This document shows positions 1 to 64,000 of a stretch of DNA of 64,000 bases, piece after piece (the first letter of the stretch is position 1; each line of letters opens with the position of its first letter). The translations under genes and the position numbers were made by a program. Source of the DNA: Hysterangium stoloniferum (Eukaryota > Basidiomycota > Agaricomycetes > Hysterangiales > Hysterangiaceae). Where the stretch lies: positions 62,001 to 126,000 of the forward strand of contig WHVD01000182.1 of the NCBI GenBank assembly GCA_015178975.1, in the 5' to 3' direction. Below the pieces are notes generated by a model. The model was given only the letters and a program-made list of their open reading frames with translations. It was not told the DNA's origin and ran no database searches.

Positions 1-375
1 ATGTGGGCGATGAGAGGGAGCTGGGGGTGCAGTGACTGTGGGTCAGGAGTAGGAGGTGATGCATGGCTCATGTCCCCACCAGAGGGAAGTCCTCCTGGGG
101 TGTCAGAATCCAATAGCAGATGCTCTAACAGGTCGACCAAGTCCACAGCCAAATGAATCGGTGCATGCTCAGGAAGGACACAAGTGGAGTCCACTAGCAG
201 GGACCAAAACATGGAGAGTTCAACCTGTTCGATGTCCTCCACTAAATGCAGCTATTCCTTAGGTCATTAATGTATAAGTAAAGCATACTCATGTGGTCTG
301 ACAGCATGAGGGACCCGCTATACCCTTGGATATGCCCTTTAAGAAGGGGTTGCCACAAGGTTTGCCCCAGTTGCA

Positions 376-1107
376 TTAGTGTGCGTCCCACAGTAAAATG
401 TCAGAAGGGTAGTTAATTGAAATGTGCATCCAACCTGCCTGTGAGAAATGAGCCAAGTCGGCTGTGTCCCAAGAGGGAGGGGGAGAAGGCAGTTGCGGTG
501 GAGGGCTGTGAACAGGGTTGGCCAGAGTGGGGTCAATGGCAAGGGGCTCGTTGTCCTGGACATCAGCCCTCTGCTTCCCTTTCACCTTTTCACTTAAAGG
601 GGGAGGCTCCTCAAAGACTTCCATGGCTGGGGGAGGTTCCTCAAAGACTTCCATGACTGGGGGAGGCTCCTTGAGGACTTCTGGGATTGGGTGATCAACT
701 TCCATCAATGTAATGTTGGGTTGATGAATGGGGTTCCCAAGGGAAATGCAAGGTGAGTCGGGAGAGGCAGGTGGGGGACTCCGAACTGCCAAGGGAACAT
801 GGGATGTGTCCAACACCATAGAGAAGACTGGCGTCGGGGTAGTGCAGGTGGTGACAAGGGGGTCAGGTGACGTGTGGGAGGGTGGAGTGGTCCACAGTGT
901 GGGAGGGGGCTTGGGCGTAGGTGAGGGTGGTGGTATGAGGGAAAGTCCTGTGGAGTGGAGAGGTAATGGTATAGAGGGGAAAGGAGGTGGGCCAGTGGGG
1001 GGTGGCTCAAGACTTCCCGACAGCTCTGAAAAGGGTGTGAAGTGCTGCAGTGGGGGTGCAGAAGAAATGGACGGAGGTGGAGAGAGGTGGGTGGAGCTGG
1101 ACGGCAT
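376..1107 (-). CDS. Proline-rich hypothetical protein (243 aa)
   Basis: An open frame of 243 codons on the minus strand, dominated by Pro, Ser and Thr. It contains a direct repeat of the block EPPPxMEVFEEPPP near residues 140-170, followed by a basic KGKQRA stretch that could be a nuclear localisation signal. No enzymatic domain is visible and I do not recognise the family. The start is the first ATG of the frame; LTR E begins 23 bp upstream of it, so any promoter or upstream exon has been displaced. It could be the last exon of a larger gene or a low-complexity fortuitous frame. The internal protein-level repeat favours real, possibly decayed, coding sequence. Confidence 0.35.
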   Translation of the reverse strand: MPSSSTHLSPPPSISSAPPLQHFTPFSELSGSLEPPPTGPPPFPSIPLPLHSTGLSLIPPPSPTPKPPPTLWTTPPSHTSPDPLVTTCTTPTPVFSMVLDTSHVPLAVRSPPPASPDSPCISLGNPIHQPNITLMEVDHPIPEVLKEPPPVMEVFEEPPPAMEVFEEPPPLSEKVKGKQRADVQDNEPLAIDPTLANPVHSPPPQLPSPPPSWDTADLAHFSQAGWMHISINYPSDILLWDAH

Positions 1108-1130
1108 TGTGGGTTGGCTGGACGATACCC

Positions 1131-2514
1131 TGTTAAGAACTAAAAACTGACTAATGTCAGTGGACCGATGGGGACCAATCGGAAGGACTTGGCTTCAGCT
1201 TATGTGCTGTGCCCCCGCAAATATCTGTTGAGTGTCCTTGAATTTCAGACAGGCGAAGACTAATCCTAACGAGTTCCTTTCGGCGTAATACCGATCAGAC
1301 TGAAGGTTAAGTCGAGTGTCGGGCCAAGGGGTCAGGGACCAAGAGTGAGTGAGCGCACGTGAAGGTGGAAGATGGAATTCTTAGTATGAGACTTCTGGAG
1401 GCATAAGAGGGTATTCTGAGTTGATATTCTGATTGCCTAGTGACTACAACTACAGCGGGTTCATATACTGTGAAGAGTGGTGGGTTCTGACCGCTCTATA
1501 TACGAAGAATAGTGTTTATTCAACTACTATTAGAGAGTATTGACCGTCAGTACAATACTATAGACTACTAGACTGTTAGTACTAGTATAAGAACACACTG
1601 CACGCCTCAAGAGCAACTGTATAGTTGCTCGTGACGGCTTAGAACAGTAAGATAACGAGTTGACCTTTTACGGTACAACTAGTAGCTAGAAATAAGAAAG
1701 ATACTCAGCTAAAGACTGAGTGTCTAGGATAGAGTATTAGTAGCGTGAGTCGACTACGGTGTCGACGAGCGCAAAGTCTTGAAAGCGGAACTCGACCTTA
1801 GCGGTTCGAGTTCAAAAGGCTATTAGTAGATTAGAGAATGCTACCTTTATGGTAGCTGAGATACTACCCTTGACACCTCTCGTTATTCGACGTCTGAGTC
1901 GTTACGAAGTGGTGTCTGCTGGCTAAAAAGTTGTCTGCATTTAGCACTGAGAGCACCCATAGATATACACAAGACTTCGAACTAAGAAATACGGGTATGC
2001 TCGAAGATCTAGAGAGTTAGGGAAAAAGAGTAAGAACTAAATAATATAATACTATAATATATGTATTATTCCACAGTCCAATCATGATATATGCATACCC
2101 TTCACAATATACAAGTAACAGGCATCTAGAAAATACTAACTGGGAGAAGAGCAGAACACGGTATTGACAAATGAACTTGACTAGGAACGGGAGGTTACTA
2201 TTAGTTTGGAGGCTGTGAAATAACCAAGAGCAGAATTATGAAGAAAGGAAATAGTTCGAGGGTTACAAATATATATAGACATATGTGAAACATAGGATGG
2301 AGCGGATCATCATAATAAAAGGGATGTATCAGAGTTTAACCAGATAGTTCGAGTATATTTTGATGTGGGCGTAAACGGAGTTTGATCACCACGAAAGCAT
2401 ATGTCAGCATCGGGGGCCGATGGTTTCTGATGTGATGACTTGAACGGTAACTTGAAATCATTGAATGGTGGTGATAACCTCAGGGACTGATAGGGCTGTG
2501 ACATGGTCATAACA
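1131..2514 (-). mobile_element. Solo LTR, family E (split by LTR A)
   Basis: Read on the plus strand the element starts TGTTAAGAAC and ends GGTCATAACA. It is flanked by a perfect 5-bp duplication TACCC (1126-1130 and 2515-2519). Without the nested LTR A it is about 740 bp. Sense is minus, by comparison with the E copy at 33771-34841 and with family D. It carries the supergroup-2 stem-loop at 1191-1213. No internal gag-pol is attached, so this is a solo LTR. Confidence 0.85.
1469..2106 (-). mobile_element. Solo LTR, family A (638 bp)
   Basis: Starts TGTGAAGAGTGG and ends ACCCTTCACA, with 7-bp inverted termini (TGTGAAG/CTTCACA). The hexamer ATATAC lies on both sides (1463-1468 and 2107-2112), consistent with a target duplication inside LTR E. 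Length equals the second A copy at 5816-6453 and the two are nearly identical. In sense orientation (minus) the element begins TGTGAAGGGTATGC and ends CACTCTTCACA. Confidence 0.88.
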
Positions 2515-2520
2515 TACCCC

Positions 2521-3063
2521 TGTTACGACCCATTCCCAGATGTTTCAATATCTGACTTCCGATCTCTGACTATGGAACATCATAGTTACCATATCATCCA
2601 CATTCTTCCCTTGTTCCGCATTTGGTAATTTGTCTGTTGACAAGTATTCACTCATTTGTTTATTATATTCCCATTTCGGAATATTGTCTTCCGATATGTC
2701 TTATTGTATTTCTGTTTTAAGAACACTTCCGTTTCCGTCTTATTATGGTCTTAGTTTGTAGTACAATAACGAGTAGACTTATATTAGTTTCTGCGAATTT
2801 GTACTTTACCTTAGATCTGATATCGACTTAGTTTCTTATTCCTCCTCCCATCTTTCTGTACGCTCGATATTCGGAACTCTTCGGAACTCTGAATATCCAT
2901 ATCTTCCATCGTAAGTCTCACCTCTGAAATTAAGGACTTTGAGCGTTTGCATAGAGGCGCAGCACATAAGTTGAAGCCGACATCCTGACCCTATCAGATA
3001 GTTCCTGACGTTCCAGTGACTTTCCGATAGTTCCGGAATAAGTTCCCGACATGGCACTTAACA
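2521..3063 (+). mobile_element. LTR, family D (543 bp)
   Basis: Starts TGTTACGACCC and ends GGCACTTAACA. It has exactly the length of the D LTRs at 32680 and 44776, and is in plus (sense) orientation. No clean target duplication is seen (ACCCC on the left, CCTGC on the right). It may be a recombination product, or its flank may have been altered by the adjacent E insertion. It carries the supergroup-2 stem-loop at 2956-2978, where the stem uses a G-T wobble (CAGC/GTTG). Confidence 0.8.
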
Positions 3064-3102
3064 CCTGCCTATGATGACAAGTACCTCGGCACTGACTGCC
3101 AT

Positions 3103-3732
3103 TGTGAGAGGTATGGCGAAATACACTCAGGAAATATAGTCGGATGTGCTCTTACTATATTTCCTTTATTATTTCTATTTTCTCTCTTTCATTATATCTA
3201 GAATTAGTTCGATGACCTATGTATGCGGTACATCGACTCTTGTGGGCGCACACACGCCAGACTTATGTATTCTAGCGTCCGTAGTTTAGAACTCAGACAC
3301 TTTTTACACCGCAACCACGACTTACCCAGACACCGTTAGTGTCCTGTAAGTTGTGATTGGTGTATCATCTTGACCGTCACAGACGGGCTTTAGCTACTCA
3401 TTCAAACTGAGTTTCGAACTGTATCAGTCGAAACTCAATCCCTATCTCAACTCGCGTGGACTACATCCACGCTACTCTATTATTCGACTCTCTAACTACT
3501 CTACTTGCACTCGAGCAGTTGTCCAGAATCGCACTTAACCAGTCGATTCTGCTTATTCGTTCTAGCTATCTACCTTACTTTAGATAGCTACTTCTCTCTA
3601 CCATATTGAACTAAGTAGTCAATACACGTTCGGTCCGTATTAGACTTAGACAGTCAATACATCGTGGTATTGTACTTCAATGGTCGATATTCTTCGTATA
3701 TAGAACGGTTAGAACTTCTACCACTCTTCACA
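3103..3732 (+). mobile_element. 5' LTR of Gypsy-1, family C (630 bp)
   Basis: Runs from TGTGAGAGGTATGG to CACTCTTCACA and is followed by a primer-binding-site-like GTGGTGATCC and then gag. It contains a long inverted repeat at 3312-3333 / 3339-3359 and the terminal 40-bp block shared with families A and G. The flank left of it is GCCAT. The matching 3' LTR is absent because the element is truncated near 10612. Confidence 0.85.
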
Positions 3733-3733
3733 G

Positions 3734-3748
3734 TGGTGATCCGAGCCA
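3734..3748 (+). other. Candidate primer binding site of Gypsy-1
   Basis: TGGTGATCCGAGCC begins 1 nt after the LTR terminus. The same block with small changes follows the LTRs at 59762 (plus) and before 45425 and 25438 (minus), always 1 nt from the LTR end. A leading TGG is expected opposite a tRNA 3' CCA. I cannot name the tRNA. Confidence 0.6.
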
Positions 3749-3808
3749 GACCGCTCTTTCCCTACGAAGAAAAACATTTATTTTAACTATCAAATTCTAA
3801 ATACGTAA

Positions 3809-6800
3809 ATGACCACTGGCAAGAACCAAACGCCGAGATCCTCTGTGACCCCGAGTAGTTCAAAACCTCGTCAAAGACCTGCAAGTCTGGAACCACCCCG
3901 TAACATCACCATGAGGAAGTCTTCGTTGACCTTTCAAAAACCAGCTCCTCCCAGAAGTCCCATCGAAGCAGTAGCTGGACCGTCAACGGATGCCCCTCCA
4001 AGTCCACGAGAAGAACATCCGTCAACTGAGCAGTTGAATGTCCCCGGAGCTAAGGTTGAAATTACCTGTGCTTCTGAACCCGTTCTCTCGTTCCCGCCTA
4101 AACAGGTCATCCTTAAGCAATTCTTTAGGGGTCATATGATTTACACCCAGCCCATCGACTTACAATGGGATGCGTACTATGCCGACCGAATTTCTACGGA
4201 TCAGGTTACTCCCTTTGTGGAGGAGTACAATACGGACTACCCCCTTTTACCAGTGACTGTAGCAGTCTGGTTAGGTCGTTATCAGGCTATTTTATCGGCG
4301 CAGGATCTATTCTTACGACCTGGAACCCTTGAGGACTTGACTCGCTCGATTCCCGAATGGTCGAGTGAAGTTACCTCTGTTATGGAAGGAGGGAGGATGG
4401 TTCTTAAACAAGAGGTGTTCTCCTCATTCCTCGACGCGCTCCGCACGCACGATGACACGTTACAAATCCTTCACGTCCTACTTGTGGGGATCATATCGTC
4501 CCCAAAGTCGACTACCAGTATATTTACATTCGGATGCTGGAGGAGTCTCTTAACGGGATTACTCGGAATTCTTCGTTTGCGTATTTCACTTTAAGGGGTC
4601 GGTTAAGGCGAAATCAGAGAAGACTCGATAAGATGGTTTTGGAAGTGCTTTACCCTTATGGTGATTCCATCCAGGTACCCGATTCGCCCATCTCCACAAC
4701 AAGTTCGTTTGTTCGTACCCTGAATGGCTCTCCCGACATTCATTCGCTCAATCGTCCCATTATTCTGCAAGACTTCCCGTCTGACATGAGGATGCAGGTG
4801 GCGGAACGTCTTCAGGAAAAAGGAATGGAAATATGCATCCCCCTCTATCAGCCTCAACCTCGTCGACCTTTGAATACGGTTGAAATCGAAAGAGGGATCG
4901 CGACGGAACCTAGCCCTACCCCCCATCAGGAAAGTCACCGGTCTTGCGTCGCATTCGAACGAATCCCTGGCAATACGAACATGGGTGATGAACCAACTAC
5001 GACTAGATATCGATCAGTTGCCAACAGGGGTCGACTGTCTTTCTCCACTGCATTCACCGAGGGTATAGCTGGTCAGGTTGCTGGTCGAGGATCGCTGAAT
5101 CCAGTCGATCCTCGCCATTCCCTGCCAATCTCCTCCAACCCTTTTCTTCCATCAGGAGGACCTCCTAGTGATTCATCTGGGAGTTCTAGTACCTCAAGCT
5201 ATGGAGGGAATTCGGGACGTGGGGGGCGTCACGGTAGAGTACCTAACTCTCCCTTTCAAACTCCGATGCAGCCTCGAGCCAGCGTGCCTATCGATGACTT
5301 ACCTAAGGATAAAAGGATCGCTCTTAACACCAACGACATCAAGATCAAATGGTCAGACCTTCCCAAATACGATGGGACTCAATCCAAGGCGTTGGATTAC
5401 ATCATGGATATTATGAGCCTCTCGGAGATCTCTGACTCCATGAGTACATTGTTGGGAGTCGCTCTGCCAAGACGACTCACCGGCAGTGCTAAGATCTGGT
5501 GGAGCACCCTAGACCGTGAACATCGCACTGAGTTTAGTCGATCTCATGGATCGTTTCTTTGGGGCATCATAGAAGGATTCTAGGAACCCGTTGGCACGAA
5601 TCCTTGGCTCTAGAATGGGAAGCCATGAAATTTCGACAGGCCGGTCACAATCATGAGACACCCGTTCATTACATCCAGCGAAGGGTCAAGCTTTATCGAT
5701 TCTTGTATGGGTTCCACCAAAACCGGAAGGACAAAACGCACAGACTTATCCTGACACTGCCCACGGAATGGCTTTATCTTCTACAGGGACAACCTATCGA
5801 CGACATCATGAGCCTTGTGAAGAGTGGTGGATTCTGACCGCTCTATATACGAAGAATAGTGTTTATTCAACTACTATTAGAGAGTATTGACCGTCAGTAC
5901 AATACTATAGACTACTAGACTGTTAGTACTAGTATAAGAATGCACTGCACGCCTCAAGAGCAACTGTATAGTTGCTCGTGACGGCTTAGAACAGTAAGAT
6001 AACGAGTTGACCTTTTACGGTACAACTAGTAGCTAGAAATAAGAAAGATACTCAGCTAAAGACTGAGTGTCTAGGATAGAGTATTAGTAGCGTGAGTCGA
6101 CTACGGTGTCGACGAGCGCAAAGTCTTGAAAGCGGAACTCGACCTTAGCGGTTCGAGTTCAAAAGGCTATTAGTAGACTAGAGAATGCTACCTTTATGGT
6201 AGCTGAGATACTACCCTTGACACCTCTCGTTATTCGACATCTGAGTCGTTACGAAGTGGTGTCTGCTGGGTAAAAAGTTGTCTCCATTTAGCGCTGAGAG
6301 CGCCCATAGATATACACAAGACTTCGAACTAAGAAATACAGGTATGCTTGAAGATCTAGAGAGTTAGGGAAAAAGAGTAAGAACTAAATAATATAATACT
6401 ATAATATATGTATTATTCCACAGTCCAATCATGATATATGCATACCCTTCACAAGCCTACAGACTTACGTGAACAATTTACAAGAGGCTCTGATTAACAC
6501 TTGGGTTCAAACACATCAAGAACGTTATCGGTTTCAGAAACCCAGAGTCATGATCGCCGAGCAAGATGAGTCGGATCCCTGGCATGAGGAGGAGCACTCT
6601 GGAAAAATCGACCCCACTAATCGAGGCCACATCCTCCTCGGCGAACTTGAGGATAAAACCGCCTCTAGGAGATTGAACGCTAAACAGGGTAAGAAACATG
6701 GCAAGTTCTTTTTCGAATGGAGTGACAAGAAAAGCATCGCCAAACCTTCGAAGGAGTGTTGGATTTGTGGGAGTTTAGAGCATTTCAAGATCGACTGCCC

Positions 6801-7190
6801 CCATGCGGGCAGGATGTCGCACTATGTCTCTATTAACAAGTGCTCTGCACAGAACCCAATGGAGGAGGAGGAGGATCAAAGGGCTTATGAAACGGTTTAT
6901 GGATTAAGTGTACAGGGACAAGTACATAACATTGATGAGGAATCGATTTTCATTTCTGTCTACCTTCCTCAGCCAGAGGACAACATCGTTTCAGACGTGA
7001 AAGCATCCTCGAATGAGAACGAGACATCGCAAGTTTATGTTTCTATATCAGACCATGATTTTCTCGAGAAAGGAGACTGGCTAGATGCTCATCGTCAGAA
7101 CTGTGAAGGTCTGACTGAGATGAGAGTTTTATCGCGACCTGAACCTCCCACCATTGAGGAAATCGTCGACGAGGATGCATTTGCGAACTG
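3809..7190 (+). pseudogene. gag: Gypsy-1 gag (frameshifted, interrupted by LTR A)
   Basis: Structural Gag of a Ty3/Gypsy chromovirus. ATG at 3809 begins MTTGKNQTPR, the same start as Gypsy-2 at 59839. The N-terminal half runs to about 4480, where a frameshift moves translation to the frame covering 4534-5581. A second shift leads to the frame beginning about 5559. The gene is then cut after codons for DDIMSL by a 638-bp solo LTR A with AGCCT duplications and resumes at 6454. A CCHC zinc knuckle, CWICGSLEHFKIDC (CX2CX4HX4C), lies near 6757-6798. The frame closes at TGA 7188-7190, beyond which the same frame continues into protease, so this stop is probably a mutation. Not functional as it stands. 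Confidence 0.85.
5816..6453 (-). mobile_element. Solo LTR, family A, inside Gypsy-1 gag
   Basis: 638 bp, TGTGAAGAGTGG...ACCCTTCACA, with perfect 5-bp duplications AGCCT at 5811-5815 and 6454-6458. Removing the LTR and one AGCCT restores the reading frame DDIMSL-QTYVNNLQEAL seen uninterrupted in Gypsy-2 near 61850. It is oriented opposite to the host element. Confidence 0.95.
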
Positions 7191-7368
7191 ATCTAAGGAA
7201 ATAAGTCAAACCTACGTTATAGAAGACCCCTCTGAGTCTGAGGGATCGGAGGAGGAGAGCTTCCCCTTCGACCCAGGGCAATTACCCGACTTAATTCCTT
7301 GCGATGAGTCAGACTCTGAAGCGGACGACAAGGTACCTAACGGTAGACATATCAGGAGGAATGTTAAA

Positions 7369-10300
7369 TTGGCTGCAAGAAAAGAAGGCAAAAGACCTAG
7401 AGTTCAATACCCCCGATCCAGTCGACTTATGAAAGAGGATTCGACTATTATCTATCGCAAAAGGGACCCTCCGGGTGGATATTCCAGTATTGGGATTTCA
7501 GCATTACAGGTCTACGGACGCGTAGGGAATTCAGAAGCCTCAAATCCTATTAAAATCAGGCTGGACGCCGGAGCTGACCTCTCCTTAATCTCAGAGGATT
7601 TCTATAAGGAACTAGAGGACCGCCCTAAACTCAAGCAAGGACTCAAGCTGCGCCTCGTATAACTTACCGGTAATGCCAAAGTATTAGGATACGTCAACGT
7701 CCCCATTTACCTCGAGGACGACACCGGTATACTCCTCAAATTTACCGCTGAGACGTACGTTGTCCGAGGTATGACCGTCCCGATCCTTCTTGGAGAAGAC
7801 TTTCACGTGAACTATGAGATCGGGACACTGTGAGACCAACCGCTGGGTTCCAGATTGATTTTGCCTGGGAGAGCAGGATCTATTCCAGCCAGCTCTTCCA
7901 AGGAGCCGCAGCCTTTAACCTTTTTGATTAGCAAGATCCCCTTTGAGGAATTAGCCGATGACCCGTCTGAATTGACTTCCAAACCGGACAAAGGAGTGCA
8001 TACTGAAAGAGTCGCACGGGCCTTACAAGATTGTACTATAGAACCGGAATCAGCTCGATTAGTACCAATCTTTGTAGGAGATCTTATTGGTGACCAATGG
8101 ATAGTTGAGGGTGTTGTCTTGCAGAACGATGATGGGAGTATACTAGCTGCTCCCACCACCGCCATATCTAGGGAACATGCCGCGATACCTCTCACTAATC
8201 CCTCTCTGACGCCAAGAATCATCAGACGAGGGGAAACCATTGGATTAATTCACGACATGAACAAATGGGCCCAGACTCCTAGATCTTCGACTGAGAGGGC
8301 ATCGATGCAGTCGATGGCAACCAAGATCACCCATCTCGTCGAAAGTCTATCAAGAATAGAAGAGGAACGTGTCCTTAATCCTCAATCTTCCGGGCTGCCC
8401 CTGGAACGGAAACTCGCAGACGATTTCGACCCGGCAGGCCCCAAAACGTCAGAAGTTGCCACCACGGAAACACTTCGCGTGGAAGATCTGCATAAGCTAG
8501 TTAATTTAGGTCCTGACATCCCTACCGACATCTCCCCCCGCTTGGAGTCAGTATTAACTAAGAACATCCTAGCTTTTGGAGTAGACGGGCGTTTAGGACA
8601 AGTAGATGTCAAGGTCAATGTCCCCTTAAAAGATGGCGCACAACCTATTTCAATGTCAATGTTTCCAACCTCCCCAGCTAATAGGAAAGTCATTGACGAA
8701 CAAATGGACACTTGGTTCCAACAGGGAGTGATTGAACCGTCCAAGAGTCCTTGGGGGGCACCAGCCTTTGTCGTCTATCGCAACGGGAAACCACGAGTAG
8801 TAATTGACTATAGAAAGTTGAACAGCCTAACGGTTCCCGATGAATTTCCACTGCCGCGTCAATCGGAAATCATGCAGGCGCTCTCGGGATCCAACATCTT
8901 ATCTTCTTTCGATGCACTAGCTGGTTTTACCCAACTTGAAATGTTAGAAGAAGATAAGCCGAAGACAGCCTTCAGATCCCATCGAGGACTGTGGCAATTC
9001 AGGAGAATGCCATTTGGACTTCGTAATGGACCTTCTATATTCCAAAGGGTTATGCAAACCGTACTTGCACCCTACTTATGGATATTCTGCCTAGTTTATA
9101 TTGACGACATCGTGATCTTTTCTAAGACATGGGACGATCATCTAGAGCATTTGGACCAGGTCCTACAAGCCATCATTGCAGCGGGAATCACTCTCTCACC
9201 CAAAAAGTGCTATGTGGGGTACAATTCGATTCTACTACTAGGACATATGGTGTCTAGACTTGGCTTTTCGACCCATCAAGAAAAGGTCACTGCTATATTG
9301 GAATTAGCCACGCCTTCTAAGATAGCAGACCTTCAACGTTTTCTCGGAATGGTTCTGTACTTCTCTGCTTACATACCAGGACGGTTGCTCCACTTTTCAA
9401 CCTCTTAAAGAAAGGAGTTCGTTGGCATTGGGATTCAGAACACGCCCGAGCTTTTGAAGACATCAAAGTTGCGTTGAGTTCAGCTCCAGTACTTGGACAC
9501 CCTGCGAGCGGTATGCCTTATAGGTTATACACAGATGCTTCGGACTTCGCACTGGGATGTTGCCTCCAGCAAATACAAAAAATGACGCTTAGGGACCTAA
9601 AGGATACAAAGATTTATGCCCAAGCAAGGGCAGCTTTCGATCAATCACGAGACGTCCCCATTTTTGTTACTTGTTATAAAACCAAGGAGCTGGAATTCAC
9701 CTGGATGGATTCCTGGGCCACAGATTTTGATGACACCAGTGTCACAGTCGAACACGTTATCACCTATTGGAGCCGTATGCTCAAAAAAGCGGAATGTAAC
9801 TACTCAGCCACAGAGCGAGAAGCATTAGCTGCTAAAGAAGGATTGGTCCATTTCCAGCCCTTTATTGAGGGAGAACATATCCTTTTGATCACTGATCATG
9901 CGGCGTTACAATGGGCCAGATCTTACGAGAACACTAATTGTCGACTGGCCGCATGGGGGGCGGTATACGCTGCATACCCCAGTCTGGAAATCCTACATAG
10001 AGCAGGACGGATACACAGCAACGTTGACCTATTATCTAGACTTCCTCGAGTACCTGACTGTGCTAGCCCCGCGAAAGACGATCTCTTGCCAATCGTAGCG
10101 GATTCTTATAACCGGAACGACAAAGAGATGTTATGGGAGAACAAACCAGCGGAAAAGGCCCTCTTTCTCACTCATCACGAGTTAGTTGAACCTGTCGGAA
10201 CCGTCGAAGAGGTCCCCCAAACGAAATGGGACTTGCACAACCTTCCCAGAAACAATGAGACTGATGAGGCGGATTTTACTCTCTCGAATCCACAATTACT

Positions 10301-10612
10301 TATAGAGATCGATGAGAATTACACTAAGGAACTTCGCGACGGATACCAGAAAGATCCCGCCTTCAGGAATTATTACGCCGCCGATCCCATTTCTCCAAAC
10401 ATGGTAGCCACTCCTTCGCATTATTTTATCGGCAAGAATAAGCTATTGTTCTTTCGAGATTCGGACTGGAAAAGTCGAATCTGCGTTCCTAGCAGCATGA
10501 CGACAACCATACTCAAGCTGATACACGATAATCCTTTCGAAGGAGCTCATGCAGGCGGCCACAGGCTCTTTAATCTGATGAAAGACCGTTTCTTCTGGCC
10601 GAGGATGTTGCA
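7369..10612 (+). pseudogene. pol: Gypsy-1 pol: protease, RT, RNase H, integrase N-terminus (truncated)
   Basis: Protease active-site motif LDAGADLSLI (Asp-Ala-Gly) lies near 7561-7590 and the flap-like ILLGEDFHVNYEI near 7780-7830. In-frame stops occur at about 7660 (TAA) and 7831 (TGA). Reverse transcriptase spans roughly 8640-9380 with the catalytic YIDD at 9097-9108. A frameshift/deletion near 9385 separates RT from RNase H (9474 on; TDASDFALGC... TEREALAAKEG... ITDHAALQW). The integrase HHCC domain begins (HDNPFEGAHAGGHR) but is cut at about 10612, where sequence switches to an unrelated D-lineage element in opposite orientation. Integrase core, chromodomain and 3' LTR are missing. Confidence 0.88.
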
Positions 10613-12857
10613 CAAGTACATCGGCGATTGTCGATTTTAGAATCCAAAATTTCGGAAACTTCAAATTCGGGTTCTCTGTCAATGATGACTGGAGGGGACA
10701 GAGGTTGAATACGTTCCAGGATTTTGTTAGGAACACAGGGTTCTAACATGAAAATGTGGAAAACGGGGTGAACTGCTTGCATACTATCAGGAAGTCAGAG
10801 AGTCCATGAGAGAGAACCAGCTTGTGCTATAATTTCAAAAGGGCCTAAGAATTTCTCAGCGAGTTTTTTAGAAGGTCGGGTAGCACGGAAGAATTGAGCT
10901 TTTACAAAAACCTGATCACTGATTTTAAAATTAGGAGGCGGGATCCTGTTTTTGTCCACAGAATGTTGATAATATTCCTGTGCGGAAGAAATAGCTTTCC
11001 AAAGTTCTTGATGTAATTCGTTGAGGTCGGTAATAAATTCTTGAGCACGAACAGAAGCCAAATCTCGTTCGGGATGTACAGTGAGATTCAGATTATAGCC
11101 TTTGTTGGTGAAAAAAGGAGATACGCCGGTAGTTGCATTTGGAGAGTTATTGTAGGCGAATTCCGCGATCGAAAGAAGGGATTTCCAGTTGTCCTGTTGA
11201 TAATTGCAATAGATGCGGAGATATTGTTCCAATGTTTGATTTACATGTTCCGTTTGTCCATCACCTTCCAGGTGATATCCCTAGGTGAAGTGTAGTTTCA
11301 TGTCGAGGGCTTTTCCGAGGGCCTGGAAGAAATGGGAGACGAACTTGGAGCCTCGATCAGAAGTTACATGAGACGGAACTCCGTGTTTGGAAAATACGTG
11401 GATAATGAAAAGTTCCACTAATTGTAAGGATGTGATTGTATCATGAGTGGGTATGAAAATGTCTTGTTTCGAGAATCGATCCACAACAACTAGAATGGAT
11501 GTAAAGCCTTCAGAAGTCGGGAGTTGTTCGATAAAATCCATGGAAATTGAGTTCCAGGGTTTTTCTGGTATCGGGAGTTGCTTGAGAAGGCCGTACGGCT
11601 TATGCCTCTGGGTCTTACAGCGTAAGCAGGTGGTGCATGACTTACAGAACTGTATTCTCTACAGATTAAACCAAGAGTATTGTTAATGCCGTAATGTCCG
11701 GAGATTGGATGATCGTGTTTATACTGAAGTATGTGGAGTCGGAGATTGTTGGAATCTGGAATGTAGATATGTCCATCAAGACGGATAAAACCTTGAGAGT
11801 CTTGTGACCATCAGGGTTGGTCGGGATTGTCAGGAACTTCTAGGTGTGGCTTGAGAGCCGGATCGGAAGTGAGTGAGGAAAGGATATCTTGATGTAATTG
11901 CTCAATGTCCATAATCATGACGCTATGCATAATTGGATAGTAGAGGGAAGTTGCTCGAATAGATGCGGAAAATTGTTGCGTTGTAAAAACCAGTTTCAAG
12001 TTATGCGGATTAACAATGGCATAGTTACTTTCCCCCTCTTTAGGATAGATGTCCCATCATCGAGTCATGGCATCTGGTTTTCCACCAAGACGTCCGGGTC
12101 AGAAATGGATAATCATGTTGAAAGCAGAAAGGAATTCAGACCAGTGGGCCTGCTAGTGGGTTAAAAGTTTAGTGGTAGAAAAATATTCGAGATTTTTGTG
12201 ATCAGTAACAACGTCAACTGGAGTTGCGGAACCTTTGAGATAATGGCGCCAATGTTTGAAAGCTTCAAAAATTGCCAAAAGTTCCTTATCATGAATTGTA
12301 ATTGAGTTCAGACACTGAAAGTGTCCGAGAAAGAAATGCGACCGGATGAATTTCACCATCAGAATCTTGAATGGAAAGAATCGCGGCAATTGCATAATCA
12401 GAAGCATCAGTTTCCACAATAATCGGGACATCAGGTTTCCAATGGGAAAGAATCGGGGCAGAAGTGAAAGCATTTTTTAAAGTCTGGAAGGCGGAGCGGC
12501 ATTTGTCATCAAAGACCCATGGTTGAGTTTTACGGGTAAGATGAGTGAGCGGTACTGTAATGTCCGAGTAGTTCCGACTAAAACGATGGTAAAAGTTGGT
12601 GAAACCTAAAAATGACTGAATGTCCTTGACTTTCTGTGGTTCGGGCCAGTCACGGACAACTTGAACTTTGGTTTCATCCATACGGAGACCATCAGGTCCG
12701 ATCATGAAACCTAAGCATTCAATAGAATCCATGTCAAAGTAGCATTTTTACCGTTGGTGAAAAGACCATTTTTACGGAGTCTTCGGAAGACTTCATGGAC
12801 CTGTTCATCGTGAAGAGCGGGATCTTCGGAAAGTACCAAAATGTCGTCAAGTTTACT
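10613..12857 (-). pseudogene. pol: D-lineage pol fragment: RT C-terminus, RNase H, integrase, chromodomain start
   Basis: Reading down the minus strand from 12857: RT C-terminal half (FLGFTNFYHRFSRNYSDIT near 12600), RNase H ([14 protein letters not shown] near 12420), integrase core (MDFIEQLPTSEGF near 11530; catalytic-type SDRGSKF near 11340), integrase C-terminus (10795-11232), and the first part of a chromodomain (EPEFEVSEILDSK near 10660). Several frameshifts and stops interrupt it. At the right it breaks within the RT catalytic motif region and at the left within the chromodomain, so both ends of the element are missing. The intact arrangement is in the copy at 37840-43226. Confidence 0.85.
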
Positions 12858-12993
12858 CACTCACTCACTGAGGTATATGCATAATCATTTATTATTCATT
12901 CTATTACTTATTAAATATCTTGTAGTTTCGCAAACAGGTACTATAATATATAGTGAAGTTTACTCACTCACTCACTGAGTTTCGCAAACAGAC
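12849..12993. repeat. Short direct duplication with TCAC tandem core
   Basis: AAGTTTACTCACTCACTCAC followed by TGAG occurs at about 12853 and again at about 12954. The block TAGTTTCGCAAACAG/GAGTTTCGCAAACAG is also duplicated. It sits exactly at the right break of the D-lineage pol fragment and probably marks a rearrangement or short-repeat insertion. Nothing coding is seen to 13121. Confidence 0.6.
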
Positions 12994-13121
12994 TCAATCC
13001 TTTCGAAATATTGTCTCCTAATTAACAGTAGCAGAGAAAGTTAGGAGCTGAATTTTGAAAGATAAAACAGACATGACAGCGGACGTTTCTCCGCCTGCCA
13101 GTCCATTGCCAAGTGTCCCAG

Positions 13122-14353
13122 TTATGCCCGGGGGGTACCTTTGTGTTCCCGAGGCATTATCGGAACCGACTGGTTATACTTTGGTCGGTGGTGACGCTCC
13201 TGTTTATGTAGCGGCATTAGTAGTTTAATAAATACTTTGTTTGTTAATACTTACATCGGTGCGCCGTCGACCATTGGTAAGGAAAACAGGCTCGGTAACT
13301 TGAGACCTGTCTGAAATAAACCTGTCAAGGTAACAAAAAGGGAGTTTGATTAATTATCAATGGATTGCAAGACTTATATGTGGCCTCAACACACCTTGAC
13401 GGTACAGTTGCTTGGGCTCTGGGCAAACCCTCGGAGGGACGGAACGCTCGAACTTCAATGGCATCCCTGTGGGGCACCACGGCCGAGCATCTCCTGTAAA
13501 GCGAATATATATTTGATGGTCAGTGTGCTGTTATTGCCTTAATGTGGCATACTTACACATCCACTGGGGTCTCATGAACCACGGCACCACACCTGTCTCT
13601 ATCTGGAGGAAGTGGGGGCAGTGGTCTGGGGGTTGCGAAGGGAAAATTAAGATCAACACAAATACTATTAGATATGAGCTTACATGTGTCCCGCCAGCCT
13701 GAGCTTGGGCAGGTAGGCGTGGTAATTGGCGTGTTCCCTGTGGTGACAACTAGTTAGTATCAATTGAGGACAGATTGACGTCATGAGCTCACATATTCGC
13801 ACCGCAACACGCACATTTCACCGACTCGTCCTCACCAATTGGAGGCAGGGGTTTAGACGTTGTCGTCGTCACATAGTCGGTATGGTTACAGAGAGAAACT
13901 TACATATACCGGAATGGCATTGGGGGGGGGCAGTCTGGAGATTGCGAAGAGAAAATTAACATCAACACAAATACTATTAGATATGAACTTACATGTACTC
14001 TGCATCGGATATCCCAGACCCATCCTCATAAATGGGGGGTAAGGGGCTAGACGTTGTCGTTGTCACATAGTCTGTATGATTACAGAGAGAAACTTACATA
14101 TACCGGAATGGCATTGGGGGGGGGGCGGTCTGGAGATTGCGAAGAGAAAATTAACATCAACACAAATACTATTATATATGGGCTTACATGTATTCTGCAG
14201 CGGATATCCCTGACACATCTTCATAGATGCGAGGTAAGGGTCTAGACGTTGCCATCATGTGGTCAGTACAAAGACAGATAGTCTGGGATATGAGAAACCG
14301 AGGACATTAGTAACTCACAATGATGGCGCCGGTGGGGTGGTGGGTGCGATCAT
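13122..14353 (-). CDS. Candidate multi-exon hypothetical gene, possibly decaying
   Basis: This minus-strand region has regularly spaced introns with GTAAGT/GTGAGT donors and pyrimidine-AG acceptors. One workable model for the 3' half joins an exon coding WRDTYRDRCGAVVHETPVDV to one coding RCSAVVPHRDAIEVRAFRPS and onward to QVTEPVFLTNGRRRTD. It ends with PIMPREHKGTPRA and a TAA at 13122-13124. A start ATG at 14351-14353 (MIAPTTPPAPS) precedes a GTGAGT donor. Upstream exons are tandemly duplicated and a homopolymer C tract (9 versus 10 C) sets their phase; one acceptor appears changed from AG to CG. I do not recognise the protein. It could be a host gene, a pseudogene, or cargo of an unrecognised element. 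Confidence 0.45.
13858..14245 (-). repeat. Tandem duplication of an exon-intron module (about 190 bp)
   Basis: Two adjacent copies, about 13860-14050 and 14054-14245, share GTTGTCGTYGTCACATAGTC, then AGAGAAACTTACATATACCG, then GGCATTGGGGGG and AATACTATTA. A third diverged copy of the downstream half lies near 13640-13690. In the minus-strand gene model each unit supplies one exon coding (T/S)xPLPPIYEDxSGIS and one short exon containing the C-rich tract. Confidence 0.75.
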
Positions 14354-14799
14354 AATAAGATGATTGTGTGGGGGGGGTGGTGTGGCAAGGTGTTTTAGCA
14401 GAAAGGGTGAGCTAGTTTATACACCCGCGTTTTCGACACTTATTCAAAATCAAACAGATAATTTTTCGGACGCTAGCTTCTAGCAGTTCATTTATCAACC
14501 AATTGAATGCAACCGGCTGTGATGAAATTAGAGATTTTTCTGATAGCCATCTCGCCTACTTCGGCATTTTTTTGAGGAGAGCCACATGCGGAGAAGCTAA
14601 GCACGCGATTCTATGATCAGGAAAGGCGCACCAAGAAGATCTATCTACCCATGAGATACCCTTCCTTTAGTCCAAGCCCAAAAGGGAGCAACCATGTACT
14701 CCTCATCACTTTCCGTAATAGAACATGTGAGACTGCTATAAAGAGACATATGACTGTACAGTTTGTAAATAATTTTTCCGTTCATTTCTCATTCAATGA
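14354..14799. other. Intergenic, no recognisable feature
   Basis: Contains a G-rich tract near 14370 and otherwise nothing I can assign. It may hold the promoter of the minus-strand gene ending at 14353, but no convincing TATA box is seen. Confidence 0.4.
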
Positions 14800-15376
14800 T
14801 GTTGGAAAAACAATTTTAAACCCCTTGACCTAACGCGGTTCCGAAACAAACCGCCTATCTATTAGCATACAATTACAACGAGGCAAATCTAATCTCCATA
14901 TGGACTTTTATATAGAGAGAGGCATGTCTTCCTAGTTTAATATAACTGGCTAGTCACATTACCACTAGTGCAAGGAACAGTCTAGGCGGCTGAGCTCCAT
15001 TCCGCTTTTTTATGTTTTTCATTAATACAGCATTGATATAGTTGAATATTACCGTACCCCTTGTAGTAGTCGGCCTTTTCCAGTGTAAATGTGGCGCTGT
15101 TACATAAAGTCGTGTGGGCTCACGTGATGAACAATTACTAAGCACAGTGTCAAGTAACTGTATCCTACACAAGGCAATTAACTGTGGCTGGATAATAAAG
15201 TAAGCTCAGCGTTGGTGGAACAACGTCTGAGGTGTTGAATTGTGTATATGGCCTTATAAGACCGTGTTGTGAGACCAGAACGAGTGACGTAATGAAAAGT
15301 AAGAAAGTTTCACTGTGAGGATTTGGTAACCCGATCGCACACAACGTGTATGTGCGTCGTGTTTGCTTTTCCAACA
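14800..15376 (-). mobile_element. 3' LTR of a Ty1/Copia element (577 bp)
   Basis: Bounded by a 10-bp inverted repeat TGTTGGAAAA (14800) / TTTTCCAACA (15376). Immediately to the right is a polypurine tract (15377-15387, GAGGGGAG on the minus strand), then the Copia pol stop. That arrangement fixes it as the 3' LTR of a minus-strand Copia. The left flank is AATGA; no partner duplication is available because the 5' part of the element is missing. Confidence 0.75.
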
Positions 15377-15382
15377 CTCCCC

Positions 15383-15733
15383 TCAAACCGAGCGCAGGCC
15401 CAGTTCAACCGCAAAATGTTTTACTTTTGGAGAAGGTAGAGCCTTCGTCAAAGTATATGCTACCATATCGTCCGTTGGGCAAAAAACCAACTGGATCTTA
15501 CCTTCCTTAACAATCCTACGGATGAAATGAAAACGAACGTCGATATGTTCCGTTCGTGCGTGGTACTGGAAATCTTTAGTGAGTGCAATCGCGGATTGGT
15601 TATCGCAGAAAAGGGTCATTGGTGGCTGCCGATCCTTTTGTCTATCAGGCCCGGGCTGCATGCCGAGTTCGGGGTCGGTCATGTATGTAACCCCAAACAA
15701 TTGGCCCAAAAGTGAACACAACCAGTGTTCGAT
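15383..15733 (-). pseudogene. pol: Copia pol, C-terminal RNase H (truncated)
   Basis: 112 codons ending the Copia polyprotein. The motif CDNQSAIALTKDFQYHART with EHIDVRFHFIR and FCPTDDMVAYTLTKAL is the standard Ty1/Copia RNase H C-terminus; DMVAYTLTKAL replaces the usual DMVADTLTKAL. The natural stop lies next to the polypurine tract and LTR. Upstream pol (RT, integrase, gag) is absent; sequence identity to Copia is lost at about 15733. Confidence 0.85.
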
Positions 15734-16239
15734 GACAGCGTAAGGAAAACGGACAAGGTTTTATTTAAGATGACTAAGCTACTGTAAAGTACGAAATAGC
15801 TGAGCGTAAAACGCATCAATGGCTTGCAATACAACGTATTCTAACAGTTCATGGGATCCTTTTGAACTTTGGGAATTTGGACTTTGAGAGAGGTGGTTGG
15901 GACATGTTGCGATTGCGGTCGCACGGGTGTTGTATGGTGGTAGTGGTTGAAGGTAAAGAGAGGTCAGAGATTCTTAAGCGACTTTACGTCTCTCATATCC
16001 TTAGGGATTAGGACTCCGCTCGGTTATTGGTGCAAGGTGAGGAGGCGATAGATTAGAGGTTGGTGGTCATGGAGTGAAGGTGAGGTGACTGAAGTTGAAT
16101 TTTGGAAAAAGGAAATAAAAGTTAAAATTAGAGTTAATTGTCGAGTAGAGTGAGGAAAATAGACTGCATCCTTGGGAGGGAAGTGGTTCTGGGTTCTTGG
16201 TGAGACTGCATATACCCATCATCAAATCCGATGCAGCGT
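15734..16239. other. No gene recognised between Copia fragment and Gypsy-4
   Basis: No sustained frame or LTR terminus is visible. It may include the 3' untranslated part of Gypsy-4, but its 3' LTR (family B expected) is not here. The Gypsy-4 3' end is therefore deleted or truncated. Confidence 0.4.
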
Positions 16240-17808
16240 CTTGTATGCTCTGAGTAGAGCTGGGGCGTTTTGGAGGTCAGTGCTGTTTAGCCAGGAGTCT
16301 TCCTTGGGTCCATAGCCTTTCCACCTGATTCAAAAAAGCAGATGATTTTGAAGTTTCATGTGGCCAGTAATGGCTTCGACTTCGTATTCTTCCTTGTTTG
16401 AACTTAGCTCTCTGGGGTTCTTGAGTAGTTCCCTAGGGCCAAACACTTCCAGGGATGAGTGATATTTCTTAAGGTGGGCTTGATTAATGACGGGGTGCAT
16501 TTGGTACTCTGGGGGTATTTTGAGTCTAAAGACTTGGGAATTAATTTTTTCCAGGACCTGAAATGGTCCGATGCATCTTTGGATTAGTTTCCTTCCACTA
16601 CCCTTAATTTTCACCAATTCTAAGGAATGGGGGTTGACTAATACTAGATCCCCCTCCGAGATTTCCTTGACCGGTTTTCAATGCTTGTTGTAGGATCGAG
16701 CTTGGGTTTCTTGTGCTCAGGCGATTGAGTCCCTCGCCATTTGTCTGTGACTTTCCAATTCCACAATCCATGAGTCCACCATAGGAGTTTCAGACAGTTC
16801 CCTGGGGACTATAGGATCGTCTCCTCCTAGTACCCTGGACATTCCCCTTGGTAAGGACCCCATTAAGAGGAAGGCGGGAACGTATCTAGTCGAACTATGA
16901 ATGGTGGAGTTGTAAGTGTTGGCTACTATCCCAATCCATTTCGACCATTCTTCCTTGGCTGATGAGCAGTAAGCCCTCAGCATTTGTTCGAGGGTGGTGT
17001 TCATATTTTCTGTCTGTCTGTCCATCTGAGGGTGGTGAGAAGAAGAGACGGCTAGAGCGGTTCCATATATCTTGCAAACTTCCCTCCAGAACCTACAGGT
17101 CCACCTTTTGTCTCTATCACAGATAATCCTGGAGGGTAGTCTGAAAGGTGATGCCACTCGGTTTATGAAGATCTGTGCGAATCCTTCAGCGGACAAGTTA
17201 GAAGAGGTGCATTCACAGATAACAAAGTGTGTCAGCTTGTCGACCACCATGAAAATGGCCGAGTAAGAGTTGCTGCCGGAAGTTGGTAGTCTGGTTATGA
17301 GATCCATGGAGACTACTTCAAATGGCTTAGAAGGTACATCAGCTGGTCTGAGGGCTCCCTGCAGTGCGGAGTGATCAATTTTTGTCTTCTGACAGGTGTC
17401 ACAACTGCGAGCATACACCGCACAATCCTGTAACATTCTAGGCCAGAAGAAGCGGTCTTTCATGAGCAGGAATAGTCTACACCCTCCTGCGTGAGCTCCT
17501 TTGAAGGGATTATCATGTATCAGCTTTAGAATTGTGGTTGTCATATTGTTAGGAACACAGATCCGACTTTTCCAGTATGAATTGCGAAAATACAACAGTC
17601 CCTTTTCTCCGATGAAAAAATGTGAAGCGGTAGCTACAGCATTTGGGGATTTCAGTTCCTTGACGTAGTAGCTTCTGAAGGTGGGGTCCTTCTGATACCC
17701 TTCCGAGAACTCTTTTAGGAATCTTTCATTGATGCTTATGAGCACATGAAGGTTTAAGGAAAAGAATAGCGATTCATCCACTTCATCGTCTCTGGGGAGG
17801 TTATACAA
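16240..17808 (-). pseudogene. pol: Gypsy-4 integrase and chromodomain
   Basis: From 17808 downward: the HHCC zinc-binding domain (HDNPFKGAHAGG ... CDTCQKTK), then the catalytic core with MDLITRLPTS (first Asp), ICDRDKRWTCRFW (second Asp) and DRQTENMNTTLE (Glu). The GPF/Y-like segment RCIGPFQVLEKI is near 16570. A chromodomain follows: EEYEVEAITGHM... up to 16330, then after a frameshift RWKGYGPKEDSWLNSTDLQN to about 16245. Chromodomains of this class direct integration to marked heterochromatin, which fits the nested insertions here. The frameshift inside the chromodomain and between segments makes this copy inactive. Confidence 0.88.
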
Positions 17809-17862
17809 ATCCCATTCAGTTTGTGAGGTGTCCTCTGGAGTTCCGATGGGTTCTACTAGTTC

Positions 17863-18660
17863 TCATTGTGTGACAAAGATGGCTCTCCTCGTGGGATTAT
17901 CCTCCTGTGGTTTCTCCTCAGTTCCCTTGCTGAGTGAGCTTGACACGATTGTCGGGAGATCATCTCCAGCTGGACTCACTGAGTGGGGTACTCGTGGTAG
18001 TCTAGATAGGGGATTGATGTTACTGTGTACTTGTCCAGCACGATGTAGTATTTCGAGGCCTGGGTATGCTGCATACACTGCCCCCCGTGTGGCCAGTTGT
18101 TGATTGGTGTTCTTGTATGACCTGGCCCATTGTAAAGCAGCATGGTCCATGATGAGGAGTATGTGCTCCCCTTCCACGAATGGTTGAAAATGAACCAGGC
18201 CTTCCTTAGCAGCTAATGCTTCCCACTCTGTGGCTGAATAGTTGCATTCTGGTTTCTTGAGGGTATGACCCCAGTAAGCGATAACGTGCTCTACTGTAAC
18301 GCAAGTATCCTCAAATGTTTTCACCCAGGAGTCCGTCCAAGTGATCTTGGGAACCTTGGTCTTAAAATGGGTGACAAACGTTGGCACTGGTTTTGACTGC
18401 TCGAATGCTGATTTCACTTGGGTATAGATCTTCGTGTTCTTTAGATCCCGTAGAGTCATTTTTTGTACTTGCTGCAGACAGCAGCCTAGGGCAAAGTCAG
18501 AGGCGTCCATGTAGAGATGGTAGGGCATTCCAATTGTGGGATGTGCTAGAACTGGAGAAGAGCTCAGGGCTGCCTTGACGTCGTTAAAGGCTCGTTCCTG
18601 GTCTACTCCCTAAGACCACTGCATGCCCTTTTTGAGTAGCGAGAAGAGCAGGGATACAGT
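17863..18660 (-). pseudogene. pol: Gypsy-4 RNase H domain
   Basis: 221 codons at 17863-18528 start MPYHLYMDASDFALGCC (first catalytic Asp), then CNYSATEWEALAAKEG (Glu in EWEAL) and IMDHAALQW (Asp). This is followed by the HRAGQVHSNINPLSRLPR connector typical of Gypsy RNase H, where normally HxxGxxNxxADxLSR is seen. Homologous tether sequence extends right to about 18660 with frame interruptions. It sits in order between RT (right) and integrase (left). Confidence 0.88.
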
Positions 18661-19045
18661 CCATGCATAGAAGGATATGTAGGGCGAGAAGTACAATACC
18701 ATACCCAGAAAACATTGAAGCTCAGACACCTTAGTTGGGGTTGCTAGTTTCGATATGGCTCATACTTTCTCTTGGTGGGTCGAAAAGCCTAACCACGACA
18801 CCTTGTGTCCAAGAAGGAGAATAGAGTTGTAGCCTACATAGCATTTTTTTGGAGAAAGAGTGATGCCAGCTGAAATTATTGCTTGTAATACTCGGTCCAG
18901 GTGTTTTATATGATCCTCCCAGGTCTTAGAAAAGATTACTATATCATCTATGTAGACTAGACAGAATATCCACAGATAGGGTGCCAGCATGTTTTGCATG
19001 ACTCGCTGGAAAATGGAATGTCTGTTCCTCAAACCGAAAGGCATC
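18661..19045 (-). pseudogene. pol: Gypsy-4 reverse transcriptase, C-terminal part
   Basis: MPFGLRNRHSIFQRVMQ ... LVYIDDIVIFSKTW carries the catalytic YIDD box, followed by the thumb/connection LSPKKCYVGYNSILLLGH. The gene is split immediately upstream of MPFGL by the 1.75-kb LTR I. The N-terminal RT resumes at 20797, where the interrupted segment LWQFRR is coded. Confidence 0.9.
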
Positions 19046-20791
19046 TGTAATGTATTCAGGGGATTCTCTTAGATAGCTCAATATATGGTATAATGTCACA
19101 GAGCTTCAACAATAAAATAAGCAAAGGTCCAGTAATTTAAATACTGATCGATTAATGAGCTGTGCTATTAAGCTTAAACAACTCAAATCAATGCTTATTT
19201 TGATTATTGAAAGGTTCAATAGAACTGTGTATGACTCTTTTTAGCAAATAAAAGAACTATTCCTTGAGAATAGGGGCTAGAAGCTGAATATATGTGCAGT
19301 AACTTAGCAGAGACTTGATATAAAGCTTCGGATTCTTGTATGCTTATTTGTAGCTATTAATAGCTATTTAACAAGGTGTTAAATAATTTATTAATAGAGA
19401 AAATAACTTGTATTGGATTATCTGAGTGCTTGTACTTGATTAATTCAATAAACTTAGGGCTGGGCCTTGAATAATCTAGTATTGGCAGGGAAATTCAGTA
19501 AGGATACTTAGATACTTATTAGGTTTATTATGTAATTAATAAGCATAAAGGGTAGCTGTGAGGCTGGGGGAACTTAGAAGATTAGCTAAGTTCAGGAGTT
19601 GCTGACAAAGATTCAAGATGCTGCAAGTGTAGGTGCTTGCAGTGAGTGTATCAGACTAAGGCTATTATTGTCCTTAGGATGATTAGATAAGCTTCTGAGC
19701 TGTGCAGTAAAATGTGTGAGATAGGATGATTTTATTGGAAACTTGGCCCTCCTTATATACATTTTGATAACTAAATGATTAGCTAATTATTTAGTTTATG
19801 AGGTCACTAGTTAGATCATAATGACCTCATATTCTACTTATTATTTACCCTTTATTTATCACATGATTCCCCTCTCTGAGACAAGGGTTCTAACCTCTTG
19901 CTTGAATATGAAGGTTCAAGGCCGCAGTCCCGGGACGGAAGCAAGCGATGAGTCGGCAGAATCAATTAATGACTCGGGTAGTCACATCCGTGACCTGTGT
20001 GACATCCCGACACCGGAGGCTTATTGTGAAGAGTGGTGGAAGTTCTGACTGTTCTATATACGAAGAAATGAGTAGAAAGGAAGGATATTGACCTATTCGG
20101 TGCAATATAAGAGAAAGTGAGAGAAAGAGCACGAGATGACGAAGGAGTCAACGAGTGCGATGGTTCGAGTGGAGGCCTCGACTATTACAGTTCGAGGCCA
20201 GAAGTGTTTAGCAGTTCAGATATTGCTACTTATGTAGTAGCTGACACGTTACCCTGATCACCGCTCATAGTAGACCTAGTTTGTGTCTTATGAGTGGTGG
20301 TTCTTGGATTAAAGTGTGTCTGAGTTCTAATTGGTGCTGAGTGCACCCACAAGTATACACAATGCTTCGAACTAATGAAATATGCAAGATTCGAAGAATA
20401 TGAAAGATAGAAAAATATGAATAAAATATGTAAAATATAAATGAAATAAAAGGAGTGTTTTACCACAATGATACTGTGGTAAAAGCATACTCCTCACACT
20501 TATCTAATAAGTCACATGACTTTAAAAATGCGCAAACAAGCTGCAGCAAGGTGCCGAAAAGCAATAACTAAGTAGATAAAATATAAGTAATTAGTTAAAA
20601 ATTATAATAAATTAATTAAGTAATAATAGCATAATATGAGTCCATATATGCTATTATTTATGCGAAGTTAAAAGGAATAAGGCCTATTTTTCACAATAAA
20701 CATAGTAAAAAATACAATAAAAATTCGAGAAAATATTAAATAACTCAAAGAAAATTAAGAGAACATTATGAGATAATGCTGATACCTCACA
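19046..20791. mobile_element. Solo LTR-like insertion I in Gypsy-4 RT (1267 bp plus nested G)
   Basis: Starts TGTAATGTATTC and ends GATACCTCACA, with near-identical flanks GCATC (19041-19045) and GCACC (20792-20796). It interrupts the RT between the codons for LWQFRR and MPFGLR. AT-rich with no open frame above 80 codons. Removal of the nested G LTR and its CTTAT duplicate leaves 1267 bp. Orientation is not established. It could be a long solo LTR or a non-autonomous element. Confidence 0.7.
20025..20498 (-). mobile_element. Solo LTR, family G (474 bp), inside insertion I
   Basis: TGTGAAGAGTGG...ATACTCCTCACA with perfect 5-bp duplications CTTAT at 20020-20024 and 20499-20503. Exactly the same length as the three other G copies. 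Confidence 0.95.
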
Positions 20792-20796
20792 GCACC

Positions 20797-22400
20797 CTTC
20801 TAAATTGCCATAGTCCTTGATGTGATTGAAAGGCTGTTTTGTGTTGGTCTTCCTCCAGCATTTCTAGTTGGGTGAAACCAGCTAGGGCATCAAACGAGGA
20901 TAAAATGTTGGATCCCGAGAGTGCTTGCATAATTTCTGATTGTCAGGGCAAGGGGAACGAACTCATCTGGGATAGTAAGGTTGTTCAGTTTTCGATAATC
21001 AATGACCACATGAGGCTTATTATTACGTTAGACTACAAAGGCAGGCACTCCCCAAGGGCTTTTCGAAGGTTCAATGACTCCTTGTTGGAACCAGGTGTCC
21101 ATTTGCTCATCTATGACCTTCCTGTTGGCAGGGGAAATTGGAAACATCGGTACAGACACTGGTTGCGCATTGGTTTTCAGTGGGATAGTGGCCTTGCTGT
21201 CTACTTGGCCCAGTCTTCCGTCAACTCCAAACACTTGCACATTCTTAGTCAATATTGAGCTAAGGCGAGGCATAATGTCAGGAGGGACATCAGGTCCTAA
21301 GTTGACCAATTTATGTAGATCCTCCGAGGAGAGCCTCTCCAAGGAAGGAACTTCCAAACTCTTTGGGCCTGCAGGATCAAAGTCATCTACCATCTCGTTT
21401 CCTGAGGATACCATAGATGGTCAGGGGCTGGAGGTGTTGTCTGTTTCCAGCTTAGAGATGCTTTCTATGAAGTGGGCAATCTTCGAGCTTGCGACTCACA
21501 TCGATTCCTCTTCCACTCGAGATCGAGGCTTTTGGGCCCAGGCTCGGGCGTCGTGAATTAGACCGACGATCTCTCCTCTTCTGATAGTTTGAGGAGTTAA
21601 GGTCGGATTAGCCAGTGGCACCACAACCTTTTCTTTAGAGGTAGCGGTCGTGGGAGTGGCGAGGATGGTCCCATCTTCGTTCTGTAAAACTATGCCCTCC
21701 ACAATCCATTCCCCATCCTCTAGGTCCCCAGTAAAGATGGGTATTAACCTAACCACCTCAAGCTCTATCGTGCAATCTCCCAGGGCTCTCATGACTCTGT
21801 CAGCGTGCATGCCCTTGTTGGGTTTGGACGTTAGATTAGTCGGCATGAGTCGGCATGATTAATTCATCTTCCAGAGAGATCTTGTTGACTGAAAAGGTTA
21901 ACGGGACTGGTTGGTTGGAGGAGCTGGCAGGAATGAATCCTGCTCTCCCCGGGAGGATTAGCCTTGATCCCAGGGGTTGGTCTCGCAACATTCCCATCTC
22001 ATAGTTAATATGGAAGTCTTCTCCTAAGAGGATTGGTACGGTCATCTCTCATACGTCGTAGGTTTCTGCGTTAAATCACAGCAGGGTTCCTTTATCATCC
22101 CTAAGGTAGATGGGAACATTAATGTAACCCAGTACTCGGACACTCCCGGTAAGTTGTATTAATCACAACTTAAGTCCTTGGTTTTCAGCTTAGGCTGATC
22201 CTTCAGTTCTCAGTAGAATTCCTCTGACATGAGGGACAAATTGGCTCTGGTGTCCAGTCTAATTTTGATTGGGTCTTCCCAATCGGGATTCCCTACTCCT
22301 CCGAATACATGTAGTGCTGAACACCAACACTAGAATATCCTCCCGGTGGCTCCCTCTTTCGGTATATGATTGAGGCGTCCTCTTTCATTAGCTTACTGGA
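20797..22400 (-). pseudogene. pol: Gypsy-4 protease and reverse transcriptase N-terminus
   Basis: Reading from the right: the protease motif IRLDTRANLSLM near 22250, where the usual Gly of D-T/S-G is Arg, so the active site is damaged. Then ILLGEDFHINYEM near 22020, a linker (21496-21846), and RT fingers (PANRKVIDEQMDTWFQQGVIEPSKSPWGVPAFVV, 21028-21130; shortened match to Gypsy-1 near 8690). Next come DALAGFTQLEM and LWQFRR near 20810-20890. Multiple stops and frameshifts. It continues into the RT C-terminus across insertion I. Confidence 0.85.
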
Positions 22401-25376
22401 TCAGGGATATTGTATTCTAGGTTGTTTCACCTCTTTTCTAAGGGCTAGTTCAGCATTCCAATGGAGTCGTCTGTTCAGTATGGTCATGTCTGTTTCCCCC
22501 TCAGAGTCTGATTCGTCACCGATCAAGAGGTCGGGAGGAAGTCTGGGGTCAAAAGGAAAGGTTTCCTCCCCCGTATCATTTCTTATGTCCTCTATTAGAC
22601 GTTGCTCGTTAAGGCAGGCAACCCGATTGATAGACATTTCCTCATCCATGATTTCCTCAATTGATGGTGGTATGTTGTTTGAAGAATTCTTAAGCCCTGA
22701 CAGACCTTCGTGGTGCTGACAGTGTGCTTCCAAACAATCTCCCCTTTCAATGAAATCCTCATGGGATATAGAAATGTATACTTCCCCACGCCGGGCTTCT
22801 TCATCTCCAGGTGACCTCTCAATTATTTCGTGATCTTCAGGGGTAGCAGTATAAGCAGGAATGAAAATCGATTTGCTTTCGACATTATATACTCACGTTC
22901 CTATACTTAGTCCATAAACTGCTTCATATAGTCTTTGCTCCTCCACCTCCTCCAAAGGATTCTGCCTGGAACATAGATTCAATGAGACATAGTGAGCCAT
23001 TTTACCTGAGTGAGGACAGTCAATTTTGAAGTGTTCTGCACTCCCACAAATTCAACACTCCTTGGGGGGTCTAGTGCTACTCCTTTTGTCACTCCTCGAA
23101 GAAGAGCTTCCCATGTCATTTCCCTCATGTAGAATCGGTCCTTCCTGCTCTGGGAGTCTTCATCGTGCCCTTGTCATCTACTTCACTGGCGAGGACCTGA
23201 TGGAGGTGGGTGGAATCAGGGGAAGTTGGGGTAGGCTCTGGGGCCTCCAATTCTAATTCATTTTTTTCTGCGACCATGACCCGAGGTCTAATGGGGTGAA
23301 ACCTATCTCTATGTGTTTGATTCCAGGCATTAATTAGAGCTTCCTGTAAGTTATTGGCATGTGCTTGGAGGCTCATGACGTCATCGATGGCTTGTCCTTG
23401 TATTAAGTATAACCATTCCATGGACAGGGTAAGTATTAAGCGGCGAGTCTCCTCTTCCTTTTCTTGGTAGAACCTGTATAGGAATCTGTAGAGCTTAACT
23501 CTTCTTTGAATATACTGCATGGGGGTTTCACGGTCGTGGTGGGGCTGGTGAAACCTCATTTCTTCCCATTCTAAGGACAAGGATTCATGCCATCGTGTAC
23601 CCAATAACCCTTCGACCATGCTCCAAAGGAAGGATCTGTGCGATCGACTGAATTCAGTGCGATGCTCATGATCCACAGTAGTCCACCAGACTTTTGCATT
23701 TCCTTTGAGTCGTCTGGGAAGAGCAATACCTAGAATCGTCATTATGGATTCTGAGATTTCCGACAAGCTCATAATGTCCATTATGTAGTCCAGGCCTTAT
23801 ATTGCGAGCCATCATATTCTGGGAGATCAGACCATTTGATTTTGAGATCGTTGGTGTTCAAAGTCAACTTCCCAGTGTCGGTCTCAGGAGCGGCACTCCT
23901 AGTGTTCTTATTAGTACCCACTGGGCCTCCTGGGTTTCTCAGGTTTCGCCTTTTCTCGTTCCAGTCTCTTCTGTGGTCCGAGTCGCTGGATCCATGAGAA
24001 GAATCACCAGGTGATCCTCCTGGGGGAAAGAAGGGGGCCCACGAAATTGGCAAAGGTGGGAGAGTGTTGTTTGGGTAAGAAGTTCCCATCCTGGGTATTT
24101 GTCCAGTGATTCCATCAATGAAGGTGGTAGCAAAGGAAGAATGGTTTTGGTTTGCAATGGGTCTAATAGGGACATTGGAGTGACTAACCATCGTAAAGGG
24201 GGAAGCTACTTCAGATCCAAAAGCAACTTGACAGTGGGGAGTATCTGGCTCTTCATTCCTTTGTGGTCTGTTTGAAGTTCCTGGTCTGCAGTCATCCTGG
24301 GGTGGTATGCTGAGGGTCTTGACTCCACTGGCCAGAAGGACGGGCACGATGGATTTCTCGTGGAGTCTTCGCAAGATCTCCTCCCTCATATCCTGGGGAA
24401 AACTCTCAAGGATAGATTTACGGTTGAGAGAGCACAGAAAGCTAGTGCTGGGGGATCCTTGGAGATCTCGAATGAAGGTTTCAGACATGTGAGCTGGGGA
24501 AGTGGGTACTTGGGTACTATCGTCATACGAGTGGAGAACTTCCATACACAACTTGTCTCGTTTCTCATGGCAGTGAATGAGCCTATGTCACAGGCTGTGG
24601 TAGGTGAATGGGAGGTTTGGAGAGGCTTCGTATAGGGATCTTTCCAGTGTACGCATATAAAGATACCGGTAATCCACCTTAGGCACTGTTCCACCCTGAT
24701 CTAGGATCATGTGTAAGATCTGTAACATGTTATCGTGCATGGCCACTAGGTCAAGAATCCGTTCGAATAACACTAGCCTTATACATCCTCTTCCGGCGAC
24801 ATCAATAGTGACAAGTTCCTCAGACCACTCGGGAAGCTGCTCCGCCAGCTGGTCTATAGTACCAGTTTGGGAAAAGAAGGAATCGGTGATCACAATGCTA
24901 TTCAACCTGCCTAACCAGACAGACACTTCTTTCGGCATGTTGGGGTATCTGTCTAAGTAGTCTGCAGCTACTGCATCAACTTCCTTCTCTTCAATTTGTT
25001 TCAAATAGTATTCGTCCCACTTGTCATTTGCTGGGTGAGTGAAATATACCTGACCCTTAAAGGGATTCTGCAGCATTACTTGGGGTGGTGGAAATTTTAG
25101 ACTGGTGTCATTTCTGTTTGCTCGAGCAGTAAGAAGTCCGAGAGTTCCCAACGACTTAAAATAGGAGTTATCCTTGCTTGTTCTAGTAGAATCACTTGCG
25201 GGAGGCCCACGTTCACCTTGTGAGGGCTCCAAAACAGTATCGGCCTCTTGAGTCATTAGAGACGACTTTCGTGTCATGACATTACAGGGTAGCCCTAAGC
25301 CAGGATATTCCTTTCTAGTTCGAGGGGCACCTGCAGGCGTAGGAATTCGAGTGGTTCTGCTGCTGGTTAAGGTCAT
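22401..25376 (-). pseudogene. gag: Gypsy-4 gag (three frameshifted blocks plus acidic C-terminus)
   Basis: The ATG at 25376 begins MTLTSSRTTRIPTPAGAP, just inside the LTR and primer site. Block 1 (24588-25376) holds the capsid-like segment shared with Gypsy-1, -2 and -3 (PPPQVMLQNPF, EWSEELVTIDVAGR). Block 2 is 23781-24551 and block 3 is 23125-23781 (MDIMSLSEIS ... YIQRRVKLYRFLYRF). The CCHC knuckle at about 23032-23073 reads C-stop-ICGSAEHFKIDC, a TGG to TGA change destroying the Trp codon. An acidic C-terminal segment (22401-22830) leads into protease. Same domain order as Gypsy-1. Confidence 0.87.
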
Positions 25377-25422
25377 AATACTACTAGCTGATTATTCGCG
25401 TGGATCACAGTGAATGAGGGTC

Positions 25423-25437
25423 CAGCCCGGATAACCA
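25423..25437 (-). other. Candidate primer binding site of Gypsy-4
   Basis: On the minus strand TGGTTATCCGGGCTGG starts 1 nt downstream of the LTR terminus CTTTACA. It corresponds position for position to the block after the Gypsy-1 and Gypsy-2 LTRs. Confidence 0.55.
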
Positions 25438-25438
25438 C

Positions 25439-26121
25439 TGTAAAGGGTCGAGTAGTTTACCACTCAATATGCGATTGTTATCGACTAACAATAGTGCGAA
25501 GAACGATCAACTAGTAGTTTTAGATAGTAAAATTGTAGATTACAATTGACCTTCAAGGTGTGATCGGTAGGTGATTACAAGGGCGGATCAACCTTATGGT
25601 GTGATCCAACTGTGTAGCTAGTTGGCCTGATGGCAGAGTAGATAAGGGAAGGAGTTTATCGTGAGAAGGGAAGAATATCTAGAGAAGTGAGCAATGCTGG
25701 ATGTTCTTACTGTGCGAAGTTATAACTTGAAGTCGAGCCGATTAATAATAACGCACTTCGACTATTTCAGTGTGAAGAGTTGTTATGGATAATTGGAGAT
25801 GAGAGAGAGAGAGAGAGTCTTGTTAGACGATACCCTGAACCAGTACTTGCGTCTTGCAGGTGATGGTTGTCGGGGTTGAAAAGTGTCTAACATTCTCTCG
25901 TGTGACTACTACTGTGACATGTGCCTACTTCTTGTGGGCTAGAGTGCCCACAAGCATACATGGACTCTTGAACTAATAAAAAGGGAATGTGGCCCATATT
26001 TATGAGTGATAGAGAAGGAAATAAAAGTATAAAACATAAAGGAAATAAAGGAAATATAAAGCGGCTAAAGGGTAAGGCTTAGAGTCTTTAGTCGCACCTC
26101 CTATGTGACCTATCCTTCACA
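25439..26121 (-). mobile_element. 5' LTR of Gypsy-4, family B (683 bp)
   Basis: On the plus strand TGTAAAGGGTCGAG...TATCCTTCACA. In sense orientation (minus) it begins TGTGAAGGATAGG and is followed by primer site and gag. It contains the supergroup-1 stem-loop at 25931-25954 with 9-bp arms CTTGTGGGC/GCCCACAAG. A (GA)n tract lies near 25800. No 3' partner LTR remains in the window. Confidence 0.88.
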
Positions 26122-26122
26122 C

Positions 26123-26759
26123 TGTGAAGAGTGGTGGAAGTTCTAACCATTCTATATACAGAGAATATCAACTGTTTAGGTATGACATGACAATGTATTG
26201 ACTATCTAAGTCTAATATAGACCAAATGCATATTGACTGTGTAGTTCAATACGGTTGAGAGAATTAGCTATCTAAAGCAGATAGGAAAGCTAAGATGAAT
26301 AAAGGAGAATCAATTGTGAAGTGTGATTCTGAATGACTGCTTGAGTGTTGAAGAGAATAACGAGAGTCAAATAACAGAGTAGCACAGATATAGTCCGCAT
26401 TGAGATAATGGTCTGAGTTTCGACTAGTATAGTTTGAAGCTCTGATTGCACTAGTAGTTAAAGCCCATCTGTGATAGTTGAGATGATACCCCAATCACAA
26501 CTTACAGGCCACTAACTGGGTGTCTGGGTAAGTTGTGGTTATGGGGTAAAAAGTGTCTGAGTTCTAACTACCGGCACTAGAATACATAAGTCTGGCATGT
26601 ATGCACCCACAAGAGTCAATGTACCGAATGCATAGGTCATCGAACTAGTTACATATATGTGTATAATAAAAATAGAGAGAAAATAGAAATAATAATGGAA
26701 ATATAGTATGAGCTCATCCAGACTATATTTCCAGAGTATATTTCACTGTACCTCTCACA
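26123..26759 (-). mobile_element. LTR, family C (637 bp)
   Basis: TGTGAAGAGTGG...TACCTCTCACA, starting 1 nt after the 5' edge of LTR B. Flanks CACAC and CTAAG do not match, so this is not a simple solo insertion. It probably arose by recombination or lost a flank. Confidence 0.82.
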
Positions 26760-27019
26760 CTAAGGTCGGAAGACTGACAGAGGCTGAACAGAAGGACTTA
26801 GCTTTAGCTTTTATGCTGTGCCCTGTAAGACTAGTATCTGCTGCAGGTGCAGACAGACACTAGAATGAGTGATGAGGAATAAACCACTACTGTATTGAAA
26901 TCCACATGTCATAATATATACTAATGGAGAACAATAGGATGTAAGCACAATAGGATGTGGACTACAATAGGATGTGGAGTACAATAGGATGTGGACTACA
27001 ATGGAGTGGGTAACAATGG
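26760..27019. repeat. Supergroup-2 LTR remnant and ACAATAGGATGT tandem repeat
   Basis: 26760-26880 resembles the start of LTR E/F read antisense (GAACAGAAGGACTTAGC) and keeps a diverged supergroup-2 stem-loop at 26800-26822. From about 26930 to 27010 there are four to five copies of a 19-20 bp unit built on ACAATAGGATGTGGACTAC. No gene. Confidence 0.65.
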
Positions 27020-27635
27020 TGTGAAGAGTGGTGAAAGTTCTAACTGTTCTATATACGAAGAATATTGATCATTTAGGTACGACACATAGTTGTATTGACT
27101 GTCTAAGTCTAATACATGCTGAATGAGTATTGACTACTTAGTTCAGTACATTTGAGTGAAGTAGCTATCTAGAGTAGAGTAGAGAGCTTAAGACGAATAA
27201 AGGGAATCGACTGTTAGGTGCGATTCCAAAAGACTGCTCGAGTGTAGAAAAGAGTAACGAGAGTTGAATAAGGGAATAGTGTGAATGTTGTCCACGTGGG
27301 TTGAGATATAGGTAGAGTTTCGACTGGTACAGTTTGAAACTCTGATTGTGTAGATAGTTGAAGCCCATCTGTGATGGTCAAGATGATACCCCAATCACAA
27401 CTTACGGGACACTAACTGGGTGTCTGGGTAAGTCGTGGTTGTGGGGTAAAAGTGTCTAAGTTTCATTTGGTGCCGAGTGCACCCACGAGTATACACAAAG
27501 CTTCAAACTAATGAAATGGTGAAATATTCGAAGAATATAAAGAATAGAAAAATATGAATAAAATGTGTAAAATATAAATAAAATAAAAGGAGTGTTTTAC
27601 CACAATGAACCTATGGTAAAAGCATACTCCTCACA
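27020..27635 (-). mobile_element. Chimeric LTR: family C left, family G right (616 bp)
   Basis: From 27020 to about 27460 the sequence follows family C (TGTGAAGAGTGGTGAAAG ... GTGTCTGGGTAAG). From the shared block TAAAAGTGTCT onward it follows family G (GCACCCACGAGTATACAC ... ATACTCCTCACA). Flanks are AATGG and GTGCC, with no duplication, as expected for recombination between two LTRs rather than a single insertion. Confidence 0.78.
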
Positions 27636-28136
27636 GTGCCCCCCAGGTGTCTTGTGTGGAGCCCCCCAAACTGCAAGGTGCCAAGACCCCAGTATTCGAA
27701 GAGAGGTTGGTGGGTTTAGGGGTGGTGAGGGAAGATATTGATGCGGAAAGGGGGAAAAAAAATGGATCCATTCCTTTCCTTCCAGTCCCTAGTCGAGCAC
27801 TCCTCCAGTCCTCAAACAGCAAATGGACTACTTGATAGCCTTCTAGACACTGCCACATTGTCTCCTTCCAGGACACGAGGTATTCCTCATAGTAGATGTC
27901 CTGTAGGTGGACAGACTGTCATGTAACTTGTTGGACAGTGCATCTTGGGGTGAGGAGAGTAGGTTATCGTTAGAGTCCATTGGAATGACCTCCTCCTTAA
28001 ATGAGTACTGGAGGAGGTTCATGATACTTCACTGTGGTCAGATAGTGTAAGACTCAGAATTAGGATCTTCCCATGCTGCTAGTCTATGGGACCTAGCAGC
28101 ATACACAATGCTGTGAGCCTTCCTGGCCAGGATGTA
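27636..28136. other. Unassigned segment with weak minus-strand frames
   Basis: A minus-strand frame (27631-27876) carries SWKETMWQCLEGYQVVHL and extends upstream in a broken frame (DIYYEEYLV), which has the character of decayed coding sequence. I do not recognise it. Confidence 0.3.
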
Positions 28137-28215
28137 TACTCTATACCCCCTATACCGCCCCCCACTTTGCGATATTGTGGTTCCACCACAATCTCGCAAA
28201 TTAACCATTATCATG
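28137..28215. repeat. Palindrome-bearing repeat, copy 1
   Basis: TATAC-CCCCTATAC-CGCCCCCC is followed by an imperfect palindrome with arms TTTGCGATATTGTGG and CCACAATCTCGCAAA. A similarly organised block in direct orientation lies at 31080-31165. See the findings. Confidence 0.6.
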
Positions 28216-28284
28216 CACAGTTAGGTTGTGGTCTGTGTTCCTGAAAGGTCTAGCCCATGGTGGATCTAGAATGTGTCCAGAAAT

Positions 28285-28405
28285 GCTGCAAGTAGGTGGG
28301 TGGGTCCAGAGGAAAAAGAAAAAATTGCAAAATCGACTGAGTTCAGTGTGATTGTGATAGTGAACCCAAATATGGCACTGGGGTTGGGTGTGTAGTTCTG
28401 TCCAG
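28285..28405 (-). pseudogene. Degenerate gag fragment (supergroup-1 Gypsy)
   Basis: One minus-strand frame reads HIWVHYHNHTELSRF...FLWTHPPT, which aligns with the Gag segment KVWWSTLDREHRTEFSRSHGSFLW of Gypsy-1/-2/-4 (nucleotide match CGACTGAGTTCAGTG). Short and heavily decayed. It may be the continuation of the Gypsy-3 gag broken at about 31140. Confidence 0.45.
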
Positions 28406-28529
28406 ATGTGTATGATCTAGATGTTGCCCTGCGAGTTATTGAACCTTTTTGCAGCTAGTTGACCACCAACAAAGGTAAAGTGGAGGGGTGGAAGGGAAAG
28501 GGTCCATGTGTGTTGGCGAGAAGTTGTCA

Positions 28530-28800
28530 GGGCACAGTGTTGCAAGGTGTCGCACACTGAACCTGAATCTGTGAATGCCTGATCAGGAAGTGTCACATGC
28601 CGAGCCTGAAGGTCGTAAAGGTCAAGAAAGGCAAAGCTCCGACTATTTCAGTGCGAGGCTTTAACCATGAGGAAAGACCTTGTTGAACAGTGTGTGCTGA
28701 ACTTGTAAGTTGAAAAGGTTAGAAGAGGAGAGCTTTGACTATTTCAGTGCGAAGCTTTAGCAGAGGGGAAGGCTAAGAGTAGATGACATTGAAAGTTGAG
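28530..28800. repeat. Diverged LTR-B-like relic
   Basis: The phrase GACTATTTCAGTGYGA appears twice (near 28638 and 28737) and matches the GACTATTTCAGTGTGA block inside LTR B near 25770. Termini cannot be placed. Confidence 0.4.
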
Positions 28801-29002
28801 ACGGTGTGAAGGCTTTGTTATGAGGTGACATGGCCCAGTGTCCACATGTGTCCACATGTTTTGGAGGTCAGTCCCTTAGTCTGTTTCGTGCTCGACTGTC
28901 GACCTCATATCCTCATCGTTTGGAAGAACTGGGTAAGGTATGTCCACCTCTCTGGCATTGTCTTTCTCAGTGATGCCATCCATATACTGACTTGCACACT
29001 TT

Positions 29003-29113
29003 TGAACTGCTGCGCAGCGCACCCTTGAACTGCTGCACAGCACACCCTTGAACTGCTGCACAGCACACCCTTGAACTGCTGCACAGCACACCCTTGAACT
29101 GCTGCACAGCACA
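29003..29113. repeat. 23-bp tandem repeat, about five copies
   Basis: Unit CTTGAACTGCTGCACAGCAC plus ACC, nearly perfect. Because 23 is not a multiple of 3, all six frames stay open here, producing overlapping Cys/Ser/Val-rich spurious frames. Confidence 0.85.
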
Positions 29114-29114
29114 C

Positions 29115-30900
29115 CCTCGAACCACGCCGCACTTGCACACTCGCACAGCACACCCTTGAACCGCACCCATACACTGTACCCATACACCTGTACCATACCC
29201 CCGCACCCATACCCCCGCACCTATGCAGCACACCTACATGCCCACACTTGCGCACACTCATGCAGCGCAGTTGTGCGCAGTTGTGCATACTCATGCAGCA
29301 CAGTTGCGTGCACTCGTGCAGCACAGTTGTGTACTTGTGTACCTGCACAGTGCACTTGCGCACCTGTGCAGTCCACTTGCATGCACTTGTGCAGTGCAGT
29401 CGCGTACTTGCATACCCATGCGGTGCACTTGCACACCCATGCAGCGCGCTTGCGTACTCTCAAACTGTGCCCACTACCATGTGTCATACCCATATGCCAG
29501 ACCATACACCCACACCCCTACACCTGTACCATATGCCCGCAAACCATGCCTTCGTACCACCCACGGGGCATACTGGCATACCTGCATGATGCAGTCGTGC
29601 ACCCGCACAGTGCAATCACGCACTCACACAGTGCAGTTGCACAGTCGTGCAACTGCGTCTTCAAACCATGCCCACTCGCCACACTTGTGCACCTGCACAG
29701 TGCACTTGTGCAATCTTGTGCGCACCCTTGCAGCGCTGAAGAGCCTTCTTTGATGTGATGTTGCTGCATAGTCACAATGGTGCAGTTGTCCAGGTGACGA
29801 TTCCGAGCAGAGCACCACATGTGGTGTTTGTGCATGTGGCAAAGGTATTGCAGAGTGCCGTTCTTAAAATCACCCCATTAAACCAACTCCTTTGCAGTCT
29901 CTCAGTCCACTAACCCACTCGAGAGATGAGCAGGTGGGGCACCGTGCGTTCCCAAGACCCTTCGGTGCGAGGTTGGAGGCAGGCCCTGGGGCGAGATAAA
30001 CTGTCGAAACAATACTAAATCCTTCGTTGGTTGCAGATTCAAATTCTGTTCAAAGTTGTCTTCGTCATAGGTAATGGTGCATTTCAGCTTGGCCTCAGAA
30101 CCTTCTTCACTTTTTATTGTTGATAATGATGTTGATGTTGAAGAACCAGGTTTCAAAACAACACACGGCTCTTTGAGACTGAGCCGCACATCCGTGCAGT
30201 GTGATTGCGCACTTGACTTGCTTGATCCAGCTCTGGGATGCTGTGACAGGGAACCCATTGGGGGAGCTGTTGCAGGGACACAGTAGTTGGGTTGTGTCAG
30301 TCTCGTTTTCACCAGACAGGACTCGGATCGTGTCCGGTTCAAATGACAAGATGATCTGGATCTGGGATGCAGTGACGAGGAACCTGTTGGGGGAGCTGTT
30401 GTTACTTGCGGCAGCACACCTGCATACCTACGCGGTGCACACTCGTGCACGCGCACTTGCACAGTCGTGCACCTGTGCAGTGTACCCACATCTACATGCC
30501 ACACTCATACACCGGCACCTATGCACCCATGCACTGCACACCCATGTCCATGTGCCGTGTGCATGCACCACATCCACATGCCACGCACGCGCACCACATC
30601 CACGTGCCGTGTGCACTCACCACATCCACATGCCACATGCACGCACCACCTCCACCTGCTGTGCACATGCATGCCCCCAAGTGATGTGTTGGCACACTCA
30701 CGCAGTGTACTTGCATACCCACACGATGTGTTGACGCACTCACGCAGTGTGCTTGTGCAACCATGCGACGTGTTTGCACGCCCGTGCAGCATGCTTGCGC
30801 ACTGTGCGATGTGTTCGTGCACCCACGCAGCATGCTTGTGCACCTGTGCAGCTACATGCTCATGCACTGCACCCAGCTCTCGCCCATTTCATTGGTGAGA
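29115..30900. repeat. CA/GCA-rich low-complexity tract
   Basis: Long runs of degenerate (GCAC)n, TGCACNNGTGCA and CACATCCACATGCC motifs occur at 29115-29750 and 30410-30890. They open many overlapping His/Cys/Ala/Thr-rich frames on both strands, which I regard as artefacts. Embedded in it are the WD40 scrap (30225-30409) and one less repetitive segment (about 29890-30200). That segment has a minus-strand frame reading KCTITYDEDNFEQNLNLQ, which I do not recognise. Confidence 0.75.
30225..30409 (+). pseudogene. WD40-repeat protein fragment
   Basis: The frame reads IQLWDAVTGNPLGELLQGHS, then VVSVSFSPDRTRIVSGSNDK and MIWIWDAVTRNLLGELL. That is one complete WD40 blade plus the WD strand of its neighbour. 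The near-identical blade wording is typical of the fast-evolving repetitive WD40 domains in mushroom-forming fungi (for example those attached to NACHT ATPases). No NACHT or other domain is present. It enters CA-rich repeat on both sides, so it is a captured or leftover piece, not a gene. Confidence 0.8.
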
Positions 30901-31079
30901 CTGGTGCCATAGTCATTTTCACACTGCCACACCCATATCCACATGCTGCACCCATACTCCTGCACACTCGCACCTATGTGCCCATGCACTGCACCCCACT
31001 CTCGACTGTTCCATCAGTGAGACTGGTGATGTAGTCATTTGCATGCTCTTGCTGCCCATAGGTGACGATCCTGTATGTG

Positions 31080-31165
31080 CCTTCTCCTATACTCCCTATA
31101 CTGCCCCCCTGTTGCGATATTGTTGTTCCAGAACAATCTCACAACATAACAATTGTCCCCCACAT
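31080..31165. repeat. Palindrome-bearing repeat, copy 2
   Basis: TATACTCCCTATACTGCCCCCC is followed by an imperfect palindrome with arms TGTTGCGATATTGTT and AACAATCTCACAACA, then AACAATTGTCCCCCAC. On the minus strand the latter is a purine tract GTGGGGGACA next to TGTT, so this could be the edge of an unassigned LTR. Confidence 0.55.
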
Positions 31166-32436
31166 GACATGATTTTTGAGGGAGCGTCCCGGGTCAAATG
31201 GGAATGTATCTGTCCTCAGCTTGGTCCATTGAGAGGTGTCCAGTGTGGTGTGTCTATGATTGCCTTCCATTTGCAGAAATTTCATCAGTGCCCCCCATTC
31301 TGGGATTAGGGGTTTATGTCGATGAGTTCCTAGTGGTATCTCCATGGGAAAGCTTTTGTCGAGTCCTGCAAGATGGGATGGCTTTACCATTGGTGAGTTC
31401 TCTATTGGCATGTCAATCTTGCATGAAATTGGAATGTGAAGAGTCTTGAGGTTCTGACTCTCACGTCCTGAGCCTTTTCTATTGTCAGAACCATCGTCTG
31501 ATTTCTGCCCCCCAGTTTCCAAGCCTTTACCGCAGTCCCAATCATTCGAGCTATTGGACGACTTATTGGAGGGTCCACTTGGCGGAGTAAATGGGATAGG
31601 ATGGATAGGTGATGGATGGCGAGATTTGTCAGGACACTGCGAATCTCGACCTGAGGATGAGGGGGAACTGGAGATGACTTTGACTGTGATCTTTTCTGCA
31701 GACACATGCAAGAAAGACAACTGTCCTTTTTTGGCAGTTGATCTGGCATAGATTCCAGGACATTCTTCGTGAAAGGGACCAGAGCTGGAGGATGAAGATG
31801 TTCGTTCTGGCTCATCAAATCCACTGAGCAATTCCGCCATCATCTTGTCACATTTCTGTTGGACGTGTAAAAGCCTAGACTGGAGACTGAAATATGCAAA
31901 AGATATCTCAGGTGATCTTTCGTAGAGGGAACGTTCTAAAATCTGAATGTAAATGTATCAATAGTCGACCTTGGGGACAGGGTGAAGATGTCTGATGAAC
32001 ACATGCAAGATCTGCAACAAGTCCACGAGCTGGATAAACAATTCCCTTTTAATTGCCGTTCTTCCCTTCTCCATCGGGATCATGAGCTCCTCCGACCACT
32101 CAGGGATCAATTGAGTGACCTCTCCCAGAGTCCTTGATCGTGTGAAAAGGGTTTGAGCTACCAGGATCCCATGGTACCTGCCTATCCAAGTTGCAATTGA
32201 TGGAGGCATAGTGGGATATCTAGTTTGATAATCCTGTGTAATCGCCATGACTTCCTCCTCTGAAATCTGGGAGGCATAGTACATATCCCATTTGTCATCC
32301 ATAGGTTCGTCGTAAACCAATAGTCCGTAGTAAGCACATTGGAGCATTACCTGATGTGGTGGGAAGTTCAGAGTCACGTCTTGGGCGGGTGAAGGGTCTC
32401 TCTCTGGTGCTGTCGGTAGTTCCTGGAGTGCAGATG
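31139..32436 (-). pseudogene. gag: Gypsy-3 gag, main part
   Basis: 31958-32436 codes LNFPPHQVMLQCAY ... IPEWSEELMIPMEKGR ... HPVPKVDY, closely parallel to the Gag of Gypsy-1 (PPKQVILKQFFRG ... IPEWSSEVTSVMEGGR). A stop follows KVDY and a second block begins MMAELLSGFDEP (31843). It runs through a Ser-rich linker and ends SLKNHVMWGTIVML next to the purine-rich GTGGGGGACA at about 31140. The last about 100 residues no longer match other Gag copies, so the boundary with another element lies inside this block. The 5' part of the gene continues at 44601 beyond the B LTR insertion. Confidence 0.8.
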
Positions 32437-32679
32437 TGTAAAGGGTCGAGTAGTTTACCACTCAATGTGCAATTGTTATCGACTAACAATAGTGCAAAGT
32501 ACAATCGACTAGTAGTTATAGGTAGTCAAGATGTAGATTACGATCGACCTTTAAGGTGCGATCGATAGATAATTACAAGGGCGGATCGACCTTACGGTGT
32601 GATCTGACTGTGTAGCTAGCTGGGCCGATGGCCAAGTAGATGAGAGAAAGTATATATGGCAAGAGAGATAGAGTGAAGG

Positions 32680-33222
32680 TGTTAAGTGCCGTGTCAGGAA
32701 CTTATTCCAGAACTATCAGAAAGTCACTGGGAACTTGGGAACTATCGGATAGGGTCAGGACGTTGGCTTCAGCTTATGTGCTGTGCCTCTATGCAAACGC
32801 TCAAAGTCTTTAATTTCAGAAGTGAGACTTACAATGGAAGATACGGATATTCAGAGTTCTGAAGAGTTCCGAATATCGAGCATACAGAAAGACGGAAGAG
32901 GGAATAAGAAACTAAGTTGATATCAGATCTAAGGTAAAGTACAAATTCACGGAAACTAATATAAGTCTTCTTGTTATTGTACTACAAACTGAGACCATAA
33001 TAAGATGGAAATAGGAGTATCCTTAAATGGGAATACAATAAGTCATATCAGGGAGACAATATTCCGAAAAGGGAATACAATAGACAAACGAGTGAATACT
33101 TGTCAACGGACAAATTACCAAATGTGGAACAAGGGAAGAATGCGGAAGATACGGTAACTATGATGTTCCGTAGTCAGAGATCGGAAGTCGGATATTGAAA
33201 CATCCGGGAATGGGTCGTAACA
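32680..33222 (-). mobile_element. 3' LTR of the D element (543 bp)
   Basis: TGTTAAGTGCC...GGGTCGTAACA on the plus strand. Same length as the D LTRs at 2521 and 44776. Holds the supergroup-2 stem-loop at 32765-32787 and a single copy of the sequence that is amplified 23-fold in the partner LTR. Confidence 0.92.
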
Positions 33223-33234
33223 GTACCCCCCTGT
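33223..33234 (-). other. Polypurine tract of the D element
   Basis: On the minus strand AACAGGGGGGTAC abuts the 3' LTR start TGTTACGACC. A purine-rich block directly 5' of the 3' LTR is the plus-strand primer site expected in LTR retrotransposons. It also fixes the orientation of the element. Confidence 0.7.
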
Positions 33235-33350
33235 TAGGCCGAAATCCCATAGAGGCAATTAGGTACTGAGTGATTGAAGCGACGGCTGATTATTATGTGT
33301 CGTGAAATTTACACAATTCTGGAGGTGAGAGTTTCAGCTGCTGTCCTGAG

Positions 33351-33357
33351 TATAAAA
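33351..33357 (+). promoter_or_regulatory. TATA box of the antisense accessory gene
   Basis: TATAAAA in the context GAGTATAAAAACCTCC, 50 bp upstream of the ATG at 33407. It is followed by a pyrimidine-rich TTTTTGTTTCTTTATCCCC leader just before the start codon. It lies between the polypurine tract and the gene and points away from the 3' LTR. Confidence 0.6.
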
Positions 33358-34212
33358 ACCTCCAAATATTTGAATTAATGTTTTTGTTTCTTTATCCCCA
33401 ACTTGCATGTCGATTCGTCGGCCATTGTTCAACACTACCCCGGAAGATTCAGAGGCCAAAATTGCCATACTTCAAAAAATGTCGAAGGTTGCAGAACTTC
33501 AACAAAAATGACAGAGGATGGAGGAGATGAAGCGGTGACAAGAGGTGGAGGAAAAAGTGTTGATGTGGGAGTTGAAGGAGATGGAAGAGGCGGAAAAATG
33601 GGAGTTGGAGTGAGTGAAGGTGGAAAAGGAGGCGTGGATACGGAAAACGGCAGAGGTTCAGAAGAAGAAAGAAGAGGCAGAAAGACTGCAGCGGGAGTCT
33701 GAGGAGGCAGAAAAATGTAAGGAGATAAGGGAAGGAAAGGTAAGTCCAATCCATAAGTTTCCGTAGTTTCTGTTACGACCGTGTCGTAACCCATGTTGCA
33801 ACCCGATGGTCTCCGAGAATACTACAGTCTATCGATGTTCCAAGTTATTGATCAAGTCATCATTTCGGCAAACTTCAGAACACCGATGCTGATGTATACC
33901 TTCACGGCGATCAAACCCCGTTTACGCCCCTGTCAAAATATACTCTACCATCTGGTTATACTTTGATACGTCCCCTTTCATTATGATGATCCGTTTTACT
34001 CTATGTTTCACATATGCCCATATATACCTGTAGCCCGTGGACTATTCCCTTTTCTCGTAATTCTGCTCTCGGCTAAATCTCGGCTTCCGATCTTATCGTA
34101 ACTTTCCGGTTCATAGTCAAGCTTATTTGTCAATGCCGTTTTCCACTCTTCCCTTAGTTAGTAGTTTCTAGATGCTGATAACTCGTATATAAGACCCACT
34201 GTAATGTAACTA

Positions 34213-34290
34213 CTAGACAATCAGAATATCAACTTAGAATATCAACTTAGAATATCAACTTAGAATATCAACTTAGAATATCAACTTAGA
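34213..34290. repeat. 13-bp minisatellite in LTR E
   Basis: About five copies of AATATCAACTTAG in a row, followed by a related GATCGACTTAG. Confidence 0.85.
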
Positions 34291-34399
34291 TCGACTTAGA
34301 TACCCTCTAATTTCCGACTCCATTATCTATTCACGACCACCACATTCCGACTCCATCTGATTTACGATTCAACCTACATTTACGACTTCAACCTGTAAT

Positions 34400-34645
34400 C
34401 TCCGACTCTCAGTCCCCGACACTCTCAGTCCCCGACACTCTCAGTCTCCGACTGTCTCAGTCTCCGACTGTCTCAGTCTCCGACTGTCTCAGTCTCCGAC
34501 TGTCTCAGTCTCCGACTCTCAGTCTCCGACTCTCAGTCTCCGACTCTCTCAGTCTCTGACTCTCTCGGTCTCCGACTCTCTCAGTCTCCGACTCTCTCAG
34601 TCTCTGACTCTCTCAGCCTCCGACTCTTGGTCTCCGACCCCTCAA
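34400..34645. repeat. CTCAGTCTCCGA minisatellite in LTR E
   Basis: Roughly 15-17 copies of a 13-17 bp unit CTCTCAGTCTCCGACT with length variants. It accounts for most of the extra length of this LTR compared with the copy at 1131-2514. Confidence 0.85.
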
Positions 34646-35226
34646 CCCAACCCTCAACTTATCCTTCGGTTTCCGATCGGTGGTTTACCGAGAGGTTTAC
34701 TTGACAGGACTAGTTTTCGCCCGCCCGAAATTTAAGGACACCTGACAGTAACTTGCGAGGGCGCAGCACATAAGCTGAAGCCAAGTCCTTCTGTTCGGTC
34801 CCCGTCGGTCTGCCGACATCCATCAGTTTCTGCTCTTAACAGTTTCAACCGATAACTATTGGGTACAGCGAAAAGCCGTGGAGGTGGAGGTAGAGGGAGA
34901 GGCTGGGCCTTTGAGTCCTAAAGTAAGTGCCATCTGCAAGAGGTCGGTAGTTGATTAACTTCCGAAACAGAAGCAAAAGGCCAAGGCTCCGGAACGGATG
35001 GAAGTCATCCACGACAGTCTGTGTTATCGATGTTCAATTCGAAATATGACATGTTGGAAACAGAAGGTAAAATGGGGTGGAACTTGCTACCCCTGCATGG
35101 TTCTCAAACTTCCATGCACTCTCGCTGTGAAAAGGTTCTGAAAGGTGAGAAGGTTCAGAAAACTAACGACGGGGAAGGTTCGGGAGTGGCCAAAATGGCG
35201 GAAACTGAGGTGCCGAACACGGATAG

Positions 35227-35900
35227 GGAGGGTGTTTATAATTACTATAATCTCAAATATTTACTAATAAAAGTCTTATTTTTACAAAACTCCATCTTTA
35301 AATAGTGATATCTATTCTGAAACAATTATATCATCAAAAAATAACCATCAGAAATAGTTCTCCATATTACATCTTATACAACCCATAGTTATTTAACAAA
35401 TTCCATTGTATATAATTTCCTTCCTTTTACAGATGCCTACTAATACTTTTATTAGTACTTTGTTTTTTAAAAGTTGAAATGTAGTTATTTCCATGTAAAA
35501 TATGTAAAATATTATTGGAAATTTTTCATATCACAGCTGTCTTTATTAAGTAAAACCCCCTATATATTCTGGGTATGTTGAATCAAGTAGAAATCTGTTC
35601 AGATTAACAGATCCATTCTGAAGTAATACATATGTATTTAGAGGTGCCAATGATATACATATGCATGGAATGGACTATCTAAAGGTATCTATTTTTTAAA
35701 AGTATTAGTGTTTCAAACTACTAATTTTTTTATTGTCTACTCATGTCCGGAAAGATTCTTTAGTTTGTAATGTATGAGAGAGTTTAAAACTTTCAAAAAG
35801 TTTTAAAAACCAAATTATGTTTGAATCACATCTCAGATGTTTAAATGACCTTTAGAGTATATTAGAATTTGGTATAATTAATAGTTTTCAGATATCCTCT
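35227..35900. mobile_element. MITE copy 1 (674 bp)
   Basis: AT-rich, non-coding. Starts GGAGGGTGTTTATAA and ends GATATCCTCT, giving imperfect terminal inverted repeats (GGAGGRTRT). A 3-bp duplication TAG (35224-35226 and 35901-35903) flanks it. It is nearly identical over its whole length to 62221-62895. It interrupts the accessory gene between codons for NTD and SMGVK; excision restores the frame. No transposase is present, so mobilisation in trans is likely. Confidence 0.88.
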
Positions 35901-36150
35901 TAGTATGGGTGTCAAACTCCTCAAGGACACCGTTGACGCGTTAGTCTTTATCGGGACGGAACTTATGAAAATGCAGGATGCACTGGATCGCCATAATGAT
36001 ATCCAGGAAAAGGGTTTCTGTTCGTTGACCTGGAATTTCCAGAGGCAAAACGAGTTTCTGGAGAAGGTAATGGTTAGCATCGGTATTATCGCAGTTTCTG
36101 AGAGGTTTTCCGATAAGGCGAGGGAGCAATCAAATGATCCGTTGGCGGAG

Positions 36151-37604
36151 TGTGAAGAGTGGTGGAAGTTCTAACCATTCTATATATGAAGAATATTGAC
36201 CGTTTAGGTACGACACATAGTTGTATTGACTGTCTAAGTTCAATACATGCTGAACAAGTATTGACTATTTAGTTCAATATGTCTGGGTAAAGTAACTATC
36301 TCAGGTAGAGTAGATTGCTACAACGAAATAAAGGAATCGACCGTTAGGTGCGATTCCGAGTGACTGTGTTAGGATACACACACAAGGCAGGTTTCTGGAG
36401 AAACCCGCGGGATATCCGGTCGGACTTGGCTTCAGCTTATAGGCTGCGCCCTCACTAGATCATGTTGTCCAATTTCAAACAGGTGGACGGGAATCCTGGG
36501 GAGTCCGGGCAGGTTCGTGGGTCATAGGTCGTAGGTCGGAGGTCGTGGGTCGTGAGTCGAGATAGTTGAGAGAGGTAGATGTGCCGGAGCCCGTGGGCTC
36601 CGACTAGTGAGAGCAATGTGAATCAAGCAAGGTTTTAGAGTGGAAAATGGATTAGATTACTGGGGGGAATCTAAGTTAATTTTCTGACTGGATTGTATGT
36701 ACAACATCTGCCAGTTAATATAGACCGTGGAGTGAATGACATACCAAATCCAGTAATGATGAAACGAAACTAACAAAACATAAAACGGGAATAATAAACA
36801 CCAAGTTTGGTGTTAGGAATGGGACGTAACGGAGCAGAGTCCGAATCGTGACAAAGCATAACCCATAACGGGAAACGGAGTGGGAGTGGAGTTCAAATCA
36901 TGACAGGTCATTTGACTAAAACAGGAACGGGGCTCGATTAGAGCGGTGATGGGATTCTGAGCGGGGTCCGGTGACTGATGCGTGAGATGAAGACGGACAT
37001 AGACAGAGATGGATTCCAGGGGAAGTCCAGTGACTGATATGTGTCGTAAGAAGGTCGAACGTAACGAGTTTTGATGTACGGAGTCCGGGCGGGAATTCCT
37101 ATAAACAGACAATTGGTGCGTGTAGGGCGTGGTGGTGTACAGGTTAGTGCCCAGAGTCTGGCGGGATTGTCCGGTCATAACAGACTGCTCGAGTGTAGAA
37201 AAGAGTAACAAGAGTTGAATGGTAGAATAGCATGGATGTTGTCTGCACAGATTGAGATATAAATGGGGTTTCGACTGGTACAGTTCGAAACTAAGATTAT
37301 GTAGATAGTTGAAACCCATCTGTGATGGTCGAGACGATACCTCAATCACGACTTACAGGACACTAACTGTGTGTCTGGGTAAGTTGTGGTTGCGAGGTAA
37401 AAAGGTGTCTAAGTTTTAACTACGGGCACTAGAATACATAAGTCTGGCGTGTATGCACCCACAACAGTCAATGTACCGCATACATAGGTCGTCAAACTAA
37501 TTATAAGTGTATAATAAAATAGAGAGAGTAGAAATAATAAAGGGAATATAGTATGAGCTCATCCAGACTATATTTCCTGAGTATATTTCACCATACCTCT
37601 GACA
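36151..37604 (-). mobile_element. Solo LTR, family C, in the accessory gene (split by LTR F)
   Basis: TGTGAAGAGTGG...TACCTCTGACA with perfect 5-bp duplications CGGAG (36146-36150 and 37605-37609). Removing the 818-bp LTR F leaves 636 bp. Excision of the whole block rejoins the codons for PLAE and CVEKRW in frame. Confidence 0.92.
36365..37182 (-). mobile_element. LTR, family F (818 bp), nested in LTR C
   Basis: TGTTAGGATAC...CCGGTCATAACA interrupts LTR C between GAGTGAC and GACTGCTCGAG. Only GAC is duplicated in the strict reading. Carries the supergroup-2 stem-loop at 36428-36450 with an unchanged stem and a changed loop (TTATAG). Contains a short GTCGTGGGTC/GTCGTAGGTC repeat near 36520. 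No internal coding region. Confidence 0.82.
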
Positions 37605-37839
37605 CGGAGTGTGTCGAGAAAAGGTGGGAGTCAGGAAAAGGACCGGAAAGTGAAGATGAAGAAGTACAGGATATGATGGAAAGTGCGGAGATTGCGGATG
37701 ATACGGGAGTTGAAGCGGAAGGAGGGTTTGGGGTGTCAGAAACATTAAAATAGTTGCAAATATATTTGACTTGTATGATTTCAAAGAATGAGCGTGATAT
37801 CGGAAGTATCGGAAACTGAACAGAAAGAAAATGGAAAGG

Positions 37840-39630
37840 TCAGAGTGATGTTAAAGGTCCAGGTTTGCTCGGATAAGCTGTGTGGAAGTCAGTGACAATT
37901 TCCATAGCATGTCCAAGTTCCGTGGCCAATATCCATGAAGTTTCCTCGTCAGTACCTTCATAACCTGCCCATTTGACTAAATAGAGCAATTTACAAGTAT
38001 GTCGGTGATTGTCATTTTTAGAATCCAAAATTTTGGAAACTTCAAATTTGGGCTCTCCGTCAATGATGACCGGAGGGGACGGAGGTTGAATACATTCCGG
38101 GATTTTGTTAGGAACACAGGGTTCTAACATGGAAACATGGAAGACAGGGTGGTGTGAAGAGTGGCGGAAGTTCTGACCGTTCTATATACGAAGAAATGAG
38201 TAGAAAGGAAGAATATTGACCTATTCGGTGCAATATAAGAGAAAGTGAGAGAAAGAGCATGAGATGACGAAGGAGTCAACGAGTGCGATGGTTCGAGTGG
38301 AGGCCTCGACTATTACAGTTCGAGGCCAGAAGTGTTCAGTAGTTCAGATAATGCTACCTAAGTGGTAGCTGACACGTTACCCTGATCACCGCTCCTAGTA
38401 GACCTAGTTTATGTCTTACGAGTGGTGGTTCTTGGGTTAAAGTGTGTCTGAGTTCTAATTGGTGCTGAGTGCACCCACAAGTATACACAATGCTTCGAAC
38501 TAATGAAATATGTGATATTCGAAGAATGTGAAAGATAGTAAAATATGAATAGAATATGTAAAATATAAATGAAATAAAAGGAGTGTTTTACCACAATGAA
38601 ACTGTGGTAAAAGCATACTCCTCACAGGTGGACTGCTCACATACTATCAGGAAATCGGAGAGTCCATGAGAGTGAACCAGCTTGTGCTATAATTTCAAAA
38701 GGGCCGAAGAATTTCTCAGCGAGCTTTTTAGAAGGTCGGGTGGTATGGAAGAATTGAGCTTTGACAAAAACCTGATCACCAATTTTAAAGTTAGGAGGCG
38801 GGATCCTGTTTTTGTCTGCAGAACATTGATAATGTTTCTGTGCAGAAGAAATAGCTTTCCAAAGTTCTTAATGTAATTTGTCGAGGTTGGTAATAAATTC
38901 TTGAGCACGGACAGAAGCCAAATCTCGTTCGGAATGTACTGTGAGATTTGGATTATAGCCTTTGTTGGTGAAAAAAGGAGAGACACCAGTAGTTGCATTC
39001 GGAGAGTTATTGTAGGCGAATTCCGCAATCGGAAGAAGGGATTTCCAGTTGTCCTGTTGATAATTGCAATAGATGCAGAGATATTGTTCCAATGTTTGAT
39101 TAACATGTTCCGTTTGTCCATCACCTTCCAGGTGGTATCCTGAGGTGAAGTGTAGTTTCATGTTGAGGGCTTTTCCAAGGGCCTGGAAGAAATGGGAGAC
39201 AAACTTGGAGCCTCGATCAGAAGTTATGTGAGACAGAACTCCATGTTTGGAAAATACGTGAATAATGAAAAGTTCTGCTACATATAATTGTAAGGACGTG
39301 ATTGTATCATGAGTAAGTATGAAAATGCCTTGTTTCAATAATTGATCCACAACAACTAGAATGGATGTAAAGCCTTCAGATGTTGGAAGTTGCTCGATAA
39401 AATCCATGAAAATTGAGTTCCAGGGCTTTTCCGGTATCGGGAGTTGCTTGAGAAGGCCGTACAACTTATGCCTCTGGGTTTTAGAGTGTAAGCAGGTGGT
39501 GCATGACTTACAGAACTGGGTTATGAAATCTTGGAGGTTGGGCCAAGTATATTCTCTACGGATTAGACCAAGAGTATTGTTAATGCCGTAATGTCCAGAG
39601 ATTGGGTGTTTGTGTTTGTACTGAAGTACG
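37840..39630 (-). pseudogene. pol: D element integrase and chromodomain (interrupted by LTR G)
   Basis: From the right: HHCC finger (FCKSCTTC near 39500), then the core starting FMDFIEQLPTSEGF (first Asp), SDRGSKFVSHFF (second Asp) and DGQTEHVNQTLEQ (Glu), so the DDE triad is present in sequence. It continues to the C-terminal SPFFTNKGYNPNL and, across the G LTR, to MLEPCVPNKIPE and a complete chromodomain: EPKFEVSKILDSK ... LLYLVKWAGYEGTDEETSWI. The stop is at 37842-37840, 86 bp from the stop of the convergent accessory gene. A stop near 38866 and the G insertion inactivate it. Confidence 0.9.
38153..38626 (-). mobile_element. Solo LTR, family G (474 bp), in D element pol
   Basis: TGTGAAGAGTGG...ATACTCCTCACA with perfect 5-bp duplications GGTGG (38148-38152 and 38627-38631). 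It separates the integrase C-terminus from the chromodomain. Confidence 0.96.
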
Positions 39631-40055
39631 CGGAGTCGGAGATTGTTGGAATCTGGAACATAGATACGTCCATCGAGACAGATAAAACCTTGAGAGTCTT
39701 GTGACCATCAGGGTTGGTCGGGATTATCAGGAACTTCTAGATGTGGCTTGAGCTGGATCGGAAGTGAGTGCAGAAAGGATATCTTGCTGTAAGTGTTCAA
39801 TGTCGATAATCATAATGCTATGCATAATTGGATAGTAGAGGAAAGTCGCTCGAATAGATGTGGAAAGTTGTTGCATTGTAAAAACCGGTTTCAAGTTATG
39901 CGGATTAACAATGGCGTAGTTACTTTCCCCCTCTTTAGGATAGATGTCCCATCATTGAGTCATGGCATCTGGTTTTCCACCAAGGCATCTGGGTTGGAAA
40001 TGGATAATCATGTTGAAAGCGGAAAGGAATTCAGACCAGCAGGCTTGCCAGCAGG

Positions 40056-41513
40056 TTAAAAGCTTAGTGGTAGAAAAATATTCGAGATTTTTGTGATCAG
40101 TACAATGTCAATGGGAATTGCGGAACCTTCGAGATAATGACACCAATGTTTGAAAGCCTCAAAAATAGCCAAAGGTTCCTTATCATGAACGTCGTAGTTG
40201 AATTCAGACACTGAAAGTGTCTGAGAAAGGAATGCAACTGGATGAATGTCACCGTCAGAATCTAGAATGGAAAGAATCACGGCAATTGCATAATTGGAAG
40301 CATCGGTTTCCACAATAATCGGAACATCAGGTTTCCAATGAGAAAGAATTGGGGCGGAAGTGAAAGCATTTTTCAAAGTCTGGAAAGCAGAGCGGCATTT
40401 GTCGTCAAAGACCCATGGTTGAGTTTTACGGGTAAGATGAGTAAGCGGTATTGTAATATCTGAGTAATTCCGAATAAAACAATGGTAAAAGTTGGCGAAA
40501 TTTAAAAATAACTGAATGTCCTTGACTTTCCGTAGTTCGGGCCAATCACGGACAACTTGGACCTTGGTTTCATCCATACGGAGACCCTCAGGTCTGATAA
40601 TAAAACCTAAGTATTCAATAGAATCCATGTCAAAGTAACATTTTTTACCATTGGCGAAAAGACTGTTTTTGTGGAGTCTTCGGAAAACTTCACAGACCTG
40701 TTCATTGTGAAGAGCGGGATCCTCAGAAAATACCAAAATGTTGTCCAAATAGACTATAACACATACATCAAGCATGTCGGAAAATATATCATTAACAAAA
40801 CATTGAAAAGTGGAAGGGGCATTGGTAAGGCCAAACAGCATAACCAACCATTCAAAGGATCCATAGCGAGTCCGAAAAGCAGTTTTCCATTCATCACCCT
40901 CGGCAATTTGAACCAAATGATAGGCGTGTTTGAGGTCTATTTTGGTGTAGATCCGAGCTTTCTGTGGGGCATCGAGTAAATCGGTAACGAGTGGAAGTGG
41001 ATACTTATCTTTCCGTGTGATGGAATTTAATCCTCTGAAATCGACGCAGAGTCGAAGGGAGCCATCCTTCTTTCTGATGAAAAGGACAGGTGCTCTGTAC
41101 GGAGACTTTGAGGGACGGATAAAACCTATCGACAGATGTTCATCCAGGAACTCCTGAATAGACGAAAGTTCCGATTGGGATAATGGGTAAATAGGTCCTA
41201 ACAGAGGGTTTGAACTGGGCTCAATATTGATTTTTAAGTCGTAGGGCCTATGTGGTGCAAGCCGGTCAGCTTTTTGCTTACTGAAAATGTCCGCGAAATC
41301 ATGGTATTTTTCAGGAACTCCTTCCAGGTTGGCTTTTAGCTCGGATAGTTCTGGAGTTGCAAAATGTCCAGATGCTTCATCAACTTTTAAGCTGATCGAA
41401 AAACACTGCGAACCATCCAGTTTACTTGCCCTAACAAATGCTGAAGTGTTGATGAGAGAGATTTTTGGAGGCACAGAGGTTTCAATAGAAGCCGGAGATG
41501 CCATTGAGGCCAA
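40056..41513 (-). pseudogene. pol: D element reverse transcriptase and RNase H
   Basis: 485 open codons. RT: HRPYDLKINIEP, YPLSQSELSSIQEFLDEHL, FIRKKDGSLRLCVDFRGLNS, ITRKDKYPLPLVTDLL, KIDLKHAYHLVQIAEGDEWK, then the catalytic box VIVYLDNILVF. The second Asp of YLDD is Asn, which should abolish polymerase activity. RNase H follows: IVETDASNYAIAVIL and [14 protein letters not shown]; the frame is lost at [10 protein letters not shown], where [12 protein letters not shown] is expected. Despite the length the enzyme is predicted dead. Confidence 0.92.
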
Positions 41514-42030
41514 AAAGTCATTGGCTGGAAGAGACGCTGCAGGAGGAACTGAAGTGTCGGGAATTCAGAAATTAATACTGCCCAATACCCAGTCAATCAA
41601 CAGATTATATCGGGTGAGCCAGTTGTATCCAAGAACTACTGAACAGCTAGAGTCCAACTGTGTTACGAAAAAGGTAACCATCTGGGATGTTCCACAAGGG
41701 AACCGGATAGACATGTCGCAGGCTTGGGTAATTGCCATATTGCTAGTGCCGTCAAACAAATGCAAAGAAATTGTGGGAACAGAATGGAGTTTCAGATTAT
41801 GTTTCATGGCAAAGGTGGTATCTACAAAACAGTGTGTGGAGCTGGAATCTATCAGAGCTTGGAACACTAAATTTCCAAGAAGGTCAGAGATGGGTTTTAC
41901 AAATAAAGAATCGGGATTAGAGAGAGCGGACACATTGAGACGGATAATCTCGGAAACACGGAGAGAGTCAATGCAACCCTCTGTCCATGCAGATTCTGGA
42001 GGGTTGCTTACTCTTTTTTCAACTCCATGG
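41514..42030 (-). pseudogene. pol: D element aspartic protease
   Basis: Frame 41565-41933 contains [15 protein letters not shown]: the retropepsin motif is D-S-S where D-S-G or D-T-G is the norm. It is followed by the hydrophobic [15 protein letters not shown], the second conserved element of Gypsy proteases. A stop after SINF separates it from RT; in the sister copy at 49112-49960 the same region continues in frame through WIPDTLVPPAASF into RT. Confidence 0.85.
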
Positions 42031-43226
42031 TGGGTTTTTCCTTAGATGTTGTAGTCGTAGTGGAAGTTACTGCGCGGGCCTTGGAAGAGTTAGATCTAAC
42101 AGTACAGTTGGAAACCTTGTGTCTGCCTTTCCCGCAGAAAAGGCAGAGGTCATTGTCCATACTTCATTGTTTCTCCTTTGGGGTGAGTTTACCATTGGTA
42201 CCCAACAAATGGGAAATGTCGGGTTTGTCGGAAGTTGACTGTTTATCCTTGTTGGATTTCTTTTTTCCAGTCAGATTTGCCAGTATTAGTGCCAGAGTTG
42301 CCAGTGTTATTGCCCGAGTTGTTGCCGGAAGACTTGCTAGTTGACACCTTGTTATTCTGAGAACGTTCCGTCTGGTTCTCTCGAGAGACCTCAGCTTTTC
42401 GTTCCCAATAACGGGCATCAGATGTCTGAGATTTGATCTGCATGAGTTGGAGAGTTTTTGGCTTCCCATCTTTGCAGATCTCGTCTTTAAGGCGTGATGG
42501 AAGTCCCATATAGAAATGGTGCCTGAGGGCGGAATTGTCCCATCTACATCGTGTGGCAAGGGTATTGAACTTGACGAGATAATTGGAAACTCGTTGATTG
42601 TCCTTCATCTTAAGCGTCATTAATTCATTTTCCGCTTTGCTGGATTGATCGTAAGGTCCAAAATTAGTTTCCAGTTCTTCCACAAAAGTGTCCCAGTCAT
42701 CGAGCCATACAGGTGTCTCGTCGGATATTCCAGATAGTCCAGGTTCGAACCAATCCTGAGCAGTATCCTTGAGATAAGAGAGCGTGAAATTGACTTTTTG
42801 ACTGTCAGATTTAAATGCAGCGGGTCGATCACAGAAACTGAAAAGGCATTGGAGAAGGAAATTCTTCAATTTTTTCAGATCCTTGCTGGTAAATGGTTCA
42901 GGTTCTTTGACTCCGGTGCGGGATGATTCTTTACTATCCTCAGCGGATTTCAAGTAGTCAGCGAATTTCACAATGGAGTTGATAAACAACATTTCAGTCG
43001 GTTCATTGGAAGATTTCTTTTTCGATGTCTCCGGCTGATCTTCTGCTTCATTGTCAGAAGTGTGGGGAATATTGGGATCCTTTGTTACCTCAGTAACTTC
43101 CTGAGTAACTTCTTCGACAGAAGCTGATGTTGTCGGCTGATTTGGGGTTTCGGGTTGAGTGGTATAAAGTTGCAACGGGGATTAAAGTTGGGATGGTCCT
43201 TCGGCAGCTTTGCGTTTGGGACCCAT
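42031..43226 (-). pseudogene. gag: D element gag
   Basis: ATG at 43226-43224 starts MGPKRKAAEGPSQL. Codon 15 is TAA (43184-43182), where the sister gag at 51430 has CAA. The body includes FINSIVKFADYLKSAEDSK, the retrotransposon-gag-like FTLSYLKDTAQDWFEPGL and VEELETNFGPYDQSSKAE. Near the C-terminus a CCHC knuckle CLFCGKGRHKVSNC lies at about 42120-42160, after a frameshift near 42260. Precursor Gag packages the genomic RNA through this knuckle. A single C to T change plus a frameshift inactivate it. Confidence 0.88.
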
Positions 43227-43245
43227 GATGAGCGAGTTGCAGAGT

Positions 43246-43260
43246 TGAGATCTGAAATAC
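43246..43260 (-). other. Candidate primer binding site of the D element
   Basis: On the minus strand GTATTTCAGATCTC follows the 5' LTR end CACTTAACA; the sister copy has GTATATCAGATCTC (51461-51474). It loosely resembles the initiator-Met-type TGGTATCAGAGC. The match is imperfect and the tRNA is uncertain. Confidence 0.4.
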
Positions 43261-44291
43261 TGTTAAGTGCTGTGTCAGGAACTTATTCCGGAACTATCGG
43301 AAAGTCACCAGGAACTCGGGAACTATCGGATAGGGTCAGGACATTGGCTTCAGCTTATGTGCTGTGCCTCTACGCAAATGCTCAAAGTCCTTAATTTCAG
43401 AAGTGAGACTTACATACAATGGAAGATACGGATATTCAGAGTTCTGAAGAGTTCTGAATATTGAGCGTACAGAAAGACGGAAGAGGGAATAAGAAACTAA
43501 GTTGATATCAGATCTAAGGTAAAGTACAAATTCACGGAAACTAATATAAGTCTTCTTGTTATTGTACTACAAACTGAGACCATAATAAGATGGAAATAGG
43601 AGTATCCTTAAACGGGAATACAATAAGTCATATCGGGGAGACAATATTCCGAAACGGGAATACAATAGACAAACAAGTGAATACTTGTCAACGGACAAGT
43701 GAATACTTGTCAACGGACAAGTGAATACTTGTCAACGGACAAGTGAATACTTGTCAACGGACAAGTGAATACTTGTCAACGGACAAGTGAATACTTGTCA
43801 ACGGACAAGTGAATACTTGTCAACGGACAAGTGAATACTTGTCAACGGACAAGTGAATACTTGTCAACGGACAAGTGAATACTTGTCAACGGACAAGTGA
43901 ATACTTGTCAACGGACAAGTGAATACTTGTCAACGGACAAGTGAATACTTGTCAACGGACAAGTGAATACTTGTCAACGGACAAGTGAATACTTGTCAAC
44001 GGACAAGTGAATACTTGTCAACGGACAAGTGAATACTTGTCAACGGACAAGTGAATACTTGTCAACGGACAAGTGAATACTTGTCAACGGACAAGTGAAT
44101 ACTTGTCAACGGACAAGTGAATACTTGTCAACGGACAAGTGAATACTTGTCAACGGACAAGTGAATACTTGTCAACGGACAAATTACCAAATGCAGAACA
44201 AGGGAGGAATGTGGAAGATACGGCAACTATGATGTTCCGTAGTCAGAGATCAGAAGTTGGATATTGAAACATCTGGGAACGGGTCGTAACA
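43261..44291 (-). mobile_element. 5' LTR of the D element (1031 bp, expanded)
   Basis: TGTTAAGTGCT...GGGTCGTAACA. It is 488 bp longer than its 3' partner: 484 bp are 22 extra copies of a 22-bp unit and 4 bp an ACAT duplication near 43412. Supergroup-2 stem-loop at 43346-43368. Confidence 0.93.
43674..44179. repeat. 22-bp minisatellite, 23 perfect copies
   Basis: Unit CAAGTGAATACTTGTCAACG plus GA, 506 bp in total, with no interruption that I could see. Each junction contains ACAAGT-GAAT-ACTTGT, a perfect 6-bp stem with a 4-nt loop, so the array could fold into serial hairpins. All other D LTRs carry a single copy of the unit. Confidence 0.97.
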
Positions 44292-44600
44292 GAAGGTTAG
44301 TTTTTAGACAAGACCCCAAACCAGTACTTGCGTGTGCAGGTGATGGTTGTTGGGGTTGAAAAGTGTCTAAGTTTCTTGCGTGTGACTACTACTGTGACAT
44401 GTGCGTACTTCTTGTGGGCTAGAGCACCCACAAATATACATGGATTCTCGGACTAATAAAAAGGGGTATGACCCGTATTTATGAGTGATAGAAAAGAAAA
44501 TAAAAATATAAAACATAAAGGAAATAATGGAATTATAAAGCGGCTAAGGGGTAAGGCTTAGAGTCTTCAGTCATGCCTCCTATGTGACCTATCCTTCACA

Positions 44601-44775
44601 AGATGGTCCTGATTGGCTGGCCATCACTGGTTCAACTTCGGTTCTGGGAGAACCTCCAGCTGAAGTTTGTTTTGGGAAGGTCAGCGAGGGCTTTCTCATC
44701 GTAACATTTCCAGGCGGTTCGAGACTAGCAGGCCTTCATCGCGGGAATGAACTGCTTGATCCCACTGAAGGTTTC
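44601..44775 (-). pseudogene. gag: Gypsy-3 gag, 5' segment between two LTR insertions
   Basis: One minus-strand frame reads LEPPGNVTMRKPSLTF, matching LEPPRNITMRKSSLTF of Gypsy-1. It continues KQTSAGGSPRTEVEPVMAS into the segment at 32436. The segment is bounded by the solo B LTR (AGATG) and the solo D LTR (GTTTC). Confidence 0.85.
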
Positions 44776-45318
44776 TGTTAAGTGCCATTTCGGGAACTTA
44801 TTCCGGAACTATCGGAAAGTCACCGGGAAGTCGGGAACTATTGGATAGGGTCAGGACGTCGGCTTCAGCTTATGTGCTGCACCTCTATGCAAACGCTCAA
44901 AGTCCTTAATTTCAGAAGTGAGAATTACAATGGAAGATATGGATATTCAGAGTTCCGAAGAGTTCTGAATATCGAGTGTACAGAAAGATGGGAGAAGGAA
45001 TAAGAAACTAAGTCGATATCAGATCTAAGGTAAAGTACAAATTCGCAGAAACTAATATAAGTTTTCTCATTATTGTACTACAAACTAAGACCATAATAAG
45101 ACGGAAATGGAAGTATTCTTAAAATGGAAATACAATAAGACATATCGGGAGACAATATTCTGAAATGGGAATATAATAAACAAAGGAGTGAATACTTGTC
45201 AACGGATAAATTACCAAATGTGGAACAAGGGAAGAATGCGGATGATACGGTAACTGTGATGTTCCATAGTCGGAGATCGGAAGTCGGATATTGAAACATC
45301 CAGGAACGGGTCGTAACA
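44776..45318 (-). mobile_element. Solo LTR, family D (543 bp), in Gypsy-3 gag
   Basis: TGTTAAGTGCC...GGGTCGTAACA with perfect 5-bp duplications GTTTC (44771-44775 and 45319-45323). Stem-loop at 44861-44883, with GCC changed to ACC in one arm. Confidence 0.95.
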
Positions 45319-45348
45319 GTTTCACGGCCTGTTCCTTGCCGTAGTCAT
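45319..45348 (-). pseudogene. gag: Gypsy-3 gag start
   Basis: ATG at 45348-45346 followed by ACTACGGCAAGGAACAG, equivalent to ATGACTACGGGCAAGAACCA of Gypsy-2. A small indel shifts the frame at codon 4. Upstream on the minus strand are the leader and a primer site TGGTGATCCAAGCTGG (45410-45424), 1 nt from the LTR. Confidence 0.75.
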
Positions 45349-45425
45349 CATTTGTACAGGAATTAGTTACTTTTTTTAACAGATTTTTCTTCGTAGGGAA
45401 AGTATGGTCCAGCTTGGATCACCAC

Positions 45426-46060
45426 TGTGAAGAGTGGTGAAAGTTCTAACTGTTCTATATACGAAGAATATTAACCGTTTAGGTACGACATGTAGTTGTA
45501 TTGACTGTCTAAGTCTAATACACGCTGAATGAGTATTGACTACTTAGTTCAATACATTTGAGCGAAGTAGCTATCTAGAGTAGAGTAGAGAGCTTAAGAC
45601 GAATAAAGGGAATCGACCATTAGGTGCAATTCTGAAAGACTGCTTCAGTGTAGAAAAGAGTAACAAGAGTCGAATAAGGGAATAGCGTGAATGTTGTCCA
45701 CACGGGTTGAGATATAGGTAGAGTTTTGACTGGTACAGTTTGAAACTCTGATTGTGTAGATAGTTGAAGCCCGTCTGTGACGGTCGAGATGATACCCCAA
45801 TCATAACTTATGGGACACTAACTGGGTGTCTGGGTAAGTCATGGTTGCAGGGTAAAAGTGTCTGAGTTTTAAACTATGGGCACTAGACTACATAAGTCTG
45901 GCATGTACGCACCCACAAGAGTCGATGTACTGCATACATAGGTCATCGAACTAATTATAAGTGTATAATAGAATAGAAAGAGAGTAGAAATAATAAAGGA
46001 AATATAGTATGAGCTCATCCAGACTATATTTCCTGCGTATATTTCACCGTACCTCTCACA
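45426..46060 (-). mobile_element. 5' LTR of Gypsy-3, family C (635 bp)
   Basis: TGTGAAGAGTGG...TACCTCTCACA on the plus strand. In sense orientation it runs into the primer site and gag of Gypsy-3. Its 5' edge abuts a second C LTR in opposite orientation. Confidence 0.88.
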
Positions 46061-46557
46061 CTTGTGGGTGTATACGCACCAGACTTATGTACTCTAGCAC
46101 CAGTAGTTAGAACTCAGACACTTTTTACCCCACAACCACAACTTACCCAGACACCCAGTTAGTGTCCTGTAAGTTGTGATTGGAGTATCGTCTCAACCAT
46201 CACAGATGGGCTTTAACTACTAGTGCAATCAGAGTTTTGAACTATATCAGTCAAAACTTGAACCATTACCTCGATCCATGCAGACTATATCCATGCTACT
46301 CTGTTATTTGACTCTCTTGTTATTCTCTTCAACACTCAAGTAGTCATTCAGAATCGCACTTCACAGTTGATTCTCCTTTATTTGTCTTAGCTCTCTATTC
46401 TACTTTAGATAGCTAATTCTCTCAACTGTATTGAACTAAATAGTCAATATGTGTTTGGTCTGTATTAGACTTAGATAGTCAATACATCGTTGTGTCGTAC
46501 CTAAATGGTCAATATTCTTCATATATAGAATGGTTAGAACTTCCACCACTCTTCACA
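46061..46557 (+). mobile_element. Truncated LTR, family C, head-to-head with the Gypsy-3 LTR
   Basis: Starts inside the family-C sequence at CTTGTGGGTGTATACGCACC, lacking the first about 130 bp, and ends CACTCTTCACA at 46557. The opposing orientation to 45426-46060 creates an inverted LTR pair. No duplication was found. Confidence 0.82.
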
Positions 46558-47640
46558 CCAAGCAACCAGCTGATAGGGCAGAGATCAGTGACAAGTATGT
46601 TTGAGCTGCCAGTTATTGTGCAATCATCAATGTGTGATGCTAGAATGAGCAAATGTGTGTGAATTCATGCAATGAAAACACCCCAGTCAGCTTCAGTATG
46701 GTGAAAGCCTAAGGTAGCAAGTTCTTTACTGAGCTGCTGGAACCATTTGAGTGAACCTTGCTTTGAGCCATAGATAGCTACTCATAGACATGCAATGAGA
46801 TCCTTTCCCCCTTTTGAAAAACTGGGTGGAAGTTCCATAAATATTATTTCATTGTCATCAAGTTTCCCATTAAAGGAATGTGCTATAGAAATCGAATACA
46901 TCCACATCCCAGTCATGGTGTGCAGCCATAGCCAGGATAAGACAGATGGATGAAAGATGAGTGACAGGAGTATATGTTTCATGGTAATCAACACATTGTA
47001 CTTGTGTGAAGCCTTTCACAACGAGTCGAGCCTTATACTTGTCAATTTCACCTGCTGAGTTCTTCTTTATCTTGAAGATCCATTTGCAGTTGACAACATT
47101 GATGTTCTTTGCCAGTTGGGTATGACATCCCAGGTGTGTGCTTCACCAAGACTCTTAAGTTCAGCCTTGATAGCTTCATTCCATCAAGACCAATCTGATC
47201 GTTTCCATGCCTCATCTACTGTGCATGGCTCCAATGCTTCTGTCTGCAGGTTTCTGTATGCATTGCATAAGTGATGTCATCATCCCCCATTTCCCAAGTG
47301 CCAGCAGTAGTGTCAGCAATGATGCCCACACTATCTCCACTGCTTTCATGTTGGTCTTGCACCTCAACACCTTGGATTCCATGGGGGACTACTGGGTTCC
47401 CAGTCCAACCATCATGTATACCAGTGCCATCACATAGCATCCACAAGTATGGGGATTCAGTGTGTTGATGGGTTGAGCATCTTAATGTAGGTACTGATTC
47501 ATCAAGCTGTGGGTATGATGGGTCTGGGTTGACTTCTGGTGGTATGGTTGAGCTGACTTGATATTTGAGGTGTCGAGGAGAGGTTCAGGTAGGTTAGAAC
47601 TACTGTGATCATTATGAGTATCATGCTGATCATTCATTGA
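46558..47640 (-). pseudogene. pol: Copia pol fragment: integrase-RT linker and reverse transcriptase
   Basis: From the right: an acidic, serine-rich linker, then the RT entry (MDLQDKEELS region near 47070, KGFTQVQCVDYHETYTPVTH near 46990-47020), AMAAHHDWDVDVFDFYSTFF and NGKLDDNEIIFMELPPSFSK near 46800-46880. The catalytic box region ILASHIDDCTITGSS is near 46620-46660, followed by TDLCPISWLLG at the left end. Several frameshifts are present. RNase H, integrase, gag and LTRs are absent. The left end is cut by the truncated C LTR and the right end by a C-like LTR. Confidence 0.85.
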
Positions 47641-47657
47641 CTCCTTATTAATCTCCA

Positions 47658-48288
47658 TGTGAGAGGTACCTTTTCATGGGAATACATATAACTATCCTGT
47701 CAGATTATATTCCCTACATTTTTTCCTTATGTTCTACTATCTTTTAAATTGTCTAAATTTCCAATTACACACATTTATATTAGTTTGAAGATCTACATAT
47801 GTATGCCTGTGGGTACATAGACCTTATGAGCATGTACATGCTTTATGTTTATGTACACTAGTGGGTGTAATGTAAAAACTCAGACACTTTTACCCTGTAA
47901 CCACAACTTGCCCAGACACTCTTTTAGTGTCCTGCAAGTTGTGATTAGGGTATCATCTCAGCCATCTTGAATGGCTTCCAACTTGAACTTACAGCAATCA
48001 TCTAGCTTCACACTGAATAGTTGAAGCTTGAACTCTCTACTCACATCTAGCTTTACTTGTACGAACCTCTCCTCTTACTCTTATTTCATTAGCCCACTCT
48101 TTGGAATTGTACCACAAGGTCGATTCCATTATCTCTTAGCCATCTTAGTTATCTTACAGTTACTTAAGTTGACTAAAGCTCATTCTATTTCTATATTGTA
48201 CTTCGATAGTCAATATATTGTTGTGTCATACCTAGACGGTCAATATTCTTTGTATATAGAGTGGTCAGAACTTCCACAACTCTTCACA
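47658..48288 (+). mobile_element. Diverged family-C LTR (631 bp)
   Basis: TGTGAGAGGTACC...CACAACTCTTCACA. It keeps the CAGACACTTTTACCC block, the inverted repeat CACAACTTGC / GCAAGTTGTG and the terminal block, but is clearly older than the other C copies. Flanks CTCCA and ACACC do not match. Confidence 0.78.
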
Positions 48289-48317
48289 ACACCTAAACTA
48301 GTACCAAACCTATCATG

Positions 48318-48430
48318 TCAGAAGATGGTTCACTAACTGACACATTGATTGACATACAAGTACTTCTATTACAAGTCTATTAAACCCTATATATGCAGAA
48401 GCCCTGGGTTCAATTCCTAGTCTGACCATT
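48318..48430 (+). repeat. tRNA-like (SINE-type) relic
   Basis: GGTTCAATTCC at 48407-48417 fits the RNA polymerase III B box and is followed by AGTCTGACCA, a CCA-like end. A poor A-box-like GATGGTTCACTAACTG lies about 85 bp upstream, and GTCAGA near 48327 can pair with TCTGAC near 48421. The A-B spacing is too long for a plain tRNA, and a cloverleaf cannot be completed by eye. A SINE head is the better guess. Confidence 0.35.
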
Positions 48431-48477
48431 CATTTTCTACACTTCACATTTTCTACATATTTCTTACTCAGACTGGC

Positions 48478-48600
48478 TTATGTAAAACAATGCTTATGTA
48501 AAACAATGCTTATGTAAAATGATGCTTATGTATAAAATGATGCTTATGTATAAAATGATGCTTATGTATAAAATGATGCTTATGTAAAATGATTTCTTAA
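48478..48600. repeat. GCTTATGTAAAATGAT tandem repeat
   Basis: About seven copies of a 16-19 bp unit (TGCTTATGTAAAACAA, TGCTTATGTATAAAATGA). It lies just 3' of the tRNA-like block and could be its tail. From 48600 to 48949 I see nothing assignable. Confidence 0.8.
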
Positions 48601-48949
48601 AGAAATTAAGTTAGAAATAAGATGAATAAGTAGGATCTTCTGCTTAATCTCTTTCACTCATTTTACTTGATGGTCAATAAGCTTGAGAAGAAGACATTAA
48701 GTAAATTTAAGTCAATATTGGATTTTCCTGATGCTATGTATGTAAGCATCTGAATTCTCGGGTTCTCTGGGTGAGCCATGGAGATGGATAGATCACACCC
48801 TGTCATCACGTTATCACGCAACACCAACGGTTATTCACGAACCGATTCATTAGTTAAACACGTTCGCCGTGTTAATTTGTGCAATTCATCTGTACCTAAG
48901 GACATCTAGTCTCTGAATTTGTAATTACCTTTTCTGGATGTTCCTACAA

Positions 48950-50140
48950 TACATAGACTATAACACATAGGTCAAGCATGTCAGAAAATATATCATTAAC
49001 AAAACGTTGAAAAGCGGAAGGGGCATTGGTAAGGCCAAACGGCATAACCAACCATTCAAAGGATCCATAGCGAGTCCAAAAAGCAGTTTTCCATTCATTG
49101 CCCTCGGCAATTCAGACCAAATGATAGGCGTGTTTGAGGTCTATTTTGGTGTAGATCCGTGGGGTGTCGAGTAAATCGGTAACGAGTGGAAGTGGATACT
49201 TATCTTTCCGTGTGATGGAATTTAATCCTCTGAAATTGACACAGAGTCGAAGGGAGCCATCCTTCTTTCTGACGAAAAGGACGTGTGCTCCATACAGAGA
49301 CTTTGAGGGACGGATAAAACCTATTGACAGATGTTCATCCAGGAACTCCCAAATAGACGAAAGTTCCGATTGGGATAAAGGGTAAATAGGTCCTAATGGA
49401 GGGTTTGAACCGGGCTCAATATTGATTTTTAAGTCGTAGGGCCTATGTGGTGCAAGCCTGTCAGCTTTTTGCTTACTGAAAATGTCCGTGAAATCATGGT
49501 ATTTTTCGGGAACTCCTTCCAGGTCAGCTTTTAGCTTGGATAGTTCTGGAGTCGCAAAACGTCCAGATGCTTCATCAACTTTTAAGCTGATTGAAAAACA
49601 CTGTGAACCATCCAGTTTACTCGCCCTAACAAATGCCGAAGTGTTGATGAGAGAGATTTTTGGAGGCACGGAGGTTTCAGTAGAAGCCGTTGATGCCGTT
49701 GATGCCGAAAAGGTGTTGGCCGGAAAAGATGCTGCAGGAGGAACCAAAGTGTCAGGAATCCAGAAATTAATACTGCCCAATACCCAGTCAATCAACGGAT
49801 TATATCGGGTGAGCCAGTTGTATCCAAGAACTACCAAACAGCTAGAGTCCAACTGTGTTATGAAAAAAGTAACCGTCTGGGATGTTCCACAAGGGAACCG
49901 GATAGACATGTCGCAGGCTTGGGTAATTGCCGTATTGCTAGTGCCATCAAACAGATGCAAAGAAATTGTGGAAACAGAATGGAGTTTCAGATTATGTTTC
50001 GAGGCAAAGGTGGTATCTACAAAACAGTGTGTGGAGCTGGAATCTATCAGAGCTCAGAACACTAAATTTCCAAGAAAGTCAGAAATGAGTTTTACAAATA
50101 ATGAATCGGGATTAGAGAGAGCAGACATGTTGAGATGGAT
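48950..50140 (-). pseudogene. pol: Second D element: protease and N-terminal RT (truncated)
   Basis: Frame 49112-49960 joins the protease tail ([19 protein letters not shown] ... [15 protein letters not shown]) directly to RT (PYDLKINIEPGSNPPLGPI ... FVRKKDGSLRLCVNFRGLNS ... KIDLKHAYHLV), showing the continuous layout that is broken in the full copy. The protease active site lies upstream (about 50000-50080; [11 protein letters not shown] again). RT stops at the codons just before the YLDD box (48950), so the rest of pol, any antisense gene and the 3' LTR are missing. Confidence 0.88.
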
Positions 50141-51430
50141 AACCTCGGAAACACGGAGAGAGTCAACGCAACCCTCTGTCCGTGGAGATTCTGGAGGGTT
50201 GCTTACTCTTTTTTTGACTCCGTGGTGGGTTTTTCCTTAGACGTTGTAGTCGTAGTGGAAGTTGCCGCGCGGGCCTTGGAAGAGTTAGATTTAACGGTAC
50301 AGTCGGAAACCTTGTGTCCGCCTTTCCCGCAGAAAAGGCAGAGGTCATTGTCCATACGTCGTTGTTTCTCCTTCGGGGTGAGTTTACCATCGGTACCCAA
50401 CAAATGGGAAATGTTGGGTTTGTCAGAAGTTGACTGTTTTTCCTTGTTGGATTTCTTGTCTTTCTTCCGGTCGGAGTTTGATTTGCCAGTATTAGTGCCA
50501 GAGTTGCCGGTGATATTGCCTGAGTTGTTTCCGGAAGACTTGCTAGTCGACACCTTGTTATTCTGAGAACGTTCCGTTGGGTTCTCGAGAGACCTCGGCT
50601 TTGCATTCCCAATAACGGGCATCGGATGTTTGAGCTTTAATCCGCATGAGTTGGAGAGTTTTCGGCTTTCCATCTTTGCAGATCTCATCTTTAAGGCGTG
50701 ACGGAAGTCCCATATAGAAATGGTATCTGAGGGCGGAATTGTCCCATCCACATTGTGCGGCGAGGGTATTGAACTTGACGAGATAATCTGAACCTCGTTG
50801 ATTGTCCTTTATCTTGAGCGTCATTAATTCATTTTCCACCTCGCCAGATTGATCGTAAGGTCTGAAATTAGTTTCCAGTTCTTCCACAAAGGCGTCCCAG
50901 TCATCGAGCCATACAGGTGTCTCGTCGGATATTCCAGATAGTCTGGGCTCGAACCAATATTGAGCGGTATCCTTGAGATAAGAGAGCGCAAAATTGACTT
51001 TTCGACTGTCAGATTTAAATGCAGTGGGTCGATCACGGAAACTGAAATGGCATTGAAGAAGGAAATTCTTCAATTTTTTCGGATCCTTGCCGGTAAATGG
51101 TTTGGGTTCTTTGACTCCAGTGCGGGATGATTCTTTACTATCCTCAGCAGATTTCAAGTAGTCAGTGAATTTCACAATGGAGTTGATAAACAACATTTCA
51201 GTCAGTTCGTCGGAAGATTTCTTTTTCGATGTCTCTGGCTGATCTTCTGCTTCGTTGTTGGAAGTGTGGGGAATATTGGGATCCTTCGTTACCTCAGTAA
51301 TCTCCTCGGTAACTTCTTTGACTGAAGCTGATGTTGTCGGCTGAAATGGGGTTTCGGGTTGAGTGGTGTAAAGTTGCAACAGGGATTGAAGTTGGGATGG
51401 TCCTTCGGCAGCTTTGCGTTTGGGACCCAT
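50141..51430 (-). pseudogene. gag: Second D element: gag
   Basis: ATG at 51430-51428: MGPKRKAAEGPSQLQSLLQL, with Gln at codon 15 where the full copy has a stop. A 290-codon frame (50558-51430) covers the capsid-like part. After a frameshift the frame 50203-50751 carries LFCGKGGHKVSDC, a CCHC knuckle CX2CX4HX4C, then a Thr-rich tail [11 protein letters not shown]. Best preserved gag of this lineage in the window. Confidence 0.88.
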
Positions 51431-51474
51431 GATGAGCGGGTTGCAGAGTTGAGATCTGATATACTGTTAAGTGC

Positions 51475-52487
51475 CGTGTCGGGAACTTATTCCGGAACTA
51501 TCGGAAAGTCACCAGAACGTTGGGAACTATCTGATAGGGTCAGGACGTTGGCTTCAGCTTATGTGCTGCACCTCTACGCAAACGCTCAAAGTCCTTAATT
51601 TCAGAGGTGAGACTTACGATGGAAGATATGGATATTCAGAGTTCTGAAGAGTTCCGAATATCGAGCATACAGAAAGACGGGAGGAGGAATAAGAAACTAA
51701 GTCGATATCAGATCTAGGGTAAAATACAAATTCACGGAAACTAATATAAGTCTACTCGTTATTGTACTACAAACTAAGACCATAATAAGATGGAAACGGA
51801 AGTGTTCTTAAAACGGAAATACAATAAGACATATCAGGAAGACAATATTCCGAAACAGGAATATAATAAACAAACGAGTGAAGACTTGTTGTGAAGAGTG
51901 GCGGAAGTTCTGACCATTCTATATACGAAGAAATGAGTAGAAAGGAAGGATATTGACCTATTCGGTGCAATATAAGAGAAAGTGAGAGAAGGAGCACGAG
52001 ATGATGAATGAGTCAACGAGTGCAATGGTTCGAGTGGAGGCCTCGACTCTTACAGTTTGAGGCCAGAAGTGTTCAATAGTTCAGATAATGCTACCTAAGT
52101 GGTAGCTGACATGTTACCCTGATCACCGCTCATAGTAGACCTAGTTTATGTCTTACGAGTGGTGGTTCTTGGGTTAAAGTGTGTCTGAGTTCTAATTGGT
52201 GCTGAGTGCACCCACAAGTATACACAATGCCTCGAACTAATGAAATATGCAATAATCGAAGAATATGAAAGATAGAAAAATATGAATAGAATATGTAAAA
52301 TATAAATGAAATAAAAGGAGTGTTTTACCACAATGATACTGTGGTAAAAGCATACTCCTCACACTTGTCAACAGACAAATTACCAAATGTGGAACAAGGG
52401 AAGAATGCGGATGATATGGTAACTATGATGTTCCGTAGTCGGAGATCGGAAGTCGGATATTGAAACATCCGGGAACGGGTCGTAACA
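51475..52487 (-). mobile_element. 5' LTR of the second D element (split by LTR G)
   Basis: TGTTAAGTGCC...GGGTCGTAACA; 534 bp once the G LTR and its duplicate are removed. The right flank is GCAGG; its partner is lost with the 3' half of the element. Stem-loop at 51550-51572. Confidence 0.9.
51890..52363 (-). mobile_element. Solo LTR, family G (474 bp), in LTR D
   Basis: TGTGAAGAGTGG...ATACTCCTCACA with perfect 5-bp duplications CTTGT (51885-51889 and 52364-52368). Confidence 0.96.
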
Positions 52488-53444
52488 GCAGGGTAGTGTG
52501 GTCGGTTGTCCTCTGAGTCAGATGAGAAATCGATGGGCCCCATCTGATAGGTTTGTTCCTGACGCCCACATTGGGAGGGAGATCTGGGAGGCAATTCAAC
52601 TCTGTCCCACATCATAATGCAATGCTTTGTAATTTGATCCTCCTTACTGTCCCAATTGTAGGTGACACTGTCCTTTCCCTTCCTGCTTTTCTGTCCCATG
52701 CTCTGAACACATGGCATGCCACCATCGCTGCATCAGCAAAATCCATCCACTTATGGCCTGGGGGGGGAGCAATGGCTGAAGGGTTGTTGCTTCCTTCCAT
52801 TCTCCTCCATTCCTGCCATGTCCACTTAGAGGGGACGTTATCCTTAGCACCCATCTTTTGCTATCCTTCTAAGTACGCATCCCTGCTCTTCCTCTTGAGT
52901 GTTTTTAGTTCCTCCTGAACTTGCACAGAGAACACATTGGACTGCCATTTTTTCCTGATCTCCTCTTCAGTGGAAGGGAAGGTACTACGAGGGGGTGGGG
53001 GGGTTTCACTCCATGTTCCCGTGGGAGCCCCCCAAGTGCCAGAGGATGGGGGCATAGCTTTTTGGATGGGGTCCATCCACTAAGATATGTGGATGAAGAG
53101 GCCTCCCCCAAGTGCTCGACAATCTCTGTTTGAGGTGGTGGGGAAGGAGGAACTGTCGTTTGGGGCTGAGATATCCTTTTGAAGTTGGGGAGTTGGGGCC
53201 TGGGGAGAGGAGTATATGGAGTAAAAACAGTTCTGCTCCCCAAACTGGTGGAAATTCCTGCCATGTTGTCCTGCAAAGTGGAATGTATCAATGATGGCAT
53301 CCCAGAATTACCTGTATAGTGCTCGACATTTTCAGTACAAGATGAGGTGGTAGAAGTATTAATGGTTTGAGGTTGTGGTATTCTTTTGAAGTTGGGGAGC
53401 CTGGGTTTGGTTTGTTGTTCCTGCAACATGGTGTACTGGCTCAC
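52488..53444 (-). pseudogene. Hypothetical protein, decayed
   Basis: A minus-strand series of frames. First, 52905-53444 starts MSQYTMLQEQQTKPRLPNFK and contains a repeated phrase (RLPNFKRIPQPQT / QLPNFKRISQPQT). After a frameshift comes FPSTEEEIRKKWQSNVFSVQ ... LKRKSRDAYLEG, then an in-frame TAG. The same frame goes on as KWTWQEWRRMEGSNNPSA ... KWMDFADAAMVACHVFRAWD. A further shift gives PIDFSSDSEDNRPHYPA, cut by LTR D at 52487. The phrase repeat and charged composition suggest a formerly real protein. I do not recognise the family; it may be host or cargo. Confidence 0.4.
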
Positions 53445-53695
53445 GAGATTGATGTGGAGGGAAGAGAAAGGGGGATGAAAATTTCTTTAGTGAATTTACA
53501 TATTTTATATTAATTTTAAACTCCACTCGGTTATCGAGGTGAAAGGCCAAGGGGAAGGAATAAGGGAGGATAGAGTTAAAAAGTAATAAGCAGTGTTCTC
53601 ATCATGAAAAGATGAAATAATCACTAGATTTGATAGATAGTTTTGTAAGCTCTGAGAAGAGTGGAGGCATTACAAAGGTTGTTGCCATGTGTCCT

Positions 53696-54377
53696 TGTGA
53701 AGGATAGGTCACATAGGAGGTGCGGCTAAAGGCTCTAAGCCTTACTCCTTAGCCGCTTTATAATTTCATTATTTTCTTTATGTTCTATATTTTTATTCTA
53801 TTTCTATATCTCATAAACACAGGTCAAACCCCCTTTATTTAGTTCGAGAGTCCATGTATGCTTGTGGGCGCTCTCGCCCACAAGAAGTATGCGCATGTCA
53901 CAGTAGTAGTCACACACGATAAAACTCAGACACTTTTCAACCCCGACAACCATCACCTGCACACGCAAGTACTGGTCCGGGGTCTAGTCTGAAACTAGTC
54001 TTCACCTTATCTCTCTTCCTAAATCTACGGTAACTACACTTCACACTGAAACAGTCGAAGTCAGTTACTATTACTTGACTTGACTTCTACCTCTTGGTTC
54101 ATGCAGTAAGAATATCCATCGTAGCTCACGTTCTTAGGATATTCTCTCTCTCTCACGATATATACTTTCTCTCCGCTACTTGGCCATTGGCCCAGCTAGC
54201 TACGCAATCAGATCGTACCATAAGGTCAATCTGCTCTTGTAATTATCTACCGATTGCACCTTAAGGGTCAATTGTAATCTATATTTGATCACTTCAAACT
54301 ACTAGTCGGTTGTAATTCGTATTATTGTTAGTTGATAACGATCGCACATTGAGTAGTAAACTACTCGACCCTTTACA
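53696..54377 (+). mobile_element. Solo LTR, family B (682 bp), in the Gypsy-5 chromodomain
   Basis: TGTGAAGGATAGG...CGACCCTTTACA with perfect 5-bp duplications GTCCT (53691-53695 and 54378-54382). The stem-loop at 53861-53884 has 9-bp arms CTTGTGGGC/GCCCACAAG and loop GCTCTC. Rejoining the flanks gives chromodomain codons KGYGPEED-TWQQPL on the minus strand. Confidence 0.95.
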
Positions 54378-57010
54378 GTCCTCTTCCGGTCCATACCCTT
54401 TCCATCAGACTTGAAAAAGTAGTTGATTTTGATACTTTTTGTATCCCACTATAGCCTCTACTTCATACTCCTCATCAATACGGTCTAGTTCCTGAGGGTT
54501 TTCAAGTAATGCCCTTGATCTGAATTCCTTGGGGGAGAAATGGTACCTTGTAAGATGGTCTTGGTTGATCACTGGGTGTATTTGATATTCTGAGGGAATG
54601 CGGAGTTGAAAGACTTGAGGATTGATCTTCTCCAAGACTTTGAAGGGTCCTATCTGCCTTTGTATGAGTTTCCTCCCGGGTCCTTTGGCTTCAACGAGTT
54701 CGAGAGAATGAGGATTGATTAGAACATAATCTCCCTCTGAGATGCTGCATGGGTGATCAGAAGTATATGTTCTCCTTTGATAAAGGCTGGAAATGGACTA
54801 GTCCCTCCTTAGTGGCTAACACCTCTCGCTCTGTGGCTGAGTAGTTACATTCGGCTTTCTTGAGCATGCAGCTCCAATAGGCGATGATGTGCTCAACAGT
54901 GACACTGGTGTTATCAAAATCTGAAGCCCAGGAATATGTCCAAGTGAATTCCAGCTCCTTGGTTTTATAACGAGTGATGAAAATGGGCACATCTCGAGAT
55001 TGATCGAAGGCTGATCTTGTTTGGGCATAGATTTTGGTGTCCTTTAGATCCTTAAGCATCATTTTCTGTATTTGTTGGAGACAACATCCCAATGCGAAGT
55101 CTGAAGTGTCCATGTATAGCTGATAAGGCATGCCACTTGTGGGGTGTCTGAGTACTGGAGCAGAGCTCAGCGCGACTTTGATGTCGTCAAAAGCCCTGGC
55201 GTGTTTGGAATCCCAGGTCCAACAAACTCCTTTCTTTAAGAGGTTGAAGAGCAGAGCAACCATCCAGGAATAAAATGGTATATAAGCGGAGAAGTACAAA
55301 ACCATCCCAAGGAAACATTGAAGATCTGCTATCTTGGTAGGCATAGCTAGTTCTAGTATGCAGCGACCTTTTCCTGATGGGTTGAAAAACCGAGTCTAGA
55401 CACCTTATGTCTTAGTAATAGAATTGAGTTATATTCAACGTAGCACTTTTTGGGTGAGAGAGTGATTCCTGCTGCAATTATGGGTTTGTAGAACTTGGTC
55501 TAAATGCTCTAAATGATCATCCCATGTCTTAGAAAAGATCACGATGTTGTCAATATAAACTAGGCAGAATATCCATAAGTAGGGTGTGAGTACAGTTTGC
55601 ATAACTCTCTGGAAGATAGAGGGTCCATTACAGAGTCTGAAGGGCATTCTCCTAAATTGCCACAGTCCTTGGTGGGATCTGAAGACAGTCTTCAGTTTGT
55701 CTTCTAACATTTTGAGTTGGGTAAAGGCAGCTAATGCATCAAAGGAAGATAGGTGTTGGATCCGGAAAGTGCTTGCATGATCTCAGACTGACGTGGCAAC
55801 GGGAATTCATTGGGAACTGTTAGGCTGTTCAACTTCCGATAGTCTATCACCACTCGCGGTTTCCCGTTGTGATAGACTACAAAGGCTGGCACCCCCCAAG
55901 GACTCTTCGATGGTTCAATTACTCCCTGTTGAAACCAGGTATCCATTTGTTCATTGATGACCTTCCTGTTTGCTGGGGAAGTTGGAAACATTGTGTGAGG
56001 AGTATGCTTTTACCACAGTTTCATTGTGGTAAAACACTCCTTTTATTTCATTTATATTTTACACATTTTATTTATATTTTTCTATCTTTTATATTCTTCG
56101 AATATTGCATATTTCATTAGTTCGAAGCATTGTGTATACTTGTGGGTGCACTTGGCACCAAATGGAACTCAGACACACTTTTACCCAAGCACCACCACTC
56201 GTAAGACATAAACTAGGTCTACTATGAGCGGTGATCAGGGTAACATGTCAGCTACCATATAGGTAGCATTATCTGAACTACTGAACACTTCTGGCCTCAA
56301 ACTATAACAGTCGAGGCCTCCACTCGAACCATCGCACTCGTTGACTCCTTCATCATCTCGTGCTCTTTCTCTCACTTTCTCTTATATTGCACCGAATAGG
56401 TCAATATTCTTCCTTTCTACTCATTTCTTCGTATATAGAATGGTCAGAACTTCTGCCACTCTTCACACATTGGCATCAAAATAGGTTGTGCACCTTCTTT
56501 CAGTGGGACACTGACTTTAACATCTACTTGTCCTAAATGCCCATCTACTCCAAAGGCTTAGACGTTCTTAGTCAAGACCGACTCCAAATGAGGGGAGATG
56601 TCAGTAGGAATGTCAGGTCCTAAGTTAACCAACTTATGTAAGTCTTCTGAATGAAATGGTGTTGTAGTGGCAACCTCTGACATTTTAGGGCTTGCTGGGT
56701 CGAAATCGTCTGCAAGTTCCCATTCTGGGGACAGTCTGGAAGATCGAGGGTTGAAAACATGCTCCTTGTCTATTCTTGATAGGCTCTCTACAAGGTGAGC
56801 GATCTTGGTTGCCATTGACTGCATCAATTCCTTCTCAGTCAAAGATCTAGGCATGTGGGCCCATTTGTTCATGTTGTGAATTAATCCAATGGTTTCCCCT
56901 TGCCTAATGATTCATGGTGTCAGAGAGGGGTTAGCGAGAGGTATCACAGCATGTTCCCTAGAGATGGCAGTGGTGGGAGCAGCTAGTATACTTCCATCAT
57001 CATTCTGTAA
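54378..57010 (-). pseudogene. pol: Gypsy-5 pol fragment (protease linker to chromodomain, internally deleted)
   Basis: From the right: protease-RT linker (56558-57010; KLVNLGPDIPTDISPHLESV), RT fingers (PANRKVINEQMDTWFQQGV, interrupted here by LTR G), DYRKLNSLTVPNEFPLPRQS, and LVYIDNIVIFSKTW with YIDN in place of YIDD. RNase H begins (MDTSDFALGCCLQQI; TEREVLATKEG). Near 54746 sequence jumps to the end of integrase (EGDYVLINPHSLELVEAKGP, RKLIQRQIGPFKVLEKI), so the integrase core is deleted. A chromodomain EEYEVEAIVGYKKYQNQLLF follows and continues left of the B LTR to about 53640, with a TAA. Nonfunctional. Confidence 0.86.
55994..56467 (+). mobile_element. Solo LTR, family G (474 bp), in Gypsy-5 RT
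   Basis: TGTGAGGAGTATGC...CACTCTTCACA with perfect 5-bp duplications CATTG (55989-55993 and 56468-56472). The only G copy in plus orientation. Stem-loop GGTGC-ACTTG-GCACC at 56145-56159. Confidence 0.97.
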
Positions 57011-57011
57011 G

Positions 57012-57433
57012 AAACCACAACTTACCCAGACACCAGTTAGTGTCCTGTAAGTTGTGATTGGGGTATCATCTCGACCATCACAGATGGGCTTTAACTATCT
57101 ATGCAATCAGAGTTTCGAACTGTACCAGTTGAAACTCCATCTATATCTCAATCTGCATGGACTACATCCATGCTACTCTATTATTCGACTCTTTCATTAC
57201 TCTCTTCTACACTTGAGCAGTCATACGGAATCATACTTGACAGTCGATTCCCTTTATTTGTTTTAGCTCTCTACTCTACTTTAGATAGCTATTTCACCTG
57301 ATCATATTGAACTAAGTAGTCAATACCTGTTTGGTCTGTATTAGACTTAGACAGTCAATACATCTTTGTGTTGTACCTAAACTGTTGATATTCTTTGTAT
57401 ATAGAATGGTTAGAACTCCCACCACTCTTCACA
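57012..57433 (+). mobile_element. Truncated LTR, family C
   Basis: Begins inside the family-C sequence at AACCACAACTTACCCAGACAC and ends CCACTCTTCACA. The 5' about 200 bp are missing, and the left side joins Gypsy-5 pol directly. Confidence 0.8.
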
Positions 57434-57780
57434 CTCTCCCTGCTCCATTCCTCCCTCCATGATTATAGTGGTACTCACCACTTGTGAAATGGCCAAGTCA
57501 CTCGATGAGGTCAATTGTTTCTGAAACCTCAGCTTATAATCTGCTGGGAAACAGTAATAAAAAAGTCCATCATAAATGGCTTTGAGTGTCCACCATTTCC
57601 AACTCAAGGCCACATGTTTCATATAGAAGGAGCTTTCCTTGCTATCCAGAAAGTAAATTATTAGCTTCACAGCCCATTTACAATCTAACCCATTGGATTT
57701 GTCTACTCTTTCAAATTTGACATCCTTCTGCTCCTCCTATTGTTTATGGCTGCTTCCAGATAGGATAGTCAGGCAATATT
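57434..57780 (-). pseudogene. Gag fragment of another retrotransposon
   Basis: The frame reads KWAVKLIIYFLDSKESSFYM, then HVALSWKWWTLKAIYDGLFY and YCFPADYKLRFQKQLTSSSD. This resembles the retrotransposon Gag domain pattern (a Trp-containing helix followed by LFNYCFPxDFR) found in other fungal Gypsy elements, and is unlike the Gag proteins of supergroups 1 and 2 here. It is cut at the left by the C LTR and fades at about 57760. It represents a third, otherwise absent, element lineage. Confidence 0.6.
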
Positions 57781-57941
57781 CAAGGTGAATTCCATTTTTG
57801 ATATTTATTGTGCACTTTTCTAACAATCAAACAGCTTATATCAGTGTATTTCTTACATTTTTCTTGGCCTCCCGATTTTGCTACACACTATTTGCATTTC
57901 ACATTCCCTCCCTCCCTCCCAATTCAGCTGATCTATCCATT

Positions 57942-59315
57942 ATGGATCCTCCTCAAACACCTGAACGCCATCGCCAGCAGGAGCGATATGAGGAGCATAG
58001 GCAGCATTTGCAAATGACCTCTCCAACTGTCTGTTATGAATGTTCTAATGTGCAGAATCAGTTACATGCTATCCCACTACCTCCTCAACCATTCCGACAA
58101 CCTCCAGTGGGTTCAGGCCCATCTCAACCTCCAGTGAGGGCAGGCCCATCTCATGATGATCGATTTTTGGTTCCTGGACATCCTGCGGTCTTGCCTTACC
58201 ATAATAGAAATCCTCCTGCACCCCAGCATGTATCTCTGCCACCATTGCAGCCTCCACAGAATCCACATAGACCTGGACCTGCAAATCATGGTGTGCCACC
58301 CCCACTTGGCTCTGCTGCAGTAGCTGCCATGCATGCTCAGGCTGAAGCTCTACAAGCAGCTTTGCAACCTTCTCGGCATACACATGTAAATGCAAATATG
58401 CCTCAACAACCACAGGCACAAGTATCTATTTTGAAATTAGCACCACCACAACACCACCACCAACCTCTGCACCCATTACCACTTATTCAGCATGGTCAGG
58501 CATCAGCAAATGCAGCTGCACAGGTTCCACCTCCTGTTATGCCTCCACCTCCTGTTATGCCTCCACCTCCAGCCATTCTACAGCCAGCAGCAAATGCAGC
58601 TGCACAACCACAGCAACAATGGGTTCCACCTCCTGTTATGCCTTCACCTCCTGCCATTCTACAGCCTGAAGCCATACCTCCACCTCCTGTTGCACAATTA
58701 CCCATTGGATGGCAACCAGTTGTGGAGGCCAGGTTTCCAAGACATGACTTGGGGCATATGAACATACAGTGTCCAGACTGTGGAGCCTTTCACTGGATAG
58801 ATGAGCGTCTGGCAAATAGCTCCAAGATACATCCAAAGTTTGGCAAGTGCTGCAAGCAAGGAAAGGTGGCCCTCCCAATACTTGAGCCAGTCCCTCACAC
58901 TTTAAGGTCCCTCCTTGAGGATGATACAGACAATGGCAAAGAATTTCAGAAAAACATTCAGGCATATAATAATGCATTTGCATTTACATCATTCGGTGTC
59001 AATTTGGATGAGTCTGTCTTGCAAGGTGGTGGTGGCCCATATGTCTTCAAAATTCATGGTGAATTGTATCACCAGCATGGTGCCTTGATTCCTTACACAG
59101 AAGGTGTATCACGTAGTTATCCATGATCCTGCATTGGCAGAGGAGGATGGAGTGAGGCAGGCATTGCAGCAATGGCAGAATCACAGGGCAAATCGAAACT
59201 TGAACAACCAAACCTTTTCTGACCTCATGGAGCAATATAATCCCTTTATAGAATTCTATTGCCAGGCACATGAACGATTGAGGACACAGGCAGAGACTCC
59301 GAGGTTGCATGTTAG
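57942..59315 (+). pseudogene. Helitron Rep/helicase protein, N-terminal fragment
   Basis: ATG at 57942 (MDPPQTPERHRQQERYEEHR). Upstream codons in the frame are hydrophobic and look like untranslated sequence. Residues about 40-270 are Pro/Gln/His-rich with repeated PPPVMPPPP. Then comes a cysteine-containing block CPDCGAFHWIDERL, CCKQGKVALP, then YNNAFAFTSFGVNLDESVLQ, then GGGPYVFKIHGELYHQHGAL, diagnostic of the region preceding the Helitron-like N domain in fungal Helitrons. A +1 shift near 59105 leads to YHVVIHDPALAEEDGVRQAL ... NNQTFSDLMEQYNPFIEFY. It is truncated at 59316 by LTR A sequence, before the HUH Rep and helicase motifs. Rolling-circle transposition is family knowledge; this piece is inactive. 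Confidence 0.82.
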
Positions 59316-59761
59316 TGTGAAGAGCTGACCGTTCGATATATGAAGAATAATGTTTATTCAACTACTATTAGCAGGTATTGACCGTACAGTATAATACCGT
59401 AGATTACTAGACAAGCAGTACTAGTAAGAAGACACGCTATGTGTCACAAGAGCAACTGTAAAGGGTATGCATATATGCATAATTGGACTAAGGAATAATA
59501 GTTGGATTATAGTACTTTATTATTTATCTTTTATTTTCTTTCTTTACATTCTTTCTATATTTCAAGCATACCTTTATTTTGTAGTTCGAAGCTTTGTGTA
59601 TACGTATGGGCGCTCTCGGCGCCAAAATGACAGACACTTTTTACCCAGCAGACACCACCTCGTAAATGACCCAGACGTCGAATAGCGAGAGGTGTCAAGG
59701 GTAACGTCTCAACTACCTATAAAGGTAGTGTTCTTTCGCATACTAACGTACTTTGGATACA
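59316..59761 (+). mobile_element. Rearranged LTR A in front of Gypsy-2 (inverted halves)
   Basis: 59316-59456 is family A in minus orientation (TGTGAAGAGCTGACCG ... AAGAGCAACTG). From 59457 the sequence is family A in plus orientation, starting at its 5' terminus TGTAAAGGGTATGC. It runs to about 59745, followed by GGATACA at 59761 and the primer site. The missing 3' half of the plus LTR thus lies inverted upstream. Stem-loop GGCGC-TCTCG-GCGCC at 59609-59623. Confidence 0.75.
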
Positions 59762-59762
59762 G

Positions 59763-59777
59763 TGGTGATCCAAGCTG
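59763..59777 (+). other. Candidate primer binding site of Gypsy-2
   Basis: TGGTGATCCAAGCTGGACC, the same block as after the Gypsy-1 and Gypsy-3 LTRs. Confidence 0.55.
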
Positions 59778-59838
59778 GACCGTTCTTTTCCTACGAAGAA
59801 AGATCTTATTATTGGACTACTAAAACCCGAACACGCGA

Positions 59839-62800
59839 ATGACTACGGGCAAGAACCAAACACCTAGGTCTTCATCAGCTCCAAGTGGCTCCATGCCTCG
59901 TCAAAAATCCGCTAATTTGGAACCACCCCGTAATGTCACTTTCAGGAAGTCTTCGTCGACTCTCCAAGGATCAACTCCTCTGGAGGATCCTTCCGGAGTA
60001 GTAGCGGATTCATCAACGAACATTCCACCTGACCCACCTGAAGAACGCTCGTCACTCGGGCAGTCGAACGCCCCTGAAGCCAACGTTTTGAGACTGGTCG
60101 AGCACCCTCGCCTGTTCTCAGGTTCCCGCTGAGACAGGTTATCCTCAAGCAGTTCCTCGGAGGTCGTATGATTTATGCTCAGCCCATCGATGTACAATGG
60201 GATATGTACTACACCGATCAAATCTCCGAGGATCTGGTTACTCCCTTTGTAGAGGAGTACAATACGGATTACCCCATTTTACCAGTGACTGTAGCAGTTT
60301 GGTTGGGTCATTACCAAGTGATCTTATCGGCGCGAGACTTATTCACGCGACCAGGGAACCTCGAGGACTTGACCCGATCGATTCCCGAATGGTCGAATGA
60401 GGTGACTACCGCTACGGAAGGAGGAAGAAGAATTCTCAAGCAGGAGGTGTTCTCTCTCTTCCTTGAGGCACTTCGTACGCATGATGATGCGTTGCAGATC
60501 CTGCACGTCCTGCTCGGCGGAGATCATGTCGTGCCTAAGGTCGACTACTAGTACATGTACATCCGCATGTTGGAGGAGTCTCTCAATGGAGTCACGCCAA
60601 ATCTGCCGTTTGCATACTTCACTTTAAGGGGTCGGCTGAGACGAAATCAAAGAAGACTCGATAAGATGGTTTTAGAGGTACTCCTCCCCTATAATGACTC
60701 GATTCAGGTCCCCGATTCGCCTATCTCCACGACTGATTCGTTCGTTCGCAACCTAAATGGGTCTCCAGATACTCGTTTCCTATCTTCTCTCAACCGTCCT
60801 GTGATAATGGAGGACTTTCCGCTGGACTTGAGGACGCAGGTGATAGAACACCTTCAAGAAAAGAGGATTGAGGTCTGTGCTCCCTTTCATCAACCTCAGC
60901 CGTGTCGACTCCTGAACACGATGGAGATGGAGAGACAAATCGCGATGGAATCTGGTCCCACGCCTTTGCAGGGAGATCCTCGCTCTTGCGTCGCGTTTGA
61001 GGGAGTTTCCAACAGCCCTAATGTCGGGAACGAGGTGACCACCGTCAGAAATCGATCAGTCGCCAGCAAGGGTCGACCGTCCTTCTCTACGGCGTTCACT
61101 GAGGGTATAGCTGGCCCAGTCGCTGGTTGAGGATCGCTGAACCCAGACGGTCCCCGCCATTCTCTGCCAATCACTTCGAATCCCTTCTTGCCATCAGGAG
61201 GACCCCCTAGTGATTCATCCAGGAGTTCGAGCACTTCAGACCGAGGAGGGAACTCGGGATGTGGGGAGCGCCACAATAGAGTGCCTAACACCCCTTTTCG
61301 AACTCCGATGTGGTCTCAAGCCAGCGCACTTATTGACGACTTACCTAAGGACAAGAAGATCACTCTTAACACCAGCGACCTCAAGATCAAATGGTCTGAC
61401 CTCCCCGAATACGATGGAGCCCAATCCAAGGCCTTGGACTATATCATGGACATCATGAGTCTTGCAGAGATATCAGACTCTTTGAGTGTGATGTTAGGAC
61501 TCGCTCTGCCAAGATGACTTACGGGAAACGCTAAGGTCTGGTGGAGCACCCTAGACCGTGAGCATCGTACTGAATTCAGTCAATCTCATGGGTCATTTCT
61601 CTGGGGCATTGTGGAAGGATTGCTTGGAACTCGCTGGCATGAATCCTTGGCCTTAGAATGGGAAGCCATGAAATTTCGACAAGTTGGTCACGATCGCGAG
61701 ACACCCATCCACTACATCCAACGGAGAGTTAAACTCTATCATTTTCTGTACGGGTTCCACCAGGACAGAGGAGATGAGACACGCAGACTCATTCTCACGC
61801 TGCCTACGGAATGGCTCTACCTTCTTCAAGGACAACCCATCAACGATATCATGAGTTTGCAGACTTATGCTAATAACCTGCAAGAAGCTCTGATTAACAC
61901 TTGGGTCCAAACACACCGGGAATTTTATAGGTTCCAGAAACCACGCGTAATGTTAGCAGAGGGTCAGGAAGTGGATTTTAGAGTCATCGACGACTTCCCT
62001 TCACCTAACCAGGTTCTCGTTAGTGAGACTAACGAGAGAGGCTCGACGAGAAGGACCGTCCCTGACGTCGCTAATCCAATGCAGGGAAAGCGTCACGGAA
62101 AAATGTTCTTCGAGAGGAGTAACAAGAAGAGCGCGGTCAAACCCACCAAGGAATGTTGGATATGCGGAAGTCCGGAGCATTTTAAGATAGACTGCCCTCA
62201 AGCTGGCAAAATGTCTCATTGGAGGGTGTTTATAATTACTATAATCTCAAATATTTACTAATAAAAGTCTTATTTTTACAAAACTCCATCTTTAAATAGT
62301 GATATCTATTCTGAAACAATTATATCATCAAAAAAAAACCATCAGAAATAGTTCTCCATATTACATCTTATACAACCCATAGTTATTTAACAAATTCTAT
62401 TGTATATAATTTCCTTCCTTTTACAGATGTCTACTAATACTTTTATTAGTACTTTGTCTTTTAAAAGCTGTAATGTAGTTATTTCCTAGTAAAATATATG
62501 AGATGTCATTGGAAATTTTTCATCCTATGGCCTTCTTTATTAAGTGAAATTACCTATATATTCTGGGTATGTTGAATCAAGTAGAAATCTGTTCAGATTG
62601 ACAGATCCATTCCAAAGTAATACATATGTATTTAGAGGTGCCAATGATATACATATGCATGGAATGGACTATCTAAAGGTATCTACTTTTTAAAAGTATT
62701 AGTGTTTCAAACTACTAATTTTTTTTATTGTCTACTCGTGTCCAGAAAGATTCTTTAGTTTGTAATGTATGACAGAGTTTAAAACTTTTTGAAATTTTTA

Positions 62801-63080
62801 AAAACCAAATTATGTTTGAATCACATCCCAGATGTTTAAATGACCTTTAGAGTATATTAGAATTTGGTATACTTAATAGTTTTCAGATATCCTCCATTAT
62901 GTCTCTATCAACAAATGCTCCGCACAGGATATGGCGGAGGAAGCTGAGGAGCAAAGGTTATATGAAGCGGTTCATGGACTATCTATACAAGGACAAGTAA
63001 ATAGCTCTGATGACGAATTGACTTTTGTTTCCATTTATGCACCCCATGTCGGAGACAAATTAGTAAGGGAGGAAAATTGA
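59839..63080 (+). pseudogene. gag: Gypsy-2 gag (split by MITE copy 2)
   Basis: ATG 59839 (MTTGKNQTPRSSSAPSGSM). A frameshift near 60085 is followed by the frame from 60168, which ends at TAG 60549-60551 after KVDY. Further in-frame stops are TGA 61128-61130 and TGA 61515-61517. The block 61611-62220 contains YIQRRVKLYHFLYGF and the zinc knuckle CWICGSPEHFKIDC. The MITE then intervenes, and the frame resumes YVSINKCSAQDMAEE at 62896, with another TGA at 63078-63080. Three of the stops are single C to T changes relative to Gypsy-1 (CAG to TAG, CGA to TGA twice). Same architecture as Gypsy-1. Confidence 0.88.
62221..62895. mobile_element. MITE copy 2 (675 bp)
   Basis: GGAGGGTGTTTATAATTAC...CAGATATCCTCC with terminal inverted repeat GGAGG/CCTCC extended imperfectly, and a 3-bp duplication ATT (62218-62220 and 62896-62898). 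Excision restores the Gag frame KMSH-YVSIN as in Gypsy-1. Nearly identical to copy 1, so both moved recently relative to the surrounding decay. Confidence 0.9.
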
Positions 63081-64000
63081 ACGACTGGTGAAGCTCTTCC
63101 GTCTGAAGCTTATGTATCCATACTCGCCGCAGATTTCTTCGAAAAGGGAGACCGGCTGAGTGCTCATCGGCAGGACCTTGAAGGCCTGACTGAGAACTAC
63201 TGTCAGACTGGAGATTCTCATGAACAAATCAGTTCGAATTCGCTCTGTTCGCCTGGAGCTGATGTTGACACTTTCCTGTTTGATCCCGGGAACCCCCCCA
63301 ATTTACTACCGTACGAGAACTCTGAGTGCAGGAGTGTAAGCTTGTCCCTGCGCAAGGAAAGTAAGAGGCCTCGAATCCAATACCCTCGTCCCAGTCGTCT
63401 GATTAAGGAGGATACTACGATCCTTTATCGAAAACGGGATCCTCCCAGTGGTTACTCTAGCATAGGAGTTGCAGCGCTCCATGTTTTCGGTCATGTAGGA
63501 ACTCCCGATTCACCCGAACGCGTTAAAATTCGAATGGACATGGGAGCGGATCTTTCCCTTATATTGGAGGAATTCTACAAGGAGCTGCAGGGCATATATA
63601 AGTTGAAACAAGGACTCAAGTTACATCTAATCCAGCTCACGGGTAATGCTAAGGTTATCGGATATGTTAATATTCCTATTTACCTGGAGGACGACAGTGG
63701 AACGTTACTGAAGTTCGTGGCAGAAACTTATGTCGTTAGAGGAATGACGGTGCCAATTCTTTTAGGAGAAGACTTCCATATTAATTATGAAATTGGTACT
63801 CTAAGAAATCAGCCGTTGGGATCTAGACTTATTCTCCTGGGACGACAGGGTTTTATTCCAGCCAGTTCTTCTAAGGAACCTCAACCTTTGACCTTCACCG
63901 TCAATAAGGCCCCTTTCGGGAAGCATGAGAAGGAGCAATCCAAACTCACCTCTCTCCCCGATAAAGGTGTGCATACTGAAAGAGTTGCGTGAGCCTTGGA
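63081..64000 (+). pseudogene. pol: Gypsy-2 gag C-terminus and protease (continues past the window)
   Basis: Acidic linker, then basic KESKRPRIQYPRPSRLIKED as in Gypsy-1. The protease active-site region reads IRMDMGADLSLI: Asp-Met-Gly where the usual middle residue is Thr, Ser or Ala. Then ILLGEDFHINYEIGTLR and FIPASSSKEPQPL. A TGA at 63990-63992 follows TERVA, where Gypsy-1 has CGG. RT is expected to the right of the window. Confidence 0.87.

Follow-up and report, generated by a model that had tools for sequence, protein, structure and literature searches.

The plant Gypsy elements Grande (gene23), RIRE2 and PvRetro13 (PMC7264820), together with Retand (TRP28; PMC11963269), carry antisense open reading frames. 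In excerpts of these papers, gene23 is described as having its own promoter and encoding a nuclear protein (PMC7264820); these same excerpts do not mention two introns or a six-cysteine cluster for the plant ORFs (PMC7264820, PMC11963269). A regulator role has been proposed for plant antisense ORFs. Among fungi, the Boty retrotransposons of Botrytis cinerea carry the antisense gene brtn (PMC7264820; Zhao et al. 2011, Virology 417:248, as cited in PMC8365987 and PMC4227169), and the Boty gag-pol includes a chromodomain (excerpt of PMC4227169). The view expressed in the first-pass annotation, that no fungal equivalent of the gene reported here has been described, must therefore be given up.

Boty resembles our element (family D) in being a fungal Gypsy element with a chromodomain and an extra antisense gene, a comparison made by description only, and differs from it in its ascomycete host. 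The plant elements differ in their hosts, and Retand is not a chromovirus. The D protein gave no match to TRP28 (PF04195; 16 exon-3 members and exon 1 searched) or to SMC. In an animal retrovirus, HTLV-1, the antisense strand encodes HBZ, a nuclear regulator of the bZIP type. The HTLV antisense promoter is placed in the 3' LTR (excerpt of PMC7264820). The D gene likewise starts at the end of the 3' LTR; HBZ differs as a bZIP protein of an animal retrovirus, and we claim no sequence relation between the two proteins. Our literature search found no published description of the antisense three-exon gene of family D. Antisense accessory genes being already known from plant Gypsy elements and from one ascomycete element (the latter by title), what is new here is a basidiomycete case in which two introns are conserved and the six clustered cysteines are almost absolutely constrained.

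The antisense gene and its element in the window

The window is the whole 64,000-nucleotide stretch of DNA of Hysterangium stoloniferum, an agaricomycete, that was analysed; its relevant features are listed in Table 1. With its LTRs and target site duplication, and with matches to PF03732, PF00078, PF17919, PF17921 and PF00385, the element is a chromovirus, i.e. a Ty3/Gypsy element with a chromodomain; gag, reverse transcriptase/RNase H, integrase and chromodomain lie between the LTRs on the minus strand. The first-pass annotation had proposed two LTRs flanked by GAAGG duplications and, between the pol stop and the polypurine tract, a plus-strand gene with two phase-0 introns and a characteristic spacing of six cysteines; all of this was found again in the sequence. 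The pol stop (37840-37842) is 86 bp beyond the TAG of the antisense gene, and the cysteine motif occurs nowhere else among window ORFs of at least 30 aa.

Table 1. Coordinates of the element and of its antisense gene (33351-37753) in the window
Feature	Position	Strand	Remarks
Target site duplication GAAGG, left	32675..32679	.	
3' LTR of element	32680..33222	-	TG..CA ends, TSD, 95% identity to 43261-43698
Polypurine tract and inner segment (GGCCGAAATCCC..GAGGC)	33223..33256	-	very similar in family 2
TATAAAA box of antisense gene	33351..33357	+	
Exon 1, ATG at 33407	33407..33739	+	highly charged segment; 3 in-frame stops in window copy
Intron 1	33740..34868	+	phase 0; lengthened here by solo LTR E
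Solo LTR E, nested in intron 1	33771..34841	.	TSD GTTTC
Exon 2	34869..34922	+	acidic linker, last residues GPLSPK
Intron 2	34923..34970	+	phase 0
Exon 3	34971..37753	+	six-cysteine cluster and C-terminal domain, TAG 37751-37753, inserts within
Six-cysteine cluster CX2CX6CX10CX2CX6C	35022-35117	+	exact spacing
MITE-like insert in exon 3	35227..35899	.	94% copy at 62221-62894
Solo LTR C in exon 3	36151..37605	.	TSD CGGAG; contains insert F, about 36366-37182
pol C-terminal end with chromodomain	37840..38150	-	PF00385 E=3.8e-7
Integrase (H2C2, rve)	38871..39707	-	Pfam match
Reverse transcriptase and RNase H	40059..41564	-	Pfam match
gag	42246..43181	-	PF03732 E=1.6e-13
5' LTR	43261..44291	-	enlarged by 22-bp tandem repeat
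Target site duplication GAAGG, right	44292..44296	.	

This copy of the gene is broken. Apart from the inserts E, MITE-like and C(+F), exon 3 has the single frameshift that had been noted, located 3' of the cysteine cluster; the three stops in exon 1 are an additional lesion. Solo LTR E is missing from L010, a copy 98% identical to that of the window. Dozens of other copies contain the gene without interruption, which puts it far beyond what chance would produce.

Presence in other copies and in a distant family

The genome was queried with a pol end from which the antisense gene had been excluded, and the best 40 of 1121 candidate matches were examined. The exons of the antisense gene adjoin the chromodomain end in 33 of these 40, and in the remaining 7 the exon-3 tail is contiguous with pol; a match to exon 1 or to exons 2-3 was present at 5 kb or less in 23/40. 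In the ten loci for which the sequence was retrieved, the LTR is followed by the gene and the gene by the pol end. The 40 matches include the window itself and C111 (98% identical, perhaps an allele of the window copy), as well as C469/C148, apparently one element split over two contigs. No copy among them runs directly from chromodomain to polypurine tract, the arrangement expected if the gene were peculiar to the window copy. The copies are independent; 28 LTR-outer flanks gave only partial matches, never at equal distance from the LTR; these ten partial matches are repeats located at varying distances, three of them inverted. At least 150 scored matches belong to the D clade, and the subfamily represented by L099 has the identical LTR-gene-pol order.

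A homologue is present in a distant chromovirus family, family 2 (40 scored matches), the reverse transcriptase of which is only 28% identical to that of D. It has the same three exons with phase-0 junctions (REGK| and SPK|K, as in D) and the same CX2CX6CX10CX2CX6C spacing, with a z score of 17 over shuffles for the alignment; a public gene model (P0002) crosses the two same junctions. Among nine family-2 copies the dN/dS ratio was 0.30-0.36 in frame versus 0.52-1.70 off frame. A TATA box was looked for between LTR and ATG in the family-2 copy L081 and was not found. The window holds a second element, of the family-2 clade, with its pol at 16249-21940; the antisense gene was not seen there, but the 3' region seems to contain a copia-like insert and no LTR was identified.

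Conserved exon-intron structure and purifying selection on the protein

Copies for alignment were found by similarity to pieces of the window gene; of 339 and 314 candidates, the best 40 were scored, so that well-preserved close relatives are favoured. The alignment comprises 37 copies, i.e. 40 distinct loci minus L026, L037 and L038 (cut or interrupted), and is also without L063, a duplicate of L064, and without the window copy. The start codon is retained in 37/37, the TATAAAA is at the same site in 35/37, and GT-AG borders are present in 35/37 for intron 1 and 37/37 for intron 2. Intron 1 measures 52-55 nt and intron 2 46-49 nt, with lengths that differ modulo 3 from copy to copy.

The protein is under purifying selection. 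In-frame dN/dS was 0.26 for exon 1, 0.18 for exon 2 and 0.25 for exon 3, versus 0.70-1.55 off frame; the chromodomain end of pol gave 0.30 (28 copies), so that the antisense protein is conserved about as well as another protein of the element. In this respect, as in its occurrence across copies, the gene agrees with additional ORFs of the aORF-3R type, which are antisense and located between pol and the 3' LTR. Variation in exon 3 has a codon periodicity (0.216 at position 3 versus 0.101 and 0.109), and the six cysteines are retained in 221 of 222 cells, compared with a mean majority fraction of 0.865. The ratio of nonsynonymous to synonymous changes was 161:68 for singletons versus 120:134 for changes shared by at least three copies (Fisher p=3e-7; stop codons and changes in exactly two copies, 31:24, left out). 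For part of exon 3 of L099, pS was 0.84 (saturated) and pN 0.22. Exon 1 reads open in 5/37 copies, exon 2 in 29/37 and exon 3 in 17/37; a search for an intact gene yielded one copy of the 37 with all three exons open. Stop codons recurring in at least three copies (four in exon 1, one in exon 2, one in exon 3) indicate that dead lineages or recurrent mutation contribute. The earlier proposal of a spliced, protein-conserved antisense gene that belongs to the element is thus borne out by the 40 pol-end matches and the 37 aligned copies.

The protein, of about 344 residues, consists of a charged segment, an acidic linker, the six-cysteine cluster and a conserved C-terminal domain. Its predicted coiled-coil did not stand up: of the 93 exon-1 residues that were tested, 55% are charged and a single one is Pro/Gly, and the heptad periodicity of this segment does not exceed that expected from composition, the D score being reached by 462/1000 shuffles and that of family 2 by 226/1000. 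The assignment to Zn(II)2Cys6 fared half well. The cysteine spacing fits, being presumably within the range of that cluster, and the score does not: PF00172 was absent from the matches listed at E<=1 for all 16 exon-3 members of D (most weak matches being removed by filters), and family 2 reached 13.3 and 9.9 bits, under the cut-off of 21. Searches of Pfam, NCBIfam and PDB for relatives gave nothing over a cut-off, and protein searches retrieved only Hysterangium proteins (1 match; 0 among 102 candidates; 3 at E<=10).

Possible role and origin of the gene

The features of the sequence make it probable that we are dealing with a constitutive accessory gene of the chromovirus family, a nuclear nucleic-acid-binding regulator being the best guess as to its product. 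That the protein works in the nucleus, binding DNA or RNA to regulate the element, is in itself a tentative proposal by analogy, to which we would give slightly less than an even chance. The gene would be transcribed probably from its own promoter, for which there is a candidate just inside the 3' LTR, and the three exons would be spliced before translation. The regulator could then control LTR transcription or, jointly with the chromodomain integrase, integration. The introns, being antisense to gag-pol, would stay unspliced in the genomic RNA and be retained through reverse transcription; they would be kept because of this orientation, as originally suggested, and the presence of both in the 37 aligned copies, with drifting lengths, fits. 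This points to a way for a retroelement to retain introns, by carrying a gene antisense to its genomic RNA.

The chief competitor of a regulator, distinctly less likely, is a structural or integration partner that binds the RNA or DNA of the element, or its integrase, and aids nuclear import or target choice. Conservation close to that of the chromodomain end is in keeping with it, the charged segment, cysteine cluster and C-terminal domain would suit contacts with proteins or nucleic acids, and nuclear import roles are discussed for plant antisense ORFs (excerpt of PMC7264820); on the other hand, domain searches gave no supporting match and separate antisense expression would need coordination with the sense RNA. 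It is improbable that the transcript works chiefly as RNA, through double-stranded RNA, small RNAs or interference with pol, the protein being secondary. It would be convergent to pol, with stop codons 86 bp apart, and antisense RNAs are known from other elements (same excerpt of PMC7264820), but codon periodicity, low in-frame dN/dS and near-absolute cysteine conservation reveal selection on the protein, and the frame-specific dN/dS rules out that the constraint bears on RNA instead.

That the gene is cargo serving the host is very unlikely: the TATA box and introns are gene-like and one copy that is rearranged, L098, bears a host-protein annotation, yet the examined copies hold one site within the element and decay with it, and protein searches, of limited sensitivity, found no likely host orthologue in other species. 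Finally, captured extra genes occur in one or few copies (excerpt of PMC7264820), which would suit a host gene fragment inserted or captured by chance in the window copy; we give this practically no credence, the homologue being present in a family with 28% reverse transcriptase identity, and the 40 best pol-end matches, all with the gene or its 3' end beside pol, rule out the insertion of a host fragment.

For the accessory gene preferred here, a more speculative origin, rather unlikely in our estimate, is that polypurine-tract segment, promoter region and three-exon gene form a transferable 3' cassette passed between chromovirus lineages and encoding an HBZ- or Tat-like regulator. It is suggested by the sharing of the gene between D and family 2, whereas family 3, nearer to D (45%), carries a different accessory ORF, on the sense strand. 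Families within one genome thus differ in the 3' accessory gene they carry, and both the role of such genes and the exchange of accessory modules between retrotransposons can now be tested. Among ten chromodomain loci inspected, five of which (L083, L085, L086, L087 and L088) are uninformative about the gene, the antisense gene was found only in L081. A sense ORF is present in L079 and in L080, and L084 contains one that is similar; L082 begins like L081 and continues with a long sense ORF, probably an insertion.

Layout of the element and state of the window copy

The gag, RT, RNase H, integrase and chromodomain regions (Pfam) follow one another in the right order within the element, and the TATAAAA and two phase-0 introns read on the plus strand in the first-pass annotation were borne out in the window sequence. 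The window copy of the antisense gene is dead: exon 1 holds three in-frame stops, exon 3 is frameshifted, and the gene is interrupted by solo LTR E (intron 1) and, in exon 3, by a MITE-like insert and by solo LTR C with its own insert F; the frameshift and inserts are as that annotation had described them. A copy 98% identical to it (G000:C111:123831-127484), possibly its other haplotype, is without E and the MITE-like insert; since its exon 3 stops at the same residues where C begins, it has insert C in common with the window.

Position of the element and of its antisense gene in the window
Feature	Position	Strand	Remark
Element LTRs	43261-44291 and 32680-33222	-	flanked on both sides by GAAGG
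TATAAAA of antisense gene	33351	+	between polypurine tract and pol stop
ATG of antisense gene	33407	+	starts exon 1
Order of antisense gene		+	exon 1, phase-0 intron, exon 2 (54 nt), second phase-0 intron, exon 3
End of exon 3	37753	+	86 bp from pol stop

A 22-bp unit is present in 23 copies in the 5' LTR (43261-44291) and once in the 3' LTR, and solo LTR E contains a 16-bp tandem repeat (34373-34668). A further repeat splits the pol region at 38151-38626; over its first 43 bp it matches the beginning of LTR C, and copies of it lie at 20025, 51887 and 56468. Two copies of LTR C (45426-46061 and 46058-46558) stand back to back in opposite orientation and form a long inverted repeat.

An antisense accessory gene maintained by selection

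The element carries an antisense, intron-bearing, protein-coding accessory gene that is maintained by selection. The genome was queried with the 301-bp end of pol, which contains none of that gene, and the best 40 of 1121 first-look candidates were checked (window included; the test covers the closer relatives). For 23 of them, exon 1 or exons 2-3 gave a match at most 5 kb away. For seven more the exon-3 tail was contiguous with pol (five of these also adjoin a C-terminal protein match), and the remaining 10, once fetched, all had the LTR followed by the gene and then the pol end. The gene, or its exon-3 tail, is therefore found at all best 40 pol-end matches, which answers positively whether it lies next to the chromodomain end in other copies, the check proposed at first pass. 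Comparison of 28 outer LTR flanks revealed partial repeat matches only, none equally distant from the LTR, so that the insertions are independent.

Coding capacity was assessed on 37 aligned copies. The ATG is kept in all 37 and TATAAAA in 35; GT-AG borders are found in 35/37 (intron 1) and 37/37 (intron 2). Intron 1 is 52-55 nt long and intron 2 46-49 nt, and the introns therefore shift reading phase from copy to copy; exon length is a multiple of three in 32, 36 and 26 of the 37 copies for exons 1, 2 and 3. Exon 3 is twofold more variable at the third position (0.216 versus 0.101 and 0.109 elsewhere). The dN/dS ratio, another check suggested earlier, was 0.256, 0.183 and 0.247 in frame for exons 1-3, versus 0.70-1.55 in the other two frames; for comparison, the chromodomain end gave 0.304 versus 0.76-0.79 (28 copies). 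Of the 222 alignment cells for the six cysteines, 221 hold a cysteine. When the public protein P0003 served as query in a protein search of the genome, 150 matches were scored, 118 of them without internal stop (counted from the output), in a ranking that favours well-kept copies.

Against this stand the facts that all three exons are open in only one copy of 37, and exon 1 in only five, and that six stop-making changes are each common to at least three copies. The N:S ratio was 161:68 for single-copy changes versus 120:134 for those common to at least three copies (Fisher p=3e-7; stops and changes in exactly two copies, 31:24, omitted), a contrast that decay of dead copies atop constrained source lineages should give.

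In one rearranged copy (L098, G000:C2:1252619-1253056 plus flanks), the sense pol end continues straight into the antisense gene's exon 3, and the intron-2 acceptor is retained. Its reading frame is publicly annotated as hypothetical protein P0003, which maps to contig C2 at 100%.

Related families and origin of the 3' module

In L099, a subfamily of the D clade to which the window element belongs, the parts are in the same order; compared with D, its pol end is 82% identical and its antisense protein about 49-56%, depending on the exon. Between L099 and D, the synonymous sites of part of exon 3 are saturated (pS 0.84), with a pN of 0.22. Within the clade, the antisense protein has changed faster than the pol end. 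A second chromovirus family (family 2, L081 and eight further copies) also has the gene, with three exons separated by phase-0 introns some 50 nt long, and the same exon ends (REGK and SPK) and cysteine spacing as D; no TATA box of the gene was found in copy L081. The joined-exon alignment with D scored 193 versus a shuffled maximum of 81, and BLASTP of exon 3 gave 40% over 53 residues (E=5e-6, single comparison). In family 2 the dN/dS is 0.30-0.36 in frame versus 0.52-1.70 off frame, and a public model of its gene, P0002, spans the same two exon junctions. Family 3 is without the antisense gene within the 2.2 kb examined and has instead a 160-residue sense ORF directly after the chromodomain (L080:242-721, +; also L079 and L084). 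This ORF has no Pfam match; the genome holds 242 first-look candidates for it, each of the 150 that were scored is a match, and L079 and L080 are 51% identical.

Since the gene is present in D and family 2, whose RTs are 28% identical over 387 residues, and not in the examined 2.2 kb of family 3, whose RT is 45% identical to that of D, the 3' module does not track pol relationships. This distribution would fit either a loss of the gene with its replacement in family 3 or an exchange of 3' ends between families. The segment adjoining the polypurine tract is very similar between family 2 and D. Because the antisense protein outpaces the pol end in the D clade, the resemblance of its D and family-2 versions would rather point to exchange between the two.

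Predicted role and known systems

The introns would be safe from removal, since they are in reverse orientation in the sense genomic RNA. Domain searches of the antisense protein yielded no function. Its cysteine cluster, the lysine-rich stretch preceding it and the analogy with gene23 and HBZ suggest a nuclear nucleic-acid-binding regulator; the main rival is a structural or integration partner. HBZ is the second analogue for the nuclear regulator reading. The first-pass annotation knew of no described fungal equivalent; one is on record by title, as the Boty element reportedly carries brtn. Boty has a chromodomain in its gag-pol, according to PMC4227169. The first analogue, gene23 of Grande, is nuclear and has its own promoter, according to PMC7264820. 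As far as the literature searched shows, the basidiomycete host (Hysterangium stoloniferum, an ectomycorrhizal agaricomycete), the two conserved introns and the six-cysteine cluster are new, as are the gene's presence in two families and the evidence for selection at the population level.
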